64,000 nt of DNA from Streptomyces sp. NBC_00341 (GTDB lineage Bacteria; Actinomycetota; Actinomycetes; Streptomycetales; Streptomycetaceae): positions 1,860,001-1,924,000 of the forward strand of contig NZ_CP108002.1 of assembly GCF_041435055.1 (NCBI RefSeq). The letters run 5' to 3'. A program made the translations under genes and the position numbers. This document shows positions 1 through 64,000 of the stretch, one piece after another. The notes under the pieces are model-generated. The model made no database searches, was not told the origin of the DNA, and was given only the letters and a program-made list of their open reading frames with translations. The first letter of the stretch is position 1. The number at the start of each line of letters is the position of its first letter.

Positions 1-230
1 GGGCCCTGGTCGCGGACGAAGGTGCGGCCGCCCCAGAAGTTGTGCCCCGCGACATCGGGCACGGCGACGGAGGTGCCCAGGTGGTGGAGGTGGTCGGCCG
101 GATGCTCCTCGGTGACCGGGATGCCGCCGAGGGTGGTGACGGGGTGCAGGTAGGGGCGGCCTCCGGGCGTCGGGAGGTAGGTGTAGCGGCCGACGGGGCG
201 GCCGGCGCAGCTCAGGAGTGCGGTGGTCAC
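1..230 (-). CDS. DUF6807 (PmoA-family) protein, N-terminal part, cut by window edge
   Basis: Only about 76 codons are visible; the gene continues past the left edge. The start is a GTG whose bases overlap the TGA of the upstream oxidoreductase (GTGA), so translation is probably coupled. The visible protein has a short beta-rich start followed by a His-rich stretch (EEHPADHLHHLG) and AGHNFWGGRTFV. This resembles the N-terminus of the DUF6807 family, often labelled 'methane oxygenase PmoA' although no monooxygenase activity is implied. Such genes commonly follow Gfo/Idh/MocA oxidoreductases in actinobacterial sugar clusters, as here. The family call is from pattern recognition; the function is unknown. 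Confidence 0.65.
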   Translation of the reverse strand, partial: MTTALLSCAGRPVGRYTYLPTPGGRPYLHPVTTLGGIPVTEEHPADHLHHLGTSVAVPDVAGHNFWGGRTFVRDQG

Positions 231-1414
231 GGTGAACTCACCTCTGTCGGGAGCGCCCAGGGGACGCCGAGTTCGGAGAAGAGCCTGAGGGTGTCGGCCG
301 CCGCCGCGACGGCCGCGTCGATGCCGCGCACCACCCGGCGGGTGCCGTCGCCGGTGAGGGCGGGGGCGGTGTGCCAGGCGCCGGACGGCAGGGCGGCGGG
401 TTCGGGGGCGTTCCGTACGGCTTCGACGACCCGCATGAACGCGCCGGTGCGGTGCGGCGGCGCCAGGAGCGCGGTGCCGTGCGTCAGGTGGGCGACGAGG
501 TTCTCCAGGAGGTCGGTCCGGCCGTGCACCGTCTCCTCGGGTCCGTGTCCCGCGCGCTGGACGAGGACCCTGTCCTGCTTGTACCAGAAGGTGATCCGGC
601 CCCGGTCGCCGTGGACGGTCACATAGGGTTCCCCGGCCTGCTCCGCGCAGAGGGTGACGGCGGCGGTGACCGGCAGTCCGGACGTCGTGGTGAGGCGTAC
701 GCAGGAGGTGTCGTCGGCCTCGATGTCGTGGGCGCGGAAGAGTTCGGTCTCGATCGACGCGATGTCGTGGGCCGCACCGCTGCCGGCGAGTTCGAGGGCG
801 GTGGCGACGGCGTGGGCGAGCGGGTTGGTCAGTACCCCGTCCACCACGTCGGTGTCACCGATCCGCCGCCGCCCCGCCCAGGGCGCGCGCCGGTAGTAGG
901 CGTCGTCCCTGACCCAGGCGCCCGCGGCCCCGTAGCCCCGCACGGTGCCGATGGCGCCGGTCCGGACGAGTGCGCGGACGGCGGGCACCGCGTGCGAACC
1001 GAAGGACTGGAAACCCACCTGGCAGGCGATTCCCGCGTCCCGTACCCCGGTCAGGATCCGTTCGAAGTCGGTGAGGGTCGCGGCGGGTGGCTTCTCCAGG
1101 AGGAGGTGGACGCCGCGGGCGGCGGCGGTGAGGGCCAGTTCGGCGTGGGTCTGGATGGGGGTGCAGATGACGGCGGCGCGGGCGCCGGTGGAGTCCAGTA
1201 GCGACCCGAAGTCGGCCGACTGCTCCGGGAGTTCGGCGGCGAAGGCAGCGAGTTCGGTCTCGTCGAGCGGATGGAGTTCGCAGACCCCGGCGAGCCGGAC
1301 GACGCCCTGGTCCTGGAGGCGGCGGATATTGGCGAGGTGCCAGCTCCCGTGGCCCCGGGCGCCCGCGAGGACGACCGGCAGCGGGGTGGTGTGTGTGGTG
1401 TCCGTCGGGCCCAT
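227..1414 (-). CDS. Gfo/Idh/MocA-family NAD(P)-dependent oxidoreductase
   Basis: This 395-residue cytoplasmic protein probably oxidises or reduces a sugar or sugar derivative. A glycine-rich Rossmann start (VVLAGARGHG) lies near residue 15. The family's EKP signature is present in HLLLEKPPA around residue 110, followed by the QVGFQSFGSHAV segment. The C-terminal half has the usual alpha/beta substrate domain. An in-frame upstream extension to 1462 exists, but it would overlap the permease gene by 43 bp. The ATG at 1414 lies 5 bp after that gene's stop, so I chose it. The gene sits in a sugar ABC permease operon and overlaps the following DUF6807 gene. The substrate cannot be read from sequence. 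Confidence 0.88.
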   Translation of the reverse strand: MGPTDTTHTTPLPVVLAGARGHGSWHLANIRRLQDQGVVRLAGVCELHPLDETELAAFAAELPEQSADFGSLLDSTGARAAVICTPIQTHAELALTAAARGVHLLLEKPPAATLTDFERILTGVRDAGIACQVGFQSFGSHAVPAVRALVRTGAIGTVRGYGAAGAWVRDDAYYRRAPWAGRRRIGDTDVVDGVLTNPLAHAVATALELAGSGAAHDIASIETELFRAHDIEADDTSCVRLTTTSGLPVTAAVTLCAEQAGEPYVTVHGDRGRITFWYKQDRVLVQRAGHGPEETVHGRTDLLENLVAHLTHGTALLAPPHRTGAFMRVVEAVRNAPEPAALPSGAWHTAPALTGDGTRRVVRGIDAAVAAAADTLRLFSELGVPWALPTEVSSP

Positions 1415-1419
1415 GCGCG

Positions 1420-2340
1420 TCAGCCCTTCACGGCGCCGGCGCTGAAGCCGGTGATCAGCCACTTCTGGATGAAGGCGAAGACGATCACCACGGGGACCGC
1501 GGCGATCACCCCGCCCGCTGCGAGCGCGCCCAGGTCGACGCTGTCCGCGCCGATGAGGGTGTTCAGGCCGACCGGGATCGTCTGCTTGTCCTGCTCGCTG
1601 AGGAACATCAGGGCGAACAGGAAGTGGTTCCAGCTGTGCACGAAGGCGAACGAGCCGACCGCGATCAGCCCCGGCCGCAGCAGCGGCAGCACCACCGCGC
1701 AGAAGGCGCGGAAGCGCGAACAGCCGTCCACCCAGGCGGCCTCCTCCAGCGAGACGGGCACGTTCTTGATGAATCCGCTGATCAGGATGATGGAGAGCGG
1801 CAGCTGGAAGACCGTCTCCGCGATGACCACACTGCCCAGCGAGTTGATCATCTGGAGGTTCTTGAAGATCTCGAAGAGCGGTACGAGCATCAGCGCGCCC
1901 GGGATGAACTGCGAGCAGAGCAAAGCCAGCATGAAGGCGTTCTTGATCCTGAAGTCGAACCGGGCGAGCGCGTAGCCGCCGGCCAGGGCGACGAGCGTGG
2001 TGGCGACCAGGGTGCAGACCCCGACGATCATGCTGTTCTGGAAGAAGAGGGCGAAGCTGCGCTCGTTCCAGACCTTGTCGAAGTGCTCCCCGGTCATCGG
2101 CCAGGGCACCAGCGAGGTGGACCCTGCGGGGCGCACGGCGAACAGCAGCATCCAGTAGAACGGGATGAGGGTGAAGACCAGGTAGATGCCGAGCGGTACG
2201 TAGATCTGCCAGCGCGGCACCTCGTCGAAGGCACGCTCGCGTCCGGGCCTGCGGCGCCGGTGCGCGGCGGGCGGGCGGGTGCTCTGCGCGGGCGGGTGTG
2301 CGGAGTGGGTGCCGTTCTTCTCGGCCAGTGCGGCAGTCAC
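1420..2340 (-). CDS. Carbohydrate ABC transporter permease, MalG-like
   Basis: This 306-residue inner-membrane permease has about six hydrophobic segments after a charged cytoplasmic N-terminus. The cytoplasmic EAA loop that contacts the ATPase is recognisable as LEEAAWVDGCSRFRAF followed by VLPLLRP around residue 200. The order downstream of a MalF-like partner is typical of CUT1 sugar importers. It overlaps that partner by 4 bp (ATGA). No ATPase gene is nearby. In Streptomyces a shared ATPase (MsiK) commonly energises such importers, so its absence is not a sign of decay. The transported sugar is unknown; a uronate, aldonate or oligosaccharide would fit the neighbours. Confidence 0.92.
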   Translation of the reverse strand: MTAALAEKNGTHSAHPPAQSTRPPAAHRRRRPGRERAFDEVPRWQIYVPLGIYLVFTLIPFYWMLLFAVRPAGSTSLVPWPMTGEHFDKVWNERSFALFFQNSMIVGVCTLVATTLVALAGGYALARFDFRIKNAFMLALLCSQFIPGALMLVPLFEIFKNLQMINSLGSVVIAETVFQLPLSIILISGFIKNVPVSLEEAAWVDGCSRFRAFCAVVLPLLRPGLIAVGSFAFVHSWNHFLFALMFLSEQDKQTIPVGLNTLIGADSVDLGALAAGGVIAAVPVVIVFAFIQKWLITGFSAGAVKG

Positions 2341-3266
2341 TTGTGGTCGCCTCCGAACTTGCTCAGGCGCAGATAGACGATCGAGCAGAAGAGGAGGATC
2401 ACGAACGCGACGGTGGTGAGCGCGGAGGCGTAGCCGAAGTCATGGCCCTCGATGCCGGTGTTGGCGACGTAGAGCGGCAGTGTGGTGGTCTCGCCCGCCG
2501 GTCCGCCTCCGGTGAGGGTGTAGAGCAGGTCGACGTTGTTGAACTCCCAGACGCCACGCAGCAGGGTGGCGAGGATGATCGCGTCCCGCAGGTGCGGCAG
2601 GGTGATGTGGAAGAACTGGCGCAGCCGCCCCGCCCCGTCGACGGACGCCGCCTCGTACAGCTCCTTGGAGACGGACTGGAGGTCGGCGAGGATGAGGATG
2701 GCGAAGAAGGGGACCCCGCGCCAGAGTTCGGCGACGGTCGCGGCCCAGAAGACGGTGCCGGTGTCGGAGAGCACGGAGGTGCCGTAGTCCCCGATGCCGG
2801 CGTCCGCGAGGTAGCGGCTGAAGCCGGTCGAGGAGTTGTAGAGCAGGATCCAGATGGTGCTGGTCAGCACGCCGGAGACGGCCCAGGGCGAGAAGACCAT
2901 GGCGCGGGAGATGCCCCGGCCGATGAAGCTCTGGTTGACGATCAGGGCGAGGGCGAGCCCGAGGGTGAGCTGGAGCGCGACCTGGGTGACCACCCACTGG
3001 GCGCTGAAGCCCAGCGTGGTCCAGAACTGGTCGTCCTCGGTGAAGATCCGGGTGAAGTTGTCGAGGCCCGCGAAGCCGTTCCGCCACGGCTTGGTGACGT
3101 TGTAGTTCTGCAGGCTGTAGTAGAAGACGCTGATCACCGGGTAGGCGATGAAGCCGAGCATCAGCAGCCCCGCGGGGGCGATCAGCAGGTACGGCAGTCG
3201 GCGGGGGCTCGCGGAGCGGCGCCTGGGCACCTTGGGCGGTGTGGCCACAGCGGCGGCTTGGGCCAT
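2337..3266 (-). CDS. Carbohydrate ABC transporter permease, MalF-like
   Basis: This 309-residue permease has six predicted membrane segments. Its N-terminal leader is basic (KVPRRRSASPRRLPYLL) and precedes the first segment. The EAA loop reads ELYEAASVDGAGRLRQF followed by ITLPHLRDA, around residues 205-230. It pairs with the overlapping MalG-like gene to form the membrane channel of a CUT1-type importer. The ATG at 3266 has GGAGA about 7 bp upstream. A 127-bp gap with two palindromes separates it from the upstream dehydratase, so it may have its own promoter as well as read-through. The solute-binding protein that normally heads such operons is missing from this position. Confidence 0.92.
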   Translation of the reverse strand: MAQAAAVATPPKVPRRRSASPRRLPYLLIAPAGLLMLGFIAYPVISVFYYSLQNYNVTKPWRNGFAGLDNFTRIFTEDDQFWTTLGFSAQWVVTQVALQLTLGLALALIVNQSFIGRGISRAMVFSPWAVSGVLTSTIWILLYNSSTGFSRYLADAGIGDYGTSVLSDTGTVFWAATVAELWRGVPFFAILILADLQSVSKELYEAASVDGAGRLRQFFHITLPHLRDAIILATLLRGVWEFNNVDLLYTLTGGGPAGETTTLPLYVANTGIEGHDFGYASALTTVAFVILLFCSIVYLRLSKFGGDHK

Positions 3267-3326
3267 GACACGTCTCCGTTCTCTCTGGAGGTACGGGGTG
3301 CGGCGTACGGGCGGTGCGTGTAGTGC

Positions 3327-3338
3327 GCAAGCGCTTGC
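3327..3338. promoter_or_regulatory. Candidate LacI-family operator
   Basis: GCAAGCGCTTGC is a perfect 12-bp palindrome with the central CG and flanking A/T pattern typical of LacI/GalR operators. It lies about 60 bp upstream of the MalF-like permease start. No LacI gene is in the window, so the regulator would be encoded elsewhere. Confidence 0.5.
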
Positions 3339-3345
3339 CGCATGG

Positions 3346-3363
3346 TGTTCGACCTGTCGAACA
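3346..3363. promoter_or_regulatory. Second palindromic operator candidate
   Basis: TGTTCGACCTGTCGAACA has 8-bp perfect arms around a 2-bp centre. It sits 7 bp from the LacI-like site in the same gap between the dehydratase and the permease genes. Its symmetry and position suggest a second repressor or activator; the family is not assignable from sequence alone. Confidence 0.45.
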
Positions 3364-3393
3364 GGGCGGTGCGCGGAATTCCGGTGGGGCCGT

Positions 3394-5121
3394 TCAGCCG
3401 GCGTACGGGTCGGGCACTTCTCCCGGCCGGGCCAGGAAGGCGAAGTCGCAGCCGGTGTCAGCCTGGGTGATCTGGTCCTGGTAGAGCGCCGCGTATCCGC
3501 GCTCGTAGCGGTTGACCGGCGGGGTCCACTGGGCCCTGCGCCGCGACAACTCCTCCTCGCTCACGTCGAGATGGAGGAGGCGGGCCTCGACGTCCAGGGT
3601 GATCAGGTCGCCGGTGCGGACAAGAGCGAGGGGGCCGCCGACATAGGACTCGGGCGCGATGTGCAGCACGCAGGCCCCGTAACTGGTGCCGCTCATCCGG
3701 GCGTCGGAGAGCCGCACCATGTCCCGTACGCCCTGCTTCAGCAGGTAGTCGGGGATCGGCAGCATGCCGTACTCGGGCATTCCGGGGCCGCCCTTGGGCC
3801 CTGCGTTGCGGAGCACCAGCACATGGTCGGGGGTGAGCGCCAGGGCCGGGTCGTTGATGGTGCGCTGCATCTCCTTGTAGTCGTCGAAGACGACCGCGGG
3901 ACCGGTGTGGCGCAGCAGACGGGGCTCGGCGGCGATGGGCTTGATGACCGCGCCGTCCGGGCAGAGGTTGCCGCGCAGCACCGCGACGCCGCCCTCGTCC
4001 GCGAGCGGGTTGTCGCGCTCCCGGATGACATCGCTGTTGTGCACGAGCGCCCCGTCGAGCTGCGCGCGCAGGGTGTCGTGCGTGACCGTGGGCCGGTCCA
4101 GGTGGAGTACGTCGGTGAGCCGGGCCAGGAAGCCGGGCAGCCCGCCCGCGAAGTGGAAGTCCTCCATGAGGTACTTCCCGCCGGGCCGCAGATTGGCCAG
4201 CACCGGGACGGTACGGGCGACGCGGTCGAAGTCGTCCAGGGTGAGCTTGATGCCGGAGCGGCCCGCCATCGCGATGAGGTGGATGACGGCGTTGGTGGAG
4301 CCGCCGAGCGCGAGGACGGTGGCGACGGCGTCCTGGTACGCCTCCGCCGTCAGGATGTGGGACAACTTGCGCTGCTGCCAAACCAGTTCGACGATCGCGA
4401 GCCCCGACCGCGCGGCCATCCGGTCGTGGCCGGAGTCGACGGCCGGGATGGAGGAGGCGCCCGGGACGGTGACGCCGAGCGCCTCCGCGGCGGCGGTCAG
4501 GGTGGAGGCGGTGCCCATCGTCATGCAGTGCCCCGGCGAGCGGGCGAGCCCGTTCTCCAGTTCGGCCATCTCGCAGTCACCGATGAGCCCGGCCCGCTTG
4601 TCGTCCCAGTACTTCCACATGTCGGTGCCGGAGCCGAGGACTTCGTTGCGCCAGTGCCCCGGCAGCATCGGGCCGGCCGGTACGAACACAGTCGGTATGT
4701 CCACCGACGCGGCCCCCATCAGCAGCGCGGGCGTCGACTTGTCGCAGCCGCCCAGGAGCACCGCGCCGTCGACGGGGTAGGAGCGCAGCAGCTCCTCGGT
4801 CTCCATCGCCAGCATGTTGCGGTAGAGCATCGGGGTCGGCTTCTGGAACGTCTCCGAGAGGGTGGAGACCGGGAATTCGAGCGGGAAGCCGCCCGCCTGC
4901 CAGACGCCCCGCTTGACCGCCTGGGCGCGGTCGCGCAGATGGACGTGGCAGGGGTTGATGTCGGACCAGGTGTTGAGGATCGCGACGACCGGCTTGCCGA
5001 GGTGCTCTGCGGGGAGGTAGCCGAGCTGGCGGGTGCGGGCGCGGTGGCTGAAGGAGCGCAGCCCGTCGGTGCCGTACCACTGGTGGCTGCGCAGTTCCTC
5101 CGGGGCGATGCGGCCGGTCAT
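3394..5121 (-). CDS. IlvD/Edd-family sugar-acid dehydratase
   Basis: This 575-residue cytoplasmic Fe-S dehydratase converts an aldonate to its 2-keto-3-deoxy form. The three cysteines expected of the family are visible in GGCDKSTP, GDCEMAELENG and PGHCMTMGTAST, all in the N-terminal half. The overall pattern is closest to the L-arabinonate/pentonate dehydratase branch rather than dihydroxyacid dehydratase (IlvD proper). The ATG at 5121 overlaps the TGA of the DHDPS-family gene upstream (ATGA), suggesting coupling and a shared pathway: dehydratase followed by a keto-deoxy acid dehydratase or aldolase. An upstream in-frame GTG at 5130 is less likely. The exact substrate (arabinonate, xylonate or galactonate) is an inference. 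Confidence 0.88.
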   Translation of the reverse strand: MTGRIAPEELRSHQWYGTDGLRSFSHRARTRQLGYLPAEHLGKPVVAILNTWSDINPCHVHLRDRAQAVKRGVWQAGGFPLEFPVSTLSETFQKPTPMLYRNMLAMETEELLRSYPVDGAVLLGGCDKSTPALLMGAASVDIPTVFVPAGPMLPGHWRNEVLGSGTDMWKYWDDKRAGLIGDCEMAELENGLARSPGHCMTMGTASTLTAAAEALGVTVPGASSIPAVDSGHDRMAARSGLAIVELVWQQRKLSHILTAEAYQDAVATVLALGGSTNAVIHLIAMAGRSGIKLTLDDFDRVARTVPVLANLRPGGKYLMEDFHFAGGLPGFLARLTDVLHLDRPTVTHDTLRAQLDGALVHNSDVIRERDNPLADEGGVAVLRGNLCPDGAVIKPIAAEPRLLRHTGPAVVFDDYKEMQRTINDPALALTPDHVLVLRNAGPKGGPGMPEYGMLPIPDYLLKQGVRDMVRLSDARMSGTSYGACVLHIAPESYVGGPLALVRTGDLITLDVEARLLHLDVSEEELSRRRAQWTPPVNRYERGYAALYQDQITQADTGCDFAFLARPGEVPDPYAG

Positions 5122-6020
5122 ATGGACCACCCGGCGACCTGGTCCGCGACCTCGGCGCGCTGCGCCTCGGGCAGCACCCGGCTGGGCGGGCGGACGTCGC
5201 GGCCGCAGAGCCCGAGCGAGGCCAGGGCCTCCTTGACGACCGTCACGTTGTTGGCGGACTGCTGGTCTGCGCGCAGTTCCTCGAAACGGCGGATCCGCTC
5301 CCAGACCTTCATGGCGGCCGGGTGGTCACCGGCCCGCAGCGCCTCCAGCATGGCCAGCGAGACACCGGGGGCGACGTTGACGAGCCCAGAGGTGAATCCG
5401 GTGGCGCCCGCGGAGAAGTACGAGGGGGCGTACAGCTCGGCGAGACCGGCGATCCAGACGAACCGTTCCAGGCCCGCGTCCCGGGCGAAGGCGGCGAAGC
5501 GGGCGGCGTCCGGGACGGCGTACTTGACGCCGATGACGTTGGGGCAGTGGTCCGCGAGCGTGGCGAGGCGCTCCCCGTCCAGCTGCGGATTGCGGATGTA
5601 GGGCACCACGCCGAGTCCGGGAACGGCCTCCGCGATGGCCCGGTGGTAGTCGATCCAGCCGTCCTGCGAGACGTACGGGTGGACGGGCTGGTGCACCATC
5701 ACCATCTCGGCGCCGGCGTCCCTGGCGTGCTCGGCGGCGGCGACCGCGGTCGGCACGTCGTGGCCGACCCCGACCAGGATCGTGGCGCGGCCGCCCGCCT
5801 CCTCGATGGTCAGCTCGGTGACGGAGCGCCGCTCGTCGGGGGTGAGCGCGTAGAACTCGCCGGTGTTGCCGTTCGGGGTGAGGATGCGCACGCCGCCGTC
5901 GAGCAGCCTTCGCAGCAGGGCGCGGTGCGCCGCCGTGTCGATGGTGCCGTCCGCGGCGAACGGGGTCACCGGGATCGCCACGACATCGGCGAGGGCCGCC
6001 TTCAGCGGGGTGAGGTCCAT
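5118..6020 (-). CDS. DHDPS/NAL-family class I lyase (keto-deoxy sugar acid dehydratase or aldolase)
   Basis: This 300-residue TIM-barrel enzyme has the glycine-rich TPNGNTGEFYAL motif near residue 45, the Tyr of VVPYIRNP and the Schiff-base Lys of GVKYA. It probably acts on the 2-keto-3-deoxy acid made by the adjacent dehydratase, giving either 2-oxoglutarate semialdehyde (dehydratase) or pyruvate plus an aldehyde (aldolase). It lies directly before the dehydratase gene and is not the lysine-pathway enzyme; a separate dapA-like gene lies at 20802. The ATG at 6020 has a GAAAGG site 9 bp upstream. A GTG at 6056 overlapping the GntR stop is the alternative start. Confidence 0.85.
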   Translation of the reverse strand: MDLTPLKAALADVVAIPVTPFAADGTIDTAAHRALLRRLLDGGVRILTPNGNTGEFYALTPDERRSVTELTIEEAGGRATILVGVGHDVPTAVAAAEHARDAGAEMVMVHQPVHPYVSQDGWIDYHRAIAEAVPGLGVVPYIRNPQLDGERLATLADHCPNVIGVKYAVPDAARFAAFARDAGLERFVWIAGLAELYAPSYFSAGATGFTSGLVNVAPGVSLAMLEALRAGDHPAAMKVWERIRRFEELRADQQSANNVTVVKEALASLGLCGRDVRPPSRVLPEAQRAEVADQVAGWSI

Positions 6021-6052
6021 GCGGACTGGCCTTTCTTCGGTGTGCCGGTGGT

Positions 6053-6709
6053 TCACGCCGCGCCGCCCCCGTCCGCGTCGTCGGGGAACGCGCGGCGGAC
6101 GAACGACGCGATGTGGTCGTGCAGGGCGCCGGCCGCCGCGTCCGCGTCGTCGGCCAGCGCGAGCCGCAGGATCTCCCGGTGCTCGGCCGCCTCCCGCTCC
6201 CAGGACGGGATGGTCGCCCAGGCCACGGTCGAGACGAGGGCCGCCTGGTCGCGGACCTCGTCGAGCATCCGCGACAGCAGCGGGTTGCCGCAGGGCAGGT
6301 AGAGCGCCCGGTGGAAGTCCCTGTTGGCAAGCGACCTGTCCGCCTTGTCACCGGCCGAGTCGGCCCGCTCCAGGGCCTCCTGGGCCGCGTCGAGCGAGGC
6401 CTTGCGGGTGATCGAGCGGCGCAGCGCCTCCGGTTCGAGCAGCAGCCGCACGTCGTACACCTCCCTGGCCATGGTCGCGTCGACCAGGCGCACGGTCACG
6501 CCCTTGTACTGGCTCATGACGACGAGTCCGGTACCGGCCAGGGTCTTGAGCGCCTCACGGACAGGGGTCTTGGAGACCCCGAACTGCGCGGCCAGCTCGG
6601 TCTCCACGAGCGCCTGCCCTGGTCTCAGCTGCGCCGTGAGGATCGCGTGCTTGATCGCCTCCAGCACGTACTGGGTGCGGGACGGAATCGGGGTGGGCGC
6701 AAAGGTCAT
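6053..6709 (-). CDS. GntR-family transcriptional regulator, FadR/FCD type
   Basis: This 218-residue protein has an N-terminal winged helix (VLEAIKHAILTAQLRPGQAL, then ETELAAQFGVSKTPVREAL) in residues 14-75. An all-helical FCD effector domain follows, with the metal-site pattern Asp..His...His (for example NRDFHRALY around residue 130). FCD regulators bind small organic acids, so it is the likely local sensor of a sugar acid. It is the first gene of the minus-strand run and diverges from an MFS gene. The palindrome TCATATATGA lies 35 bp upstream of its start and probably mediates autoregulation. Confidence 0.9.
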   Translation of the reverse strand: MTFAPTPIPSRTQYVLEAIKHAILTAQLRPGQALVETELAAQFGVSKTPVREALKTLAGTGLVVMSQYKGVTVRLVDATMAREVYDVRLLLEPEALRRSITRKASLDAAQEALERADSAGDKADRSLANRDFHRALYLPCGNPLLSRMLDEVRDQAALVSTVAWATIPSWEREAAEHREILRLALADDADAAAGALHDHIASFVRRAFPDDADGGGAA

Positions 6710-6743
6710 GGGTGAAGGGCTCTCGCATCTCGCGTATCGCGTC

Positions 6744-6753
6744 TCATATATGA
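6744..6753. promoter_or_regulatory. Candidate GntR operator in divergent promoter region
   Basis: TCATATATGA is a perfect 10-bp palindrome in the 256-bp gap between the GntR gene and the divergent MFS gene. It is followed by CGTAC-GAA-GTACG (6754-6766), a second small inverted repeat. A related half-site pattern occurs upstream of the kdgD-like gene (10366-10379). Confidence 0.4.
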
Positions 6754-6965
6754 CGTACGAAGTACGACGCGATGAAGCTAGAGGCGCCAGGAATGTTTCG
6801 TCAACGCTTCCGACAGAAGAACTTCACCCGAGTACGACGTGTGCCCTACACCGATCCCGGCGGCGGGCCGCCCCGCCGGACGGCCTACGGCATCCTCCCG
6901 ATGCCCCGTACCGGCCTCAGTCGCCAGTCTGAGCGCACAACACACGTGCAGGTCAGGGAGGTTCG

Positions 6966-8195
6966 GTGGGCACGATGGCGGGTTCCGCGGCTGGGCGGGT
7001 ACTGGACGACCGGACGGCGGGGCTGTTCCTGGCCGCGGTCGTCGTCTCCGGATTCGGCAGCTCCGCGATGTCGCTCGCCGCCGGGATCTGGGTCAAGTCG
7101 CTGACGGGCTCGGACAGTCTGGCCGCGCTCGCCCTGTTCACCGTCTGGCTGCCGGTGCTCTTCGGCCCGGTCCTGGGCGCGGTGGCCGACCGGCTTCCCA
7201 GGAAGCCCCTGCTGGTCTGGTCGAACATCGTCATGGCCCTGCTCCTGACCACCCTGATCGCGGTGGACTCGGCGGGGCGGCTCTGGATCCTGTTCATGGC
7301 GCTCATGGCCTACGGAGCGAGCTCCGTGCTGATGGACTCGGCGGAGTCGGCACTCGTCGCGGAGGCCGTGGGCGCCCGGCTGCTGGGCGACTTCAACGGA
7401 CTGCGGATGACGGCGAACGAGGGCATGAAGCTGGCGGCCCCGCTCACCGGCGCGGCGCTCTACACTCGGTTCGGCGGCGTCTCCGTGGCCCTGCTGGACG
7501 CGGCCTCCTTCGCGCTGGCCGCCGGACTCTACGGACTGCTGCCGGTGCGCGGAGCGAACCCTGCGGCGGCCGGGGACGACGCGGGCGGCTGGACCGCCGG
7601 GGTGCGGCAGGTGTGGGGTTCGCCGGTGCTGCGGCCGCTGGTGTTCGCCGGATCGGTCACCATGCTGTGCGCCGGGCTCAACGGGGCGACGCTGTACGCC
7701 GTCGTGGACCGGCTCGGCCACTCCCCCGCGTACGCGGGTGTGCTCTCCGCCGTACAGGGCGTCGGGTCCGTCGCGGTCGGGCTGCTGGCCGGACCGCTGC
7801 TGCGGCGGCTGCCGGAACGGGTGTTCAGCGCGGCGGGCATCGCCCTGTTCGGGATGGCGGTGGGGCTGCGCGCCGTGCCGTACGACGCGGTGGCGCTACT
7901 GGCGTGCGGGCTGATCGGGGCCGGGCTGCCCTGTGTGCTGATCGCCGCGATGACAGCGGTGCAGCGGGAGACGCCGGACGCGCTGCTGGGCCGCACGGCG
8001 GCGACCGCCGGCACGCTGATGTTCGCGCCCAACGCGGTGGCGCTGGCGCTGGGCGCGGGGCTGGTCGCGGTGGTGGACGTGCGGGTGCTGCTGCCGCTGG
8101 TGGGCGCGGTGGCGCTGGCGGCGGCGGTCCTGGTCACGGGCCGGCGGACACGACCTGGGCCCGCCGGCCCGCTCCCGTCATCGGCCGAGGCGTGA
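6966..8195 (+). CDS. MFS transporter
   Basis: This 409-residue integral membrane protein has about twelve hydrophobic segments. The conserved cytoplasmic loop between helices 2 and 3 reads GAVADRLPRKPLL (residues 72-84). It resembles the drug-efflux type of major facilitator and not the sugar-acid symporters, so its role in the sugar cluster is unclear. The GTG at 6966 follows GGAGG with only 4 bp spacing; an in-frame ATG at 6975 would give 13 bp. Both are possible. It diverges from the GntR gene and its last 18 bp overlap the convergent gene at 8178. Confidence 0.85.
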   Translation: MGTMAGSAAGRVLDDRTAGLFLAAVVVSGFGSSAMSLAAGIWVKSLTGSDSLAALALFTVWLPVLFGPVLGAVADRLPRKPLLVWSNIVMALLLTTLIAVDSAGRLWILFMALMAYGASSVLMDSAESALVAEAVGARLLGDFNGLRMTANEGMKLAAPLTGAALYTRFGGVSVALLDAASFALAAGLYGLLPVRGANPAAAGDDAGGWTAGVRQVWGSPVLRPLVFAGSVTMLCAGLNGATLYAVVDRLGHSPAYAGVLSAVQGVGSVAVGLLAGPLLRRLPERVFSAAGIALFGMAVGLRAVPYDAVALLACGLIGAGLPCVLIAAMTAVQRETPDALLGRTAATAGTLMFAPNAVALALGAGLVAVVDVRVLLPLVGAVALAAAVLVTGRRTRPGPAGPLPSSAEA

Positions 8196-9356
8196 GAGCG
8201 CTCCGGCGACGGCCGCCAGGTCCGGGTCGGAGGCCAGCCCCGCGTGGTACAGCCGCAGTTGGTTCGCCCCGAGCGAGAGCGCGTGCCGCGCGTCGCGCTC
8301 CAGGGTGTCCGGGCTGCCGCCCATCCCCCGCACCACGGTGAGGTTGGCCGCGAGCACACCCGCACGCCCGCCGAACGGGCCGAGCACGGCCTCGCGCGCC
8401 TCGTCGGCCCCGGTGCACGGCAGCACCACGCCGTCCGCCACGGACAGGATGTGCTCCGGGTCCACGCCCACGTTCGCACCCGAGCGGTACGGCGCGGGGT
8501 CGGCGTGCAACAGCACCTGGAAGCCGGGTGCGGCCGCCGCCCGTACCGCGCCGACCACCGACTCCTGGAGCCCGCGGGCCACCTCGGTGCGCCACCGGAG
8601 GGTGGCCGCCGCGAGGTCGGCGCCGAGGAGCTTCTCGACGCCGGACAAGCCGGTTTCCGGCGAGCCTGCGCCGGACCAGGCCGGCTCCAGCGCCCTGCGC
8701 ACCGCCCGGCCCAGCTCGTCGGCGTCCAGCCCGTGGTCCGCGTACCCGGTCCGGCAGTCGGGGCAGAAGCAGAGCGACATCAGGTACTGCGCCGCGTCAC
8801 CGAGGCCGACGCCCGCGATCTTGTCGTGCGCGTGCAGATGCGCGAAGCCGTACCAGCCGCAGGACTCCAGCTCGACCCCTTGCGTACCGCCGCGCACCGC
8901 GGCCTCCGCCGCCAGCTCCACCAGGTAGTCGCGGACAGCGGGCTGTGCGATGCACGGGGCCCACGGGTAGCGGTCGCCGTAGGCGTTGACCACGCAGGTG
9001 TCCGGGTGCTCCGCGCCCAGCCGGGAGTTGTGCGCCAGCACCACCCAGCTGTGCACCTGGAGCCCCGCACCGGCCAGCGCCTCCGCGGCCTCGGCGTAGG
9101 GATCGTCGCAGGCCATCCAGGACTGTGCGTGGGGCCGAAGCCGGCGCCCCTCCCACCGTCCGGGGCCCGGCGGGTAGAGCACCGCCGCGTGCTCGGCCGT
9201 GACGATGCGGTGGCCGGGGTGACGCGGGGTCAGCGCCCGGGTGGAGTGGTAGGCGGCGGCGAGCGTCACCTGCTGGACACCGAGGTCCGCGACGCGGGCG
9301 GCCGCGTCCGGGTCCCCGACGACGTCCCAGGGGTACAGGAAGGCGGAGGTCCTCAC
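8178..9356 (-). CDS. Conserved hypothetical protein, probable TIM-barrel, in sugar-acid cluster
   Basis: This 392-residue soluble protein has no signal peptide. It begins MRTSAFLYPWDVVGDP and alternates beta-strand and helix segments, as in a (beta/alpha)8 barrel. Notable conserved-looking segments are ELESCGWYGFAHLHAHDK and CFCPDCRTGYADHG; the CxxC pair in the latter could bind a metal. The GTG at 9356 overlaps the stop of the upstream 5-dehydro-4-deoxyglucarate dehydratase gene, so it is probably translated with it. I suspect a glycoside-hydrolase-like or isomerase-like role, but no family motif is decisive. Its 3' end overlaps the convergent MFS gene by 18 bp. Confidence 0.75.
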   Translation of the reverse strand: MRTSAFLYPWDVVGDPDAAARVADLGVQQVTLAAAYHSTRALTPRHPGHRIVTAEHAAVLYPPGPGRWEGRRLRPHAQSWMACDDPYAEAAEALAGAGLQVHSWVVLAHNSRLGAEHPDTCVVNAYGDRYPWAPCIAQPAVRDYLVELAAEAAVRGGTQGVELESCGWYGFAHLHAHDKIAGVGLGDAAQYLMSLCFCPDCRTGYADHGLDADELGRAVRRALEPAWSGAGSPETGLSGVEKLLGADLAAATLRWRTEVARGLQESVVGAVRAAAAPGFQVLLHADPAPYRSGANVGVDPEHILSVADGVVLPCTGADEAREAVLGPFGGRAGVLAANLTVVRGMGGSPDTLERDARHALSLGANQLRLYHAGLASDPDLAAVAGALSRLGR

Positions 9357-10321
9357 CCGCGCTCCCCGGTCCCGCCGGCGGCGCTCCGCTCCAGCAGCGC
9401 GCGGCCGCTCGCGATGATCCCGGTCAGCTCCTCGACGTGCGCGGCCGACGGCTCGGTGAGCGGGCTGCGCACCTGCCCGACCTCCAGGCCCTGGAGCCGG
9501 ACGGCGGCCTTGACCAGCGACACCGCGTAACCGCGGCCCTTGGACCGCAGTTCGACGAGCGGCCGGTAGAAGTGGTCGAGCAGCGCGTTGACGAGGTCGT
9601 CGTCGCCCGCTTCGAGGGCCCGGTAGAAGGCCAGCGCGATATCGGGCGCGAAGGCGAAGACGGCGGAGGAGTAGAGCGTGACGCCGATGCCCCGGTAGGC
9701 GAGACCGGTGAGCTCGGCGGTGGGCAGCCCGTTGAAGTACAGGAAGTCCTGACCGGGCAGTCCGGTGCGGACGGCGCTGACGATGCGCTGCATCAGGTCG
9801 AGGTCGCCGTAGCCGTCCTTGAGGCCGATGATGCCCGGTGTCTGCGCCAGGGCGAGAACGGTCTGCGGGGTGAAGACGGCGTTGTCGCGCTGGTAGACGA
9901 TCGTCTCCAGGCCGGTGGCGGCGGCGAGCGCGGTGTAGTGGGCCAGCAGGCCCTCCTGGTCGGCCACGACCAGGTACGGCGGCATGGCGAGGAGCCCGTC
10001 CGCGCCCGCCTCCTCCGCGAGCTTCGCGAACTGGACCGCGAGCGCGGTGCCGTATCCGGCGCCCGCCACGACGGGCACCTGGCCGGCCGTCTCCTTGACG
10101 GCCGCGGCGACGACGAGGTGGAACTCCTCGGGCGTCAGGGCGTGGAACTCACCGGTCCCGCAGCAGGCGAAGACGGCGGCAGCACCGGCGTCGATCCCCT
10201 TGCGCACGTGTGCGCGGAACACATCGAGGTCTACGGAACCGTCGGGTCCGTAAGGGGTGACGGGGAAGAAGAGCGGCCCGGCGACGGCGGTGAGTCGGGC
10301 GGCAAGAGGGGCTGAGGTCAC
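9353..10321 (-). CDS. kdgD: 5-dehydro-4-deoxyglucarate dehydratase
   Basis: This 322-residue DHDPS-superfamily enzyme would convert 5-dehydro-4-deoxy-D-glucarate to 2,5-dioxopentanoate (2-oxoglutarate semialdehyde), CO2 and water. The protein shows PLFFPVTPYGPDG at the N-terminus, the CCGTGEFHALTPEE loop, the catalytic Tyr in IVYQRDN and the Schiff-base Lys in IIGLKDGYGD. This pattern is typical of KdgD rather than DapA. I chose the GTG at 10321 because AGGGAG lies 5 bp upstream; the frame could start at 10354 but without a ribosome site. It fits with the uronate dehydrogenase at 10934. The gene for glucarate dehydratase, needed between them, is not in the window. Confidence 0.88.
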   Translation of the reverse strand: MTSAPLAARLTAVAGPLFFPVTPYGPDGSVDLDVFRAHVRKGIDAGAAAVFACCGTGEFHALTPEEFHLVVAAAVKETAGQVPVVAGAGYGTALAVQFAKLAEEAGADGLLAMPPYLVVADQEGLLAHYTALAAATGLETIVYQRDNAVFTPQTVLALAQTPGIIGLKDGYGDLDLMQRIVSAVRTGLPGQDFLYFNGLPTAELTGLAYRGIGVTLYSSAVFAFAPDIALAFYRALEAGDDDLVNALLDHFYRPLVELRSKGRGYAVSLVKAAVRLQGLEVGQVRSPLTEPSAAHVEELTGIIASGRALLERSAAGGTGERG

Positions 10322-10365
10322 GGGCGCTCCCTGAGCAGGTTCAGGCGTGCACAATTCTGATCGGC

Positions 10366-10379
10366 GTCCATATTTATGA
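10366..10379. promoter_or_regulatory. Imperfect palindrome upstream of kdgD-like gene
   Basis: On the minus strand TTCATAAATATGGA has arms TTCATA and TATGGA with one mismatch. It resembles the TCATATATGA palindrome in front of the GntR gene. It lies 45-58 bp upstream of the dehydratase start and may be an operator for the same regulator. Confidence 0.3.
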
Positions 10380-10456
10380 ACGCCCCTACGCTAAGGCAGC
10401 GGCTCGGCGCCGGTCAAGATGAGTTGCCCGGGTCCGGGATGCGGGTGCGCCCTGCC

Positions 10457-10728
10457 CCGGTGGGTGGGGGGCGGTGCCCCTCCGGGGCGTCTCCTCAAAA
10501 ATGGCGTGTCCACCCGGGACCGCAAGGGACCCGGGTCGTACGCCATTTCCTGCGGGGACTCCCCCGCACGTCCCCACCCCTGTCGCAGCCGCGCGACGGC
10601 CGGGTTCGGGGGCGTGCAGGGGAGTCCCCGCAGAACGACGAACACAGACCCGGGCACGCAATACGGACCCCCGCACGTTCGTCGTTCGAGGAGACGCCCC
10701 GGAGGGACCCCGAACCCCCACCCACCGG
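10457..10728. repeat. Nested inverted-repeat element, cloverleaf-like
   Basis: Outer arms at 10457-10496 and 10688-10728 are nearly perfect inverted repeats of about 40 bp; they contain TCCGGGGCGTCTCCTC and GAGGAGACGCCCCGGA. Inside them sit three further stems: 10501-10507 with 10540-10546 (ATGGCGT/ACGCCAT); 10551-10564 with 10619-10632 (TGCGGGGACTCCCC and its complement); and 10634-10644 with 10679-10689 (GAACGACGAAC and its complement), which overlaps the outer right arm by two bases. The layout is one closing stem plus three hairpins. Frames are open on both strands, but none has a convincing start or family likeness, so I treat it as non-coding. It lies in the 612-bp gap between kdgD and the uronate dehydrogenase gene. 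Confidence 0.75.
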
Positions 10729-10768
10729 GAATGGCGCACCCGCACAGGCGGAGCACCCGCACAACCAA

Positions 10769-10788
10769 GCCCGTCCGGCGATTGAGGA
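10769..10788. repeat. Streptomyces dispersed intergenic repeat
   Basis: GCCCGTCCGGCGATTGAGGA matches a short motif that recurs in intergenic DNA of many Streptomyces chromosomes. That is recalled knowledge, not a search. It lies just outside the right arm of the large inverted repeat. Confidence 0.6.
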
Positions 10789-10789
10789 C

Positions 10790-10819
10790 GGAACCCCGCA
10801 CCAAGGAACCCCGCACCAA
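10790..10819. repeat. Two tandem 15-bp units
   Basis: GGAACCCCGCACCAA occurs twice head to tail (10790-10804 and 10805-10819) between the dispersed repeat and the promoter of the uronate dehydrogenase gene. Confidence 0.8.
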
Positions 10820-10834
10820 GGACCCGGGCACCCC

Positions 10835-10862
10835 TTGACGCACCCCCACCCCGCTCCATAAC
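10835..10862 (+). promoter_or_regulatory. Possible promoter for uronate dehydrogenase gene
   Basis: TTGACG (10835-10840) is followed after 16 bp by CATAAC (10857-10862). The -35 box is good and the -10 box is weak. It lies about 70 bp upstream of the start at 10934. Confidence 0.4.
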
Positions 10863-10933
10863 TTGTCCACGGATGTGAACCCAGCTCAAGGACCCGGCGA
10901 GCGAAGCCGCCCCCGTACCGAGGAGATCCGCGT

Positions 10934-11743
10934 ATGCCCGCTCCCCGCACCGTCCTGCTCACCGGCGCCGCAGGCGGACTCGGCACCCTGATGCGCGGAC
11001 TGCTGCCCGCCCACGGCTACCGGCTCCGCCTGCTCGACATGGTCCCCATCGAGGGCGAGCCGGACGCCATCACCGCCGACCTGGGCGACACGGAGGCGCT
11101 GCGCGAGGCGGTGCGGGGCGTCGACGCGATCATCCACCTCGCGGGCATCTCGCTGGAAGCCTCGTTCGACAAGATTCTCCGGGCGAACATCGAAGGCACC
11201 TACAACCTCTACGAGGCCGCGCTCGCGGAGGGCGTGCGGCGGGTGGTCTTCGCCTCGTCCAACCACGCCGTCGGTTTCACCCCCCGCCCGCTGCCGGGCG
11301 ACCCGCTGATCCCGATCGGGACCCCGCGCCGCCCGGACACGTTCTACGGACTCTCCAAGTCCTTCGGCGAGGACCTCGCCCAGCTCTACTGGGACCGGCA
11401 CGGCCTGGAGACCGTCTCCGTGCGCATCGGCTCCTGCTTCCCGGAGCCGACCTCCGTACGGATGCTCTCGGTCTGGATGAGCCCCGGCGACGGGGCCCGG
11501 CTCTTCGACGCCGCGCTCACCGCGGAGAACGTCGGGCACACCGTCATCCACGGCTCGTCCGACAACACCCGGCTCTGGTGGGACCTCACCTCGGCGCGCT
11601 CGATCGGCTACGAGCCGAGGGACGACTCGGAGCCGTACGCGGCGAAGCTCATCGCGGAGCAGGGTGAACTCGACCCGGACAACCCGGACCACGCCCACCT
11701 CGGCGGCCACTTCTGCACCAACCCGCCGATCTGGCCGCACTGA
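10934..11743 (+). CDS. udh: NAD-dependent uronate dehydrogenase (extended SDR)
   Basis: This 269-residue cytoplasmic enzyme belongs to the NAD-dependent epimerase/dehydratase family. It has the glycine motif TGAAGGLG at residues 10-17, SSNHAVGF for the catalytic Ser region and the YGLSK (YxxxK) active-site pair. Its length and the segments IHLAGISLEASFDKIL and VRIGSCFPEPTSVRMLS match uronate dehydrogenases, which oxidise galacturonate or glucuronate to the aldarolactone. That product would lead, after lactone opening and an aldarate dehydratase, to the substrate of the divergently transcribed kdgD. The ATG at 10934 follows GAGGAG. The substrate is inferred from family likeness and context. 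Confidence 0.85.
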   Translation: MPAPRTVLLTGAAGGLGTLMRGLLPAHGYRLRLLDMVPIEGEPDAITADLGDTEALREAVRGVDAIIHLAGISLEASFDKILRANIEGTYNLYEAALAEGVRRVVFASSNHAVGFTPRPLPGDPLIPIGTPRRPDTFYGLSKSFGEDLAQLYWDRHGLETVSVRIGSCFPEPTSVRMLSVWMSPGDGARLFDAALTAENVGHTVIHGSSDNTRLWWDLTSARSIGYEPRDDSEPYAAKLIAEQGELDPDNPDHAHLGGHFCTNPPIWPH

Positions 11744-11825
11744 GCGCGACCGGCACTGCCGCCGTACGGGCGAAGCCGCCCAAAGGTAAGGGAACGGCAA
11801 AGCCGGGTCATTCGTTACCTCGTGC

Positions 11826-13040
11826 ATGACCGCTATGACACCCGGCTCGAACATCCCTCTCTCCGCCCCCCGCGTGGCGGTGGACGTCGCCGCTCCGGTG
11901 CGGCTCGACGTATCGGGCCTGCTGCTCACCGCCGACGGCAAGGTGCGCTCCGACGACGACTTCATCTTCTACAACCAGCCCGCGGGTCCCGGTGTGGCCT
12001 ACCGCTCCGGCGGCGGCACCGCGCCCGACGCGATCGTGGTCGACACCGCTGCCGTGCCGTCCGGCATCGAGAAGATCGTCATCACCGCGAGCCCGGACGG
12101 GGCGGGCCAGACCTTCCAGGGCGTCGAGCCCACCGCCACCGTGCGCAACGCGGACGACGGCAGTGTGCTCGCCACCTTCACCCCGCCCCAGCTGGGTGCG
12201 GAGACCGCGCTCGTGGTCATCGAGGTCTACCGGCGGGGCGGCGCCTGGAAGGCCCGTGCGGTCGGTCAGGGCTATGCCGACGGGCTGGCCGGCATCGCCA
12301 CCGACTTCGGCGTCTCCGTCGAGGACGAGCCCGCCACCGCGCCCGCGCCTGTGGCGGCCCCGGTGCCCGCCGCCGCCCCAGTGGACCCGCGGCTGGCCGC
12401 CCCGCCGGTGCCCGCCGCCCCGTCGGCCCCGCCCGCCGCTCCTCCGGCGCCCCCGGCCACCGGCCGGATCAACCTGGACAAGGGCCGGGTCAACCTGCAG
12501 AAGAACCAGACGGTGTCGCTGGTCAAGGGCGGCAAGCCGCTGCTCTCGCAGGTCAAGATGGGCCTCGGCTGGGAGCCCGCGTTCCGGGGCAAGGACATCG
12601 ACCTGGACGCGTCGGTGATCGCCTACGGGCCGGACCGCAACCACCTGGACAGCTGCTACTTCGGCAAGCTCTCCATCCTGAACGGCGCCATCAAGCACTC
12701 GGGCGACAACCTCACGGGCGAGGGCGCCGGGGACGACGAGGTGATCGTCGTCGATCTGGGCCGGATCCCGGCGGAGGCGACCGGTCTTGTCTTCACGGTC
12801 AACTCGTTCACCGGCCAGAAGTTCACCGAGGTGGCCAAGGCCTACTGCCGGCTGATCGACGCGGCCACCGGCGACGAGCTGGTCCGCTTCGACCTGACGG
12901 GCGCGGAGCCGCAGACCGGCGTGATCATGGCCAAGCTGATCAAGCAGTTCTCCGGCGAGTGGGAGATGACCGCGGTGGGCGACTTCGTGAAGTCACGCAC
13001 CGTCCGGGGCATGGTCAAGCCCGCCGCCCAGTCGCTCTGA
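11826..13040 (+). CDS. TerD-family protein with two TerD domains
   Basis: This 404-residue cytoplasmic protein has two TerD-type beta-sandwich domains, at about residues 10-175 and 225-400. They are joined by a Pro/Ala-rich linker (residues 180-222). The calcium-site pattern is clear in the second domain (LGWEPAFRGKDIDLDASVIAY, then the LNGAIKHSGDNLTGEGAGDDE loop) and partly in the first (KVRSDDDFIFYNQP, then an acidic loop that is weaker). TerD proteins bind Ca2+ and belong to stress-signalling systems; tellurite resistance is only one readout. There is no obvious ribosome site before the ATG at 11826, and an ATG at 11835 is an alternative. A strong terminator follows the gene. Confidence 0.92.
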   Translation: MTAMTPGSNIPLSAPRVAVDVAAPVRLDVSGLLLTADGKVRSDDDFIFYNQPAGPGVAYRSGGGTAPDAIVVDTAAVPSGIEKIVITASPDGAGQTFQGVEPTATVRNADDGSVLATFTPPQLGAETALVVIEVYRRGGAWKARAVGQGYADGLAGIATDFGVSVEDEPATAPAPVAAPVPAAAPVDPRLAAPPVPAAPSAPPAAPPAPPATGRINLDKGRVNLQKNQTVSLVKGGKPLLSQVKMGLGWEPAFRGKDIDLDASVIAYGPDRNHLDSCYFGKLSILNGAIKHSGDNLTGEGAGDDEVIVVDLGRIPAEATGLVFTVNSFTGQKFTEVAKAYCRLIDAATGDELVRFDLTGAEPQTGVIMAKLIKQFSGEWEMTAVGDFVKSRTVRGMVKPAAQSL

Positions 13041-13058
13041 GCGCGTCCGAGGGGGAAC

Positions 13059-13100
13059 GGCTTCAGGGGCACCCGGCTGGTGCGGGTGCCCCTGAAGGCC
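13059..13100 (+). terminator. Rho-independent-type hairpin after the TerD gene
   Basis: CTTCAGGGGCACCCG and CGGGTGCCCCTGAAG form a perfect 15-bp stem around a 7-nt loop, 20 bp after the TerD stop. There is no U-tract, as is usual in Streptomyces. It can also serve the convergent gene at 13158. Confidence 0.85.
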
Positions 13101-13157
13101 GTCTGCGAGAGAAACGTGGAGGAGTACGGCGGACGCGGCGCGTGCTCGTCGCTTCTC

Positions 13158-13388
13158 TCAGAGCTTGGTCAGCTTGGAGTACGGGCTCAGGATCCTCCCC
13201 TGTCGCCCCGAGAAGTCGATGAGCACTGCGTCGTTGTCGCCCTCGACAGCAAGGACTCGGCCGAGTCCGAACTGGTCGTGCGACACCCTGTCGCCCACAT
13301 CGAACAATTCGACCGGTGGGGCCGCCTGGGCCGGGCGGTTGAAGGGACTGGAAGGCAGGTGACGCCGGGATCCGGCTGACTGTTTCAT
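13158..13388 (-). CDS. Small protein with CarD/PcrA-type Tudor-like motif
   Basis: This 76-residue protein has a basic, Pro-rich N-terminus followed by VELFDVGDRVSHDQFGLGRV and a short beta-rich end. The GDRVxHxxFGxGxV pattern is shared by the RNA-polymerase-interacting Tudor-like domains of CarD, TRCF and the C-terminus of UvrD/PcrA helicases. A role in transcription or repair by contact with RNA polymerase is possible but unproven. The ATG at 13388 has a weak AAGG just upstream and a CATACT-like -10 only a few bases further, so the leader is very short. It converges on the TerD gene. Confidence 0.75.
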   Translation of the reverse strand: MKQSAGSRRHLPSSPFNRPAQAAPPVELFDVGDRVSHDQFGLGRVLAVEGDNDAVLIDFSGRQGRILSPYSKLTKL

Positions 13389-13708
13389 TACCTTGAGTAT
13401 GCGCCCTGGAAACGCCGGACGCCATGCCCGACCGCTCCTGGGGCCCCACTGATGCCGGATTCGTAATCAGCGATTCCGCGCCCGGCCGGCCTCCTGTCCC
13501 GCTCCCGGCAAGGGCACCGCGCCGAAGCACGCCCCCCGCGCAGCCTCCGGGGATGTGGCGCTTATCCCTTTCCGACATGGGGCGCCGGCGCCGGTGCACG
13601 GGCCGCGAGGCCCGCACGCACCCGGCGGCTTCGCCCGGCCGGTGCCACGCCGTGATGTCCCTCTCCCGGAGGACACCGGCACGGCCCGGCACGGACCACT
13701 CGTAAGGG
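13389..13708. other. Intergenic stretch between the Tudor-like gene and PhoX-like gene
   Basis: These 320 bases hold the upstream region of the small gene at 13158 and the 3' flank of the PhoX-like gene. Open frames exist on both strands but none has a ribosome site or recognisable product. I see no convincing hairpin or RNA gene here. Confidence 0.5.
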
Positions 13709-15205
13709 TTACCGCTGCTCTCGCGGCTGACGCTTCCACGGGCCGGTGATGGCCACCATGATCCCGGGCGTCTGGATGTTGGCGAACAGCGTCTTCCCGT
13801 CGGGCGAGAACGTGACGCCGGTGAACTCGCTGTACTCCGGGTCCTCCTCGGTCCCGGCGTTCAGCTCGTTGCGCGCGATGGGGTAGGTCCGGCCGCTCTC
13901 GGTGGCCCCGAAGAGGTGCTGCACGCCCTCGCCGTCCTCGGCGATCACCAGACCGCCGTACGGCGAGACGGTGATGTTGTCCGGGCCGTCGAAGGCGCCG
14001 TCCTTCGAGGGGTCGGCGTTGACGCCGAGCAGCACCTTCAGCGTCAGCGTGCGGCGCTTCGGGTCGTAGAACCAGACCTGGCCGTCGTGCTGGACCGGGC
14101 TCTCGTCACGGGCGAACGAGGAGACGATGTAGGTGCCGCCGTCGCCCCACCACATGCCTTCGAGCTTGCGGGCGCGGGTGACGTCCTTGTCGCCGAACTG
14201 CTTGCGCACCGAGACGGTCTTCGCGTCGCGGTCGGGGACGTCGACCCAGTCCACGCCGTACACGGTGCCGATCTTCGTGGCGCGCGAGAGGTCGTCGACG
14301 AACCTGCCGCTGCGGTCGAAGCACTTGGTGGCCTGGAGGACCCCGGCGTCGGCAGCGAGCGTGCGCAGCTTGCCCCGGCCGTGCCGGAAGCCGTGCGGCG
14401 GGACCCAGCGGTAGAGCAGTCCGTTGGGGCCGGACGCGTCCTCGGTCAGGTAGGCGTGGCCCTGCTTGGGGTCGATGACGACGGCCTCGTGGGCGTACCG
14501 GCCGAACGCCTTGATGGGGCGGGGGTCGCGGTTGGCGCGCTTGTCGGACGGGTCGACCTCGAAGACGTAGCCGTGGTCCTTGAGCAGGCCGTTCTTCCCG
14601 GCCTTGTCCTCGGTCTCCTCGCAGGTGAGCCAGGTGCCCCACGGGGTGGCGCCACCGGCGCAGTTGGTGGAGGTGCCGGCGATGCCGACCCACTCGGCGG
14701 TGCGGCCGTCGCGGCGGGTCTCCACGACGGTGCAGCCGCCGCCCGCGACCGCGTCGTAGACGAGACCCTCGGTGAGCGGGACCGGGTGCTCCCAGTCGGT
14801 GCGGACGCCGGCCAGCTCGTGGTTGTTCACCAGCAGGGTGACGCCGCGCGCGCCTTCGAAGGCGGCCGTGCCGTCGTGGTTGGAGGGGGTGTACTCACCG
14901 GTCTCCAGCTTGGTGACGCCGCTGTGGGTGATGATCCTGTACGAGAATCCGGCGGGCAGCGCGAGTATGCCCTTCGGGTCGGGGACCAGCGCCCCGTAAC
15001 CGGGCTCGTGGCCGTGGCCGTGGTCGTGCCCATGGCCGTGTCCGTCGTGGTCATGACCGTGGCCGTGGTCGTCGTGGCCGTGCTTCGAGTCCCCGGCGGC
15101 GAGGGCGCCGGGCGCGGTGGCCAGCGCGGCTACGGTGCCGGTGAGGGCGATGCCGGCACCGGTGAGGGCGGACTGTCTGGTGAATTCCCTGCGCGTGAAG
15201 GCCAT
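13709..15205 (-). CDS. Secreted PhoX/DUF839-family protein (Tat substrate) with His-rich N-terminus
   Basis: This 498-residue protein starts MAFTRREFTRQSALTGAGIA. It has a Tat-type leader with a charged n-region and hydrophobic core, probably cleaved near ALAAG (residue 38). A segment of about 30 residues then alternates His, Gly and Asp. The rest is a six-bladed propeller-like DUF839 domain of the PhoX type, with VTLLVNNHE, GTSTNCAGG, PWGTWLTCEE and GPDNITVSPYGGLVIAEDGE typical of the family. PhoX enzymes are Ca/Fe-dependent phosphatases; many DUF839 proteins are uncharacterised, so activity is uncertain. The ATG at 15205 has AGGAGT 5 bp upstream, which favours it over the GTG at 15208. Confidence 0.88.
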   Translation of the reverse strand: MAFTRREFTRQSALTGAGIALTGTVAALATAPGALAAGDSKHGHDDHGHGHDHDGHGHGHDHGHGHEPGYGALVPDPKGILALPAGFSYRIITHSGVTKLETGEYTPSNHDGTAAFEGARGVTLLVNNHELAGVRTDWEHPVPLTEGLVYDAVAGGGCTVVETRRDGRTAEWVGIAGTSTNCAGGATPWGTWLTCEETEDKAGKNGLLKDHGYVFEVDPSDKRANRDPRPIKAFGRYAHEAVVIDPKQGHAYLTEDASGPNGLLYRWVPPHGFRHGRGKLRTLAADAGVLQATKCFDRSGRFVDDLSRATKIGTVYGVDWVDVPDRDAKTVSVRKQFGDKDVTRARKLEGMWWGDGGTYIVSSFARDESPVQHDGQVWFYDPKRRTLTLKVLLGVNADPSKDGAFDGPDNITVSPYGGLVIAEDGEGVQHLFGATESGRTYPIARNELNAGTEEDPEYSEFTGVTFSPDGKTLFANIQTPGIMVAITGPWKRQPREQR

Positions 15206-15359
15206 CACGTACTCCTGGTGCAGCTGGGGCGGTAGTGGGCGGGTTCACCGTCCCGCGCTGTCGCCAACACCAGTTGAACTGCGGGCGGCTTCCAGGGATC
15301 GCGTTCCGTGAACTTCCCCGGTGGCGGGGCCGCCCGCCCCGCCACCCACCGTCTCCCGC

Positions 15360-16859
15360 TCAGTTGCCGGAGCCGCCCCGGGACCGGGCCTTGAAGGCGG
15401 CCTTGCGGGCGTCCTTCGCCAGCTTCTTGTCGCTGTGCAGCCGGCCCATCGCCTCCAGGACGTCCGCCGTGGCCGGGTGGTCCACCCGCCACACCTCGTC
15501 GAAGAATCCGCTGTGCTGGCCGGAGAGCCCCTCGACCAGGCCCTGGAGCTCGTCGAGATCGCCGTCTGCCTCCAGCTGCGCCGCGATCGTGTCGACGGCG
15601 AGCCAGAAGATCATCGGCTCCGGCGGCGCGGGCACGTCGGCGGCGCCCAGCTCCGCGAGCCAGACCCGGGCGAGGCCGCCCAGCTCCCCGTCGTCGAGCA
15701 CGGCGCGCACGGCGGGCTCCGCCTCCGCGCCGACCAGCGCGAGCGCCTGCTGGCAGTGCAGCCGGCGCAGCGGTGCCTGCGGGTCCTCGCCGCGTGCGGC
15801 GTCCAGGAGCTCGGCGGCGGCCCCGCCCGCGCCGCGCCGGGCGAGCCAGAGCTGGACCTCGGCGCGGGCCGCGTCCTCCGGGTAGTACGCGATGCCGCCG
15901 AGGAGCGCGTCGGCGTCCTTGTCGACGAGATCCCCGATGGCCGGGGCCTCCACGCCCGCGTCCAGCATCCTGGCCCGGATGCCGTACAGGCCGAGCGGGG
16001 TCAGCTTCACCATCCCGTACCGGGTGACGTCGTCGTCGTCGGCGGGCGGGGTGGCGTCCTCGCCCTCCTCGGCCAGCAGCGCCTCGTCCACCGGCTGGTA
16101 CTCGACGATGCCGATGGGCTCCAGCACCCGGAACTGGTCGTCGAGGCGCATCATCGCGTCCGAGACCTGCTCCAGGATGTCGTCGGTGGGCTCGCCCATG
16201 TCGTCGGGCACGATCATCGACGCGGCGAGCGCGGGCAGCGGTACCGGCTCGTCGCCCGCGGCGCTGTCGGAGACGGTGAGCAGGTAGAGGTTGCCGAGCA
16301 CTCCGTCGAGGAATTCGGCCTCGGACTCCGGGTCCCAGTCCAGGGCGTCGAAGTCGATGGAGCCGTCCTCGCCGACGAGGTCCGCGAAGTCGTCGAAGAA
16401 GGGGGCGGTGGCATCGGCGTGCGCGGCCTCCAGGCCGTCGAGCCAGATCGCCAGGACGTCCTGCGGTGATCCGCCGGTCAGCAGCGCGAGGTTCTCGCCC
16501 GCGGTGACAGTGCCCTCCGCGTCGGAACCCTCCTCGTCGGAGCCGTCCTCCACCGCCTGGTCCGCACCGGGCTCCGTCTCCGGGTCCTCGACCTCGACGA
16601 GTCCGGTGTCGACCGCGAGGCGCCAGGCCTCGCTGGCCTCCGCCGCACCGTCCTCGTCCGCGCCGAGGCCGAGGTGCTCGGCCGCCGCGGGCAGCTGCGC
16701 GTCGACGAGCTCGCCGCCGGCGCCCACCCTGGTGCCGGGCCCGGCCCAGCGGGCGAGCCGGACGGCGCGGGCGAGCAGCGGCGCGGCAAGCGCGTCCCGT
16801 GCCAGCTCGGCCTCGGTGTGCAGCCGTACCGGCGGCAGGGTGGGGCGCTCTGCGGACAT
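15360..16859 (-). CDS. Conserved hypothetical protein, acidic
   Basis: This 499-residue soluble protein has no signal or membrane segment. The N-terminal third contains alternating helices and short strands (LPPVRLHTEAELARDALAAP, then LLARAVRLARWAG). A strongly acidic, low-complexity stretch follows near residues 95-120. The C-terminal part is mostly helical with Ala/Leu repeats resembling HEAT-type repeats (WLARRGAGGAAAELLDAARG, then LRRLHCQQALALVGAEAE). It ends in a basic tail (DKKLAKDARKAAFKARSRG). I recognise this as a recurring Streptomyces protein but know of no function. The ATG at 16859 has AGGAGAA upstream. Confidence 0.8.
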   Translation of the reverse strand: MSAERPTLPPVRLHTEAELARDALAAPLLARAVRLARWAGPGTRVGAGGELVDAQLPAAAEHLGLGADEDGAAEASEAWRLAVDTGLVEVEDPETEPGADQAVEDGSDEEGSDAEGTVTAGENLALLTGGSPQDVLAIWLDGLEAAHADATAPFFDDFADLVGEDGSIDFDALDWDPESEAEFLDGVLGNLYLLTVSDSAAGDEPVPLPALAASMIVPDDMGEPTDDILEQVSDAMMRLDDQFRVLEPIGIVEYQPVDEALLAEEGEDATPPADDDDVTRYGMVKLTPLGLYGIRARMLDAGVEAPAIGDLVDKDADALLGGIAYYPEDAARAEVQLWLARRGAGGAAAELLDAARGEDPQAPLRRLHCQQALALVGAEAEPAVRAVLDDGELGGLARVWLAELGAADVPAPPEPMIFWLAVDTIAAQLEADGDLDELQGLVEGLSGQHSGFFDEVWRVDHPATADVLEAMGRLHSDKKLAKDARKAAFKARSRGGSGN

Positions 16860-17036
16860 CAGGGGGTTCTCCTAGGAACGTTCGGGTCGCACGCGCCGCC
16901 GGGCGATGGCTCCGGTCGCGTACGGGGACAGGCGGCCCAAGCGTAGACGTATTTCGCCCCCCGCCGCCCGGTACCCGGGCAGGTCCGCCGCAGCCCGCCC
17001 GCGAAGCCCCCGCAACCGGCGTGCGCGCCCGCGCGG

Positions 17037-17753
17037 TTACCGCGCGGGGACCGTCGGCCGCAGACTGAGCGCGGGGGTGTAGCGGTGCACGCCGCCGCCG
17101 GTGACGCCGGGGTAGGACCGCACCCGCTCCCACTGCGGTGTCGGCGACCCGACCCCGTTCCCGGAGGCGGCCAGCGCGTCGATGTGGGCCTGTGCGCTCA
17201 CCCATTCCGCGTAGTTGAGCACCCGGGTTCCGTCGGTGCTCACGTGGAAGTGCCCGGCGATACCGCCGGGCGCGGGCGCGGGGTCCGTCCCGAGCGCCTC
17301 GAACACACTGTCCACCCAGTCGCGTTGGCGGGCCCTGTCCGCCCCTTCGAACTCGACGTCGACGGTCACGACGCACCCCGGCTCCCGGGTGTCGGACCCG
17401 CCGAGTGACGAGGAGCGGTACAGCTCGTACGTGTGCGGCCCGAGCCGCTCGATGCCCGGCACGGCCGCGTCGATGTCGGCGTTGCGGTCGTCCCGGCCGG
17501 TCCGGACGAAGTCCTGGTAGCTCTGCTCGTCCGACCACTGCGAGTAGTGGAGGAGGGTCCTGCCGTCCTCCCCCGCGCCGACCGAGTAGGAGAGCAGCCC
17601 GGGATGCGGCCACTCCCGGCTCGCCCAGGCCTCCCGGATGGCCTCGACGGCCTGCCGCTGCCGCTCCGGTGTGCCGGCGTCCCAGGTGCTCACCTTGACG
17701 ATCCCCGCGTCCGCTCGGGTGAAATCGGGCCGGGTCACGAATTCCCCGCTCAT
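17037..17753 (-). CDS. Antibiotic biosynthesis monooxygenase (ABM)-domain protein
   Basis: This 238-residue cytoplasmic protein appears to contain two tandem ABM-type ferredoxin-like domains: residues ~15-110 (IVKVSTWDAGTPERQRQAVE, then LLHYSQWSDEQSYQDFVR) and ~120-215 (VTVDVEFEGADRARQRDWVD, then VLNYAEWVSAQAHIDAL). The paired 'YxxW' strands are the family's hallmark. Members include quinol monooxygenases and heme-degrading enzymes, but many are uncharacterised. I chose the ATG at 17753, which has GGGGAG upstream; the frame extends to 17831 without a better site. It is divergent from femX. Confidence 0.83.
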   Translation of the reverse strand: MSGEFVTRPDFTRADAGIVKVSTWDAGTPERQRQAVEAIREAWASREWPHPGLLSYSVGAGEDGRTLLHYSQWSDEQSYQDFVRTGRDDRNADIDAAVPGIERLGPHTYELYRSSSLGGSDTREPGCVVTVDVEFEGADRARQRDWVDSVFEALGTDPAPAPGGIAGHFHVSTDGTRVLNYAEWVSAQAHIDALAASGNGVGSPTPQWERVRSYPGVTGGGVHRYTPALSLRPTVPAR

Positions 17754-17898
17754 GGCTGCTCCCCTCGCGGGCGCTCCCCTGCGGCTCGCCCGTGACAGCC
17801 ACCCTGTTACGTCAAGTCCGCTTGAGGTCAACTACGGCCCGCGTTGTCGTCGTTAGGCTGACGAATCGGACAGAACCGGACAACGAACGGAGTACCGC

Positions 17899-19017
17899 AT
17901 GTCGCTGCGGGTCGAGAGCATCACGCGCGAACAGCATCTGGCGTTCGTCACGGGACGGGGTTCCGCGAGCCATATGCAGGTCCCGTCGTGGGGCGAGGTG
18001 AAGCCGGACTGGCGCGCGGAGAGCATCGGCTGGCTCGACGCCGGGGAGCTGGTCGGCGCCGGGCTGGTCCTGTACCGGCCGATCCCCCGGGTGAAGCGCT
18101 ATCTGGCCTATCTGCCGGAGGGGCCGGTCATCCCGTGGCACGAGGGCGATCTGCGCCCCTGGCTGGATCCGCTGGTGGCGCACGTCAAGGCACGCGGCGC
18201 GTTCACCGTACGGATGGGCCCCCCGGTGGTCGCCCGGCGCTGGGAGGCGCAGACCGTCAAGGACGCCATCCCCGATCCGGCCGCGCGCAGGCTGCGTGAC
18301 GTCGAGCCGGACGTGTGCGAGCCGGGCGCCGCCGAGCTGGTGGACCAGCTGCGCCGGCTGGGCTGGCAGCAGGGCGAGGACGGGGAGTCGGACGGCTTCA
18401 GCGCCGGGCAGCCCCGGTACGTCTTCCAGGTGCCGTTCGCCGGACGGTCGCTGGAGGAGGTTCGCGACGGGCTGAACCAGCAGTGGCGGCGCAACATCAA
18501 GAAGGCGGAGAAGGCGGGCGTCAAGGTGGTCGAGGGCGACCACGACGACCTTCCGGCCTTCTACGAGCTGTACCGCGAGACGGCCGAGCGCGACCGTTTC
18601 ATCCCCCGCCCGCTCGACTACTTCCAGCGCATGTGGACCGCACTGCGCGCCGAGGACCCCGGGCGGATGCGGCTGTACCTCGCGCACCACGACGGGGAGG
18701 TCCTCTCCGCGGCGACGATGCTGACGGTCGGCACGCACGTCTGGTACTCCTACGGCGCCTCCACCGGCCGCCGGCGCGAGGTGCAGCCCAACAACGCGAT
18801 CCAGTGGCGGATGATGAGCGACGCGCACGAGCGGGGCGCGGCCGTCTACGACCTGCGCGGCATCACCGACACCCTCGACGAGAGCAACCACCTGATGGGC
18901 CTGCTGCGCTTCAAGGCGGGCACCGGCGGCCGGGCGGCCGAGTACGTCGGTGAGTGGGACTACCCGGTCAACCGGCTGCTGCACAAGGCGTTCGGCCTGT
19001 ACATGGCCAGGCGTTAG
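17899..19017 (+). CDS. femX: FemX-type lipid II:glycine glycyltransferase
   Basis: This 372-residue FemAB-family aminoacyltransferase has a double GNAT fold. It probably adds the first glycine of the peptidoglycan interpeptide bridge to lipid II at the inner face of the membrane, using glycyl-tRNA. Family segments are visible: MQVPSWGEVK near residue 25, the long helical arm LNQQWRRNIKKAEKAGVKVV around 195, YRETAERDRFIPRPLDYFQ, and the C-terminal NNAIQWRMMSDAHERGAAVYDLRG. The bridge is a single glycine in Streptomyces, so one transferase suffices. The ATG at 17899 has GGAG 7 bp upstream. It stands alone, divergent from the ABM gene. Confidence 0.88.
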   Translation: MSLRVESITREQHLAFVTGRGSASHMQVPSWGEVKPDWRAESIGWLDAGELVGAGLVLYRPIPRVKRYLAYLPEGPVIPWHEGDLRPWLDPLVAHVKARGAFTVRMGPPVVARRWEAQTVKDAIPDPAARRLRDVEPDVCEPGAAELVDQLRRLGWQQGEDGESDGFSAGQPRYVFQVPFAGRSLEEVRDGLNQQWRRNIKKAEKAGVKVVEGDHDDLPAFYELYRETAERDRFIPRPLDYFQRMWTALRAEDPGRMRLYLAHHDGEVLSAATMLTVGTHVWYSYGASTGRRREVQPNNAIQWRMMSDAHERGAAVYDLRGITDTLDESNHLMGLLRFKAGTGGRAAEYVGEWDYPVNRLLHKAFGLYMARR

Positions 19018-19097
19018 GCCGTGTCCCACAGGGGGGGGTGCGCGCGAGGGTGCCGGCGACCGTGTGACGGGCGCCCGGTACGGGGCAGGCTGTCGGG

Positions 19098-19880
19098 ATG
19101 ACCGTCTCCGTGGCCCACCTCAGCGATCCGCATCTCACCGCCGGCGCCCTCGCCGCCGAACCCGCGGCCGGCCTCGACCGTGCGCTGCGCCGGGTGCTCG
19201 CCCTCGACCCGCTGCCCGCCTGTGTGGTGATCACCGGCGACCTGACGGACCGGGGCACGCCAGAGGAGTACGCGCTGCTGCGCGAGGTGATCGGCCGCTT
19301 CCCGCTGCCGCTGCACCTGGTGACGGGCAATCACGACGATCCGGCGGCGCTGCTGGGTGCCTTCGGCGGGACGGCCTTCCTGGGCGGGGGCGAGGAGACG
19401 TACTACGCCGTGGAGCACCCGGGGGTCACGGTCGCCGTCCTGGACTCCAAGGTCGCCGGGTCCCCCGGAGGGCTGCTGGGGGACGAGCAGTTGGCGTGGC
19501 TGGACGGTGTGCTGTCCCGCAGGCCGGGTGTGCCGGCGTTCGTGTGCCTGCACCATCCGCCGGTGCCGGTGGGCATCCCGTTCCTGGACCGGATGCGGCT
19601 GGCGGACGGTGACGCGCTGGCCGAGGTGGTCGCCGCGCACCCCGGAGTCGTACGCGTGCTGGCCGGTCATGTCCACCGCCCGGTCACCGCCGCCTTCGCG
19701 GGCAGCGTGCTGGCCGTGGCGCCCAGCACCTACCGGCAGAGCGGGCTGGCCCTGCGCGACGCGGTCCCCGGATATCTGCCCGAGCCGACGTCGTTCCTGC
19801 TGCATCTGCTCGCCGGCGACGCGTGGGTGACCCACACCGTGCCGGTCAGTCATGCGGCCGGGGCGCTGTCCGGATACTGA
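19098..19880 (+). CDS. Calcineurin-like metallophosphoesterase (CpdA-like)
   Basis: This 260-residue cytoplasmic protein carries all five metal-binding blocks of the class III cyclic-nucleotide phosphodiesterase group: LSDPHL (DxH), GDLTDRG (GDxxD), GNHDD (GNHD), CLHHPP and GHVHRP (GHxH). A 3',5'-cAMP phosphodiesterase role is plausible, but other phosphodiester substrates are possible. The ribosome site is weak before the ATG at 19098. It follows femX by 80 bp with a run of G between them and may be transcribed separately. Confidence 0.87.
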
Positions 19881-19979
19881 CGTTCCGGGCCGCCCCGGAC
19901 CGGCGGGCGGCGGGCTCGGGCGGGAGCTGACGGAGCGGACCGTCGAGCGGGCCGGGCACCGAACGGCCCGCCGCGGCGG

Positions 19980-20648
19980 TCACTCGGGCGTCGAGGTGCG
20001 CCAGCCCGTCATGTTGAACTCGTCGAGCATCCGTACGTCGCCCTCCAGCGGGAAGGTGCGCGCCTCCAGACCCGGCGCCGGGGCGATCTCCAGCGCGTCG
20101 CCCTCGACCAGGTCGCCGCCGGTCGGGGTGGAGACCCAGGCCAGGAGCGACCGCATGGTCTTCCCGGGGGCCAGCACGACCTCTTCCGGTCCCTTGTCCT
20201 GGCCCATGTAGGACGAGCCCGGGTTCACCTTCACCGGCAGCGCGTCGCCGTTCTCGCCGAGGGCCTGGACCGAGGGGTAGCCGTCGACCCGGACGGGCTT
20301 GCCGCCGCAGTTGGTGAGGGTCAGTCCGACGGCCCGGTGCATCATCGCGGCCTCCACGGGGCCCATGTCCACGACGAGACCGGAGTCCGGGCAGCCGCCG
20401 GTGGCGGAGGGCGTGGGGCTCGGGCGGACGGACTGCCCGGGAAGCGCGGCGGGCGGGGACACGACGTCCAGGGGGGACGGCGGGCTCACGCGCACCCCCG
20501 CGGATGCCGTGCGCGACGGGCTCGGTCCCGCCTCGCCCTCCCCCGCCGGTACGAGGAATCCCGCGCACCCGGACAGGGCGAGTGTTCCGGCCATGATCAG
20601 TGCCGCGGCGGCAGCTCCGCGTATCCCTGTCCCCGTCAGTCCCCGCAC
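19980..20648 (-). CDS. DUF4232-type lipoprotein
   Basis: This 222-residue protein has a signal with basic residues, a hydrophobic core and the lipobox LALSGCAG, so it should be lipidated on the outer membrane face. A Ser/Pro/Thr-rich linker (residues ~35-75) leads to a beta-sandwich domain starting CPDSGLVVDMGPVEAAM with VGLTLTNCGGKPVRVDGYPS. That is the typical opening of DUF4232 proteins, which are common and uncharacterised in actinobacteria. I chose the GTG at 20648 because it gives a normal n-region; the ribosome site is poor. The frame is open far upstream, across the dapA gene on the other strand, which is a shadow. Confidence 0.8.
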   Translation of the reverse strand: MRGLTGTGIRGAAAAALIMAGTLALSGCAGFLVPAGEGEAGPSPSRTASAGVRVSPPSPLDVVSPPAALPGQSVRPSPTPSATGGCPDSGLVVDMGPVEAAMMHRAVGLTLTNCGGKPVRVDGYPSVQALGENGDALPVKVNPGSSYMGQDKGPEEVVLAPGKTMRSLLAWVSTPTGGDLVEGDALEIAPAPGLEARTFPLEGDVRMLDEFNMTGWRTSTPE

Positions 20649-20801
20649 GCCCGTGTCCCCGCCCCCAGGTCGGCCCGCCCCGTGTGCGGCCGATATGTGC
20701 GGCCGATCATGCCAGAGCGCCGGATCGTTGAGCGTTCCTTCAGCTTCACCCGGAGAAGAACTAAGTAGACCTTCACTGTCTGCTGGGCGGACACTTCGGA
20801 C

Positions 20802-21698
20802 ATGACGTCTCCCGCAGCATCCCGGCCGCGCCCTTTCGGCAGCGCCCTCTGCGCCATGATCACTCCGTTCACCGCCGACGGGGCCCTCGATCCGGACGCG
20901 GCTGCCCGGCACGCCTCGGCCCTCGTCGCGGACGGCTGCGACGGGCTGGTGCTCAGCGGCACCACCGGCGAGTCCCCGACCACCTCGGACGCCGAGAAGG
21001 TGACGCTGGTGCGCGCGGTGCGCGAGGCGGTCGGTCCGGGCGTGCCGGTGATCGCGGGCATCGGCACCTCTGACACCCGGCACACCGTGGAGCTGGCCCG
21101 GCAGGCGGAACGGGCGGGCGCCGACGGCCTGCTGGTCGTGACCCCGTACTACAGCCGGCCGCCGCAGGCCGCCGTCGAGGCGCATTTCAGGCGGGTCGCG
21201 GACGCGGCCGGCCTTCCGCTGATGCTGTACGACATCCCCGGCCGCACCGGCACCCGCATCGAACCGGAGACGGTGCTGCGGCTGGCGGAGCACCCGCGCG
21301 TCGTGGCGGTGAAGGACTGCTCGCAGGACCTGCTGGGCGCGACGAAGGTGATCGCGGCCACCTCGCTCGCGTACTACTCGGGCTGCGAGGAGCTGAATCT
21401 GCCGCTGTACGCGGTGGGCGGCGCGGGGTACGTCAGCACGGTGGCCAACGTGGCGCCACGGGCGCTGCGGGCCGTCCTGGACGCGTTCGACGCCGGGGAC
21501 ACGGCGGGGGCGGCCCGGCTGAACGGCCTGCTGGCCCCGCTCGTCGAGCTGATGATGGCGTCCGGGCTGCCCGGCACGGTGACCGCGAAGGCGCTGCTGG
21601 ACGCGGGGCCGGTCCGGGAACCGCTGCAGCCCGCCGGGCGCGAGGCGTCCGACGGGCTGCGGAGGGCGTACGGGGAGCTCCTCGCCGTCGCTGCTTAG
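20802..21698 (+). CDS. dapA: 4-hydroxy-tetrahydrodipicolinate synthase
   Basis: This 298-residue DHDPS condenses pyruvate with aspartate semialdehyde in lysine/diaminopimelate synthesis. It has [11 protein letters not shown], the [10 protein letters not shown] loop (GTTGE), the Tyr/Arg block [12 protein letters not shown] and the Schiff-base Lys in [10 protein letters not shown]. These features match true DapA better than the sugar-acid relatives at 5118 and 9353. It converges on dapD with a 4-bp overlap, so two consecutive functions of the same pathway lie tail to tail. Streptomyces often carries two dapA copies; this one could be the paralogue. No clear ribosome site precedes the ATG. Confidence 0.9.
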
Positions 21699-22684
21699 TC
21701 GTTGCTGTGCAGGACGTCGTTGAGGCCGTCCCAGACCGCGTTGTTCGGGCGGGCCTCCACGGTGCCGGTCACCGAGTTGCGGCGGAAGAGGATGTTCGAG
21801 GCGCCGGAGAGCTCGCGCGCCTTGACGACCTGGCCGTCCGGCAGCGTGACCCGGGTGCCGGCGGTGACGTACAGGCCGGCCTCGACGACGCACTCGTCGC
21901 CCAGCGCGATCCCGACCCCGGCCTCCGCGCCGACCAGGCAGCGCTCACCGATCACGATGCGCTCCTTGCCACCGCCGGAGAGCGTGCCCATCGTGGAGGC
22001 GCCGCCGCCGATGTCGGAGCCGTTGCCGACGACGACGCCCGCGGAGATCCGGCCCTCGACCATGGAGGTGCCGAGGGTGCCGGCGTTGAAGTTGACGAAG
22101 CCCTCGTGCATGACGGTGGTGCCGGAGGCGAGGTGCGCGCCGAGCCGCACCCGGTCGGCGTCGGCGATCCGGACGCCCTTGGGCGCGACGTAGTCCGTCA
22201 TGCGCGGGAACTTGTCGACCGAGGTGACCTGGAGGTGCAGGCCCTCGGCGCGGGCGTTGAGCCGCACCTTCTCCAGGTCGTCGACGGCGACCGGGCCGAG
22301 CGAGGTCCAGGCCACGTTGGTGAGGAGGCCGAAGAGGCCGTCCAGGTTCTGGCCGTGCGGCTGGACGAGGCGGTGCGAGAGCAGGTGCAGGCGCAGGTAC
22401 GCGTCGTGGGCGTCGAGCGGCTTGTCGTCGAGCGAGGCGATGACCGTACGCACGGCGACGACCTCGACCCCGCGGCGGGCGTCCACGCCGATGGCCTTGG
22501 CGGCACCCTCCCCGAGCAGGTTGACGGCGCGGTCGGGGGTGAGCCGCTCGGTTCCGGCCGGGCCGGGCTCCGCGGTGAGCTCGGGCGCGGGGAACCAGGT
22601 GTCGAGAACGGAACCGTCGCCGGCGATGGTGGCGAGGCCGGCGGCGACGGCGCCGGTGGTGCGGGTGGAAGTCGTGTCGGTCAT
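21695..22684 (-). CDS. dapD: 2,3,4,5-tetrahydropyridine-2,6-dicarboxylate N-succinyltransferase
   Basis: This 329-residue left-handed beta-helix acyltransferase catalyses the succinyl-CoA step of diaminopimelate synthesis. The hexapeptide-repeat region runs from about residue 170 to 275 ([20 protein letters not shown], then [20 protein letters not shown] and [23 protein letters not shown]). [12 protein letters not shown] near the C-terminus is typical of the actinobacterial DapD type. It converges on dapA and lies 9 bp downstream of an MFS gene on the same strand. A hairpin in the end of that MFS gene may partly separate the two transcripts. Confidence 0.94.
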
Positions 22685-22693
22685 GACCAGAAC

Positions 22694-24025
22694 CTAACCG
22701 GCCGGGGCCCGCCCCGGCCAACCGGTCCCATCCTCCGGGCGTCGTACCGGCCGCCGTACGGGAGCACCCCTGTGGCCCCCGTACGGCGGTCGGGTCCTTG
22801 GGGGTTCACGCAGCCGCCGGGCCGCGAGCACGGCCACCCCCGCGCCGCAGGCCAGCACCGCGCAGGCGGGCCACAGGAGCGCGGGCGCGGTGGTGTAGAG
22901 CGCGCCGCCCAGCGGGGGTGCGAGCACCTGTCCGCTGATGGAGGCGCCCGCGTACAGGCTCTGGAACCGGCCCTGGGCGTGGGCGGGTGCCTGGTCCGCG
23001 ACGTAGGCCGTGGCGGGGGTCTTGTAGAGGATCTCGCCCAGGGTCAGCGAGACCATCATCAGGACGGCGAACAGCGCCCCCGCGCCGGGGATCAGTACCG
23101 CGTAGCCGGTCCCGACCAGCAGCAGTCCGGTGCCCACGACGGCGAGCGGCGCCCGGTCGCGCAGCGCGTGGGCGGCGGGGAGTTCGAGGCAGAGGATGAC
23201 GCCGCCGTTGACGGCGATGAGCCAGCCGTAGAACTGGGTGCCGTGGCCGTGGTCGGCGAGGAAGACGGGCAGGGTGGAGTACTGCTGGCGGTAGACCAGG
23301 TCGACGCAGACGATCGCGGCGAGGAGCACCGGTACCGCGGGCCTGGCCCGCAGTTCGCTCCACAGCCCGGGGGCGTCGGGGCGGTGCACGGGCCGGGAGT
23401 GCGCGGTGCCCCGGGCGGGCAGGATCCGTGCCGCGTAGGCGGCGTACAGCAGGGTGCCGATGCCGTCGATGACGAAGAGCCAGTCGTACGAGAAGCGGGC
23501 GGCGATCAGCGCACCGAGCGGCGGTCCGACGGCGAAGCCGCCGTTGCCGGCGAACCGGGTGAGTGCGAAGCTCTGGCGCCGGCGGCCTTCGGGGACGGAG
23601 ACCGCGACGAGCGCGGCGTTCGCGGCGCGCACCACCCCGGTCGCGTACTCGGCGAGCGGGAGCACGCAGTACAGGGCGGGGAGCGGCAGCAGCGGGAGGC
23701 TAAGGAGCACGATCCCGCTCACGCAGGCGCCGGTCAGCAGCGCCCGGCGGTGCCCGTAGCGGTCGCCGAACCCGCCGCCGGTGAAGTTGCCCGCGACGAT
23801 TCCGAGGCCGCCGATGCCGCTGAGCACTCCGGCCTGGGCGACGGAGAGTCCGCGCGGCCCGGTCAGGTAGACGAAGAGATAGACGAAGGTGAAGCTCACC
23901 ACGCCGTTGAAGAACGAGCCGAGGGCCAGCAGCCGCACCGTGCGCGGCACCCCCCGCACCATCCCCGTTCCGGTACCCGTCCCCATGCCGATCCCCGCCC
24001 CGTCCCCGTCTCCGCAGGCACTCAC
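22694..24025 (-). CDS. MFS transporter
   Basis: This 443-residue efflux-type major facilitator has about twelve membrane segments. Loop 2-3 reads GGGFGDRYGHRRALLTG. After a glycine-rich N-terminal region (MGTGTGTGM), the first helix is VRLLALGSFFNGVVSFTFVY. The C-terminus after the last helix is an unusual Arg/Pro/Gly-rich tail of about 40 residues whose DNA contains a strong hairpin. The GTG at 24025 has AAAAGGA upstream; ATGs at 23986 and near 23965 are alternatives. It diverges from the HxlR-redoxin gene, which may control it through the inverted repeat in the short shared promoter. Confidence 0.85.
   Translation of the reverse strand: MSACGDGDGAGIGMGTGTGTGMVRGVPRTVRLLALGSFFNGVVSFTFVYLFVYLTGPRGLSVAQAGVLSGIGGLGIVAGNFTGGGFGDRYGHRRALLTGACVSGIVLLSLPLLPLPALYCVLPLAEYATGVVRAANAALVAVSVPEGRRRQSFALTRFAGNGGFAVGPPLGALIAARFSYDWLFVIDGIGTLLYAAYAARILPARGTAHSRPVHRPDAPGLWSELRARPAVPVLLAAIVCVDLVYRQQYSTLPVFLADHGHGTQFYGWLIAVNGGVILCLELPAAHALRDRAPLAVVGTGLLLVGTGYAVLIPGAGALFAVLMMVSLTLGEILYKTPATAYVADQAPAHAQGRFQSLYAGASISGQVLAPPLGGALYTTAPALLWPACAVLACGAGVAVLAARRLREPPRTRPPYGGHRGAPVRRPVRRPEDGTGWPGRAPAG
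22751..22789 (-). terminator. Strong hairpin inside the 3' end of the MFS gene
   Basis: CCGCCGTACGGG (22751-22762) and CCCGTACGGCGG (22778-22789) form a perfect 12-bp stem with a 15-nt loop. It has the look of a Streptomyces terminator but lies within the apparent coding sequence, 55 bp before the stop. Confidence 0.5.
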
Positions 24026-24032
24026 CCTGTGA

Positions 24033-24047
24033 GTTCCTTTTGGGAAC
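24033..24047. promoter_or_regulatory. Inverted repeat between MFS and HxlR-redoxin genes
   Basis: GTTCC-TTTTG-GGAAC lies in the 91-bp divergent promoter region. It is a natural candidate for the binding site of the HxlR-type regulator encoded to the right. Confidence 0.45.
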
Positions 24048-24116
24048 GGACTATGGCAGCATGCTTTCCGCAGGTCAATCCAGTTGAATGGCCGTCCGAC
24101 GTGACGGAGGAACCCC

Positions 24117-24995
24117 ATGCCCCAGCGAACCAGCCTGGCCGACGCCGACTGCGCGATCGCCCAGGCGCTCGACGTGGTCGGGGACTGGTGGACCCTGCTG
24201 ATCGTGCGGGACGCGGCGCGCGGGGTGCACCGTTTCGACGCGCTCCAGCACGAGCTGGGTGTGTCCCGCAAGGTCCTGACGGAGCGGCTGCGGCTGCTGG
24301 TCGACGCGGACGTGCTGTCCCGGGAGCCGTACCAGGAGCGGCCCACCCGTTACGAGTACCGGCTGACCCCGCGTGGCCGCGCCCTGCTGCCGGTACTGAT
24401 CGCGCTCCAGGACTGGGGCGACGCGTGGGTGACGGGAGACGGAACGACCATGGCCACCGCACAGGAGTCCTCGCACGAGGCGGCACGGGTGCACGCGCTG
24501 GTGGGCACCCGGGTGCCGGAGCTGAGCCTGCCGTTCCACACCGGGGGCGAGCACGACCCGGTCGCCTCGGCCACCCCGTACACCGTCCTGTACTTCTTCC
24601 CCGGCGCCTACGCCCGTCCGGAGTCCTATCCGCCGGGCTGGGCGGGCATCCCCGGCGCGCGGGGCTGCACCCTCGAATCGTGCACATACCGCGACCAGTT
24701 GGCCGAGTTCACGGAGGCGGGCGCGACGGTGCACGGCGTCTCCACCCAACGCCCCGACGAGCAGCGGGCGTTCGCGGAGGCGGAGGGGCTGCGCTTCCCG
24801 CTCCTGTCCGACGCGGAGCTGACGCTGACGGCGGCCCTGCGACTGCCCACCTTCCGGGCGGCGGGGATCAGCCGGCTGAAGCGGCTGACGCTGGTGGTGG
24901 ACCGGGACCGCACGGTGCGCGAGGCGCTGTATCCGATCACCGACATCGAAGCGAGCGTGCGGGCGGCGCTGGCGGCGGTCCGCAGCGCGGGCTGA
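24117..24995 (+). CDS. HxlR-family regulator fused to a thioredoxin-fold redoxin domain
   Basis: This 292-residue protein has two domains. Residues 7-110 are an HxlR winged helix: Cys12 at the family's conserved N-terminal position, then ALDVVGDWWTLLIVRDAARG, LGVSRKVLTERLRLLVDADV and a YRLTPRGRALLP wing. Residues 125-290 are an AhpC/TSA-type redoxin with VLYFFPGAYARP and GARGCTLESCTYRDQ. Cys184 sits where the peroxidatic Cys of BCP/peroxiredoxins lies, and Cys189 is five residues on. The fusion suggests a redox-sensing repressor or a peroxidase that reports on its own oxidation. It diverges from an MFS pump with an inverted repeat between them. Confidence 0.85.
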   Translation: MPQRTSLADADCAIAQALDVVGDWWTLLIVRDAARGVHRFDALQHELGVSRKVLTERLRLLVDADVLSREPYQERPTRYEYRLTPRGRALLPVLIALQDWGDAWVTGDGTTMATAQESSHEAARVHALVGTRVPELSLPFHTGGEHDPVASATPYTVLYFFPGAYARPESYPPGWAGIPGARGCTLESCTYRDQLAEFTEAGATVHGVSTQRPDEQRAFAEAEGLRFPLLSDAELTLTAALRLPTFRAAGISRLKRLTLVVDRDRTVREALYPITDIEASVRAALAAVRSAG

Positions 24996-25078
24996 GCGCC
25001 GCACCGGCCCCTCGGCGCGGTACCGGCGACGCCTGACGCGAGGCGCACGCGCCCCACCCCCGCCCCGGCCGCGCCGGG

Positions 25079-25615
25079 TCAGCCCGCGATCCGCCCCAGC
25101 ATCTCCCGGGCGTACGCCTCGTCGTAGTCGCCGCCGGTGAGCAGCACCTGGAGACAGATCCCGTCCATCAGCGCGACCAGTGCCCGTGCGGTGGCCGGGT
25201 CGGTGCGGGCGGCGAGGAGTCCGGCCGTGTCGTCGGTCCACTCGGCGGCGACCGGCCGCAGCGCGGGCCTGCGCAGGGCGGCGAGGTACAGCTCGTACTC
25301 CAGCTCCGCCCGGCCCCGGCCGCCGCCGAAGAACTCCCCGAGCAGCCGGGCGAGTTCGGCCGCGAGGTCGGCGGCCGGATCGGCGAGGGCGGCGCTGTCC
25401 CGCATGAGCCCGGCGAAGTTCTCGTTCGACCGGCGGAGCGCGGCGATCAGCAGTTCGTCCAGCGAGGCGAAGTGGTACGTCGTCGAGCCGAGCGGCACAT
25501 CGGCCTCGGCCGCGACGGAGCGGTGGCTGAGCCCGGCGATGCCCTTGGCGCCGACCACCCGGATCGCCGCGTCGATGATCCGGGCGCGCCGCTCGGGGTC
25601 GTACCGCCGCACCAT
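25079..25615 (-). CDS. TetR-family transcriptional regulator
   Basis: This 178-residue regulator has an N-terminal helix-turn-helix (RRARIIDAAIRVVGAKGIAG, then HRSVAAEADVPLGSTTYHFA) in residues 6-52 and an all-helical ligand domain. The recognition-helix pattern GSTTYHFASLDELL is classic TetR. The ATG at 25615 overlaps the stop of the SMR pump gene (TCAT on the plus strand), so regulator and pump are one translationally coupled unit. It probably represses that unit in the absence of the pump's substrate. Confidence 0.92.
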   Translation of the reverse strand: MVRRYDPERRARIIDAAIRVVGAKGIAGLSHRSVAAEADVPLGSTTYHFASLDELLIAALRRSNENFAGLMRDSAALADPAADLAAELARLLGEFFGGGRGRAELEYELYLAALRRPALRPVAAEWTDDTAGLLAARTDPATARALVALMDGICLQVLLTGGDYDEAYAREMLGRIAG

Positions 25616-25935
25616 CAGTGCGCACCGCCCAGGTTGAGCACCACCACACCGGCGATGACCAGCGCTATGCCCGCCACCTTGACCGGATTGCCGGACTCCC
25701 CCATGAACAGGATTCCGATGACGGCGACGGCGGCGGTGCCGATGCCGGCCCAGATCGCGTACGCCGTGCCCATCGACAGGGTCTTGAGGGTCTGGGCGAG
25801 CAGCGAGAAGGCCAGCAGATAGCCGACGACGGTGATCAGCGAAGGCCACAGCCGGGTGAAACCCTCGCTGTACTTCATGGCGGTCGTCCCGGCCACCTCC
25901 GCCGCGATGGCCGCGGCCAGCAGTCCATATCCCAT
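25615..25935 (-). CDS. Small multidrug resistance (SMR) efflux protein
   Basis: This 106-residue, four-helix membrane protein matches the EmrE/QacE family. The start MGYGLLAAAIAAEVAGTTAM carries the essential membrane-embedded Glu14. Helix 3 is MGTAYAIWAGIGTAAVAVIG with the conserved AYAIW-G-G pattern, and the C-terminus is VAGIALVIAGVVVLNL. It would work as a proton-coupled dimer exporting cationic compounds. I chose the ATG at 25935 by family alignment; an ATG at 25953 would add MRTLVH. A TACACT hexamer ends 6 bp before the chosen ATG, so the message may be leaderless. It is co-transcribed with the TetR gene. Confidence 0.92.
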   Translation of the reverse strand: MGYGLLAAAIAAEVAGTTAMKYSEGFTRLWPSLITVVGYLLAFSLLAQTLKTLSMGTAYAIWAGIGTAAVAVIGILFMGESGNPVKVAGIALVIAGVVVLNLGGAH

Positions 25936-25950
25936 GTGTACGAGTGTACG
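25936..25950. promoter_or_regulatory. GTAC-containing repeat at the SMR promoter
   Basis: The plus-strand sequence TGTACGAGTGTACG holds two TGTAC units 8 bp apart directly at the presumed start of transcription of the SMR-TetR pair. It is a reasonable place for the TetR protein to bind; the symmetry is only partial. Confidence 0.3.
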
Positions 25951-26044
25951 CATCGACGGTCGCGAAATGCCCGGGGTTACCCGGACTCACTGGGCGCTAC
26001 CGTGGTCCGTCCATGTACATGACCGAGGGACAGGCGGAGCGGCA

Positions 26045-27169
26045 GTGGCGCAGGACGCAGGGTGGGGCGGCGGGCCGCAGGGCACGCCGAACGGGGGCGC
26101 GCCGTACGGGGGGCCGCCCGGCTGGGGCGGCTGGGGCGGCGGCTGGATGCCGCCCAAACCCGGGGTGATACCCCTGGGGCCGCTGAGGCTCGGGGACATA
26201 TTGAACGGCGCGTTCGCCACCGTGGGCCGCCACGGCAAGCAGCTCTACGGCGTCGGTGCGGCCGCCTACGGAGGGGCGCTGGCCGTGGTCGTGGCGACGA
26301 TCGCGATCGCCTACTCCGCCACGGCGGGCCATCTGGACCGGCTGGTCTCGCTCAGCGCCGACGAGGACGCCAGAACCGGGGACTGGGTACCGGTCCTGGT
26401 CGCCTTCTGCGTGATCGCCCTGGTGTGCCTGATCGTGGGCGTCCTCTCCACGGCCCTGATGTACGCGGCCGTGCCCTCGGTCCTCCAGGAAGCGGTGCTG
26501 GGCCGGCGGACCACCTTCTCCGTCGTCTGGCGCCGGGCCTGGGCACGGGTCCCCGCCGTGATCGGAACCGTCTTCCTGACCTCGCTGATCGCGATGATCC
26601 CCATCCTGCTCGTCTGGGCCGGAGTCGTCGCCCTCATCGTCGGCCTGGCCGGCTCGGGCGGCGGCGGCGGTGCCTCGGTCGCGCTGATCATCATCGGCGT
26701 CCTCGGCGCACTGGCGACGGGGCCACTGGCGCTCTGGCTCTGGGTGAAGTTCAGCCTGGCGCCCTCGGCCGCGGTCTTCGAGAACCAGGGCCCCATCGCA
26801 GCGATGCGCCGCTCGTCCGTGCTGGTGCGCGGGGACTGGTGGCGGATCTTCGGCATCACCCTGCTGGCGGGCGCCATGGCGGGGGTCGCGAGCTATGTGA
26901 TCCAGCTGCCGTTCACGTTCCTCGGCATGTTCTCGGGCATGCTCGGCTCGGCCAACCTCAGCGACGACCCGAACGCGGCGTCGATCGTCGTCGCCATGAG
27001 CGGCTACCTGCTGGCCGTGCTGGTCGGCCAGCTCGTCAGCCAGCTGATCGTGGCCACGTTCCCGCCGCTGGTGACGGGCCTGCTGTACGTGGACCGCCGC
27101 ATCCGCACCGAGGACCTGGGCCCGGTCCTCGCCGAGGCCGCCGCCGTACCGCCGCAGTACACGGGCTGA
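26045..27169 (+). CDS. Integral membrane protein with GDPD-membrane-domain-like architecture
   Basis: This 374-residue protein has a Gly/Pro-rich cytoplasmic start (residues 1-45, GWGGWGGGWMPPKPG) followed by PLRLGDILNGAFATVGRH and about six membrane segments. 'PLxxGDILxGAFxxxR' before the first helix is typical of a widespread actinobacterial family related to the membrane domain of glycerophosphodiester phosphodiesterases; the catalytic domain itself is absent. FENQGPIAAMRRSSVLVRGDWWRIFG between helices is also characteristic. The function is unknown. I chose the GTG at 26045, with GGAG 5 bp upstream. Confidence 0.82.
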   Translation: MAQDAGWGGGPQGTPNGGAPYGGPPGWGGWGGGWMPPKPGVIPLGPLRLGDILNGAFATVGRHGKQLYGVGAAAYGGALAVVVATIAIAYSATAGHLDRLVSLSADEDARTGDWVPVLVAFCVIALVCLIVGVLSTALMYAAVPSVLQEAVLGRRTTFSVVWRRAWARVPAVIGTVFLTSLIAMIPILLVWAGVVALIVGLAGSGGGGGASVALIIIGVLGALATGPLALWLWVKFSLAPSAAVFENQGPIAAMRRSSVLVRGDWWRIFGITLLAGAMAGVASYVIQLPFTFLGMFSGMLGSANLSDDPNAASIVVAMSGYLLAVLVGQLVSQLIVATFPPLVTGLLYVDRRIRTEDLGPVLAEAAAVPPQYTG

Positions 27170-27183
27170 GGCGGCCCGCGTGT

Positions 27184-27214
27184 TTGACCTTGACACGGTG
27201 ACAAGGTCTTGACT
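27184..27214 (+). promoter_or_regulatory. MerR-type promoter with operator in a long spacer
   Basis: A TTGACC -35 box (27184-27189) is followed after a 19-bp spacer by TTGACT as a weak -10. The spacer region carries a dyad with arms GACCTTG (27186-27192) and CAAGGTC (27202-27208). A 19-bp spacer holding a dyad is the classic arrangement for MerR activators, and a MerR gene is the second gene downstream. Confidence 0.65.
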
Positions 27215-27236
27215 GCCTGCCAAGGAGGTGGCCCCC

Positions 27237-27947
27237 ATGGCGATCACAGGGCAGGGCACGAACACGGGCACGGGTACGGGCACGAGTACGGGTGGGGAGA
27301 CGGACACGGCACGGGCGCTGCGGGGCTTGGCGGACGACCGTTCGTCGGTACGGCTGCGGGCGGCGCTCGCGGCCGGCACGGCTCCCGACCCGTGCTTCGT
27401 CGACGGGCTCATCGAGCGATGCGCGGTCGAGCCCGAGTTCCTCGTTCGCGACATGCTGACCTGGGCGCTCACCCGCCACCCGACGCCCCTGACGCTTCCC
27501 GGTCTGCTCCGCGAACTCCGCGCGGAGCGCGCGCAGGCACGGAGCCAGGCGCTGCACACGCTGTCCAAGATCGGGGACCCTCAGGCGTGGCCGGCCATCA
27601 CCCGCACGCTCCTGTGCGACGCCGACGACGAAGTGGCGCGGACCGCCTGGCGGACGGCGGTCGCGCTCGTACCGGACGGCGAGGAATCCGCACTGGCCAC
27701 GGTGCTGGCGACACAGCTCGGGCGCGGTGGGCGGGAGACGCAGCTGAGCCTGAGCCGGTCCCTGGTCGCACTGGGGGAAGCGGTCGCGCCCGCTCTGCTC
27801 GCCGCGACAACCGCCCCCGAGCCCGGTGTGCGTGCGCACGCGATCGCCACCCAGCGGCTGTTGCGCGATCCGGACGCCGGATTCGAGTACGCGATCGAGG
27901 AGGCGAAGCGCGTCGTGGCCCTGGGCGGGTCCGTCCAGGAGGGATGA
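27237..27947 (+). CDS. HEAT-repeat protein, partner of the MerR-HEAT regulator
   Basis: This 236-residue protein has a Gly/Thr-rich low-complexity N-terminus (residues 5-22) followed by helical repeats of about 30 residues. These read as HEAT/PBS-lyase-like units: DRSSVRLRAALAAGTAPDPC, RAQARSQALHTLSKIGDPQA, DADDEVARTAWRTAVALVPD and PEPGVRAHAIATQRLL. It has no catalytic motif and probably binds another protein. The ATG at 27237 has AGGAGG 8 bp upstream; the GTG at 27228 is part of that ribosome site. It lies 6 bp before the MerR-HEAT gene, behind a MerR-style promoter. Confidence 0.82.
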   Translation: MAITGQGTNTGTGTGTSTGGETDTARALRGLADDRSSVRLRAALAAGTAPDPCFVDGLIERCAVEPEFLVRDMLTWALTRHPTPLTLPGLLRELRAERAQARSQALHTLSKIGDPQAWPAITRTLLCDADDEVARTAWRTAVALVPDGEESALATVLATQLGRGGRETQLSLSRSLVALGEAVAPALLAATTAPEPGVRAHAIATQRLLRDPDAGFEYAIEEAKRVVALGGSVQEG

Positions 27948-27953
27948 TGGGAC

Positions 27954-28958
27954 GTGTTGATCGGTGAGGTCGCCCGGCGGTCCGGGGTCAGTGCCCGCAT
28001 GCTCCGGCACTACGAGTCGCTCGGCCTGGTGAGCCCTTCGGGACGCACCGGCTCCGGCTACCGGGAGTACTCCGGGCAGGACATCCGGCGGATCTTCCAC
28101 ATCGAGAGCCTGCGGTCGCTGGGGCTGTCGCTGCGGGAGATCGGACGCGCACTCGACGACCCCGGCTTCACACCCTCACTGCTCGTCGACGACCTCGTCC
28201 GCCAGACGCGCGAACGCATCGCGGCGGAGACCGAACTGCTCACGGTGCTGCGCCGGGTCGATGCCACGGACCCGGCCGGCTGGGACGACGTCCTCCAGGT
28301 CGTGGCACTCCTGCGGGCGCTGGGCTCGAAGAGCGCCGACACCCGCCAGCGCGCGGCCCTGTCCTCGGGCGACGAGGTGCCGGTACCGGTGGAGGCCCTG
28401 GTGGAAGCGGCGCTGAGCGAGACAGAACCGAACGTCGCCGGAGCCATTCGCTGGGCGCTGGCACGCTCCGGCGACCGGGGCCCGGCACTCCTGGCGGCGG
28501 GCCTCGACTCCCCGGAGGCCGCCGTACGGGAACGCGCCGTTCAGTCCCTCGCGGAGCTGCCTGGCGGTGAGGCCGCCGCGCGACTGCGGGACGCCCTCGC
28601 GCACCCCGACACCGTGGTGCGCGGGCACGCGGCGCTGGCGCTCGGTGAACGTGGTGTGGCCGAGGCGGTTCCGACCCTCATCGGCATGGTCGTGGAGGGC
28701 CGGAACGACACCGGCGCGGCCGACGCGCTCGGCGTGCTCGCGGGCGACACCGCTGCGGCGGACCGGATCGCCGCCGCTCTCGTCGACCGCCTCGCCGAGG
28801 ACACCACTCAGCCGCCCGCCCGCGGCCGGCTGACCCAGGCACTGGCGGGCGTCCCCGGGACGAGGGCCTCACGTGCCCTGGTGGAGCTGTCGCGGGACGG
28901 GGACCGAGCCGTGGCCCTGACCGCGACGTACCTGCTTCAGCTGCGCGGCGAAGGGTGA
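27954..28958 (+). CDS. MerR-family regulator with C-terminal HEAT repeats
   Basis: This 334-residue protein has a canonical MerR N-terminus (IGEVARRSGVSARMLRHYES, GLVSPSGRTGSGYREYS and a LRSLGLSLREIGRAL helix) in residues 1-75. A dimerisation helix follows (LLVDDLVRQTRERIAAETEL). In place of the usual short effector domain there are about 200 residues of HEAT-like repeats, for example LSETEPNVAGAIRWALARSG, LDSPEAAVRERAVQSLAELP and LAHPDTVVRGHAALALGERG. The MerR part should bind the dyad at 27186-27208. The GTG start at 27954 has AGGAGGG 10 bp upstream. Confidence 0.88.
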   Translation: MLIGEVARRSGVSARMLRHYESLGLVSPSGRTGSGYREYSGQDIRRIFHIESLRSLGLSLREIGRALDDPGFTPSLLVDDLVRQTRERIAAETELLTVLRRVDATDPAGWDDVLQVVALLRALGSKSADTRQRAALSSGDEVPVPVEALVEAALSETEPNVAGAIRWALARSGDRGPALLAAGLDSPEAAVRERAVQSLAELPGGEAAARLRDALAHPDTVVRGHAALALGERGVAEAVPTLIGMVVEGRNDTGAADALGVLAGDTAAADRIAAALVDRLAEDTTQPPARGRLTQALAGVPGTRASRALVELSRDGDRAVALTATYLLQLRGEG

Positions 28959-29119
28959 CCGGTCGGCTGCTCGGGGCGACAGTTCTGACGTACGGCCCGG
29001 ACGTACGGCAGGGTCCCGAAGGGAAATCGGCCTTCCCAGCCGACGGACGGCAGGCGACAATGCGTATCAGCGGCGAACCGAAACAGAGTTCCGGTTCCGC
29101 CGGACACACGGGGGGTCAC

Positions 29120-29302
29120 ATGATCGTTGTCGTTGCCATAGTGGTCGTGCTCGCTGCGGCTGTCGGCGGATGCCTGATCGCGCTTCGTCGCAGAGGCGGC
29201 TCGGGCGAACGCGGCGCGGTGGAGCGCGGGGCTGCGGACCAGGGACTCGCGAAGGGCCTGGGAACGGGGAACGCCCAGCGGCAGAACATGGGCCCCTTCT
29301 GA
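29120..29302 (+). CDS. Small single-pass membrane protein
   Basis: This 60-residue protein is one N-terminal hydrophobic helix (MIVVVAIVVVLAAAVGGCLI) followed by a basic RRR stop-transfer signal and a polar Gly/Ala/Gln tail. Short proteins of this kind recur in Streptomyces, usually without known function. The only ribosome-site-like sequence is a G-run upstream. It ends about 110 bp before a perfect terminator hairpin. The coding call rests on composition and position. Confidence 0.5.
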   Translation: MIVVVAIVVVLAAAVGGCLIALRRRGGSGERGAVERGAADQGLAKGLGTGNAQRQNMGPF

Positions 29303-29412
29303 GTCGACTTCCCCACCGCCCGGAGGAGTGGGGCGCCCGTGCCCGGCGCGACGCGGGGGCCTTCGGCCCGGAGCGGACGCGGGACCGGCACCGGCGCCCG
29401 GGACGTGCGTGA

Positions 29413-29447
29413 CTCGGCCCCGTACCCGGTGCGGGTACGGGGCCGAG
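29413..29447. terminator. Bidirectional terminator hairpin
   Basis: CTCGGCCCCGTACCCG (29413-29428) and CGGGTACGGGGCCGAG (29432-29447) form a perfect 16-bp stem with a 3-nt loop. It lies between the small membrane gene and the convergent LADTG protein gene and can serve both. Confidence 0.9.
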
Positions 29448-29472
29448 AGGATGGTGCTCAGCGGGTGGTGCG

Positions 29473-31869
29473 TCAGCCGTCGGCCGTGGTGCGGCGGCGC
29501 TTCCACCAGACCAGGGCCGCGCCCGCTGCCGCGAGTGCGGCGGCGATACCCGCGATCAGCCCGACAGGTGTGTCGGAGCCCGTGTCGGCGAGGCCGCCGT
29601 CAGGGGAATGCGCGGGCGGGGTCTGGCCGCCGCTCCCGTTGCCGGTGCCCGGCGTCGACGGGCTCGGCGCCGGGGTCGACGGCGGGTGGGTCGGCGTGGG
29701 GTCGCCCGGGTCGGACGGGGTGGGCGTCGGCGTCGGGTCGGTACCGTCTGAGACCTTGCCGGTGTTGTTGCCGCCGAGGAAGGCCGTGTCGGTGTCGCCG
29801 TAGGCGGTGGTCGACTTCACGGCCGCCTTCACCGTGTCGGGCATCTCCGGGTTCTCCGCCTGGAAGCGGTCCTTCGAGATGTTCTTCTTGGGCTGCTTGG
29901 AGAAGTCCACGCCGCCCAGGAAGAACGAGAACTCCAGGACGGAGCCGTCCTGCGGGTACGTCCGCTTGAAGTGGAAGTCACCCTCGCGGAACGACTTCAT
30001 GTAGTCCGCGTAGACCTTGTCGCGGTCCCACTTCGTGCGCGAGGGCCAGGCGGTCGCGTCGTCGGAGCCGATGATCTTGTGGAATTCACCGGGCTTCACC
30101 GCGTCACGCTGCTTGATCCACTCGGCGGCGATCCGGGAGGTGTAGACGCTGCGCAGCTCGGAGTACTGAGGTGCGCTGTTGACGAGCTTCTCGACCTCGG
30201 GGATCGCGATCTGCTGGATCTGCCGGAAGTTGTGCTCCTGGACGGCCTCCGGCTGCTCGCACTTGTTGCCCTCGCTGAAGTCGATCTTCGCGGCCTTGAC
30301 GTCCATGGGCGCGTCGAGGATGTAGAGCTTGCCGTCCTCCTCGCGGACCTGGGCCGGAGCGGGCTCGATGTAGTACCGGTACGTCTTCCAGCAGGGTGCG
30401 CCGTTGACGTGCTGGAACGAGTCCCACAGCCGGTTGCCGACCGGGTTGTCCGGGACCATCACCCGGGCCAGGTCGTGCTTCATCGCCAGGTCGGCCTCCA
30501 GGAGGACGCGGCCTGCGTCGGTCTTCGCGAGCTTGTCGTCCGTGACCTGGTCCGGCTGGTCGGGGTTGAGGTTCACCCAGAACCGGTTGGGGTGCAGTGA
30601 CAGCCAGGTGAACATCGCGTCGGACGAGAGGTCGATCTTCGCCCCGCCGCCCCATGAGGGGTTGGCGTCCTCGTCGTCGTTCATCCGGGCCTTGAAGCCG
30701 TAGTCCATGCCCTTGCCCTTGACGGGTTCGGTGACGTACCGCAGCTCCATGGTGGTGAAGTCGATGCCACCCGGGCCCCGCATCCGGTACGGCGCGCCGG
30801 GAGCCTGCCGGGTGACCGCCTGCCGGCGCTGGGCCTCTTCCTTCGTGCGGCCGGAGTTGCGGGCGAAGTCGTTGGCCGCGCCCCGGGAGCTGCCGCAGCC
30901 GGCCGCCTTGGCCGAGGCCAGGGTGGCGGCGGGAGGGCAGGCCCGGCCGCTGAAGGCCGGGTCCTGGCGGGTGTACCGGGGGTCCGGGGTGAACTTGGCG
31001 TCCGGCACGGCCCGGTGCTGGTACCAGGAGACGCCGTGCGCTCGCAGCCGCGCCTGGACTGCGTTGCTGGGCGGCTCGCCCAAGACGTACACGACCTTGT
31101 AGCCGCGCTTGGCCAGGGCTTTGTCCACGAGCAGCTGCTTGCTGTCGATCTGCTTGGTCCCGGACTTGAACTCGTAGATGATCTTGTCGCGACCGGTGGT
31201 CTTGATCGCGTCGAAGCGGCGGTCCTTCTTGACGTTGTCCTCGCCCAGCTCGTCGACGAGTTCCTGGAAGAGCTCCGGCATCTCCTCGGCCATCGAGTAC
31301 TGGCAGTACCAGTTCTTGCCGCCGAGCTTGAAGTACTGGGCGACCTCCTGCTCGTAGGCGTTGCCGCCGCGGCTGTTGGCCTCGCCGTTGACGTAGTAGC
31401 TGTTCACGTACTCGTTGAAGGTGCCCGTGTACGGCTTGGCCCCGCTGCTCTGGTTCTGCTTCCAGTACGCCCAGGCGTGCTCCGGCGAGGCGTTGGGGTA
31501 CTTCTTCGGGTCGGCCACGATCTTGTCCAGCACCTCGTCGCTGGGGAGTTCGAGGCCGGAGAGCGCCTTGCGGGGGTTGTCGTAGGAGTAGGTGCGCCTG
31601 GTGTCCCCCAGGGTGCGCCACTGGTACTTCCCGCCGGGCTTGAAGCCCGGCAGGCTTCCGAGGCGGGGTGCCTTGTTGGGTGTCTGGTACTTGCCGGTGC
31701 AGCTCTGGGGAGCGGCCTCGGCCTCCTGGACGTTGCCCAGGAGCGGCAGGCTGCCGGAGAGAATCCCGACGCTCAGCGCGAGGACGGCCGCGCGGCCGAA
31801 CCAGCTGGAGAGCCGTGGTATGGCGGTGGTCAAGGTGATGGTCCCATGGTCAGGGGGCCACGGGTTCAC
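29473..31869 (-). CDS. Secreted, LAXTG-sorted surface protein with PD-(D/E)XK nuclease-like domain
   Basis: This 798-residue exported protein has a signal sequence (residues ~20-52, cleavage near AEA-AP). The segment at residues 165-270 carries the restriction-endonuclease-fold set: Glu173 in the first helix, Asp220 in RRFDAIK, and Glu233-x-Lys235 in IIYEFKSG. A helix and strand (QLLVDKALAKRGYKVVYVLG) follow, as in Tox-REase domains. A second domain at about 380-480 (DFTTMELRYVTEP, then LHPNRFWVNLNPDQPDQV) is conserved-looking but of unknown role. A Pro/Thr/Ser/Gly wall-spanning stretch ends in LADTG (residue 760), a hydrophobic helix and KRRR, which is the class E sortase signal. The GTG at 31869 has no good ribosome site. 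No immunity partner is certain. Confidence 0.8.
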   Translation of the reverse strand: MNPWPPDHGTITLTTAIPRLSSWFGRAAVLALSVGILSGSLPLLGNVQEAEAAPQSCTGKYQTPNKAPRLGSLPGFKPGGKYQWRTLGDTRRTYSYDNPRKALSGLELPSDEVLDKIVADPKKYPNASPEHAWAYWKQNQSSGAKPYTGTFNEYVNSYYVNGEANSRGGNAYEQEVAQYFKLGGKNWYCQYSMAEEMPELFQELVDELGEDNVKKDRRFDAIKTTGRDKIIYEFKSGTKQIDSKQLLVDKALAKRGYKVVYVLGEPPSNAVQARLRAHGVSWYQHRAVPDAKFTPDPRYTRQDPAFSGRACPPAATLASAKAAGCGSSRGAANDFARNSGRTKEEAQRRQAVTRQAPGAPYRMRGPGGIDFTTMELRYVTEPVKGKGMDYGFKARMNDDEDANPSWGGGAKIDLSSDAMFTWLSLHPNRFWVNLNPDQPDQVTDDKLAKTDAGRVLLEADLAMKHDLARVMVPDNPVGNRLWDSFQHVNGAPCWKTYRYYIEPAPAQVREEDGKLYILDAPMDVKAAKIDFSEGNKCEQPEAVQEHNFRQIQQIAIPEVEKLVNSAPQYSELRSVYTSRIAAEWIKQRDAVKPGEFHKIIGSDDATAWPSRTKWDRDKVYADYMKSFREGDFHFKRTYPQDGSVLEFSFFLGGVDFSKQPKKNISKDRFQAENPEMPDTVKAAVKSTTAYGDTDTAFLGGNNTGKVSDGTDPTPTPTPSDPGDPTPTHPPSTPAPSPSTPGTGNGSGGQTPPAHSPDGGLADTGSDTPVGLIAGIAAALAAAGAALVWWKRRRTTADG

Positions 31870-32042
31870 GGTGCGGGTGTGCGAGTCAGGTCACGGCCCC
31901 CGTGGAAGTGACCTGTTGGGGTCCACGATAGGAGGAACACGCGAAGGGGATGGCGGGGACACGCCAAGTTGCCGGATCGTAACTCGCCTTCGCAGTAGGC
32001 CAGTTCGGGGCGAGAAGCTCACGCGTGTCTAGAGTGGCGGGC

Positions 32043-33029
32043 ATGTCTGACAACACGAACGGCGCGGCGGACAACACCGTGGGCGAGCAGTTGGCCGCGT
32101 GGATCGACGATGTCCCGGCGCGGGTGATGCGGCTGAACACCTGGTACACCCCGGAGGAGTTCGAACCGGACATGTCGGCGGATTCGCTCGCGCTCCTGGA
32201 GGACGCCATCGTGTTCACCTACCGGCCCGAAGGGACGCCCGACTCCGAGGACTTCCTCCAAGGGGCGATGGCCTACCTCGGCGAGGCCCTGATGACCGTC
32301 GGCGGCGGCCGCTGGGCGTGGAGCACCACCGGGCGGCCGGTCGTGCTGTCCGACCCCGCACTGGGCCTCGCGCCGGTCGACCCCCTGGAGCTGATCATCG
32401 CCGCGCAGGAGCGCGCCGAGCCCGGCGCGTTCACCGAGGCCGCCGACCGGCTGCGCGCCGCGGTCGCCGTCCACCGCGAGCGGGAGCCCGGGTGGAAGCC
32501 CGCCAAGGAGCCGACACCCGGCCTCGACCCCGCGGCAGCCGCCGCTCCGCATCCCTGGCTGGCGGGCTGGCTCTCTGAGCGCCTGGACGGTTTCCCCGCC
32601 TGGGCGGCCGGGACCGGTGTCGCGGCGGAGGAGTGGGACTTCTCGCCCGGGTCGCTGGAGACGCTCGGACGGCTCACGGTAGAACGGTTCGGCACGAAGG
32701 AGGCGTACCGGGCAGCCGAGGACACGCCCTTCGTCCAGGGCGCCCTCTGGTACGTCGGCGAGGTCGCCGTCCGCCACTGCCACGGAGCCTGGACCTACCG
32801 CGAGGCCGCCGCCCGTATCCCACGGGAAGAGGTGGCGAAGAACATCTACCTGGAGCGGCCTTTCGTCAACCAGCCCACCGTCCGGGACGGAGTCGGCGAG
32901 GTGCCGTTCTACGCCCTTCTGGCCGCCGTCGGTGACAAGGACCCGGCCGTACTCCTGGAGCGCCTCGCCCGCTACCGGGACACCGACCCGGACGACGGGC
33001 CGGTGGTGTACCGGGGCGAAGAGGCGTAG
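32043..33029 (+). CDS. Hypothetical protein with two similar halves
   Basis: This 328-residue soluble protein has no motif I can name. It appears to contain an internal duplication. The first half has FLQGAMAYLGEALMTVGGGRWAW near residue 80, and the second has FVQGALWYVGEVAVRHCHGAWTY near 235. Each follows a helical stretch of similar spacing. Such architecture occurs in some immunity and regulatory proteins, but that is speculation. The ATG at 32043 has no ribosome site; TAGAGT ends 6 bp upstream, so the message may be nearly leaderless. It diverges from the LADTG surface protein gene and converges on the AlkB-like gene. Confidence 0.75.
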   Translation: MSDNTNGAADNTVGEQLAAWIDDVPARVMRLNTWYTPEEFEPDMSADSLALLEDAIVFTYRPEGTPDSEDFLQGAMAYLGEALMTVGGGRWAWSTTGRPVVLSDPALGLAPVDPLELIIAAQERAEPGAFTEAADRLRAAVAVHREREPGWKPAKEPTPGLDPAAAAAPHPWLAGWLSERLDGFPAWAAGTGVAAEEWDFSPGSLETLGRLTVERFGTKEAYRAAEDTPFVQGALWYVGEVAVRHCHGAWTYREAAARIPREEVAKNIYLERPFVNQPTVRDGVGEVPFYALLAAVGDKDPAVLLERLARYRDTDPDDGPVVYRGEEA

Positions 33030-33039
33030 GAGGACCCGG

Positions 33040-33669
33040 CTACCGCACCCCGCGCGGCCGGAACTGGACGCTGATACGCCCTCCGGCCGTCCGGGCGGAC
33101 TTGGGGATGGCGTGCTCCCACGTCCGCTGGCACGAGCCGCCCATCACGATCAGGTCGCCGTGACCCAGCGGGTGGCGGACGGTCCGCCCACCGCCCACCG
33201 GGCGCAGCAGCAGGTCGCGAGGGGTGCCGACGGAGAGGATGGCGACCATCGTGTCCTCGCGGGCCCCCCGGCCGATGCGGTCGCCGTGCCAGGCCACACT
33301 GTCGCGCCCGTCGCGGTAGTGGCACAGCCCGGCGGTCGTGAACTCCTCGCCGAGTTCGTCGGAGTAGTACGTGCTCAGAGCCCGCCGCGCCTCGTCGAGA
33401 ACGGGGTGCGGCAGCGGTTCGCCGACCCCGTAGAAAGCGAGCAGCCGGGGCACGTCCACGACCCTCTCGTACATCTCCCGGCGCTCCGCCTTCCACGGGA
33501 CGTCCTCGGCCAGCCGCTCGAACAGCACCCCGGCACCACTGAGCCACCCGGGCAGCAGGTCGATCCAGGCCCCGTCCCCGAGGACCGTCCGACGGATCCC
33601 ACCCAGCGGACCCAGGCGCACGTCCTCGCTCTGGTCGAAGAGCGATCCCTGAAGCTGGTGCGTTGCCAT
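33040..33669 (-). CDS. AlkB-like 2-oxoglutarate/Fe(II)-dependent dioxygenase
   Basis: This 209-residue cytoplasmic enzyme would remove alkyl lesions from nucleic acids by oxidative dealkylation. The Fe(II) ligands are visible in VAWHGDRIGR (HxD) and TWEHAIPK (distal His), and the 2-oxoglutarate Arg pair lies in RISVQFRPRG. YGVGEPLPHPVLDEARRALS and FTTAGLCHYRDGRDSVAWHGD are typical of the bacterial family. The ATG at 33669 starts MATHQLQGSLFDQ, a common actinobacterial AlkB opening. The frame stays open for another 92 codons upstream, to 33945. Confidence 0.9.
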   Translation of the reverse strand: MATHQLQGSLFDQSEDVRLGPLGGIRRTVLGDGAWIDLLPGWLSGAGVLFERLAEDVPWKAERREMYERVVDVPRLLAFYGVGEPLPHPVLDEARRALSTYYSDELGEEFTTAGLCHYRDGRDSVAWHGDRIGRGAREDTMVAILSVGTPRDLLLRPVGGGRTVRHPLGHGDLIVMGGSCQRTWEHAIPKSARTAGGRISVQFRPRGVR

Positions 33670-34070
33670 GCTTCCAGCGTACTCGAATCGAACTGATGAG
33701 CTAATCAATGATCCCGCCCGTCCGCCCGGAGTATCGCGCACCAGAGCGACCGTCTCGGCAAACGCAGAGGGTTGGCTGCCGGGAGCGTGCAGGGCGGCTC
33801 TCTCGCACAGGGCCGTCCGGACGGCCGCCCCCATCCCTTCGTCCTGCACATCCGTGCCGCTGGGGTCGACATCGCCCATCACGGCGACCTGCCTGCCGTC
33901 GGCGGTGACGCCGGACCTCGACACGATCCGCCAGCCGGGTCGCACCCGGCAGGCCGGCCCTGCGCAGCGGCCGGTACGCCCGCCATCGAGTCCCGCCGAA
34001 GGGCTCTCAGCGGCGGGCAGAACGGGCTAGGTTTTATGTGATCTTTCACCTGTTATGACTAGGGAGCCTG
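33670..34070. other. Gap with AT-rich promoter DNA and an open minus-strand frame
   Basis: Bases 33680-33710 are AT-rich for this genome and include TGATGAGCTAATCA, probably the AlkB promoter. Bases 33720-33945 keep an open minus frame of good codon bias in phase with alkB, without a known product. Bases 34020-34070 are again AT-rich, with TATGAC about 14 bp and AGGGAG 4 bp before the SUKH-4 gene start. No RNA gene is visible. Confidence 0.5.
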
Positions 34071-34946
34071 ATGCCCGAGCACGCCCCAGACCCATCCATC
34101 ACCCACTTCGGCCGAGGCGGCATGCGTCGGATCGCCCTACCCAGCTGGTACGGAGCAGGGCTGTCGGGCAGGACACGCGGCATGCTGCACGACGTAGGTG
34201 TCCCATTGCACGTGGCACCGTACTTCACGGCAGCCGGCGAGACGGACGGCCTGACTCTCGGTGTGTTCACCGCCCGTGGAGGCCCCGCCCTGCGGGATGA
34301 GCGCGCGGACTGGGTGCGCGTCGGCACCGACCGCTTGGCACACCTGTGTGTCCGGCCCGACGGAGGCGTGCAGGGCGTGTTTGTCACACAACCGGAGTCA
34401 GACGTCTTCGTGAGTACGGATCTCAGCACCTTCAACGCGTCGCTGGCCGCCCTCGACCGCCGCCTGCCGGTGATCGCGGCCTCCACAAGCCTCCCCGTGG
34501 CAGCGGCCGCGTTCCGGGAGCTGAACGCGGAATTGCGGCAGATCGACGCGGCTGCATTCGAGGACCATGAGGGCTGGTGGCCACGCGTGTTGGACGACGT
34601 CCGTCACACCCTCAACTTCCCGTTCTCGTCGGCCTTCGAGTATGTCGATGACACGGGGCAGAAACAGATCTCCACGGCCGAGGCAGAGCCCGGGAGGCCA
34701 CACCCAGAAGAGCTCCTGTGGCAGCAGCTTTCCGCAGCCGGGGTCACCGCCGCACAGGTGCGCCGAGTGTATTGCGAGCTGGAACCCTGCATGATGCCGG
34801 GCCATTACTGCGCTGTCTGGATGCAAGCGCTCTTCCCTCAGGCGGAGTTCACTCACAGCTTCGACTACGGAGACACCGCGGGTTCCCGCGAAGAAGGCCT
34901 GAAGAGGCTGATGGCCCATGCCGCGCAACAGGAGAGGCAACAGTGA
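34071..34946 (+). CDS. SUKH-4-like domain fused to a nucleic acid/nucleotide deaminase-fold domain
   Basis: This 291-residue cytoplasmic protein has two parts. Residues ~15-150 look like a SUKH-4 immunity-type domain (RRIALPSWYGAGLSGRTRG, then LAHLCVRPDGGVQGVFV and DLSTFNASLAALDRRLPV). Residues ~205-275 have the deaminase-fold signature: HPEELLW with His211 and Glu213, then YCELEPCMMPGHYC with Cys240 and Cys247 (PC-x6-C), followed by AEFTHSFDYG. This matches the XOO_2897-like deaminase group. Catalytic residues appear intact, which is unusual for a simple immunity protein. It overlaps the next gene by 4 bp (GTGA). Confidence 0.8.
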   Translation: MPEHAPDPSITHFGRGGMRRIALPSWYGAGLSGRTRGMLHDVGVPLHVAPYFTAAGETDGLTLGVFTARGGPALRDERADWVRVGTDRLAHLCVRPDGGVQGVFVTQPESDVFVSTDLSTFNASLAALDRRLPVIAASTSLPVAAAAFRELNAELRQIDAAAFEDHEGWWPRVLDDVRHTLNFPFSSAFEYVDDTGQKQISTAEAEPGRPHPEELLWQQLSAAGVTAAQVRRVYCELEPCMMPGHYCAVWMQALFPQAEFTHSFDYGDTAGSREEGLKRLMAHAAQQERQQ

Positions 34947-36628
34947 GCGAACAGATATGGGGCCGACCGGACTCGGGGCGTGAGCCTGCCGGAGCGGCGC
35001 TGCTGTCCTGGCTGGCAGACCCAGACGCTCCACGGCTCTGCCTCTTGACCGGGAAAGAAGGCTGTGGAAAGTCTGCCCTGCTGGCCTGGCTGGTTGCCCA
35101 CGGTTCCGCGGCCGGAGCTCACCCACAACGCCGTGTGCACGGATTCGCCCCGCTCGCCGGCCAAACCGTGGCGACCGCCGCCTGGGCGCTGGCGCAGCAG
35201 TTGTCCTTACCCACACGCACTCCCGGGGAGTTCGTTCGCACGCTGAGCCTCGACACACGGCGCACGGTTCTCGTCCTGCCCGACTTACATGCGGCCGAAG
35301 ACCCGAAAGCCATCGGCGAACTGGTGCTCCACCTCGCGCGGCACGACCACATACGGCTAGTGGTGGAAGTCCGTGCCGGTTCACCGGAGATCCCGTCCCT
35401 CATGGCGTTGGGCCCGGCCGTGATGGACCTGGACCACGAGCAGTGGACAGATGACGCGCGCAAGGCGGCAGGGAGTGAGACCGCATCCGGTACACCCGGA
35501 GTGAACAGCCGTGACACAACGCTGGAGGGCTGGGACGGCGACCTTGCCGACGCCGCCGCCGTGTGCGCGGCAGAACCGTGGCAGATATCCCGGCACTATG
35601 ACCTGTCGGAGGAAGGCCATGGCGGTCTGCGTGCGGCCTGGCTACGCGCCGGGGGGTCGCTGACGCGTGACCAAAGCGCCTCCGACCGGGCATTGACGCT
35701 CCTCGCCGCACTGGGTGACGAGGCCGATCCCAGGCTGAGTGAGCAACTCGCCTCGCTTGCCTCCGGAGCGGCGTGGCGTCTGATCTGGCGCCGTGTCCGT
35801 AATGACATCAGTCCTCCGTGGCCGGGGCCGGTCCGAGCCATGGCAGCACGCCATTCAGCTCGCGTGAATTCCCTGGTAGCCGCTGATCACCAAGGAACCG
35901 TCCGCGTGCTTGATGTACGCGATGGTGCGCCGCAGTGCCGACTCCCCGCTCCGATCGACGGAGCGTGTTCCGTCAGCGCGCGCCCCGACGGAACGGTGCT
36001 TGTACTGGATGGGCACGGGCACCTACACGCACAGCACACACCGGGTGAGCCCAGACAGAACAGGATCAGGGCATTGTTCGACGATGCCCAGGGCCCTCTG
36101 GAGCGCCTCGTGGAGGCTGTGAACAAGCGTCGAAGCGGCAGCCGTAACACTGCGGTTGCTTCATCCGAGACCGTCCTGGCTGTGGCGGACGGCTTCGGCT
36201 CAGGGCACGCCTACGCGCTTGAGGACGAACGGGAGTGGCATCGCACCGTTCAGCTCCACAGCGGGGCCATAACCGCTCTGACCATACTGGAACCGCCCAT
36301 CGGTCACAGCAACGAACGTGCCCCTCTCATCTACAGCGGTGGCATCGACGGGCGCGTCCGCGTCTGGCAGCCCGCGACAGCGCCACTCTCCACCCCTGTC
36401 GCCATGCGGCGATGCCCGGTGACGGCACTGGATGCCGCACACATCACGGACTTCGGCCCCGTACTGGCGATCGGCTGGGCAGACGGACTGGTCGAGTACG
36501 TGGTCCTGGACACGGAGACGGTCCATGCGTTCCGCCCCGGGCCCGCAGTCCGGGGCGTGGCACTCCTTCATGACGGCAAGTTGGCAGTCGGCACGGACGA
36601 GACACTCGTGTGTCTGCAGCCCCTGTGA
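34943..36628 (+). CDS. P-loop NTPase with C-terminal beta-propeller-like region
   Basis: This 561-residue protein has a Walker A motif GKEGCGKS at residues 37-44 and a Walker B-like strand RRTVLVLPDLH near 110. Helical segments follow (LADAAAVCAAEPWQISRHYD). From about residue 300 there are repeats with a WD40 look: VNSLVAADHQGTVRVLDVRD, APLIYSGGIDGRVRVWQPAT and LAIGWADGLVEYVVLD. NTPase plus propeller is the architecture of STAND-type sensors. It is translationally coupled to the SUKH-4/deaminase gene (GTG at 34943 inside that gene's stop, GGAGAGG upstream) and precedes the deaminase toxin. A role in sensing or controlling the toxin module is an inference. Confidence 0.78.
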   Translation: MSEQIWGRPDSGREPAGAALLSWLADPDAPRLCLLTGKEGCGKSALLAWLVAHGSAAGAHPQRRVHGFAPLAGQTVATAAWALAQQLSLPTRTPGEFVRTLSLDTRRTVLVLPDLHAAEDPKAIGELVLHLARHDHIRLVVEVRAGSPEIPSLMALGPAVMDLDHEQWTDDARKAAGSETASGTPGVNSRDTTLEGWDGDLADAAAVCAAEPWQISRHYDLSEEGHGGLRAAWLRAGGSLTRDQSASDRALTLLAALGDEADPRLSEQLASLASGAAWRLIWRRVRNDISPPWPGPVRAMAARHSARVNSLVAADHQGTVRVLDVRDGAPQCRLPAPIDGACSVSARPDGTVLVLDGHGHLHAQHTPGEPRQNRIRALFDDAQGPLERLVEAVNKRRSGSRNTAVASSETVLAVADGFGSGHAYALEDEREWHRTVQLHSGAITALTILEPPIGHSNERAPLIYSGGIDGRVRVWQPATAPLSTPVAMRRCPVTALDAAHITDFGPVLAIGWADGLVEYVVLDTETVHAFRPGPAVRGVALLHDGKLAVGTDETLVCLQPL

Positions 36629-36727
36629 CACGGGCTCCCATGACCGGTTCTGACCACCCTTGGTTGACTTCTCGTCAATTCACTTTGACGCTAAGGGAGT
36701 TGTAGACGTACGGGGGAGGTGACGAAC

Positions 36728-38308
36728 GTGGGTAAGAAACTGCCCGACGACCTTGTCGAGGTACTGGACCTGGTGGGGGTGAACTGGCCCAACATCGACG
36801 AGGACGAGGTTCGCGGCTCGGCCAAGGACTATCGCAGTCTCGCGGAGGGCCTTCGTGACGTAATCACCGAGGGCAACAGGGCGTGTTCCCACATCGTCGG
36901 CGGCAAGAGCAAGGGCAAGACAGTCCAGGCCATCGACCGTCGCTGGGGAAAGCTGACCACGAAGGACCTCACCACCTTCATCGGCGCCCTCGACGACCTG
37001 GCCGGCGCCCTCGACGACTGCGCCGGCCTCATTGAGGGATGCAAGATTGCTTGCATCGCTGAACTGAGCTCAACTGCGGCGGCCGCCACTGCCGGCGTCA
37101 TCGGCATGTTCTTCACCGCAGGCCTCAGCGGCCTGCTCAGCGCAGCCGCTATCGGCCTCTGCCGCATCGCACTGCACGAGGCCATCGACTATGCGGTCGG
37201 CGAGATCACCTCGGTCGTCACGGACAAGATAGAGACGACGATCCTCGGGAAGATCGAAGACCTGTTCACCGATCAGCTCGACGCCCACGATGACGGCAAC
37301 ATCGACCAATACACCGCCGGATCGGGCGACATGGCCCAAGACCTGGTCATAGAGTTCGACGAATTCGACAAGGCATCCGGAGGCTACGACGAGACCAGGC
37401 GCAACTTCGACAAGAAGAAGAACGAGCACAAGACCGGCGGCACCAAGCGCCGCAGCTCCGTCAAGAAGGACAGCCGATTCCACAAGCTGGCCACGGTCAT
37501 GGACAAGGCAGAGGACGCCGTAGAGAAAAAGGCCGACGAGACTGTTGACGTCCTGGAGAAGCACGGCGGCAAAATCGATGCCAGCAAGAAGGGGCACGAA
37601 GAGAACGAAAAGAAAACCAAGACGGATCTCGACGGCTGCGACACCGGAAATCCAATGTACATGGTCAATCTAGATGGCTCCGTCGTTCAGCTGAACGCAA
37701 ACGGCACAACCTCGCCTGTGAGCAAAGCTGATTCATCGGGCATAAATATGCTGCTCACGGAGAACGGGGGCACCCGAACCTGGCGTCCCCGCGCCGGAGA
37801 AAACAACCCGTACAGCGTGGCGGGGGCGGACACCGACCGCGTCACGTCCAAACCCATCAAACCCGGCTCCACTGAGCTGGCACGGGCGACACAGACGGCC
37901 CGCTACGCACGTAAGGACTGGACCGGAAACAACTACGCTGCCGGTTCGTTCAACGACGGCAAAGGACACCAGTTCACACTGGTCGGCTACAGCAAGAGCG
38001 TCCACTCCGAACGCTCCGTCGGGTACCCCCTGTTAAAAGCAGATCAACAGGCTGGGCTCAAGAGTCTGTACACCGAGCGCGAGCCCTGCCAGAAGGCCCC
38101 CTCCTTCTGCGATCGCTGGACCGCCAAGTACTTCGGCAAAGACCTGCCCGTCAGCCACTCCCAGTCGTATGATCAATCTTTACCGCGGCAACCCGGCGAG
38201 ACAGACTGGAAGTACGGCAGAAGAGTTGACGCAGAGCATATTCAATACCGCAAAGACCTCAAAGACTGGTACAAGACTCACACACCACTCACGCCATACC
38301 AGAGCTAA
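36728..38308 (+). CDS. Polymorphic-toxin-type protein with C-terminal deaminase domain
   Basis: This 526-residue protein has a helical N-terminal region of about 100 residues resembling WXG100/ESX-type secretion domains (WPNIDEDEVRGSAKDYRSLA, then ALDDLAGALDDCAGLIEG). A hydrophobic segment follows (GVIGMFFTAGLSGLLSAAAIG). A long charged, Lys/Asp/Glu-rich coiled region (residues ~215-305) leads to a C-terminal deaminase fold. That tip has VHSERSVG with His426 and Glu428, and YTEREPCQKAPSFC with Cys454 and Cys461 (PC-x6-C). It should deaminate nucleotides or nucleic acid in a target cell. I chose the GTG at 36728 because GGAGG lies 8 bp upstream; the GTG at 36719 overlaps that site. DNA GC is clearly lower than in the flanks. 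Confidence 0.83.
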   Translation: MGKKLPDDLVEVLDLVGVNWPNIDEDEVRGSAKDYRSLAEGLRDVITEGNRACSHIVGGKSKGKTVQAIDRRWGKLTTKDLTTFIGALDDLAGALDDCAGLIEGCKIACIAELSSTAAAATAGVIGMFFTAGLSGLLSAAAIGLCRIALHEAIDYAVGEITSVVTDKIETTILGKIEDLFTDQLDAHDDGNIDQYTAGSGDMAQDLVIEFDEFDKASGGYDETRRNFDKKKNEHKTGGTKRRSSVKKDSRFHKLATVMDKAEDAVEKKADETVDVLEKHGGKIDASKKGHEENEKKTKTDLDGCDTGNPMYMVNLDGSVVQLNANGTTSPVSKADSSGINMLLTENGGTRTWRPRAGENNPYSVAGADTDRVTSKPIKPGSTELARATQTARYARKDWTGNNYAAGSFNDGKGHQFTLVGYSKSVHSERSVGYPLLKADQQAGLKSLYTEREPCQKAPSFCDRWTAKYFGKDLPVSHSQSYDQSLPRQPGETDWKYGRRVDAEHIQYRKDLKDWYKTHTPLTPYQS

Positions 38309-38332
38309 GCGGAACACGGCAGGACAGTTGAG

Positions 38333-38917
38333 ATGATCTTCGAACTTTCTCGCGATGAGCTTATTCGTACCTTTGGCGAGGAGCGAGTCCATCAAGCACC
38401 TTCGAATACGGCACGGGCGGCCGGCTTCAGCGGTGATGCCCTAGAATTCCTCACGACCATCGGACTACCGGACAGCGAATTCATCTCTTTTCCCCGGCTT
38501 GACGCAGAGGGCTTCGGATTCCACCCCGTCCCGGTCGACGAACTCGGCAGTACGTGGAACCTACCCGCCGCCGCTGCCAACTGGGTCTTCCTCGGGAACT
38601 TCGAGATCAGTGCCGTCGTAGCCGACACGCGAACAGGTGAGCTACACCAACTGGCCGAAGGCATCATGCGCCCAATCCCGCTTCACCGCGACCTCTCCTC
38701 GCTGGCCCACACCATTACAGGGCTGACAAGAATCGTCGGAAGCCTCCCAGAGGACTACGAGGAGGACGAAGAGCTCATCGAAGCCTTGACGGAGTCCCTG
38801 GACACCTTCAGAAACGAGATCAAGAACAAGGATCCACGCCCCTTCGGTGACGAGCACTCCGAGTGGGTTGAAATCATCACCAGCATCGGAGCCGGCATCT
38901 GGGGGCCGGGACAATAG
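38333..38917 (+). CDS. SUKH-4 family immunity protein
   Basis: This 194-residue soluble acidic protein matches the SUKH-4 pattern: LRDELIRTFG-like start (LSRDELIRTFGEERVHQAPS), FLTTIGLPDSEFISF, NWVFLGNFEISAVVADTRTG, EGIMRPIPLHRDLSSLAHTI and an acidic end DYEEDEELIEALTESLD. It begins 24 bp after the deaminase toxin gene, the usual place for a cognate immunity gene. It presumably binds and blocks the deaminase tip in the producing cell. The domain is related to the N-terminal half of the protein at 34071. Confidence 0.88.
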   Translation: MIFELSRDELIRTFGEERVHQAPSNTARAAGFSGDALEFLTTIGLPDSEFISFPRLDAEGFGFHPVPVDELGSTWNLPAAAANWVFLGNFEISAVVADTRTGELHQLAEGIMRPIPLHRDLSSLAHTITGLTRIVGSLPEDYEEDEELIEALTESLDTFRNEIKNKDPRPFGDEHSEWVEIITSIGAGIWGPGQ

Positions 38918-39075
38918 AGAATCTCACGGCATTGAGCACAGAATCCTCCTCCCCGGCCCATGCGCCATGCTCCCACTCCCATCTCGTCCAGGACACAGCG
39001 GACGCCGTGCGGCCGACGCCCACGCCCTCCGAAGAGCCACAGGGGCCAGCACGGAACGGGGCAACCGCCGAGCGG

Positions 39076-39285
39076 TCAGGCAGCGCCGAACTCTCCGGCC
39101 TCGACGCCCGCCACGAACGAGGTGAACGAACCGGCGGCGACGTTCAGTACAGGGCCGGCCGGGCTCTTGGAGTCACGGACGGGGACCACTCCGCGCGAGG
39201 CAATCAGGTTGGTGGCGACCTCGACGCACTGGCCACCGTTCTCGCTGTACGAGGACTAGAACCAGCAGGGGGATTCGATCGTCAC
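39076..39285 (-). pseudogene. DUF397 gene broken by a nonsense codon
   Basis: The 70-codon frame reads as a close copy of the intact DUF397 gene at 40105: WF-stop-SSYSENGGQCVEVA, then ASRGVVPVRDSKSPAGP and AAGSFTSFVAGVEAGEFGAA. Codon 10 is TAG (39256-39258) where the intact copy has AAG (Lys), a single-base change. The GTG start overlaps the end of a truncated DUF5753 remnant exactly as in the intact pair. Unless read-through occurs, no full protein is made. Confidence 0.88.
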
Positions 39286-39390
39286 GGAGTGCCCTCTCGT
39301 AACTGGTCAATCGTGCCCACGGACGCCGCCCGGGGCCGCGCCTCGGCCGGTAGTCGATGGTAGTCCGGCATCGTGACAGCGTCACCGGGA
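39282..39390 (-). pseudogene. C-terminal remnant of a DUF5753/XRE regulator gene
   Basis: Translation gives YHRLPAEARPRAASVGTIDQ followed by LREGTP and a stop. It aligns with the last residues of the intact regulator at 40311 (YHQLQAEAPSQAASVDMIEQ, LRKGTL). Upstream of about 39390 the similarity is lost and the YCII gene begins within about 20 bp. The helix-turn-helix part is missing, so this is a decayed partial duplicate. Confidence 0.8.
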
Positions 39391-39411
39391 CGGCGTTCAT
39401 GTCAGCGACAC

Positions 39412-39969
39412 CTATGACGGGCGCCCGCCGAAATGCCAGCTGTGCACCTCGATGGCCGCGTACCGGTCCGGGGTCAGGATGGCGCGCGCCGCGTCCGGGT
39501 CCGGCGCCCGGACAAGCGCTGCCGTGCCCAGCCAGACGGCCCCGTCGTCGGACAGCAGCGGGCCGTAGGCGATCAGCTCGTCCCGGTCGGGCGGCAGCGC
39601 GAGGTCTGCGGCCTGCCCCGTACCGAGGCCGAGGCCGAGGACCAGATACCGATCGTCGCCGGTCCGGCCGCCGGGGAAGTCCCACATGGTGCGTCCGAGC
39701 GCGTTGCGCCACCGCCGCAACAGCACGTCCCGGTAGGCGCCCGCCTGGTAGTTCGGCTCATCGAAGGCGAACGCGCGGGCAGCGGCGGGATCGGGCAGAT
39801 CGAGGATGTGCACGCTTCCGGTGAGGGTTTCACCATCGTCGGAGAAGGTGGGACCCCGGGCGATCATCTCTTTCGCATACTGGTCCATGTAGGACCAATG
39901 CTCTTCCGACAGCTCTTCGCGCAGCGCCAGGGAGCCGGGCCGGTCGCGGTGGTAGCAGAGAAATTCCAT
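39412..39969 (-). CDS. Protein with two YCII-related domains
   Basis: This 185-residue soluble protein has two tandem dimeric alpha/beta-barrel YCII-like domains. The first (MEFLCYHRDRPG, then EEHWSYMDQYAKEMIARGPT and GSVHILDLPDPAAARAFAFD) has the His of the proposed active site (EEHWSYM). The second (LIAYGPLLSDDGAVWLGTAA, then DPDAARAILTPDRY) is shorter and lacks the His block. No reaction is established for most YCII proteins. I chose the ATG at 39969; a TTG at 39987 is possible. It is wedged between a decayed and an intact copy of the DUF5753-DUF397 pair, so it may have arrived with the rearrangement. Confidence 0.82.
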   Translation of the reverse strand: MEFLCYHRDRPGSLALREELSEEHWSYMDQYAKEMIARGPTFSDDGETLTGSVHILDLPDPAAARAFAFDEPNYQAGAYRDVLLRRWRNALGRTMWDFPGGRTGDDRYLVLGLGLGTGQAADLALPPDRDELIAYGPLLSDDGAVWLGTAALVRAPDPDAARAILTPDRYAAIEVHSWHFGGRPS

Positions 39970-40104
39970 ACCTGAGGATCTCTTCAACGACGCGGTCAGG
40001 TCGAGCGGGTTTACCCGCCGAGGAGGAACCCGCCGTTACCGCCCCACCCGGCTCAGTTCCCCCTCGGCACCTCGATGTCGCAGACCAGACCAGACTCCGG
40101 GAGG

Positions 40105-40314
40105 TCAGACGGCGCCGAACTCGCCGGCCGTGACGCCTGCGACGAAGGAGGCGAACGAACCGGCGGCGACGTTCAGGACCGGACCGGCCGGGCTCTTGGA
40201 GTCACGGACGGGGACCACGCCGCGCGAGGCAACGAGGTTGGTGGCGACCTCGACGCACTGGCCGCCGTTGCCACTGTACGAGGACTTGAACCAACGGGGG
40301 GATTCGGTCGTCAC
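40105..40314 (-). CDS. DUF397-domain small protein
   Basis: This 69-residue protein has the classic DUF397 pattern: WFKSSYSGNGGQCVEVA, VVPVRDSKSPAGPVL and AAGSFASFVAGVTAGEF. Its GTG overlaps the TGA of the upstream helix-turn-helix gene (GTGA). DUF397 proteins pair with DUF5753 regulators (WhiJ/Scr1 type) in Streptomyces, where they are thought to interact and modulate development or antibiotic production, often described as toxin-antitoxin-like. The single conserved Cys is present. Confidence 0.93.
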   Translation of the reverse strand: MTTESPRWFKSSYSGNGGQCVEVATNLVASRGVVPVRDSKSPAGPVLNVAAGSFASFVAGVTAGEFGAV

Positions 40315-41165
40315 AGGGTGCCCTTTCGTAACTGCTCGATCATGTCCACGGATGCTGCCTGGGATGGCGCTTCGGCCTGCAGTTGATGGTAGGCCGTCAG
40401 CATGGGCAGCACTAAGCCGGTTTCCCGTTCGAGGTGCCCGCGCTGAGCGGACTCGGCGTAGGACATGAGAGAGCGGTCCGGCATCGTGAGCACGGTGATG
40501 GGCAGGCTGAACGGCCGCCGTGCCCCCATGGAGAACGGCGCTACTTGCAGCACTGTGTTCGGCCGCTCGGCAAACCTCAACAGGTGTTCGAGCTGGGCAT
40601 CCATGATCGCGGGATCACCCATCGGTCGACGAATACACCCCTCGTCGAGCACAACAAAGATCAAGGGTGAGGGGATACGGGCAAGCGCGGCCTGCCTCCG
40701 CAGCACCAACTCCACTCTTTCGTCAGCCTGTTCAGGAGTGATCGCCTCGCGCCTCACCGCATCGGCTTCCAGCGCTGCCGCGTACTCCCGCGTCTGGAGC
40801 AGACCAGGCACGACGCCCACTTCGTACAGCCGGATCTCCGCCGCTCGCGCCTCATGCGCGACATAGTCCGGAAACCCTTCAAGCAATGCCGTATACCTCG
40901 CCGCCCGACTCAAGCGTTCGAATCGCTCCCCAGTACCAAACACCCTGTCAGCATTCCTCGCAAACTGGGGAGTTGGAGGACGACGGCCAGTTTCAACGGC
41001 CGAAATGTGCGTGCCCGAGCACCCCATGCGCTCCGCCAGCTCGTCCTGCGTCCAGCCTCGCTCATCCCGCAGCCTGCGGAGAAGCTGACCGAAGCGCGCA
41101 CTGGGCGACTTCTCCGGGTCCAACTCTTTGCGGTTCACCATCCGAAAATTCAACTCCCCACTCAT
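40311..41165 (-). CDS. XRE-type regulator with DUF5753 domain (WhiJ/Scr1-like)
   Basis: This 284-residue protein has a helix-turn-helix at residues ~22-80 (FGQLLRRLRDERGWTQDELA, then RMGCSGTHISAVETGRRPP). A DUF5753 domain follows (YEVGVVPGLLQTREYAAALE, LVLRRQAALARIPSPLIFVV, LDEGCIRRPMGDPAIMDAQL and VLTMPDRSLMSYAES). It probably binds its own promoter and pairs with the downstream DUF397 protein. I prefer the ATG at 41165; a TTG at 41174 is in frame. No ribosome site is evident. It is divergent from three small genes at 41246-42364, an arrangement seen around other WhiJ-like loci. Confidence 0.93.
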   Translation of the reverse strand: MSGELNFRMVNRKELDPEKSPSARFGQLLRRLRDERGWTQDELAERMGCSGTHISAVETGRRPPTPQFARNADRVFGTGERFERLSRAARYTALLEGFPDYVAHEARAAEIRLYEVGVVPGLLQTREYAAALEADAVRREAITPEQADERVELVLRRQAALARIPSPLIFVVLDEGCIRRPMGDPAIMDAQLEHLLRFAERPNTVLQVAPFSMGARRPFSLPITVLTMPDRSLMSYAESAQRGHLERETGLVLPMLTAYHQLQAEAPSQAASVDMIEQLRKGTL

Positions 41166-41245
41166 TTGCTGCAAGTTGAATGCGCTCCGACCCTACGCCA
41201 CGCTGAACGCCCTTGGTAGTGGAATGACTACAGAGAGGTGCGGCG

Positions 41246-41485
41246 ATGCCTGAGCAGAAGCGCGTCCAACTCCCGCCCGCCGGGGCACTCCTGGTGGACC
41301 GGGGCCGTAACGACCGCGTCGGGGAGTTCCGAGGGGTCTCCGGCCCCTACTGGTCGCTGCGGCCGATCGGCGGGGGTCCCGAGTGGGAAGCCCTCCCCGA
41401 GTACGTCCGGCCCGCCACCCGCGACGAGCGGCTCCGCGCCCGTACCGCGTACGAGAACGCCAGGAGCCGGGGGGAAGTGGCATGA
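41246..41485 (+). CDS. Small conserved Streptomyces protein
   Basis: This 79-residue basic, soluble protein has SGPYWSLRPIGGGPEWEALP in the middle and a helical C-terminus (RDERLRARTAYENARSR). A GAGAGG site lies 5 bp before the ATG. It is the first of three overlapping or closely spaced short genes divergent from the DUF5753 regulator. I recognise the type from similar loci but know no function. Confidence 0.8.
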   Translation: MPEQKRVQLPPAGALLVDRGRNDRVGEFRGVSGPYWSLRPIGGGPEWEALPEYVRPATRDERLRARTAYENARSRGEVA

Positions 41486-41634
41486 ACTCCAGCAGTGACG
41501 CCGAGTGCCGTGAGTGCCAGGAGCTCGATGCGGCCGAGGCCGAGGCCCGGCGCGTGAGGGACGAGAGCCGGGCGACCGACTGCCGAGTGCTGCGCAAACG
41601 GCATCTCGCGGCCGAGCACGGGGAGCGGCCGTGA
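41482..41634 (+). CDS. Very small charged protein
   Basis: This 50-residue, highly charged, helical protein has three cysteines, two of them in ECREC near the start. Its ATG overlaps the stop of the preceding gene (ATGA), a strong sign of real translation. The function is unknown. Confidence 0.7.
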   Translation: MNSSSDAECRECQELDAAEAEARRVRDESRATDCRVLRKRHLAAEHGERP

Positions 41635-41662
41635 AGCCGCAGCCGGGCCGGGAGCGTGCCGC

Positions 41663-42364
41663 GTGACCGGTGCGGGATACGAGGTGGAAGTCACCGCGAC
41701 GACCGGGCAGCGTGCCGTGTCGCTCGGCGGGGCCGTGGTGAGGAATCGCCGGCTCGCCCTGCGGTGGCTGCGGCGGCAGGCGCTCCGTCTCGGGGACGGG
41801 TGTGACGCCGTGTGGGGCTCCGCGTGGGCCGGCGGCGGAAGGGACGTACGGACCGCCATCCTCCAGAGCTCCGGTGTGCGCGACGCGCTCCGGGCCTGGG
41901 GCGACGACTTCGGCCAGCAGGATCACGCCATGGCTCGGCTGGAGTCCGGGTGCCCCGACGTGTTCACCGTGGTGGACCCTGTCCTCGGCCTGCTGGTGAC
42001 GTTCGCCGGGCGGCGCGTGCGGCCGGGGCGCGACGATGAAGGCAGACGAGACGGCCGTGCTCGCCGGGCGGACCGGCGGGCACGGCCGTGCGGAGGACGG
42101 ACCGTGGGGTTCGCCGCTCCGGGTCAGCCGTTGACGGTGAACCAGGTGGCGCGGGACTTCTTCCACTCGTCGTGGTCGAGGTCCTTGGCCTCCGTGCCGT
42201 CGCCGTACAGGTCGGCCGAGCCCGCGTCCGTGATCAGCTGGGCGCGTGCGCCGGGCGTGTTCAGGTCGGGGACGGCGACGACGGCCTCCCAGCCGCCCGG
42301 GTCGGCGGTCGGCAGGTCGAGGCGCTTGACCGGTGCGTGGCCCGCGATGCCGTCCCAGGAGTAG
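41663..42364 (+). CDS. Hypothetical protein; C-terminal part doubtful
   Basis: The frame encodes 233 residues from a GTG with GGGAGC upstream. The first ~115 (YEVEVTATTGQRAVSLGGAV, RNRRLALRWLRRQALRLGDG, ALRAWGDDFGQQDHAMARLE, CPDVFTVVDPVLGLLVTF) resemble a small family often found beside DUF397/DUF5753 pairs, whose members are about that long. The rest is Arg/Gly-rich and runs antisense into the end of the secreted protein gene at 42124. The original stop may have been lost by a frameshift near 42000-42040. Confidence 0.55.
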   Translation: MTGAGYEVEVTATTGQRAVSLGGAVVRNRRLALRWLRRQALRLGDGCDAVWGSAWAGGGRDVRTAILQSSGVRDALRAWGDDFGQQDHAMARLESGCPDVFTVVDPVLGLLVTFAGRRVRPGRDDEGRRDGRARRADRRARPCGGRTVGFAAPGQPLTVNQVARDFFHSSWSRSLASVPSPYRSAEPASVISWARAPGVFRSGTATTASQPPGSAVGRSRRLTGAWPAMPSQE

Positions 42365-43518
42365 AGGGCGTACGGGTCGGAGTTGTCGTCCGCCGCCCAG
42401 GAACCGGCCACGATCAGGTACTGGTCGGCGGAGTTCTTGCGGATGTCGCGGATGCTGAGCCCGCCGAGATCCAGCTCGATCGGGGTACCGATCGTCGCCT
42501 TCGCTCCTGAGCCGGCCACCTTGTCGAAGTTGGTGACGGGCACGATCAGCGCCTTGCCGCCGCCCTTCGGCGGGACGAGCGGGGCGCGGAATCCGATGTA
42601 GGCGGTGGTCGTGGAGCCGGGGGCGAACTCCAGGCCCTCGACGTTGAACCCGTCGATCTGCTTGGGGACTTCGCCGTCCTCCGTACCCGCCGCGAAGCCG
42701 TAGCGGTTGCCGTTCGACTTGTCCCAGGCGACCAGGTCGTCGCGGAGCTTCTTGTACTTTCCGCCGACCGTCAGCTGGGTGGCGGCGCCGGAGCCGCTCA
42801 CCGTGGTGGTGAAGACGGTGTTGCGGTCGGACTTGTACTCGCCGTCCTTGTTGTTGCCCAGCGAACCGGTCCAGTAGATCGTGTTCCCGACCCGGGCCGC
42901 GCCCTCGATGTCGACCTCCTTGGAGACGCCCAGCTTCGAGGCGACGTCCCAGGTGCGAACGGGCGCTCCGGATGCCGAACTGTCGTAGAGCCGAAGGGTG
43001 TTGGTCTCGTCGTCGGCCACCACCAGGTACCCACCGCCCACGTCGACGGCGGCCGAGGCGTCCGAGGAGCCGGTGAGGTAGCGGGTGTCGGCCGCGTTCT
43101 GGACGGCGGCGGACGCCGCGTAGTGCAGGGACTTGGTGGCGGTCTTGCCGCCGAGGCCGGTGACCTTGATCGTGAGGTCGGTGTAGCCGCGGGCGTGGGC
43201 GGCGACCCGGAGCTGCCGGGTGGCGCCCGTGCCGGTCACCGTCACATCGCCGGTAGCGGCGACGGACGACTTGGAGCTGGCGGACGCCGCCACACCGAGG
43301 GCGGACACATCGGCTCCGCTCTGCCCGACGGTGACCGTGACCACGGGGTCGGCGGTCGCGCCGACGGCCCCGGAGAGGTAGCCGGACGACAGCGTGATCG
43401 TCGGCGTCCCGTAGCTCGCGGCGTGCGCGGGTGCGCCGAGCCCCAGGGCGGCCAGCGCCAGCGCACCTCCCGCGGCGGCGACGGTCCGGCGGTGAGGGAG
43501 GACAAGCTGATGCAGCAC
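42124..43518 (-). CDS. Secreted beta-propeller-like protein (DUF3616-like)
   Basis: This 464-residue exported protein has a signal peptide (residues ~10-34, cleavage near AHA-AS). An immunoglobulin-like region follows (SYGTPTITLSSGYLSGAVGA, then AAHARGYTDLTIKVTGLGGK). From about residue 135 there is a propeller-like domain with YLVVADDETNTLRLYDSS, EVDIEGAARVGNTIYWTGSL and GLEFAPGSTTTAYIGFRAPL. 'DIEGxAxxGxxIYWTGS' recalls DUF3616 and esterase-like phytase families; no activity can be assigned. I chose the GTG at 43518, with GAGAGG upstream. Its last 241 bp overlap the doubtful end of the gene at 41663. Confidence 0.82.
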   Translation of the reverse strand: MLHQLVLPHRRTVAAAGGALALAALGLGAPAHAASYGTPTITLSSGYLSGAVGATADPVVTVTVGQSGADVSALGVAASASSKSSVAATGDVTVTGTGATRQLRVAAHARGYTDLTIKVTGLGGKTATKSLHYAASAAVQNAADTRYLTGSSDASAAVDVGGGYLVVADDETNTLRLYDSSASGAPVRTWDVASKLGVSKEVDIEGAARVGNTIYWTGSLGNNKDGEYKSDRNTVFTTTVSGSGAATQLTVGGKYKKLRDDLVAWDKSNGNRYGFAAGTEDGEVPKQIDGFNVEGLEFAPGSTTTAYIGFRAPLVPPKGGGKALIVPVTNFDKVAGSGAKATIGTPIELDLGGLSIRDIRKNSADQYLIVAGSWAADDNSDPYALYSWDGIAGHAPVKRLDLPTADPGGWEAVVAVPDLNTPGARAQLITDAGSADLYGDGTEAKDLDHDEWKKSRATWFTVNG

Positions 43519-43854
43519 GGTGTGCCTCTCGTCGGCGTGGTGTCGAGAAGTAGGTTCCGATCCCCCCGCCAACGCACGGTACACACCAGGGGTACAACGA
43601 GCGAACAACGCCGAACGGCCCCTGGCTCGTAGTGGCGCGTGTCGTGGCGCTGCGCGTCGTGGTCGTGGTCGTGCTGCGCCATGTCGCGCTCCTTCCAGGG
43701 GAGTTGGCGAGCGCAGATGAGCCCGTTCAAAGCGGACACGTGTTTGATTGCGCTCGCCGATCCGGGAATGATGACGCTCGTTGGGCCCTCGGGCAGCCCG
43801 AACGCGGGGACGGTCCCAAGGGGTAAGGGGATACGGGGACACGGGGAGGACGCA
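43519..43854. other. Divergent promoter region with a possible small minus-strand ORF
   Basis: This 336-bp gap separates the secreted protein gene from the WXG100-like gene. On the minus strand an ATG at 43680-43682 has a very good ribosome site (AAGGAG, 7 bp upstream) and starts MAQHDHDHDAQRHDTRHYEP. The frame runs on into the secreted protein gene in another phase. It may be a leader peptide or chance. Confidence 0.4.
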
Positions 43855-44316
43855 GTGACGACACGGGCGGAGTGGGAGCAGCTCAAGGCCGGCGGGACAA
43901 CACCGCCGACGCACATGCAGTTGAACCATCTTCAGGACGGCGTCGGGGGCGGTACGCCCGGAGCCAATACGTCGGCGGACCTGAAGTCGGACAAGCGGGC
44001 ATGGGCCCAGGCGGGCGACGGCACCAAGGGCCTCGCTGCGCCGATCGGGTCCGCGCTGACGAAACTTCAGGATGGGCAGGCGGGGCTGGGCGACGCGACC
44101 GGCTGCCTGAGTGCGGCGGCACAGAGGGAGCTGTACACGTCCTGGCACAAGTACGTAGCGGATGTGCGGAAGCGCTGCACGTCGCTGGGTGAGCTTCTCG
44201 CGTCTTCAGGCCGTGACCTGTCGAAGACCGACGAGTCGCTGAAGACCGAACTCGACGCGCTCAAGAGCAAGTACACGGACACCGCGGCCGTCGGCGGTCA
44301 GCCGAAGGGCAGGTGA
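43855..44316 (+). CDS. WXG100/ESX-like small helical protein
   Basis: This 153-residue protein is mostly alpha-helical with Ala/Leu/Lys heptads. It has SADLKSDKRAWAQAGDGTKG and LYTSWHKYVADVRKRCTSLG (Trp in a helical turn) and ends in a long helix (DESLKTELDALKSKYTDTAA). Size and helical-hairpin character fit a type VII secretion partner or chaperone of the next gene's product, although a strict WxG is not present. The GTG at 43855 has GGGGAGGA about 5 bp upstream. It ends 9 bp before the hydrolase gene, so the two are one operon. Confidence 0.75.
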   Translation: MTTRAEWEQLKAGGTTPPTHMQLNHLQDGVGGGTPGANTSADLKSDKRAWAQAGDGTKGLAAPIGSALTKLQDGQAGLGDATGCLSAAAQRELYTSWHKYVADVRKRCTSLGELLASSGRDLSKTDESLKTELDALKSKYTDTAAVGGQPKGR

Positions 44317-44325
44317 TCCGGGCGC

Positions 44326-46122
44326 ATGGACTTTGCGACGCTGAAGGCGCTCAAGCCGTCGGAGTTCGAGGATGCCGCGGACGCGTACCGGGCGACGGAC
44401 GAGATGGCCAACGCGGCCAAGGACACCGTCGACAACCAGATCTCCGCGGGGATACGTAACCAACTCGCGGGCGCGACGGCGAAGGCAGCCCTGCAAGAAC
44501 TGGCCGGGCTGTCGAAGAACTTCCAGTACGTACAGACCGAGTGCGGGTTGGTGAGCACCGCGCTGAACGGCTTCGCGTTCGACATGGCTTCGGCCAAGCG
44601 GAAGCTGGAAGCGGCGATCGAGGACGCACAGGCTGACCACTGCACGGTGCACGCGGACGGTTCGGTCGGCTTTCCGGCAGGCAGGAAGCCGGGCGAGGAG
44701 AAGGACGCCGCGGGCGGCACCGTGACCGGTAGCGCGGGAGGCAATCCGACATCCGACGCCCTGGACCGCCAGGCAGCGAGCATTCACCCGAACCCGCACT
44801 ACGGTGCGGCCATTGGCTATGCCGACCGGATAGCGGATGCCTTACAGGAGGCCACTGACGCGGACGCGAAGTGGGCACCGAAGCTCCGCTCCCTCCAGGC
44901 CGACGACGACCTGGTGGTCTCGAACCGGGACTGGACGGACGTGACGTCCGACCGGGGTGGGGTGCTCAAGGCCGCCGATCCTTACCTGGACAGCATCAAG
45001 GGCCCGCCGAAGGAGGCCACCCCCGAGGAGAACGCGGAGTGGTGGAAGAACCTCACCCCGGAGCAGCAGGCCGACTATCTGGCCGTCCATCCGAATGCCA
45101 TCGGGTCGATGAACGGCCTCCCGTCCGACATTCGCGACGACGCGAACAGAATGGTTCTGGACGAGACGACGGCGAAATACCAGCTGGATCTGAACGCCAT
45201 TCCGAAGGAGCCGGCCAAGTACACCCCCAATACCAGCGGAGGCTACCCCGCTGTCCTCATCAGCCCGGAATGGCAGCGCTGGCACGACAAGTACGGAGCC
45301 AAGAAGGCCAGGATGGAGGGCGTGCTGAAGGGATCGAAGGCCATCCAGGACCGCTTCGACCGCACAGGCGAAGGCGGGCTTCCCGAGGCATACCTGCTCG
45401 GCTTCGACCCCACCGGCCTCGGGGACGGAAAAGTCATCCTCGCCAACGGGAATCCGGACACAGCCGACCACGTGGGCGTCTGGGTCCCCGGTACGAAAGC
45501 GAGCCTGGAATCCGTCGAAGGGGACCTCGGTCGTGTCGAACGGCTCTGGGCCCAGAGTCACCGCCTCAATCCTGACCAGAACGTCTCCACCGTCTTGTGG
45601 CTCGACTACAACGTGCCGGACAACGTCTTTCCGCAGGCGACACGCGGGGAGTACGCGGCAGAGGGCGGCCCACGACTCCACGACTTCTTGCAGGGGAACG
45701 GCGTCGCGCAACAGGCTGACGACGGCAGTCGCGCGCACACCACTGTCGTCGGGCACAGCTACGGCAGCACGGTGGTCGGCGTCTCGGCGCAGTCGGGAAG
45801 CTGGGACGACCCCCAGGCCGCCGACGACTACGTCTTCGCGGGCAGTCCCGGTGTCCAGGCGGATCGCGCGGCGGACCTGGGTGCCGGAGCCGACCACGTG
45901 TGGGCCATGGGCGCCCCCTGGGACGATCAGATAGTCCGGCAGGGCGGCCGATTCATGGGACTCGGTGACAACGGGATCATTCCCACCGACGAATCCTTCG
46001 GCGGGAAGATCATGACAAGCGACGCCGGCGGGCACACCGGATTCTACGACGACAACTCCCTCAGCCTGCGTAATCAGGCAGCCGTCATCGCCGGTAAATA
46101 TGACAAGGTGATACTTGAATAG
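44326..46122 (+). CDS. DUF1023-type alpha/beta hydrolase with N-terminal WXG100-like helical domain
   Basis: This 598-residue protein begins with a helical region (LKALKPSEFEDAADAYRATD, then KAALQELAGLSKNFQYVQTE; residues 1-110) like type VII secretion targeting domains. An Ala/Gly linker and a middle region follow. The C-terminal alpha/beta hydrolase of the DUF1023 group has the nucleophile in VVGHSYGSTVVG (Ser478), a plausible acid in the VFAGSPGVQADRAADLG region and the His in GGHTGFYDD (His570). A lipase or esterase activity is likely. It lacks a Sec signal, so export, if any, would be by a type VII-like route. It overlaps the first of two lipoprotein genes by 8 bp. An effector-immunity relation is inferred. 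Confidence 0.85.
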   Translation: MDFATLKALKPSEFEDAADAYRATDEMANAAKDTVDNQISAGIRNQLAGATAKAALQELAGLSKNFQYVQTECGLVSTALNGFAFDMASAKRKLEAAIEDAQADHCTVHADGSVGFPAGRKPGEEKDAAGGTVTGSAGGNPTSDALDRQAASIHPNPHYGAAIGYADRIADALQEATDADAKWAPKLRSLQADDDLVVSNRDWTDVTSDRGGVLKAADPYLDSIKGPPKEATPEENAEWWKNLTPEQQADYLAVHPNAIGSMNGLPSDIRDDANRMVLDETTAKYQLDLNAIPKEPAKYTPNTSGGYPAVLISPEWQRWHDKYGAKKARMEGVLKGSKAIQDRFDRTGEGGLPEAYLLGFDPTGLGDGKVILANGNPDTADHVGVWVPGTKASLESVEGDLGRVERLWAQSHRLNPDQNVSTVLWLDYNVPDNVFPQATRGEYAAEGGPRLHDFLQGNGVAQQADDGSRAHTTVVGHSYGSTVVGVSAQSGSWDDPQAADDYVFAGSPGVQADRAADLGAGADHVWAMGAPWDDQIVRQGGRFMGLGDNGIIPTDESFGGKIMTSDAGGHTGFYDDNSLSLRNQAAVIAGKYDKVILE

Positions 46123-46618
46123 GCGAATTTCGAAACTTGGATTCATTGTCACCATATGCGCCCTGGCGATGGCGTGTTCGAACGGAAAGGAGGCGGCGGT
46201 GAAGACGCGGGACAGCGATATCGTGAAGGCGGACACCGAGAGAACATCCAGCCGGATTCTTGAGATGCTCGACGTCAAGGGGAAGGTCACGGAGACGGGT
46301 GCGATGACGTCACCTTGCTCGGACTACGACTCCGCGGAAGAGGTCTACCGCGAAAGTCACCCCTGGAGCATTTACAAGGCCTCCTTTGCCGATATGCAAA
46401 AGGGCGTGGAACGTCTGCGGGCTGAGCTCCCGAAAGACGGCTGGAAGATCGTGAAGGACGGCAGGGACGGATCTCAGCTCAACAGTCCGCAGATCATCGC
46501 GGAGTCCAAGGGTCGGGAATTCGCAGTCGACGTACGACTGCACAAAGCGAGCAAAGTCGGCAACTCCCCGCCCCTGTTGGAGGTCACCGTCGAATCAGCT
46601 TGCTATCGGCCAAAATAG
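46115..46618 (+). CDS. Lipoprotein, first of a tandem pair
   Basis: This 167-residue protein has a short signal (NRRISKLGFIVTICALAMAC) with the lipobox LAMAC, lipidated at Cys21. The mature domain has one alpha/beta-looking unit (ASFADMQKGVERLRAELPKD, then GWKIVKDGRDGSQLNSPQII). The TTG start at 46115 lies inside the end of the hydrolase gene with AAGGTG 6 bp upstream. A paralogue follows at 46750. Being lipid-anchored outside the membrane and coupled to a probable secreted lipase-like protein suggests an immunity role; this is an inference. Confidence 0.8.
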   Translation: MNRRISKLGFIVTICALAMACSNGKEAAVKTRDSDIVKADTERTSSRILEMLDVKGKVTETGAMTSPCSDYDSAEEVYRESHPWSIYKASFADMQKGVERLRAELPKDGWKIVKDGRDGSQLNSPQIIAESKGREFAVDVRLHKASKVGNSPPLLEVTVESACYRPK

Positions 46619-46679
46619 GTGACCGCCCAGGGCAGGCGAGGTGCGAAAGGCCCTGCTGGGCCGATCGGCTCCGCGCCAT

Positions 46680-46755
46680 GGACAGCAAAGCCCCCTCGGC
46701 CTGCGCAGCCAGGCTGCCGTCATCGCTGGCGCATACGACAAGGTGAAACTTGAAT
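46680..46755 (+). pseudogene. Duplicated 3' fragment of the DUF1023 hydrolase gene
   Basis: The frame reads LGLRSQAAVIAGAYDKVKLE and a TAG stop. It matches the authentic hydrolase C-terminus LSLRNQAAVIAGKYDKVILE. The fragment ends at the TTG of the second lipoprotein gene exactly as the real gene ends at the first. It is the scar of a tandem duplication with a period of 635 bp. Confidence 0.9.
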
Positions 46756-47292
46756 AGGCGATTTGCCACACTGGGTTTCAGTATCGCGCTATGTGCACTG
46801 GCGGTGGCGTGTTCAGGAAAGGAGGCGGTAGTGGAAACACGGGACAGGGATACCGCGATGGCGGATGTCGAGCAGGCGTCCAGCCGGATTCTGGAGATGA
46901 TCGACGTCAAGGGGACGGCCACGGAGCCGGGGGCGATGACGATGCCCTGCTCGGATGACGACCACCAGAAAGAGCCCTACTATGCATGGCACCCCTGGAG
47001 CCTCTACAAGGCGCCCTTCGCTGAGCTGCAAAAAGGCATGAACCGGCTGCGGGCCGAACTCCCGAAGGACGGCTGGACGATCACGAAGGACGGCAGAGAC
47101 GGCACTATCGGCAACAGTCCGCAGATCGTCGCGGAGTCCAAGGGGCGTGGAGTCATGGTCGACGTAAGACTGCACAAAGAGGTCAAGTCCCAAAAGACCC
47201 CGGCCATGCTGGAGGTCACCGTCCAATCGCGTTGCTACCGATTGCCGGCCACCCGGACGGCAACACGGGACAACCCGCCGGCTTGGCCGTAA
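46750..47292 (+). CDS. Lipoprotein, second of a tandem pair
   Basis: This 180-residue paralogue of the preceding lipoprotein has the same TTG start context, signal NRRFATLGFSIALCALAVAC and lipobox LAVAC (Cys21). The core is highly similar (SSRILEMIDVKGTATEPGAM, LQKGMNRLRAELPKDGWTIT, GNSPQIVAESKGRGVMVDVR). Differences are scattered, including a hydrated Asp/His cluster (SDDDHQKEPYYAWHPW). About 14 extra residues follow the shared CYRL end. Divergence after duplication would fit recognition of variant partners. Its end lies just before the bidirectional terminator shared with the suf operon. Confidence 0.82.
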   Translation: MNRRFATLGFSIALCALAVACSGKEAVVETRDRDTAMADVEQASSRILEMIDVKGTATEPGAMTMPCSDDDHQKEPYYAWHPWSLYKAPFAELQKGMNRLRAELPKDGWTITKDGRDGTIGNSPQIVAESKGRGVMVDVRLHKEVKSQKTPAMLEVTVQSRCYRLPATRTATRDNPPAWP

Positions 47293-47296
47293 CGCC

Positions 47297-47332
47297 GAAC
47301 GGCCCCCGACAAATTCGCGCCGGGGGCCGTTC
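47297..47332. terminator. Bidirectional terminator between lipoprotein and suf genes
   Basis: GAACGGCCCCCG (47297-47308) and CGGGGGCCGTTC (47321-47332) form a 12-bp perfect stem with a 12-nt loop. It lies between convergent genes and can end both transcripts. Confidence 0.88.
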
Positions 47333-47350
47333 AGGTCGTACGGGTGGGAC

Positions 47351-47689
47351 TCAGACGTTGAAGCCCAGCGCGCGCAGCTGCTCGCGGCCGTCGTCGGTGA
47401 TCTTGTCCGGGCCCCACGGCGGCATCCAGACCCAGTTGATCCGGAGCTCGTTGACGATGCCGTCGGTGGCGGACTTCGCCTGGTCCTCGATGACGTCGGT
47501 CAGCGGGCAGGCCGCGGACGTCAGGGTCATGTCGAGGGTGGCGATGTTGGCGTCGTCCACGTGGATGCCGTAGATCAGGCCCAGGTTGACGACGTCGATG
47601 CCCAGCTCGGGGTCGACGACGTCGTACAGCGCCTCGCGGACCTCCTCCTCGGAGGCCGGCTTGGTGGTCAGGGTCTCGTTGTCGCTCAT
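47351..47689 (-). CDS. sufT: SufT/MIP18-family Fe-S assembly protein
   Basis: This 112-residue DUF59 protein assists Fe-S cluster maturation. It has EALYDVVDPELGIDVVNLGL and the conserved Cys in TSAACPLTD, which can hold a cluster. The actinobacterial C-terminal extension WVWMPPWGPDKITDDGREQL is present. It is the last gene of the suf operon and overlaps sufU by 4 bp. The ATG at 47689 has GGGAAG upstream. Confidence 0.93.
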   Translation of the reverse strand: MSDNETLTTKPASEEEVREALYDVVDPELGIDVVNLGLIYGIHVDDANIATLDMTLTSAACPLTDVIEDQAKSATDGIVNELRINWVWMPPWGPDKITDDGREQLRALGFNV

Positions 47690-48141
47690 GCCGTCTTCCC
47701 TTCGGACAGCGCCTTCGCCGTCGCGTCTTTCCACGCCATCCAGCTCAGCAGCGCGCATTTGACCCGGGCCGGGTACTTGGAGACGCCGGCGAACGCGACC
47801 GCGTCCTCCAGCACCTCCTCCATCGCGTCGTCCGGCTCCAGCTGTCCCTTGGACTGCATCAGCTCCAGGAACGCGGCCTGGATCTTCTGGGCCTCGCCCA
47901 GTTCCTTGCCGACCAGCAACTCGTTCAGCACGGAGGCGCTGGCCTGGCTGATGGAGCAGCCCTGGCCCTCGTAACTCACATCGGCGATGGTCTCGCCGTC
48001 GTACCGCACGCGCAGCGTGATCTCGTCACCGCACGTCGGATTGACGTGATGCACCTCGGCGTCGCCGTCCCGCAGGCCGCGCCCGTGGGGGTGCTTGTAG
48101 TGGTCCAGGATCACTTCCTGGTACATGGAATCAAGCTTCAC
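47686..48141 (-). CDS. sufU: SufU Fe-S cluster scaffold / sulfur acceptor
   Basis: This 151-residue protein is of the SufU type found in Gram-positive SUF systems. The zinc/cluster ligands are Cys37 and Asp39 (NPTCGDEI), Cys62 (GQGCSIS) and Cys129 (RVKCALL). It accepts persulfide sulfur from SufS. The SufU-specific insertion between the second and third ligand regions is present. The GTG start at 48141 is 20 bp after the sufS stop. Confidence 0.94.
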   Translation of the reverse strand: MKLDSMYQEVILDHYKHPHGRGLRDGDAEVHHVNPTCGDEITLRVRYDGETIADVSYEGQGCSISQASASVLNELLVGKELGEAQKIQAAFLELMQSKGQLEPDDAMEEVLEDAVAFAGVSKYPARVKCALLSWMAWKDATAKALSEGKTA

Positions 48142-48161
48142 CAGTCAACCCTCGCCGCTGT

Positions 48162-49430
48162 CTAACCGAAAAAGTTCCGGACGTGTTCCAGGCCGTCCAC
48201 CAGGGCGTCGACCTCGGCGGGCGTGGAGTACAGATAGAACGACGCTCGCGTCGTCGCAGGAATTCCGTACCGCAGGCAGACCGGCCGCGCGCAGTGGTGT
48301 CCGACCCGGACGGCGATGCCCTGCTCGTCGAGTACCTGGCCCACGTCGTGCGGGTGGATGTCACCCAGCGTGAAGGAGATCGTGGCCCCGCGGTCCTCCG
48401 CGGTGGCCGGACCGATGATCCTGAGGTCCGGGACCTCCAGGAGCCGCTTCACCGCGTACTCGGTGATCGCCTGCTCGTGGCGGTGGATGTTCTCCATGCC
48501 GATCGCCGAGAGGTAGTCCACGGCCGCGCCGAGGCCGACGGCCTGGGCGATCGGGGGCGTACCGGCCTCGAACTTGTGCGGCGCGGGGGCGTAGGTCGAC
48601 GAGTGCATCGACACGGTCTCGATCATCTCGCCACCGCCCAGGAACGGCGGCAGGTCCTCCAGGAGCTCCTGCCGGCCCCAGAGCACGCCGATGCCGGTCG
48701 GGCCGACCATCTTGTGGCCGGTGAAGGCCACGAAGTCGGCCTGCAGCGCCTGCACGTCGAGCACCATGTGCGGGGCGGCCTGCGAGGCGTCGATGCAGAC
48801 GAGCGCGCCGACTTCCTGGGCGCGCCGGACGATCTGCTCGACCGGGTTGATCGTGCCCATGATGTTCGAGACCAGCGTGAAGGAGACGATCTTCGTCTTC
48901 TCGGTGATGATCTCGTTGATGTTGGACAGGTCGAGCCGGCCGTCGTCGGTGATGCCGAACCACTTCAGCTTCGCGCCGGTGCGCTGCGAGAGCAGCTGCC
49001 ACGGCACGATGTTGGAGTGGTGCTCCATCTCGGTGGTGACGATCTCGGTCTCGTGGTCGACCCGGTAGGGCTCGTCGGCCCAGCCGAGCATGTTCGCCAC
49101 GAGGTTGAGCGACTCCGAGGCGTTCTTGGTGAAGATCACCTCGTTGCGGCTGGGCGCGTTGATGAACGCGGCGACCTTGTCACGGGCGCCTTCGTACAGC
49201 GCCGTGGCCTCTTCCGCGATCGTGTACACGCCGCGGTGCACATTGGCGTTGTGCCGCTCGTAGTACTCGTTGAGGGCATCGAGCACCTGGCGCGGCTTCT
49301 GCGAGGTCGCCGCGCTGTCCAGGTACACGATCTTCTTGCCGTCGTGGACCGTGCGGTCCAGGATCGGGAAGTCCTTGCGGATCGCCTCGGTGTCGAGGAG
49401 GCCGGAGAGCCCCTGTCGGGCGTCAGTCAC
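48162..49430 (-). CDS. sufS: Cysteine desulfurase SufS
   Basis: This 422-residue PLP enzyme releases sulfur from cysteine for Fe-S assembly. The PLP Lys lies in AFTGHKMVGPTG, the active-site Cys in HHCARPVC, and the substrate Arg near the C-terminus. The opening DFPILDRTVHDGKKIVYLDSA is typical of the SufS branch. It overlaps sufC by 4 bp and works with SufU. Confidence 0.96.
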   Translation of the reverse strand: MTDARQGLSGLLDTEAIRKDFPILDRTVHDGKKIVYLDSAATSQKPRQVLDALNEYYERHNANVHRGVYTIAEEATALYEGARDKVAAFINAPSRNEVIFTKNASESLNLVANMLGWADEPYRVDHETEIVTTEMEHHSNIVPWQLLSQRTGAKLKWFGITDDGRLDLSNINEIITEKTKIVSFTLVSNIMGTINPVEQIVRRAQEVGALVCIDASQAAPHMVLDVQALQADFVAFTGHKMVGPTGIGVLWGRQELLEDLPPFLGGGEMIETVSMHSSTYAPAPHKFEAGTPPIAQAVGLGAAVDYLSAIGMENIHRHEQAITEYAVKRLLEVPDLRIIGPATAEDRGATISFTLGDIHPHDVGQVLDEQGIAVRVGHHCARPVCLRYGIPATTRASFYLYSTPAEVDALVDGLEHVRNFFG

Positions 49431-50191
49431 GCGGAAGCGCCACCCTTCGTGTAGGCCTCGTAGCCCTCGTTCTCCAGCTTGTCGGCCAGCTCGGCGCCGC
49501 CGGACGCGGCGATGCGGCCGTTGGCGAAGACGTGCACGAAGTCGGGCTTGATGTACTTGAGGATGCGCGTGTAGTGCGTGATCAGCAGCGTGCCGACCTC
49601 ACCGGACTCGCGGACCCGGTTGACGCCCTCGGAGACGGTCTTCAGCGCGTCGACGTCCAGACCGGAGTCCGTCTCGTCGAGGATCGCCATCTTCGGCTTG
49701 AGCAGCTCCAGCTGAAGGATCTCGTGGCGCTTCTTCTCGCCGCCGGAGAAGCCCTCGTTGACGTTGCGCTCGGCGAAGGCGGGGTCCATCTGGAGCTCGG
49801 ACATCGCCTCCTTGACCTCCTTCACCCAGGTACGCAGCTTGGGCGCCTCGCCGCGGACGGCGGTGGCGGAGGTGCGCAGGAAGTTGGAGACCGAGACACC
49901 GGGGATCTCGACCGGGTACTGCATGGCGAGGAACAGACCGGCGCGGGCGCGCTCGTCGACGGTCATCGCCAGGACGTCCTCGCCGTCCAGGGTCACCGTG
50001 CCGCTGGTGACCGTGTACTTGGGGTGGCCTGCGAGGGAGTAGGCGAGGGTGGACTTGCCGGACCCGTTGGGGCCCATGATGGCGTGGGTCTCGCCCTGCT
50101 TCACGGTCAGGTCGACGCCCTTGAGGATCTCCTTCGTGGCGTTGTCGGCCTCGACGGTGACGTGCAGGTCGCGGATTTCAAGCGTTGCCAT
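49427..50191 (-). CDS. sufC: SufC, ATPase of the SufBCD complex
   Basis: This 254-residue ABC-type ATPase starts MATLEIRDLHVTVEADN. Walker A is GPNGSGKS, the signature FSGGEKKRHEI, Walker B AILDETDSGLD, and the switch His lies in LLITHYTRIL. It drives conformational change in the SufBD scaffold. I chose the ATG at 50191; 13 in-frame codons upstream are unlikely to be used because they run into the Rieske gene. Confidence 0.96.
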   Translation of the reverse strand: MATLEIRDLHVTVEADNATKEILKGVDLTVKQGETHAIMGPNGSGKSTLAYSLAGHPKYTVTSGTVTLDGEDVLAMTVDERARAGLFLAMQYPVEIPGVSVSNFLRTSATAVRGEAPKLRTWVKEVKEAMSELQMDPAFAERNVNEGFSGGEKKRHEILQLELLKPKMAILDETDSGLDVDALKTVSEGVNRVRESGEVGTLLITHYTRILKYIKPDFVHVFANGRIAASGGAELADKLENEGYEAYTKGGASA

Positions 50192-50198
50192 GGGTGAC

Positions 50199-50516
50199 TC
50201 AGGTCTCCTGGGTGACGGAGACGAGCACATCGTCCCCTTGGATCTTGACGGGGTATACGGGGACGGGGCGCGTCGCGGGAAGGCCGGACGGCTTGCCGGT
50301 GCGCAGGTCGAAGCTCGATCCGTGCAGCCAGCACTCGATCATGCAGTCCTCGACCTCTCCCTCGGACAGGGATACGTTCGCGTGCGAGCAGATGTCGTTG
50401 ATCGCGAACACCTCGCCCTCGGTGCGGACGACGGACACCGGCGTGCCGTCGAGCTCCACCCGCTTGGGGGTGTCGTCCTCCAGCTCGCTCAGCGCACAGG
50501 CTTTGACGAAGGCCAT
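50199..50516 (-). CDS. Rieske-type [2Fe-2S] ferredoxin in suf operon
   Basis: This 105-residue soluble Rieske protein has both ligand pairs: ICSHANVSLSEG (Cys-x-His) and ECWLHGSSFD (Cys-x2-His). It resembles the ferredoxin subunits of bacterial ring-hydroxylating dioxygenases, but its place between sufD and sufC is conserved in actinobacteria. An electron-supply role in cluster assembly is presumed. Its ATG overlaps the sufD stop by one base. Confidence 0.93.
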   Translation of the reverse strand: MAFVKACALSELEDDTPKRVELDGTPVSVVRTEGEVFAINDICSHANVSLSEGEVEDCMIECWLHGSSFDLRTGKPSGLPATRPVPVYPVKIQGDDVLVSVTQET

Positions 50517-51697
50517 CAGACCGAAGCCTTCAGCTCGGTCTCGATCTTGTCGAGGAGACGGGCTTCGACGTCCGGCAGGCCGATCTGCTGCACCAGCTCC
50601 GCGAAGAAGCCGCGCACGACGAGGCGGCGGGCCTCCTCCGCGGGGATGCCGCGGGACTGCAGGTAGAAGAGCTGCTCGTCGTCGAAGCGGCCGGTCGCGG
50701 AGGCGTGGCCGGCGCCGACGATCTCGCCGGTCTCGATCTCCAGGTTCGGCACCGAGTCGACCCGGGCACCGTCGGTGAGAACCAGGTTGCGGTTCATCTC
50801 GTAGGTGTCGGTGCCCTCGGCGGCGGCCTGGATCAGGACGTCACCGATCCACACGGCGTGCGCGCCCTCGCCCTGCAGCGCGCCCTTGTAGGCCACGTTG
50901 GACTTGCAGTGCGGGGTGTTGTGGTCGACCAGGAGGCGGTGCTCCTGGTGCTGGCCCTTGTCGGTGAAGTACAGGCCGAAGAGCTCGGCCTCGCCGCCGG
51001 GGCCCGCGTAGGCGATCCGCGGGTGGATGCGGACGACGTCGCCGCCGAAGGTGACGACGATGGACTTGAAGGAGGCGTCCCGGCCGACCAGCGCGTTGTG
51101 CTGGCCGACGTGGACGGCGCTCGCGTCCCAGTCCTGGACGGAGACGACGGTCAGCTTCGAGCCGTCGCCCAGGACGTAGTCGACGTTGGCGGCGAGCACC
51201 GCGTCACCGGTGTGGTCGATGACGACGACGGCCTCGGCGAAGGCGCCCAGCTGGATGACCTGGTGTCCGTAGGCCACCCCGCCCTCGCCGTGCACCGAGA
51301 TCCGGATCGGCTCGGTGAGCACGGCTTCCTTGTCGACGGTGACGACGGAGGCCTGCTCGAAGGAGGAGTAGGCCTGTGCGGCCACCCGGTCCACCGGCGT
51401 GCCGGCCTTGCCGAGGCGGGCGTCGTCGCGGCCGACGGTCTCGACCGTGACGCCCGCGGGGGCCTCGATGGCGACCTTCACAGCGCTGCCGGTGGCGACG
51501 GCCGTGCCGTCGTGCAGGCCGCGCAGCCGCTCCAGCGGCGTGAACCGCCATTCCTCCTCGCGGCCGTGCGGGACCGGGAAGTCCGCGACGTCGAAGGACG
51601 GGGGCGCGCTCATGCGCGTGGCGACGGTCGACTCGGCGGCCACCGCGATAGAGCCGGTGGTGGTGGAGCCCACCGGGATGTTCTGAGCCTCAGCCAT
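50516..51697 (-). CDS. sufD: SufD, scaffold component of SufBCD
   Basis: This 393-residue beta-helix protein pairs with SufB and SufC to build clusters. It has FPVPHGREEEWRFTPLERLR near residue 40, the strand-rich core, and the C-terminal GHASATGRFDDEQLFYLQSR and GIPAEEARRLVVRGFFAELV segments typical of SufB/SufD. It lies between sufB and the Rieske gene. Confidence 0.95.
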   Translation of the reverse strand: MAEAQNIPVGSTTTGSIAVAAESTVATRMSAPPSFDVADFPVPHGREEEWRFTPLERLRGLHDGTAVATGSAVKVAIEAPAGVTVETVGRDDARLGKAGTPVDRVAAQAYSSFEQASVVTVDKEAVLTEPIRISVHGEGGVAYGHQVIQLGAFAEAVVVIDHTGDAVLAANVDYVLGDGSKLTVVSVQDWDASAVHVGQHNALVGRDASFKSIVVTFGGDVVRIHPRIAYAGPGGEAELFGLYFTDKGQHQEHRLLVDHNTPHCKSNVAYKGALQGEGAHAVWIGDVLIQAAAEGTDTYEMNRNLVLTDGARVDSVPNLEIETGEIVGAGHASATGRFDDEQLFYLQSRGIPAEEARRLVVRGFFAELVQQIGLPDVEARLLDKIETELKASV

Positions 51698-51758
51698 GGC
51701 TGTCGTAGTGCTCGCTTTCTCAGGTCGGACAGATGTCGGGGGTTCGGTTGCCGGCGTA

Positions 51759-53180
51759 CTAGCCGACCGAACCCTCCATCTGCAGCTCGATCAGCCGGTT
51801 GAGCTCAAGGGCGTACTCCATCGGGAGCTCCTTCGCGATCGGCTCCACGAAGCCGCGCACGATCATCGCCATTGCCTCGAACTCGGTCATGCCGCGGCTC
51901 ATCAGGTAGAAGAGCTGGTCCTCGGAGACCTTGGAGACGGTCGCCTCGTGCCCCATCGACACGTCGTCCTCGCGGACGTCGACGTAGGGGTAGGTGTCGG
52001 AGCGGGAGATGGTGTCGACCAGCAGCGCGTCACAGAGGACGTTGGACTTCGCGCCCGGCGCGCCCTCACCGATCTCGATGAGACCTCGGTAGGAGGTGCG
52101 GCCGCCGCCTCGTGCCACCGACTTGGAGACGATGTTGGACGAGGTGTTCGGGGCCATGTGGACCATCTTGGCGCCGGCGTCCTGGTGCTGGCCCTCGCCC
52201 GCGAAGGCGATGGACAGGGTCTCGCCCTTGGCGTGCTCGCCCATCAGGTAGATGGCCGGGTACTTCATGGTGACCTTGGAGCCGATGTTGCCGTCGACCC
52301 ACTCCATGGTCGCGCCCTCGTAGGCGACGGCGCGCTTGGTCACCAGGTTGTAGACGTTGTTCGACCAGTTCTGGATCGTCGTGTAGCGGCAGCGGCCGCC
52401 CTTCTTCACGATGATCTCGACGACCGCGGAGTGCAGCGAGTCCGAGGAGTAGATCGGCGCGGTGCAGCCCTCGACGTAATGGACGTAGGCGTCCTCGTCG
52501 ACGATGATCAGCGTCCGCTCGAACTGGCCCATGTTCTCCGTGTTGATACGGAAGTAGGCCTGGAGCGGGATCTCGACGTGCACGCCCTTCGGCACGTAGA
52601 TGAACGAGCCGCCGGACCACACGGCCGAGTTCAGCGAGGCGAACTTGTTGTCACCGACGGGGATGACGGTGCCGAAGTACTCCTTGAAGAGCTCCGGGTG
52701 CTCCTTCAGCGCGGTGTCGGTGTCCATGAAGATGACACCCTGCGCCTCCAGCTCCTCGTTGATCTGGTGGTAGACGACCTCGGACTCGTACTGAGCGGCG
52801 ACACCGGCGACCAGGCGCTGCTTCTCCGCCTCCGGGATGCCGAGCTTGTCGTACGTGTTCTTGATGTCCTCGGGCAGGTCCTCCCAGGACTCCGCCTGCT
52901 TCTCCGTGGAACGCACGAAGTACTTGATGTTGTCGAAGTCGATGCCCGACAGGTCGGAGCCCCAGTTCGGCATGGGCTTCTTGCCGAAGAGCTTGAGGCC
53001 CTTGAGCCGCAGCTTCAGCATCCACTCGGGCTCGTTCTTCTTGTCCGAGATGTCGCGGACGACAGCCTCGGAGAGGCCGCGCTTGGCCGCCGCGCCTGCC
53101 GCGTCGGAGTCGGCCCAGCCGAATTCGTACGTGCCCAGGCCATCGAGCTCAGGGTGGGCAGTCTCCGTAGGGAGCGTCAT
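51759..53180 (-). CDS. sufB: SufB, scaffold component of SufBCD
   Basis: This 473-residue protein is the primary cluster-assembly scaffold. It carries the actinobacterial SufB segments [60 protein letters not shown] and the C-terminal [20 protein letters not shown]. The ATG overlaps the sufR stop by 4 bp, so regulator and scaffold are coupled. Confidence 0.96.
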
Positions 53181-53929
53181 GCGGGGTTCCTCCCGGACTT
53201 GCTGGTGGATGCTGAATCAGTTGCTGAATCAGTGGTTTGCGTCGTGGGGTGACCGCTGCGCGGGATGTAGGTCGTACACACCCCGTCGCCGTGGGCGATC
53301 GTGGCGAGACGCTGTACATGGGTCCCCAGGAGACTGGAGAAGATCTCCGTCTCCGCCTCGCACAGCTGCGGGTACTGCTCGGCGACGTGTGCGACCGGGC
53401 AGTGGTGCTGGCACAACTGCTCACCCTGCTGGGGGTCCGGCGCGCTGCGCGCCGTAGCAGCGTACCCGTCGGCGGACAAGGCCTTGGCCAGCGCATCCGT
53501 ACGGGTGCCGGGCTCCGCGGCCTCGATCGCCGCGCGGTAGGCCGCGGACTGGCCGGCCACCCTGGCACGGGCGAACGCCATGACCGCTTCCTCGCCCGCG
53601 CTCTCGGCGATCCAGCGCAGGGCGTCCGCGGCCAGCTCGTCGTAGGACTGGTCGAAGGCGTCCCGGCCGCAGTCGGTCAGGGCGAACACCTTGGCCGGGC
53701 GGCCACGGGTCCGCGTGCCGTACACCCGCTGCTCGCGCGCCTCGACGACATTGTCGGAGACGAGGGCGTCGAGCTGACGGCGGACGGCGGCCTGGGTGAG
53801 CCCCAGGCGCTTCGCGAGATCGGCGGCGGTGGACGGGCCGTGGTCCAGGACGGAGCGCGCGATCCGGTTGCGCGTCGAGCGCTCACCGGTCGCGAGTTCC
53901 TCCTGCGGAGCCTCGCCAACGTATTTCAC
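53177..53929 (-). CDS. sufR: SufR, Fe-S cluster-sensing repressor
   Basis: This 250-residue winged-helix regulator is the first gene of the suf operon. The helix-turn-helix lies at residues 20-60 ([40 protein letters not shown]). The presumed [4Fe-4S] ligands are Cys173, Cys177 and Cys190 in [20 protein letters not shown]. With the cluster bound it is expected to repress; on cluster loss it releases the operon. I chose the GTG at 53929, giving [12 protein letters not shown], the usual Streptomyces start; the frame stays open to 54001. Confidence 0.93.
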
Positions 53930-54001
53930 AACGCCATTGTTGCGTAATTCATCCGGCCCTGACAACCACGGTCCGGAACGATCTACCGTGGAATCGATCA
54001 C

Positions 54002-54015
54002 TTAGGGTTACCTAA
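54002..54015. promoter_or_regulatory. Candidate SufR operator
   Basis: TTAGG-GTTA-CCTAA is an inverted repeat 73 bp upstream of the sufR start. Its location in the only sizeable gap before the operon makes it the best operator candidate. Confidence 0.5.
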
Positions 54016-54101
54016 TCAAGCCCCGTTCGAGCCGCCGGGACGGCCTGCGGGACGGTTGGCCATCGCCCCGGGCACCGCCAATGACCTGCGCATATGTCGG
54101 T

Positions 54102-54138
54102 GGGCCCGCCCCCGGCCGGATGCCGGGTGGGCGGGCCC
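54102..54138 (-). terminator. Terminator hairpin after the subtilase genes
   Basis: GGGCCCGCCC (54102-54111) pairs with GGGCGGGCCC (54129-54138), with further pairing (CCGGC/GCCGG) inside the loop. It lies 22 bp beyond the stop of the downstream subtilase gene. Confidence 0.75.
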
Positions 54139-54159
54139 GCGAGGGGCGTGGCGGCGGTT

Positions 54160-57100
54160 TCAGATCAGATCGGGCCGTTGCGTCACCCGGATGGAATTGA
54201 TCAGGGTGTCGCCCCTGATCGCGGACAGTCCCACCTCCAGCCCGCCGTCGGTGACCTTGACCGTGAAGGTCTTGGCCAGCGCCGTGCGGACGCCCCCGGA
54301 CTCCAGCCGGACGTCGATGTCGGAGACCTTCTCGGCGCCCTCCGCCGTCACGTCGAAGACCCGCTGTCCGGGCTTCATCGCGGCGGGCTCCGCGAAGCCC
54401 AGCTCTACCTCGTAGGTGCCGTTCGGAACGGCGTCGAAGCGGTACTCCGTCACGCCCTGGCGGCCCGAGCGCAGCAGCTGCTGCTGCCGGGAGCCGGCGG
54501 CGCCCGCGATGTCCTTGCGGGTGTACGTCGGCGTGGTGGCCCTGCCGACGTAGCCGTAGGAGCCGTCCGCGTACCCGAGGTCCGGCGACCAGGTGTCACC
54601 GGCCCCGTCCACGGAGGCGGTGTCCGCCCCGACGTCGATCCCCGTCCGGTAGGCGGGCACGACAACCTCGATCGGCAGCGAGAGGGACGGCGCGCGGCCG
54701 CTCTCCGAGGCGATCACGAGAGTGCCGGTGAGCACCGTGCCGGGCGTGGCGGCGGTGGTGTCGAAGGTGAGCGTGACCGCCTTGCCGGCGCCGGTGGCGA
54801 GGCTGCCGGAGGCCGGGGACACCTTCAGCCAGGCCGCGCCGTTCTTCTCCGCGACCGTGTAGGCGGCCGGGGCTCCGCTGTTCGTGAGGGTGAGCGTGCG
54901 GGTGCGCCGCTCCCCCGCGGTCATGATCAGCTGCTGGTCCGCGTCGGTCTCGTACGACACCGCTCCGGTGCGCAGGGCCGTCGCGGTGCCCACCGCGGAG
55001 AGGCTCTGGAGCGTGAAGGTGCTGTTCCCGGTCATGTAGTGCGGCGCCGTGACGGAGATCCGGTGGCTCACCGCCGTGGTCGCCGGGATCTGCGTCAGGT
55101 AGCTGCCGTCGGCGCGCGTGCTGACGGTGTCGACCGCCGTGCCGCTCCGGGTGACCGCGACGGTGGCGCCGGACACCGGCTTGCCGTCGTTGGCGTCGGT
55201 GACCGTGCCGGAGACGACGGCGTGGCCCTCGGGCCGGAAGCGGATCGCCGTGCCGTCGCGCAGCGAGCGCTCGTTGAGGGAGTACAGGAACGCGTCGGTG
55301 CCGTCGTGGTTCTCTGCGCCGATCGTGGCGCCGCCGCCGTGCTCGAAGGCGCCGTCCCCGATGTCCTTGTAGTGGAAGGTGTACGTGCCGTCCTCGCTGA
55401 TCGTGGCGGCGAAGCCGATGCGCTGCGAGGGGTCCCGGGCGAGCAGCATGTCGCGCCACTCCACGACGTACTCGCGGTGCGGCGCGGAGCCCCGCACGGA
55501 CGTGTAGACGCCGGAGGAGGCGTCCGTGGCGAGCTGGTCCCAGAACGGGGAGAGCGCGCCGTTGGCCCCCGAGGTGCTGGGCAGGCCGCCGTTGTCACCC
55601 ATGTACAGCGAGCCGAAGACCAGCTGCCCGTCGCGGGTCACCCAGCCCTTGTCGTAGGTGTGCCCGTACAGGGCGACCGGGAAGGGGAGGGTGACGGGGG
55701 CGTAGGAGCCGGTCGGCGGGTTGAGGGTGAGCCGCGTGTCCCCGGCCGGGTACGCCTCCGTGGTCTGCCGGCAGGTGGTGCCGAAGACGTCTGCTCGGGA
55801 GGCGAGCGCGACGTTCCTGCTGTTGGCGCCCTTGGCCACGGCGACAGCGACGCCGACGGCGGCCGCGCAGTGGTTGAGCGGGGTCACGCCGAACCGGTAG
55901 CTGCCGACGGGCACGGTGAGTGTGTACCTGCCGTCGGCGCCGGTCTCGACGCGTACGGGCGTGCCCTGCACCTTGACCGTCACCTCGGCCTCGGGGCCGG
56001 ACGCGCTGGTCACGGTGCCCGTCACCGTACCGGTGGGAGCGGTGGTGAGCGCCGCGTCGTGGGTGACGGTCGTGTCCTCCGCTACGGTGACGTCGGCCGT
56101 CACGGTGACGTAGCCGAACTTGCTCACGGTCACCCGGTAGTCGCCGGCCACCAGGCGCGGGAGCGAGTACGTCCCGTCCGTCTTCGTGTGCACGCTCGCG
56201 TGCATCGGCCCGTCGACGTCGACCTGGATCTCGGCGGCCGGTTCGCCATCGGCGGTGACGGTGCCGGTGAGGGCGCCGACGTTCGTGCGCGGGGCGGCGG
56301 AGACCGCGGCGTACGCGTCGAGGCGGCCGTGACCGTAGATGTTGTTGAACTCCGCGGTGCCGCCGCAGGACGTCGCGTCCACATCGGTCGCCGCGTCGTT
56401 CAGGAGCGCCTCTGTCGCCGCGACGTCGCCGCGCAGCGAGGGCGCCGCCGACCAGATCAGGGCCACCGTGGCGGCGGTGTGCGGCGAGGCCATCGACGTA
56501 CCGGACTTCGCGACGTAGCCGCCGCCGGGCGCCGCCGAGCGGATGTTGACCCCGGGTGCGGCGATGTCCGGCTTGACCCTGCCGTCGACGCCGGGGCCGC
56601 GGGCGGAGAAGTCCGCGATCCTGTCGCTGCTGTCGAGGGCGCCGGAGGAGTAGGTGTTGTTGTACGCGCCCGGGGAGCCCGCGGTGTCGCAGGAGGGGCC
56701 GGAGTTGCCGTTGGAGAACGCGGGGAAGATGCCCGCGTCGCGCCAGCCCTGGACCATGGCCTGGTACCAGGTGTCGAGGGAGTCGGCGCCCCAGGAGTTG
56801 TTGATCACGTCGGGGGCGAGGTCCGGGCGCGGGTTCTCGCCGTCGGCGTCGGTGGGCGCGAGCATCCACTGACCGGCCGCGAGCAGCGCCGACTGGGGGC
56901 AGCTCTCGGTTCCGCAGCCCTTGGCGGCGATCCAGCTCGCGCCGGGTGCGACGCCGATGGCGTTGCCGTTGCCGTCGTCGCCGACCATGCTGCCCACCGT
57001 GTGGGTGCCGTGGCCGTAGTCGTCGCAGGGCGCGTCTCCGGCGCAGGTGCCGACGGCGTCGAACCAGTTGTAGGAGTGGTCGTAGGAGCCGTCGGCCTTC

Positions 57101-57738
57101 AGTCCCCGGTAGCTCGCCGCGAGCGCGGGGTGCCGGTAGTCGACGCCGGTGTCGATGCTGCCGATGACGACGCCCTCGCCGCGTACCCCGAACTCGTTCC
57201 AGACCTTGGGCGCGTTGATCCGGTCGATGTTCCACTCGACGCCGTTGACCTTGGGCTCCGTCGTGGCGTTGAGGGGCACGGGGAGCTTGACGGCCTCGTC
57301 GGCGCGGATCGAGGCGACCTCGGGGCGGGCGGCGATCTTCTCGGCGAGCGCCTTGTCGCCGGTGACCTCGATCGTGTTGCTGATCCAGTACGGCGTGTAG
57401 TGCGCGCCCGCGTTCTTCAGCAGCGCGCGCAGCGCCTTCTGGCTCCTGTCCGCGTGGGCGGTCTTCGCCTCGATGACGGCGCGGTCCTTGTCGGCCTTCT
57501 TCTTCGCCTTGCGGGCCGCCGAGGTGTCGGCCTGCGAGTCGAGCTGGACCCAGAACGAGACGCGGTCCTTGCTGCCGAGGGCCTTGAGCACCTGCCCGTC
57601 GGCCTTCCGGAGCAGCGCGGCGGGCTTCGGTCCGGGGTCGGCCGCCGCCGCGGGCAGCGCGCCCAGGAAGGGCGCCCCCACGGCGGTGGCCAGTGCGGCG
57701 GCGAACAGTCCTTGCCACCGGGGTCTGCGTCGGTTCAC
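54160..57738 (-). CDS. Secreted multidomain S8 subtilase, downstream tandem copy
   Basis: This 1,192-residue exported serine protease has a signal peptide (VNRRRPRWQGLFAAALATAV, cleavage near AAA-DP, residue ~33). A propeptide-like region to ~170 includes a Lys/Ala-rich helix. The S8 domain has Asp196 (SIDTGVDYRHP), His243 (DYGHGTHTVG) and Ser415 (GTSMASPH). Two carboxypeptidase-regulatory-like repeats, a lectin-like beta region, a BACON-like domain (TNSGAPAAYTVAEKNGAAWL) and a C-terminal malectin-like domain (IDVGADTASVDGAGDTWSPD) follow. I chose the GTG at 57738 with AGGAGGAA upstream. It is a paralogue of the gene at 57822 and lies 83 bp downstream of it. Confidence 0.93.
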   Translation of the reverse strand: MNRRRPRWQGLFAAALATAVGAPFLGALPAAAADPGPKPAALLRKADGQVLKALGSKDRVSFWVQLDSQADTSAARKAKKKADKDRAVIEAKTAHADRSQKALRALLKNAGAHYTPYWISNTIEVTGDKALAEKIAARPEVASIRADEAVKLPVPLNATTEPKVNGVEWNIDRINAPKVWNEFGVRGEGVVIGSIDTGVDYRHPALAASYRGLKADGSYDHSYNWFDAVGTCAGDAPCDDYGHGTHTVGSMVGDDGNGNAIGVAPGASWIAAKGCGTESCPQSALLAAGQWMLAPTDADGENPRPDLAPDVINNSWGADSLDTWYQAMVQGWRDAGIFPAFSNGNSGPSCDTAGSPGAYNNTYSSGALDSSDRIADFSARGPGVDGRVKPDIAAPGVNIRSAAPGGGYVAKSGTSMASPHTAATVALIWSAAPSLRGDVAATEALLNDAATDVDATSCGGTAEFNNIYGHGRLDAYAAVSAAPRTNVGALTGTVTADGEPAAEIQVDVDGPMHASVHTKTDGTYSLPRLVAGDYRVTVSKFGYVTVTADVTVAEDTTVTHDAALTTAPTGTVTGTVTSASGPEAEVTVKVQGTPVRVETGADGRYTLTVPVGSYRFGVTPLNHCAAAVGVAVAVAKGANSRNVALASRADVFGTTCRQTTEAYPAGDTRLTLNPPTGSYAPVTLPFPVALYGHTYDKGWVTRDGQLVFGSLYMGDNGGLPSTSGANGALSPFWDQLATDASSGVYTSVRGSAPHREYVVEWRDMLLARDPSQRIGFAATISEDGTYTFHYKDIGDGAFEHGGGATIGAENHDGTDAFLYSLNERSLRDGTAIRFRPEGHAVVSGTVTDANDGKPVSGATVAVTRSGTAVDTVSTRADGSYLTQIPATTAVSHRISVTAPHYMTGNSTFTLQSLSAVGTATALRTGAVSYETDADQQLIMTAGERRTRTLTLTNSGAPAAYTVAEKNGAAWLKVSPASGSLATGAGKAVTLTFDTTAATPGTVLTGTLVIASESGRAPSLSLPIEVVVPAYRTGIDVGADTASVDGAGDTWSPDLGYADGSYGYVGRATTPTYTRKDIAGAAGSRQQQLLRSGRQGVTEYRFDAVPNGTYEVELGFAEPAAMKPGQRVFDVTAEGAEKVSDIDVRLESGGVRTALAKTFTVKVTDGGLEVGLSAIRGDTLINSIRVTQRPDLI

Positions 57739-57821
57739 GTCGGGTTCCTCCTCTGGCCGGGCGGCGGCGGGTGAGCCCGACGCCGCCCGGATACGCACGT
57801 GGGCAGGGGTGGTGGCGGGTG

Positions 57822-60800
57822 TCAGCCGGCCGGGGTGAGGTCGGGCCGCTGGGTGATCCGTACGGCGTTGACGAGGGTCTCCTCGTCGGCGACGGCCACC
57901 AGGCGCAGGTTCAGCTGCCCGTCGGTGACCTTGACCGTGAGGGCCTTGGTGAGCGCGCGGTAGCTGCCGCCGGTCTCCTTGGCGATGTCCAGGTCGGGCA
58001 CCTGGAGGACGCCCTCGGCCAGCACGTCCGTGACGCGGCTGCCCGCACCGGCCCTGCCGAGTTCGGCGAAGTCCAGGTCGATCCGGTAGACGCCGTCGGG
58101 CACCTGGTCGAAGCGGTATTCGAGGGCGCCCTCACGGGCGGTGCGCAGCAGCTTCTGGTCGGCGGTGTCCTCGATGGCGTTGGTGGTGCTCACCTTCGTG
58201 GAGGCGCCGACGAAGCCGTAGGAGCCGGCCGTGTACTTCCGGTCCGGTCCCCAGGTGTCCCCGTCGTGGTCGGTGAACGCCTGGCCGGCGCCGGCGTCGA
58301 GCGCGGCCTGGTAGGCGGGCACGACCAGGGTCACCGGCACCCTGGTCTCGGGTGCGCGGCCGCTGTCGGAGGCGATGACGACGGCGCCCTTCAGGACGGT
58401 GCCGGGTGTGAGACCGGTGGTGTCGAAGGTCAGCACGGCCTTCCGCTGCTCGCCCTTGCCGAGGCGTCCGGCGGCCGGGGCGGCGCTGAACCAGCCCGCG
58501 CCGCCGGCCTCCTTCACCGTGTAGTCGGCGGCGGAGGCGGAGTTGGCCAGGGTGAGGGTGCGCTGCCGTGACTCTCCGACGGGCACGACCAGGGTCATCG
58601 CCGCCTTCGGGGTGACGGTGACCAGGCCCGTGTCCAGCGCGGTGGCGGCGCGTTCGGTGCTGTGGGCGGCGAGGGAGACGGTGCGGGTGCCGGTCGTGTA
58701 GTGGGCGGCGGACACGGTGACCGTGTAGTCGGCCTTGTCGGTCGCCGGGACCTGTACAAGGTAGGCGCCGTCGCTCGCGGTGGTGCCGGCGGCGACCTGC
58801 TTGCCGTCGCGGGAGACGGTGACGGCGGCGCCGGAGACCGCCTTGCCGTCGTTGGCGTCGGTCACGGTGCCGGAGAGCGCCGCACTGCGGTCGGGCCGGA
58901 AGTCGATGGCCAGTCCGTCGGTGACGGCGTCCTCGTCGTACGCGTAGAGCAGGGAGTCGGTTCCGTCCGCGTTCTCGGCACCGATGGTGGCTCCGGTGCC
59001 CCGCGCGGCCGCGCCGCCGGAGGGGTCCTTGTAGTGGAAGGAGTACGTGCCGTCCTCACCGATCACCACGGAGAAGCTGAGCTTCTGCGTGCGGTCGCTG
59101 CTCGGCACCATGTTCCGCCACTCGACGACGACCTCGCGGTGCGGGGCCGCCCCCCGGGTCGCCCAGTACAGACCGCCGTTGTCACTGGCGATCTGCAGGT
59201 TGTCCCAGAAGGGGTAGAGCGAGCCGTTCGGCAGACCGGCGGTGGGCAGCGTCCCGTTCGTCGAGAGGTTGACGGACTGCTCGAAGGACAGGAAGCCCTC
59301 GACGTTCGCGGAGGCGCTGCGGTACGTCTTGCCGTACAGGGCGACCGGGAAGGGAAGCGCGATGCCGGCCGAACCGTCGTACTCGCTGCTGGTGTTCAGC
59401 TTCGTGGTGCCCGACGGGAAGGCCGCGTCCTGGGTGACCTGGCAGGTGGTGCCGAAGTTGTCGGTGCGGCTGGGCAGCGTGAGGTCCTTGGTGTTGGCAC
59501 CCTCCGCGGCCTCGACGGCGAACGTGCCGACGGCGGCGCAGCGAGAGGTCGGAGTGACCTTCAACTGGTAGCTGCCCGACGGGAGTTCGAGCGTGTAGCG
59601 GCCATCGTCCGCGGTGGTGGCGGTGACCGGGGCCCCGGTCACCTCGATCGTCGCCCCGGCCTCCGGGCCGCCCTGGGTGCGGACGGCGCCGGTGAGGGTG
59701 GCACGCGGTGCGACACGGAGATCGGCGTCGCGGGTCGTGGTGGCGCCCTCGGTGACGGTGGCGGTGGAGGTGGCGGTCACGTACCCGAACTTGGAGACCT
59801 TGACGGCGTAGTCGCCCACCATCACCTTCGGCAGTGCGTATGTGCCGTCCTCGCCGGTTGTCGCGGTCGCGTACATCGGTCCGTCGAGTTCGACGGTGGC
59901 GCCGGCCAGCGGCGAGCCGTCGGTGGTGACCGTGCCGCTCACCGCGCCGAGGGGACCGCGCGGTGTGGCGTTGACCGCGGCGTACGCGTCGAGGCGGCCC
60001 TCCCCGTAGACGTTGTTTTCGGCCGCGGTGCCGCCACAGGTGGTGTCGTCGGCGTCGGTCGCGGTCTGGTCGAGGAGGCGTTCGGTGGCCGCGATGTCGC
60101 CTCGGATCGCCGGGGACACCGACCACATCAGGGCGACCGTGGCCGCGGTGTGCGGGGAGGCCATCGACGTACCGGACTCGACGGCGTAGCCGCCGCCGGG
60201 CGCGGCGGAGCGGACGTCCACGCCGGGGGCGGCGATGTCCGGCTTGATCGCGCCGCCCTCGCCGGAGCCGCGCGAGGAGAACCCGGCGATCTTCCCGTCG
60301 CTGCCGAAGGCGCCGGAGGCGTAGGTGTTGGTGTACGCGCCGGGTGCTCCGGCAGTCGCGCAGTCCGGGCCCGCGTTGCCGTTGGAGAACGCCGGGAAGA
60401 TCCCCGCGTCCACCCATGCCTGGACCATCGCCTTGTACCAGGTGTCGACGACGTCGCCGCCCCACGAGTTGTTCACCACGTCGGGGGCGAGGTCCGGGCG
60501 CGGGTGCTGCCCGATCGCGTCGGTGGGCGCGAGGATCCACTGGCCGGCCGAGAGCAGCGCGTCCTGCGGACAGCCCGTCGTGGTGCACCCCTTGGCGGCG
60601 ATCCACTGGGCGCCCGGCGCGACGCCGATGGCGTTGCCGTCGCCGTCGCCGTCGTCACCGACCATGGTGCCCATGGTGTGGGTGCCGTGGCCGTAGTCGT
60701 CGCAGGGCGCGTTGCCCGGACAACTGGCCGTCGCGTCGAACCAGTTGTAGGCGTGGTCGTAGGAACCGTCTGTCTTCAGACCTCGGTAGCCGCCCTGGAG

Positions 60801-61415
60801 GGTGGGGTGCTGGTAGTCGACGCCGGTGTCGATGCCGGCGATGACGACCCCCTCCCCGCGCGTCCCCACCTCGTCCCACACCTTGGGCGCCTTGATGGCG
60901 TCGATGTTCCACTCGACGCCGTCGACCCCGGGCTCCGCCTTGCCCTTCATGGTGTCGGGCAGCCGCAGCACGGTGTCGGCCTCGATCGAGGCCACCTCGG
61001 GCCGGGCGGCGATTTTCTCGGCCAGGGCCTTGTCGCCGGTGACCTCGACGGTGTTGGTGATCCAGTACGAGGTGTAGTGCGCGCCCGCCTTCTTCAGGAG
61101 GGCCCGCAGCGCCTTCTGGCTCTGGTCCGCGTGCGCGGTCTTGGCCTCGATGACCGCGCGGTCCTTGTCCGTCTTCTTCTTCGTCCTGCGGGCCGCCGAG
61201 GTGTCCGCCTCCGAGTCGAGCCGCACCCAGAAGGTCGTGGTGTCCTGTTTGTCGAGTTGCCGGACGACCTTGCTCTGCGCCTTGTCGTGGAGCACGCCCG
61301 CCGCCGACGGCGTGGGGTCGGCGGCGGCGGTGACCGCGCCGAGCAGCGAGGCTCCCATCGCTGCGGTGAGCGCGAACGCGGGCGCCAGGAGCGGGAACCG
61401 TCTGGATCCGGGCAT
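57822..61415 (-). CDS. Secreted multidomain S8 subtilase, upstream tandem copy
   Basis: This 1,197-residue paralogue of the next gene has the same architecture. Its signal peptide is MPGSRRFPLLAPAFALTAAM (cleavage near AAA-DP). The S8 triad is Asp196 (GIDTGVDYQHP), His243 (DYGHGTHTMG) and Ser417 (GTSMASPH). Regulatory-like beta domains, a BACON-like unit (GAGWFSAAPAAGRLGKGEQR) and a malectin-like end (LDAGAGQAFTDHDGDTWGPD) follow. The catalytic Asp and His keep the same residue numbers as in the copy, showing a recent-looking duplication in that part. The ATG at 61415 has AAGGAG 7 bp upstream. A perfect 14-bp palindrome lies about 50 bp upstream. Confidence 0.94.
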   Translation of the reverse strand: MPGSRRFPLLAPAFALTAAMGASLLGAVTAAADPTPSAAGVLHDKAQSKVVRQLDKQDTTTFWVRLDSEADTSAARRTKKKTDKDRAVIEAKTAHADQSQKALRALLKKAGAHYTSYWITNTVEVTGDKALAEKIAARPEVASIEADTVLRLPDTMKGKAEPGVDGVEWNIDAIKAPKVWDEVGTRGEGVVIAGIDTGVDYQHPTLQGGYRGLKTDGSYDHAYNWFDATASCPGNAPCDDYGHGTHTMGTMVGDDGDGDGNAIGVAPGAQWIAAKGCTTTGCPQDALLSAGQWILAPTDAIGQHPRPDLAPDVVNNSWGGDVVDTWYKAMVQAWVDAGIFPAFSNGNAGPDCATAGAPGAYTNTYASGAFGSDGKIAGFSSRGSGEGGAIKPDIAAPGVDVRSAAPGGGYAVESGTSMASPHTAATVALMWSVSPAIRGDIAATERLLDQTATDADDTTCGGTAAENNVYGEGRLDAYAAVNATPRGPLGAVSGTVTTDGSPLAGATVELDGPMYATATTGEDGTYALPKVMVGDYAVKVSKFGYVTATSTATVTEGATTTRDADLRVAPRATLTGAVRTQGGPEAGATIEVTGAPVTATTADDGRYTLELPSGSYQLKVTPTSRCAAVGTFAVEAAEGANTKDLTLPSRTDNFGTTCQVTQDAAFPSGTTKLNTSSEYDGSAGIALPFPVALYGKTYRSASANVEGFLSFEQSVNLSTNGTLPTAGLPNGSLYPFWDNLQIASDNGGLYWATRGAAPHREVVVEWRNMVPSSDRTQKLSFSVVIGEDGTYSFHYKDPSGGAAARGTGATIGAENADGTDSLLYAYDEDAVTDGLAIDFRPDRSAALSGTVTDANDGKAVSGAAVTVSRDGKQVAAGTTASDGAYLVQVPATDKADYTVTVSAAHYTTGTRTVSLAAHSTERAATALDTGLVTVTPKAAMTLVVPVGESRQRTLTLANSASAADYTVKEAGGAGWFSAAPAAGRLGKGEQRKAVLTFDTTGLTPGTVLKGAVVIASDSGRAPETRVPVTLVVPAYQAALDAGAGQAFTDHDGDTWGPDRKYTAGSYGFVGASTKVSTTNAIEDTADQKLLRTAREGALEYRFDQVPDGVYRIDLDFAELGRAGAGSRVTDVLAEGVLQVPDLDIAKETGGSYRALTKALTVKVTDGQLNLRLVAVADEETLVNAVRITQRPDLTPAG

Positions 61416-61463
61416 GCGGAACTCCTTGTCACAACCGGGGAAGCGCGAAGAGATGCCCGGATC

Positions 61464-61477
61464 CTGACGTACGTCAG
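61464..61477. promoter_or_regulatory. Palindrome in the subtilase promoter region
   Basis: CTGACGTACGTCAG is a perfect 14-bp palindrome 49 bp upstream of the first subtilase gene, in the 296-bp gap shared with the divergent ABC genes. It is a candidate operator for either direction. The rest of the gap shows no gene or hairpin that I can support. Confidence 0.5.
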
Positions 61478-61697
61478 CGCACCGCAACAAGGAGTACCGC
61501 TGGCGAGTGTGCGACACCCGTCACGTTGTCGTGGACTTGCCACACGCCGGACCAATCGCCCGAACGGCGTCCGGGCCCGTCAGTACAGGGCCGTACGGCC
61601 GTGGCGGCCGAACCCCGGGTCGTCGGATCCACCGCGCCCCGGCCGGGCCGGCCCCGACGGCGTCCGCCCTGCCGGACGGGCAGCTCCGGACGGTCCC

Positions 61698-61703
61698 TAG
61701 ACT
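61698..61703 (+). promoter_or_regulatory. -10 box of a probable leaderless transcript
   Basis: TAGACT lies 8 bp before the ATG of the ABC ATPase gene and there is no ribosome site, so transcription probably starts at or within a base or two of the start codon. Confidence 0.55.
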
Positions 61704-61711
61704 TGCCCACC

Positions 61712-62634
<923 letters not shown>

Positions 62635-62638
<4 letters not shown>

Positions 62639-63402
62639 GCGCCGGTACGTACACCCCCCGGCCGGGCGCCGCCCCGCTGCCCCGGATGATCGCCGCGCAG
62701 ACCGCGCTGGAGACCCGGATGCTGCTGCGCAACGGCGAGCAGCTGCTGCTGACGGTGGTCATCCCGACCCTGCTGCTCGTGCTGTTCAGCGCGGTCGACA
62801 TCGTGGACACCGGCTCGGGCGAACCGGTCGACTTCCTGACCCCCGGCATCCTCGCGCTCGCCGTGATGTCCACCGCCTTCACCGGCCAGGCCATCGCCAC
62901 CGGCTTCGAGCGGCGGTACGGGGTACTGAAGCGGCTCGGCGCGTCCCCGCTCCCCCGCTGGGCGCTGATGACCGCCAAGACGCTGGCGGTACTGGTCACG
63001 GAGGTGCTCCAAGTGGTGCTGCTGACGGTGATCGCCTTCGCGCTGGGCTGGTCGCCGCACGGCAACCCGTTCGCCGTGCTGCTGCTGCTCGTGCTCGGCA
63101 CCGCCGCGTTCTCCGGTCTCGGGCTGCTGATGGCCGGGACGCTGAAGGCGGAGGCGACCCTCGCCGCGGCCAACCTGGTCTTCCTGCTGCTGCTGGTCGG
63201 CGGCGGGGTCATCGTGCCGCTCGACAAGTTCCCGGACGCGGTCCAGTCGGTGCTGGGGCTGCTGCCGATCGCGGCCCTGTCGGACGGGCTGCGCGACGTG
63301 CTCCAGCACGGTGCGGCGATGCCGTGGGGCGACCTCGGGATCCTGGCCGTCTGGGCGGTGCTGGGCCTGGGCGCGGCGGCGCGGTTCTTCCGCTGGGAGT
63401 GA
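62635..63402 (+). CDS. ABC-2 type transporter permease, DrrB-like
   Basis: This 255-residue membrane protein has six hydrophobic segments. The ABC-2 signature region is LTPGILALAVMSTAFTGQAI followed by GFERRYGVLKRLGASPLPRW. The ATG overlaps the ATPase gene stop by 4 bp. It is the membrane partner of the DrrA-like ATPase. A partly repeated GC-rich sequence follows the stop. Confidence 0.93.
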
Positions 63403-63513
63403 CCCGGGACCGCCGGAGTGGCCCCGGACCGCCGGGAGTGACGCCGGACACTCGCGGGCACGATTCGTCCCCCTCGTGAAAGCTTGCACAAGCGGCCGCC
63501 TACGATGGTGCGC

Positions 63514-64000
63514 GTGCCCAAGCTGACCCGAGCCGAAGTCGCTCAAGCCGTGCGGAACCCGCTTCAGTACATCGCCGAACGCTGGACGCCGTCCCCCCGG
63601 ACCGTCAGGCGCGCCGCCATGACGTCCGTCGTGCTGGCCGTGGTGATCATCGTGGCCGGCGGCGCGGTCCGGCTGACCGGTTCCGGCCTCGGCTGCCCGA
63701 CCTGGCCCAAGTGCTCCGACGATTCGCTGACAGCGACGAGCGAGATGGGCCTGCACGGCGCCATCGAGTTCGGCAACCGCATGCTCACCTACGTCCTGTG
63801 CGCCGTGGTCGGCTGGGCGATCATCGCCGCCCGCTCCGCGAAGCCCTGGCGCCGCAGCGTCACCCGGCTCGGCTGGGCGCAGTTCTGGGTGGTGATGGGC
63901 AACGCCGTCCTCGGTGGCGTCGTCGTGCTGGTCGGCCTGAACCCGTACACCGTCGCGGCGCACTTCCTGCTGGCCACGGCCCTGCTCACGATCGCCCTGC
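63514..64000 (+). CDS. ctaA: Heme A synthase CtaA (COX15 family), cut by window edge
   Basis: About 162 codons are visible. The protein begins VPKLTRAEVAQAVRNPLQYI. A membrane segment with GGAVRLTGSGLGCPTWPKCS carries the paired Cys of this enzyme class. EMGLHGAIEFGNRMLTYVLC has the heme-ligating His region, and GWAQFWVVMGNAVLGGVVVL and YTVAAHFLLATALL (second His) follow. It hydroxylates heme O to heme A for cytochrome aa3. An in-frame ATG at 63505 is the alternative start. I prefer the GTG because TACGAT (63501-63506) is placed as a -10 box for a leaderless message. Confidence 0.92.
   Translation, partial: MPKLTRAEVAQAVRNPLQYIAERWTPSPRTVRRAAMTSVVLAVVIIVAGGAVRLTGSGLGCPTWPKCSDDSLTATSEMGLHGAIEFGNRMLTYVLCAVVGWAIIAARSAKPWRRSVTRLGWAQFWVVMGNAVLGGVVVLVGLNPYTVAAHFLLATALLTIAL

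What the first reader, a model, noticed from the sequence alone, without database searches (positions are those of the whole stretch)
34071..38917. Deaminase toxin island with an unusual three-part companion set
The module holds a deaminase-tipped polymorphic toxin (His426, Glu428, PC-x6-C), its SUKH-4 immunity gene, and an upstream coupled pair: a SUKH-4-like domain fused to a second deaminase-fold domain, and a P-loop NTPase with propeller-like repeats. Both deaminase domains share the same PC-x6-C spacing. A standard toxin module needs only toxin and immunity. The NTPase and the SUKH-deaminase fusion could be a sensing or defence unit that uses a related deaminase inside the cell.
Basis: partly seen in the sequence, partly recalled or inferred. 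Interest (0 to 1): 0.78.

Follow-up and report, generated by a model that had tools for sequence, protein, structure and literature searches.

The report
Toxin module with conserved NTPase companions
In Streptomyces and related soil bacteria, one kind of predicted secreted deaminase toxin and its antidote nearly always sit beside two extra genes, an antidote-deaminase fusion and a molecular-switch protein, so the toxin probably works with a two-protein helper whose role has yet to be tested.

Summary
The four genes are real and read essentially correctly: fus (SUKH-4 + XOO_2897 deaminase, 34071-34946), ntp (P-loop + WD40 propeller, 34943-36628), a WXG toxin with deaminase tip (36728-38308) and a SUKH-4 immunity gene (38333-38917). 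In 150 genus genomes all 11 intact tips of this toxin clade have fus+ntp beside them; of 80 named fus loci 69 carry the tip, in at least four gene orders, and 3 have fus+ntp without it alongside, one of them with a tip 13.5 kb off. fus-ntp co-vary as one unit, tip-immunity as another. A distant homologous pair (ntpB-fusB) lies in type VII secretion loci; there the deaminase has lost its zinc ligands in 16 of 16, whereas fus keeps them in 31 of 31 loci not chosen by that motif. SUKH-fused deaminases form a lineage apart from toxin tips. Most likely the pair is a nucleotide-gated cytosolic complex that handles or guards the toxin; which of these is open. The shared PC-x6-C spacing is coincidence. 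A new variant of a known kind.

The parts
34071..34946 (+). fus: SUKH-4 domain (about 34107-34598) fused to XOO_2897-like deaminase domain (about 34632-34919)
   Evidence: Pfam; AlphaFold2 pLDDT 91; Foldseek APOBEC/DddA
34701..34811 (+). predicted zinc/catalytic site of fus: H211-x-E213 ... C240-x6-C247
   Evidence: H211, E213, C240, C247 invariant in the 55-sequence alignment A3; motif in 78 of 80 pattern-selected loci and 31 of 31 loci selected without it
34943..36628 (+). ntp: P-loop NTPase with C-terminal WD40 propeller; GTG start overlaps fus stop by 4 bases (GTGA)
   Evidence: model pLDDT 91.5; Foldseek WD40
35051..35074 (+). Walker A of ntp (GKEGCGKS)
   Evidence: G-x4-GK[ST] in 65 of 66 ntp hits of 450 aa or more
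35774..36625 (+). WD40 propeller region of ntp (residues about 278-561)
   Evidence: DSSP of model; profile against PDB; Foldseek
36728..38308 (+). toxin: WXG100-like N terminus, C-terminal deaminase tip (H426-x-E428, C454-x6-C461); alternative GTG start 36719
   Evidence: Pfam; profile scan; sequence
37925..38176 (+). deaminase tip of the toxin
   Evidence: PF14440 match; hhalign to fus deaminase prob 98.8
38333..38917 (+). imm: SUKH-4 immunity gene
   Evidence: PF14435 E 1.3e-24

Best explanation
A four-gene type VII (WXG) polymorphic toxin module. The toxin carries a nucleic-acid/nucleotide deaminase tip and imm is its SUKH-4 immunity protein. fus and ntp are a near-obligate, co-inherited companion complex of this toxin clade: the SUKH-4 part of fus most likely binds the deaminase tip (inferred from the family), and ntp, a P-loop protein with a WD40 propeller, acts as a nucleotide-gated switch. 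Most likely the complex works in the producer's cytosol, holding the freshly made toxin in a safe, export-competent state and releasing it to the secretion ATPase EccC. Shown by computation: domains, intact active-site residues, near-obligate linkage, pair co-variation, and a homologous pair inside type VII secretion loci. Inferred: binding, switching, hand-over, secretion itself, and that the fus deaminase domain serves chiefly in recognition, with or without catalysis.
For: Linkage both ways: 11 of 11 intact tips in 150 genomes have fus+ntp; 69 of 80 named fus loci have the tip within 6 kb in at least four gene orders, three with divergent ntp; 31 of 32 genomes with fus+ntp in an ntp-chosen sample have the tip. 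fus and ntp co-vary (fusS-ntp rho 0.80 and 0.81) and tip-imm co-vary (0.61 and 0.76), while in the fus-upstream set tip-fusD is 0.25: fus is not matched to each tip as imm is, which suits a generic handler. The fus deaminase is the most conserved part (0.58 mean identity, imm 0.28). Homologous ntpB (hhalign 99.8, E 1e-27) has fusB in the same stretch in 16 of 19 ntpB-chosen loci (15 within 2.1 kb, one at 4.8 kb) and EccC in 12 of the 19, EccD by Pfam in L150; fusB lost its zinc ligands in 16 of 16, so there the fold serves without catalysis. The window's genome has three EccC-like open frames.
Against: Zinc and catalytic residues of fus are kept throughout, which a pure binding role does not need. 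fus/ntp track the toxin N terminus, the presumed export signal, only weakly (rho 0.25-0.55), and in the fus-upstream set they track the tip no better (0.21-0.35). Intact fus without tip or ntp alongside occurs in 5 of 80 loci; one of these genomes has a full module elsewhere (L065), one an ntp elsewhere (L109), and three (L056, L111, L126) have neither. ntp alone sits at one chromosomal site in 20 of 53 ntp-bearing genomes, 12 with a long open frame, the rest broken. fusB-like proteins in four genomes of another family (L168-L171) have no ntp, ntpB or EccC in a 17-kb stretch. An export factor should have no use without cargo. No binding or secretion data.
Confidence: 0.42

Rival explanations
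1. Guard with its own effector: fus-ntp is an intracellular sensor. The SUKH-4 part senses an incoming or leaking deaminase toxin, ntp oligomerises on nucleotide exchange as STAND proteins do, and the active fus deaminase then edits or depletes a nucleic acid or nucleotide, stopping or killing the cell.
For: fus active-site residues kept in 31 of 31 loci chosen without them; ntp = P-loop + WD40, with Apaf-1 (3shf) at Foldseek rank 3, E 1.5e-12, though at rmsd 17.4 A over 839 columns, so no true superposition; three genomes hold intact fus with neither tip nor ntp found and 12 long orphan ntp frames exist.
Against: Pair almost always with the toxin; homologous fusB in secretion loci has no zinc ligands in 16 of 16; NACHT/AAA Pfam hits below cut-off; no toxicity data.
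Confidence: 0.27
2. Second immunity layer: fus is a broad second antidote for deaminase toxins and ntp a helper; together they protect producer and kin even when imm is mismatched.
For: SUKH-4 above cut-off; solitary fus, and fus+ntp+SUKH-4 loci without tip alongside (3 of 80), look like retained immunity; two unlike immunity proteins for one toxin have been shown for Tde5 (PMC13392607, abstract read).
Against: Does not explain the deaminase domain with intact active-site residues or the NTPase; fus is far less diversified than imm (fusS 0.45, imm 0.28 mean identity).
Confidence: 0.2
3. Independent anti-phage or general defence pair that merely sits beside the toxin.
For: Domain make-up resembles NLR-type defence proteins (recalled); 3 of 80 loci have the pair without tip alongside, one (L117) in a genome with no tip match at all.
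Against: 11 of 11 intact tips have the pair; 31 of 32 pairs have the tip; no PADLOC model at E<0.01; no phage record with fus.
Confidence: 0.06
4. No functional link: neighbours by shared hitch-hiking on mobile DNA.
For: G+C 0.62-0.67 at 34-40 kb against 0.72 just upstream and 0.68-0.71 just downstream; four Streptomyces plasmids carry fus.
Against: At least four gene orders keep the same four genes together; a distant homologous pair recurs in secretion loci.
Confidence: 0.03

Closest known systems
WXG/LXG type VII polymorphic toxin with SUKH immunity (Zhang et al. 2012, PMC3482391)
   Same: Toxin architecture; SUKH listed there as immunity for XOO2897 deaminases; SUKH said to be fused to toxin and immunity domains on occasion (passages read)
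   Different: The passages seen describe no NTPase-propeller plus SUKH-deaminase pair tied to a toxin; the whole text was not read
XOO_2897-like deaminase family (PF14440)
   Same: Both the toxin tip and fus belong; HxE and C...C motif
   Different: The fus lineage is separate from the toxin tips and fused to SUKH-4
STAND/NACHT NTPases with WD40 (Apaf-1 type)
   Same: P-loop, helical part, C-terminal WD40 propeller; Apaf-1 among the leading structural matches
   Different: Pfam NACHT/AAA below cut-off; one propeller, no effector domain of its own; the effector-like domain is in the partner fus
Accessory proteins of type VII toxins (Lap partners, EsaE; EccA)
   Same: Extra cytosolic proteins coded beside toxin or machine (PMC11217815 passages; PMC10653861 listing only)
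   Different: Those are small WXG100-like partners, a chaperone or an AAA+ ATPase; no sequence relation was tested here
Tde5-Tdi5a/Tdi5b dual immunity (PMC13392607, abstract)
   Same: Two proteins besides the toxin in one locus
   Different: The abstract describes two inhibitors, no deaminase fusion or NTPase

Membership tests
Type VII polymorphic toxin system | N-terminal WXG-type trafficking domain | tested here: met
   PF25547 WXG100_2 38.5 bits, cut-off 27
Type VII polymorphic toxin system | C-terminal toxin domain with adjacent immunity gene | tested here: met
   deaminase tip, 26 of 26 relatives match PF14440 (own tip 26.4 bits, cut-off 27); SUKH-4 gene downstream
Type VII polymorphic toxin system | C-terminal domain exchanged among unlike toxins | tested here: inconclusive
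   the 69 tips beside fus were found with a deaminase profile, so they are deaminases by construction; no other WXG toxin lay directly beside the pair in L096, L107, L117; other tips on the same N terminus were not surveyed
Type VII polymorphic toxin system | secretion ATPase in the genome | tested here: met
   three EccC-like open frames of 1326-1423 aa
XOO_2897 deaminase (fus domain) | H-x-E and C...C motif, deaminase fold | tested here: met
   motif; Foldseek top hits APOBEC3H (prob 1.00, E 1.9e-3, none below 1e-3), DddA prob 0.38-0.51
XOO_2897 deaminase (fus domain) | zinc binding and deaminase activity | not testable with these tools
   model coordinates could not be read; no assay
SUKH-4 immunity protein (fus, imm) | PF14435 above cut-off | tested here: met
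   62.3 and 87.7 bits, cut-off 25.5
SUKH-4 immunity protein (fus) | neutralises a cognate toxin | not testable with these tools
   needs experiment
STAND/NACHT NTPase (ntp) | Walker A | tested here: met
   65 of 66 long hits; L090 has R for K
STAND/NACHT NTPase (ntp) | curated NACHT/STAND/AAA model above cut-off | tested here: not met
   best 22.7 bits against 24.8, all below
STAND/NACHT NTPase (ntp) | C-terminal superstructure repeats (WD40) | tested here: met
   family profile against PDB WD40 E 8.6e-30, Foldseek; Pfam WD40 on the single protein is below cut-off
Anti-phage defence system | matches a known or candidate defence model | tested here: not met
   PADLOC: none for fus, toxin, imm at E 0.1; ntp only mad8 at 0.053
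Anti-phage defence system | occurs independently of the toxin | tested here: not met
   3 of 80 loci have the pair without tip alongside, one of them with a tip 13.5 kb off; 31 of 32 in the ntp-chosen sample have it
Type VII accessory factor (EccA, EsaE, Lap) | sequence homology | not tested
   no comparison made

The most novel reading that the evidence does not exclude
fus-ntp is a bacterial NLR-like guard built into a toxin module: an immunity domain senses a deaminase toxin, a propeller-capped NTPase switches, and a second, captive deaminase is the effector; its relatives inside type VII secretion loci have turned the same deaminase into a dead recognition domain, an integrated decoy.
Probability: 0.2. 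Interest if true: 0.87.

Novelty: new variant of a known kind. Interest (0 to 1): 0.6.

Why it matters
Polymorphic toxins are usually treated as toxin plus antidote. Here one Streptomyces toxin clade was not found intact without two further genes, and a distant version of the same pair lies in type VII secretion loci. That predicts an unknown step, in export, safe-keeping or sensing of deaminase toxins, that single gene deletions can test. It also gives a natural series of active-looking and zinc-less deaminase domains fused to the same immunity fold, and points to a conserved Streptomyces deaminase-SUKH protein of unknown role (a deaminase match of this kind in 141 of 150 genus genomes).

Tried and rejected
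Independent defence pair: rejected on linkage, no PADLOC match at E<0.01 and no PHROGs match, no phage record.

Shared PC-x6-C spacing as a sign that the two deaminases are one kind: rejected; toxin spacing varies and the tree separates them with support 100/100.

fus as tip-specific immunity: weakened, because tip-imm co-vary and tip-fus much less in the fus-upstream set. In the fus-downstream set tip-fusD is 0.67, so this argument holds for one half only.

Insertion site of the island: two searches of 21 genomes did not place it; left open.

Structure: model coordinates cannot be read, so zinc geometry was not measured; the VIA-align library was absent. Two papers asked for from memory (Iyer 2011, Klein 2024) were not held.

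Biases and dropped rows. The 80 named loci were found with two fus peptide patterns, one spanning the zinc site, and are the best 80 of 93, so the 78-of-80 motif count is biased; one search gives 31 of 31 in loci chosen by whole-protein or ntp match. They are loci, not genomes: some genomes give two (e.g. L065 and L068). The tip profile was built from tips beside fus, so 11 of 11 speaks for that clade only. Motif counts use the best fus segment of each locus. Co-variation uses 65 of the 69 tip-bearing loci. ntpB was fetched for 19 of 21 N-terminal-type hits (two in 1565- and 1629-aa frames left out); L178 and L179 came through fusB and are not in the 16-of-19 count. Domain calls in fetched loci come from my own profiles and a simple G+C-based gene caller. 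Some ntp, toxin and fus copies are split between frames and were scored in pieces.
Full report
What is there. The window is Streptomyces DNA by inference: its genus-mate contig behind L032 has the same length (816,507) as the named Streptomyces diastatochromogenes contig of L053. Four genes on the + strand make up the finding. fus (34071-34946, 291 aa) has a SUKH-4 domain and a XOO_2897-like deaminase domain, both above Pfam's cut-offs. ntp starts at GTG 34943, inside the fus stop (GTGA), so the two are probably translationally coupled; Pfam sees only sub-threshold NACHT/AAA and WD40, but a family profile matches WD40 structures at E 8.6e-30. The toxin has a WXG100-like N terminus and a deaminase tip; the likely start is GTG 36728. 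A SUKH-4 immunity gene follows. G+C is 0.62-0.67 at 34-40 kb, 0.72 just upstream and 0.68-0.71 just downstream; other dips lie at 30-32 and 44-54 kb. Four Streptomyces plasmids carry fus; of the two read, one has the quartet annotated as SUKH-4 immunity, WD40, deaminase, SUKH-4 and one a hypothetical protein at the ntp place. Horizontal transfer is likely.

Structure. AlphaFold2 with 55 fus sequences gave pLDDT 91, pTM 0.87. Foldseek's best hits are APOBEC3H (prob 1.00, E 1.9e-3), other APOBEC/AID deaminases and, further down, the toxin DddA (prob 0.38-0.51); none reaches 1e-3, and no PDB sequence matched the fus profile at E<=1. ntp gave pLDDT 91.5, pTM 0.90: an alpha/beta P-loop domain, a helical part and, by my count, about six four-stranded blades. 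Its hits are WD40 proteins; Apaf-1 is third (E 1.5e-12) but with rmsd 17.4 A over 839 columns, so it shares parts, not a superposable whole.

Is the pair tied to the toxin? Yes. In 150 genus genomes, long fus relatives occur in 13 (own included; one a remnant, G100). Of the 12 others, 11 have a WXG toxin gene beside fus, one of them truncated (G117). Conversely, 11 tip matches in the same 150 genomes are intact (E < 1e-39) and all 11 have fus and ntp next to them; the remaining matches are a tip broken in two (G143), a second partial copy (G043), two distant proteins (G149, G113) and fus itself. Of 80 named loci (best 80 of 93; by record titles Streptomyces, Kitasatospora, Embleya, Streptacidiphilus, Actinacidiphila, Streptantibioticus, one MAG and one record named Saccharothrix), 69 hold the tip within 6 kb: 33 tox-imm-fus-ntp, 29 fus-ntp-tox-imm, 2 tox-fus-imm-ntp, 3 with divergent ntp, 2 in which ntp scored below the strict cut. 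The other 11: five intact solitary fus (L056, L065, L109, L111, L126), three fus+ntp+SUKH-4 without tip alongside (L096, L107, L117), one degraded (L088), two at contig ends (L059, L085). Searching those eight genomes whole: L065's has a full tip and ntp elsewhere, L096's a tip 13.5 kb away on the same contig, L107's only a distant tip match (3.7e-14) on another contig, L109's an ntp elsewhere but no tip; L056, L111, L126 have neither; L117 no tip. In a class-wide sample of 296 genomes, full-length fus was found in 7, all of the window's genus.

ntp alone. In 295 genus genomes, 53 have ntp at E <= 1e-60: 32 beside fus (31 with the tip, the weakest at 7e-25 in L203; one with truncated toxin, G117), 20 only as an orphan at one conserved chromosomal site, 1 remnant (G064). 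Twelve orphans are long frames, the others broken. This is against a strictly toxin-bound role for ntp.

A distant sister pair in secretion loci. Weaker ntp matches led to ntpB (about 650 aa), homologous to ntp over P-loop and helical parts (hhalign probability 99.8, E 1e-27, 317 columns). In 16 of 19 ntpB-chosen loci the same stretch holds fusB, a deaminase followed by SUKH-4, i.e. the reverse domain order (hit gaps 557-2085 bases in 15, 4782 in L152); three (L155, L162, L165) show none by profile. EccC lies in 12 of the 19 stretches, EccD was confirmed by Pfam in L150. Two more loci found through fusB (L178, L179) have ntpB, one with EccC; four fusB-like proteins of another family (L168-L171) have neither. 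In 16 of 16 fusB the zinc ligands are gone (His to Pro, PC to PS/PA/SA, last Cys to Thr/Pro) although the domain is otherwise well kept. fus keeps the motif in 78 of 80 named loci, the two exceptions being frame-broken or degraded, and in 31 of 31 loci not chosen by it.

Evolution. A tree of 66 deaminase domains puts all 26 toxin tips on one side (100/100) and all 40 SUKH-fused ones (15 fus, 14 fusB, 11 of the conserved Streptomyces protein) on the other. Mean pairwise identities over 65 complete loci: fus deaminase 0.58, fus SUKH 0.45, tip 0.44, ntp N part 0.41, ntp C part 0.37, toxin N part 0.36, imm 0.28. Co-variation (Spearman; fus-upstream n=28 / fus-downstream n=37): fusS-ntp 0.80/0.81, tip-imm 0.61/0.76, tip-fusD 0.25/0.67, tip-ntp 0.20/0.64; all Mantel p <= 0.014. 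So the module has two sub-units, tip+imm and fus+ntp, that appear to re-assort in one half of the family.

Interpretation. The near-obligate link, the sister pair in secretion loci and the generic (not tip-matched) evolution favour a cytosolic companion complex for the toxin, probably holding and handing over. The kept active site, the P-loop-plus-propeller build and the solitary fus and ntp genes keep a guard-with-effector alive; tip-less loci with SUKH-4 retained keep a second-immunity role alive. I give 0.42, 0.27 and 0.20. That the four genes are one functional module I hold at about 0.9.

Literature. Zhang et al. 2012 (PMC3482391, passages) list SUKH as immunity for XOO2897 deaminases and mention SUKH fusions to toxin domains; a study of type VII variants (PMC11217815, passages) names extra cytosolic partners but, in the passages seen, no such pair; PMC7159879 (passages) describes other NTPase conflict systems; PMC12691689 (passages) notes WXG/LXG toxins beside immunity genes. 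Full-text searches on SUKH, deaminase, WD40, NACHT, type VII secretion, NTPase, Streptomyces and XOO_2897 listed no title or abstract start on this module. Subscription papers are mostly not in that library, so it may be described elsewhere, e.g. in Iyer et al. 2011 (recalled, not held).

Noticed in passing
G000:C1:3462151-3463083 (locus L051, 6134-8680, - strand): A proline-rich protein with XOO_2897 deaminase then SUKH-4, active-site motif (HPEW...C-x6-C) in 23 of 23 like stretches read, from 21 genomes; 141 of 150 genus genomes have some match to fus, mostly of this kind. Beside it a WHH-nuclease/SUKH-1 gene, a divergent YwqJ deaminase and SUKH-3. A conserved deaminase of unknown role.
   Followed up: partly
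L150 4819-8196 and 15 similar ntpB-chosen loci among L149-L167: ntpB-fusB pair, often inside type VII secretion loci, with a conserved but zinc-less deaminase domain.
   Followed up: partly
L132-L136, L138-L142, L146, L194-L197, L199-L202, L204, L205, L208, L209: Orphan ntp at one conserved chromosomal site, intact in some genomes and decayed in others.
   Followed up: partly
window 44326-47292: 598-aa protein with a WXG-like N terminus (by eye) and an Abhydrolase_8 domain (2e-29), followed by two look-alike small lipoprotein-like genes: perhaps a second toxin/immunity module 5 kb downstream.
   Followed up: no
window 29473-31869: 798-aa protein with a C-terminal membrane-anchor-like end and a possible nuclease-like stretch (by eye); no Pfam match at E 1.
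   Followed up: no
window 54160-61517: Two tandem large subtilases of like domain build.
   Followed up: no
L213 (NZ_CP108606.1) and L214 (NZ_CP054921.1): fus module on Streptomyces plasmids, one next to type IV transfer genes, one next to an integrase.
   Followed up: partly
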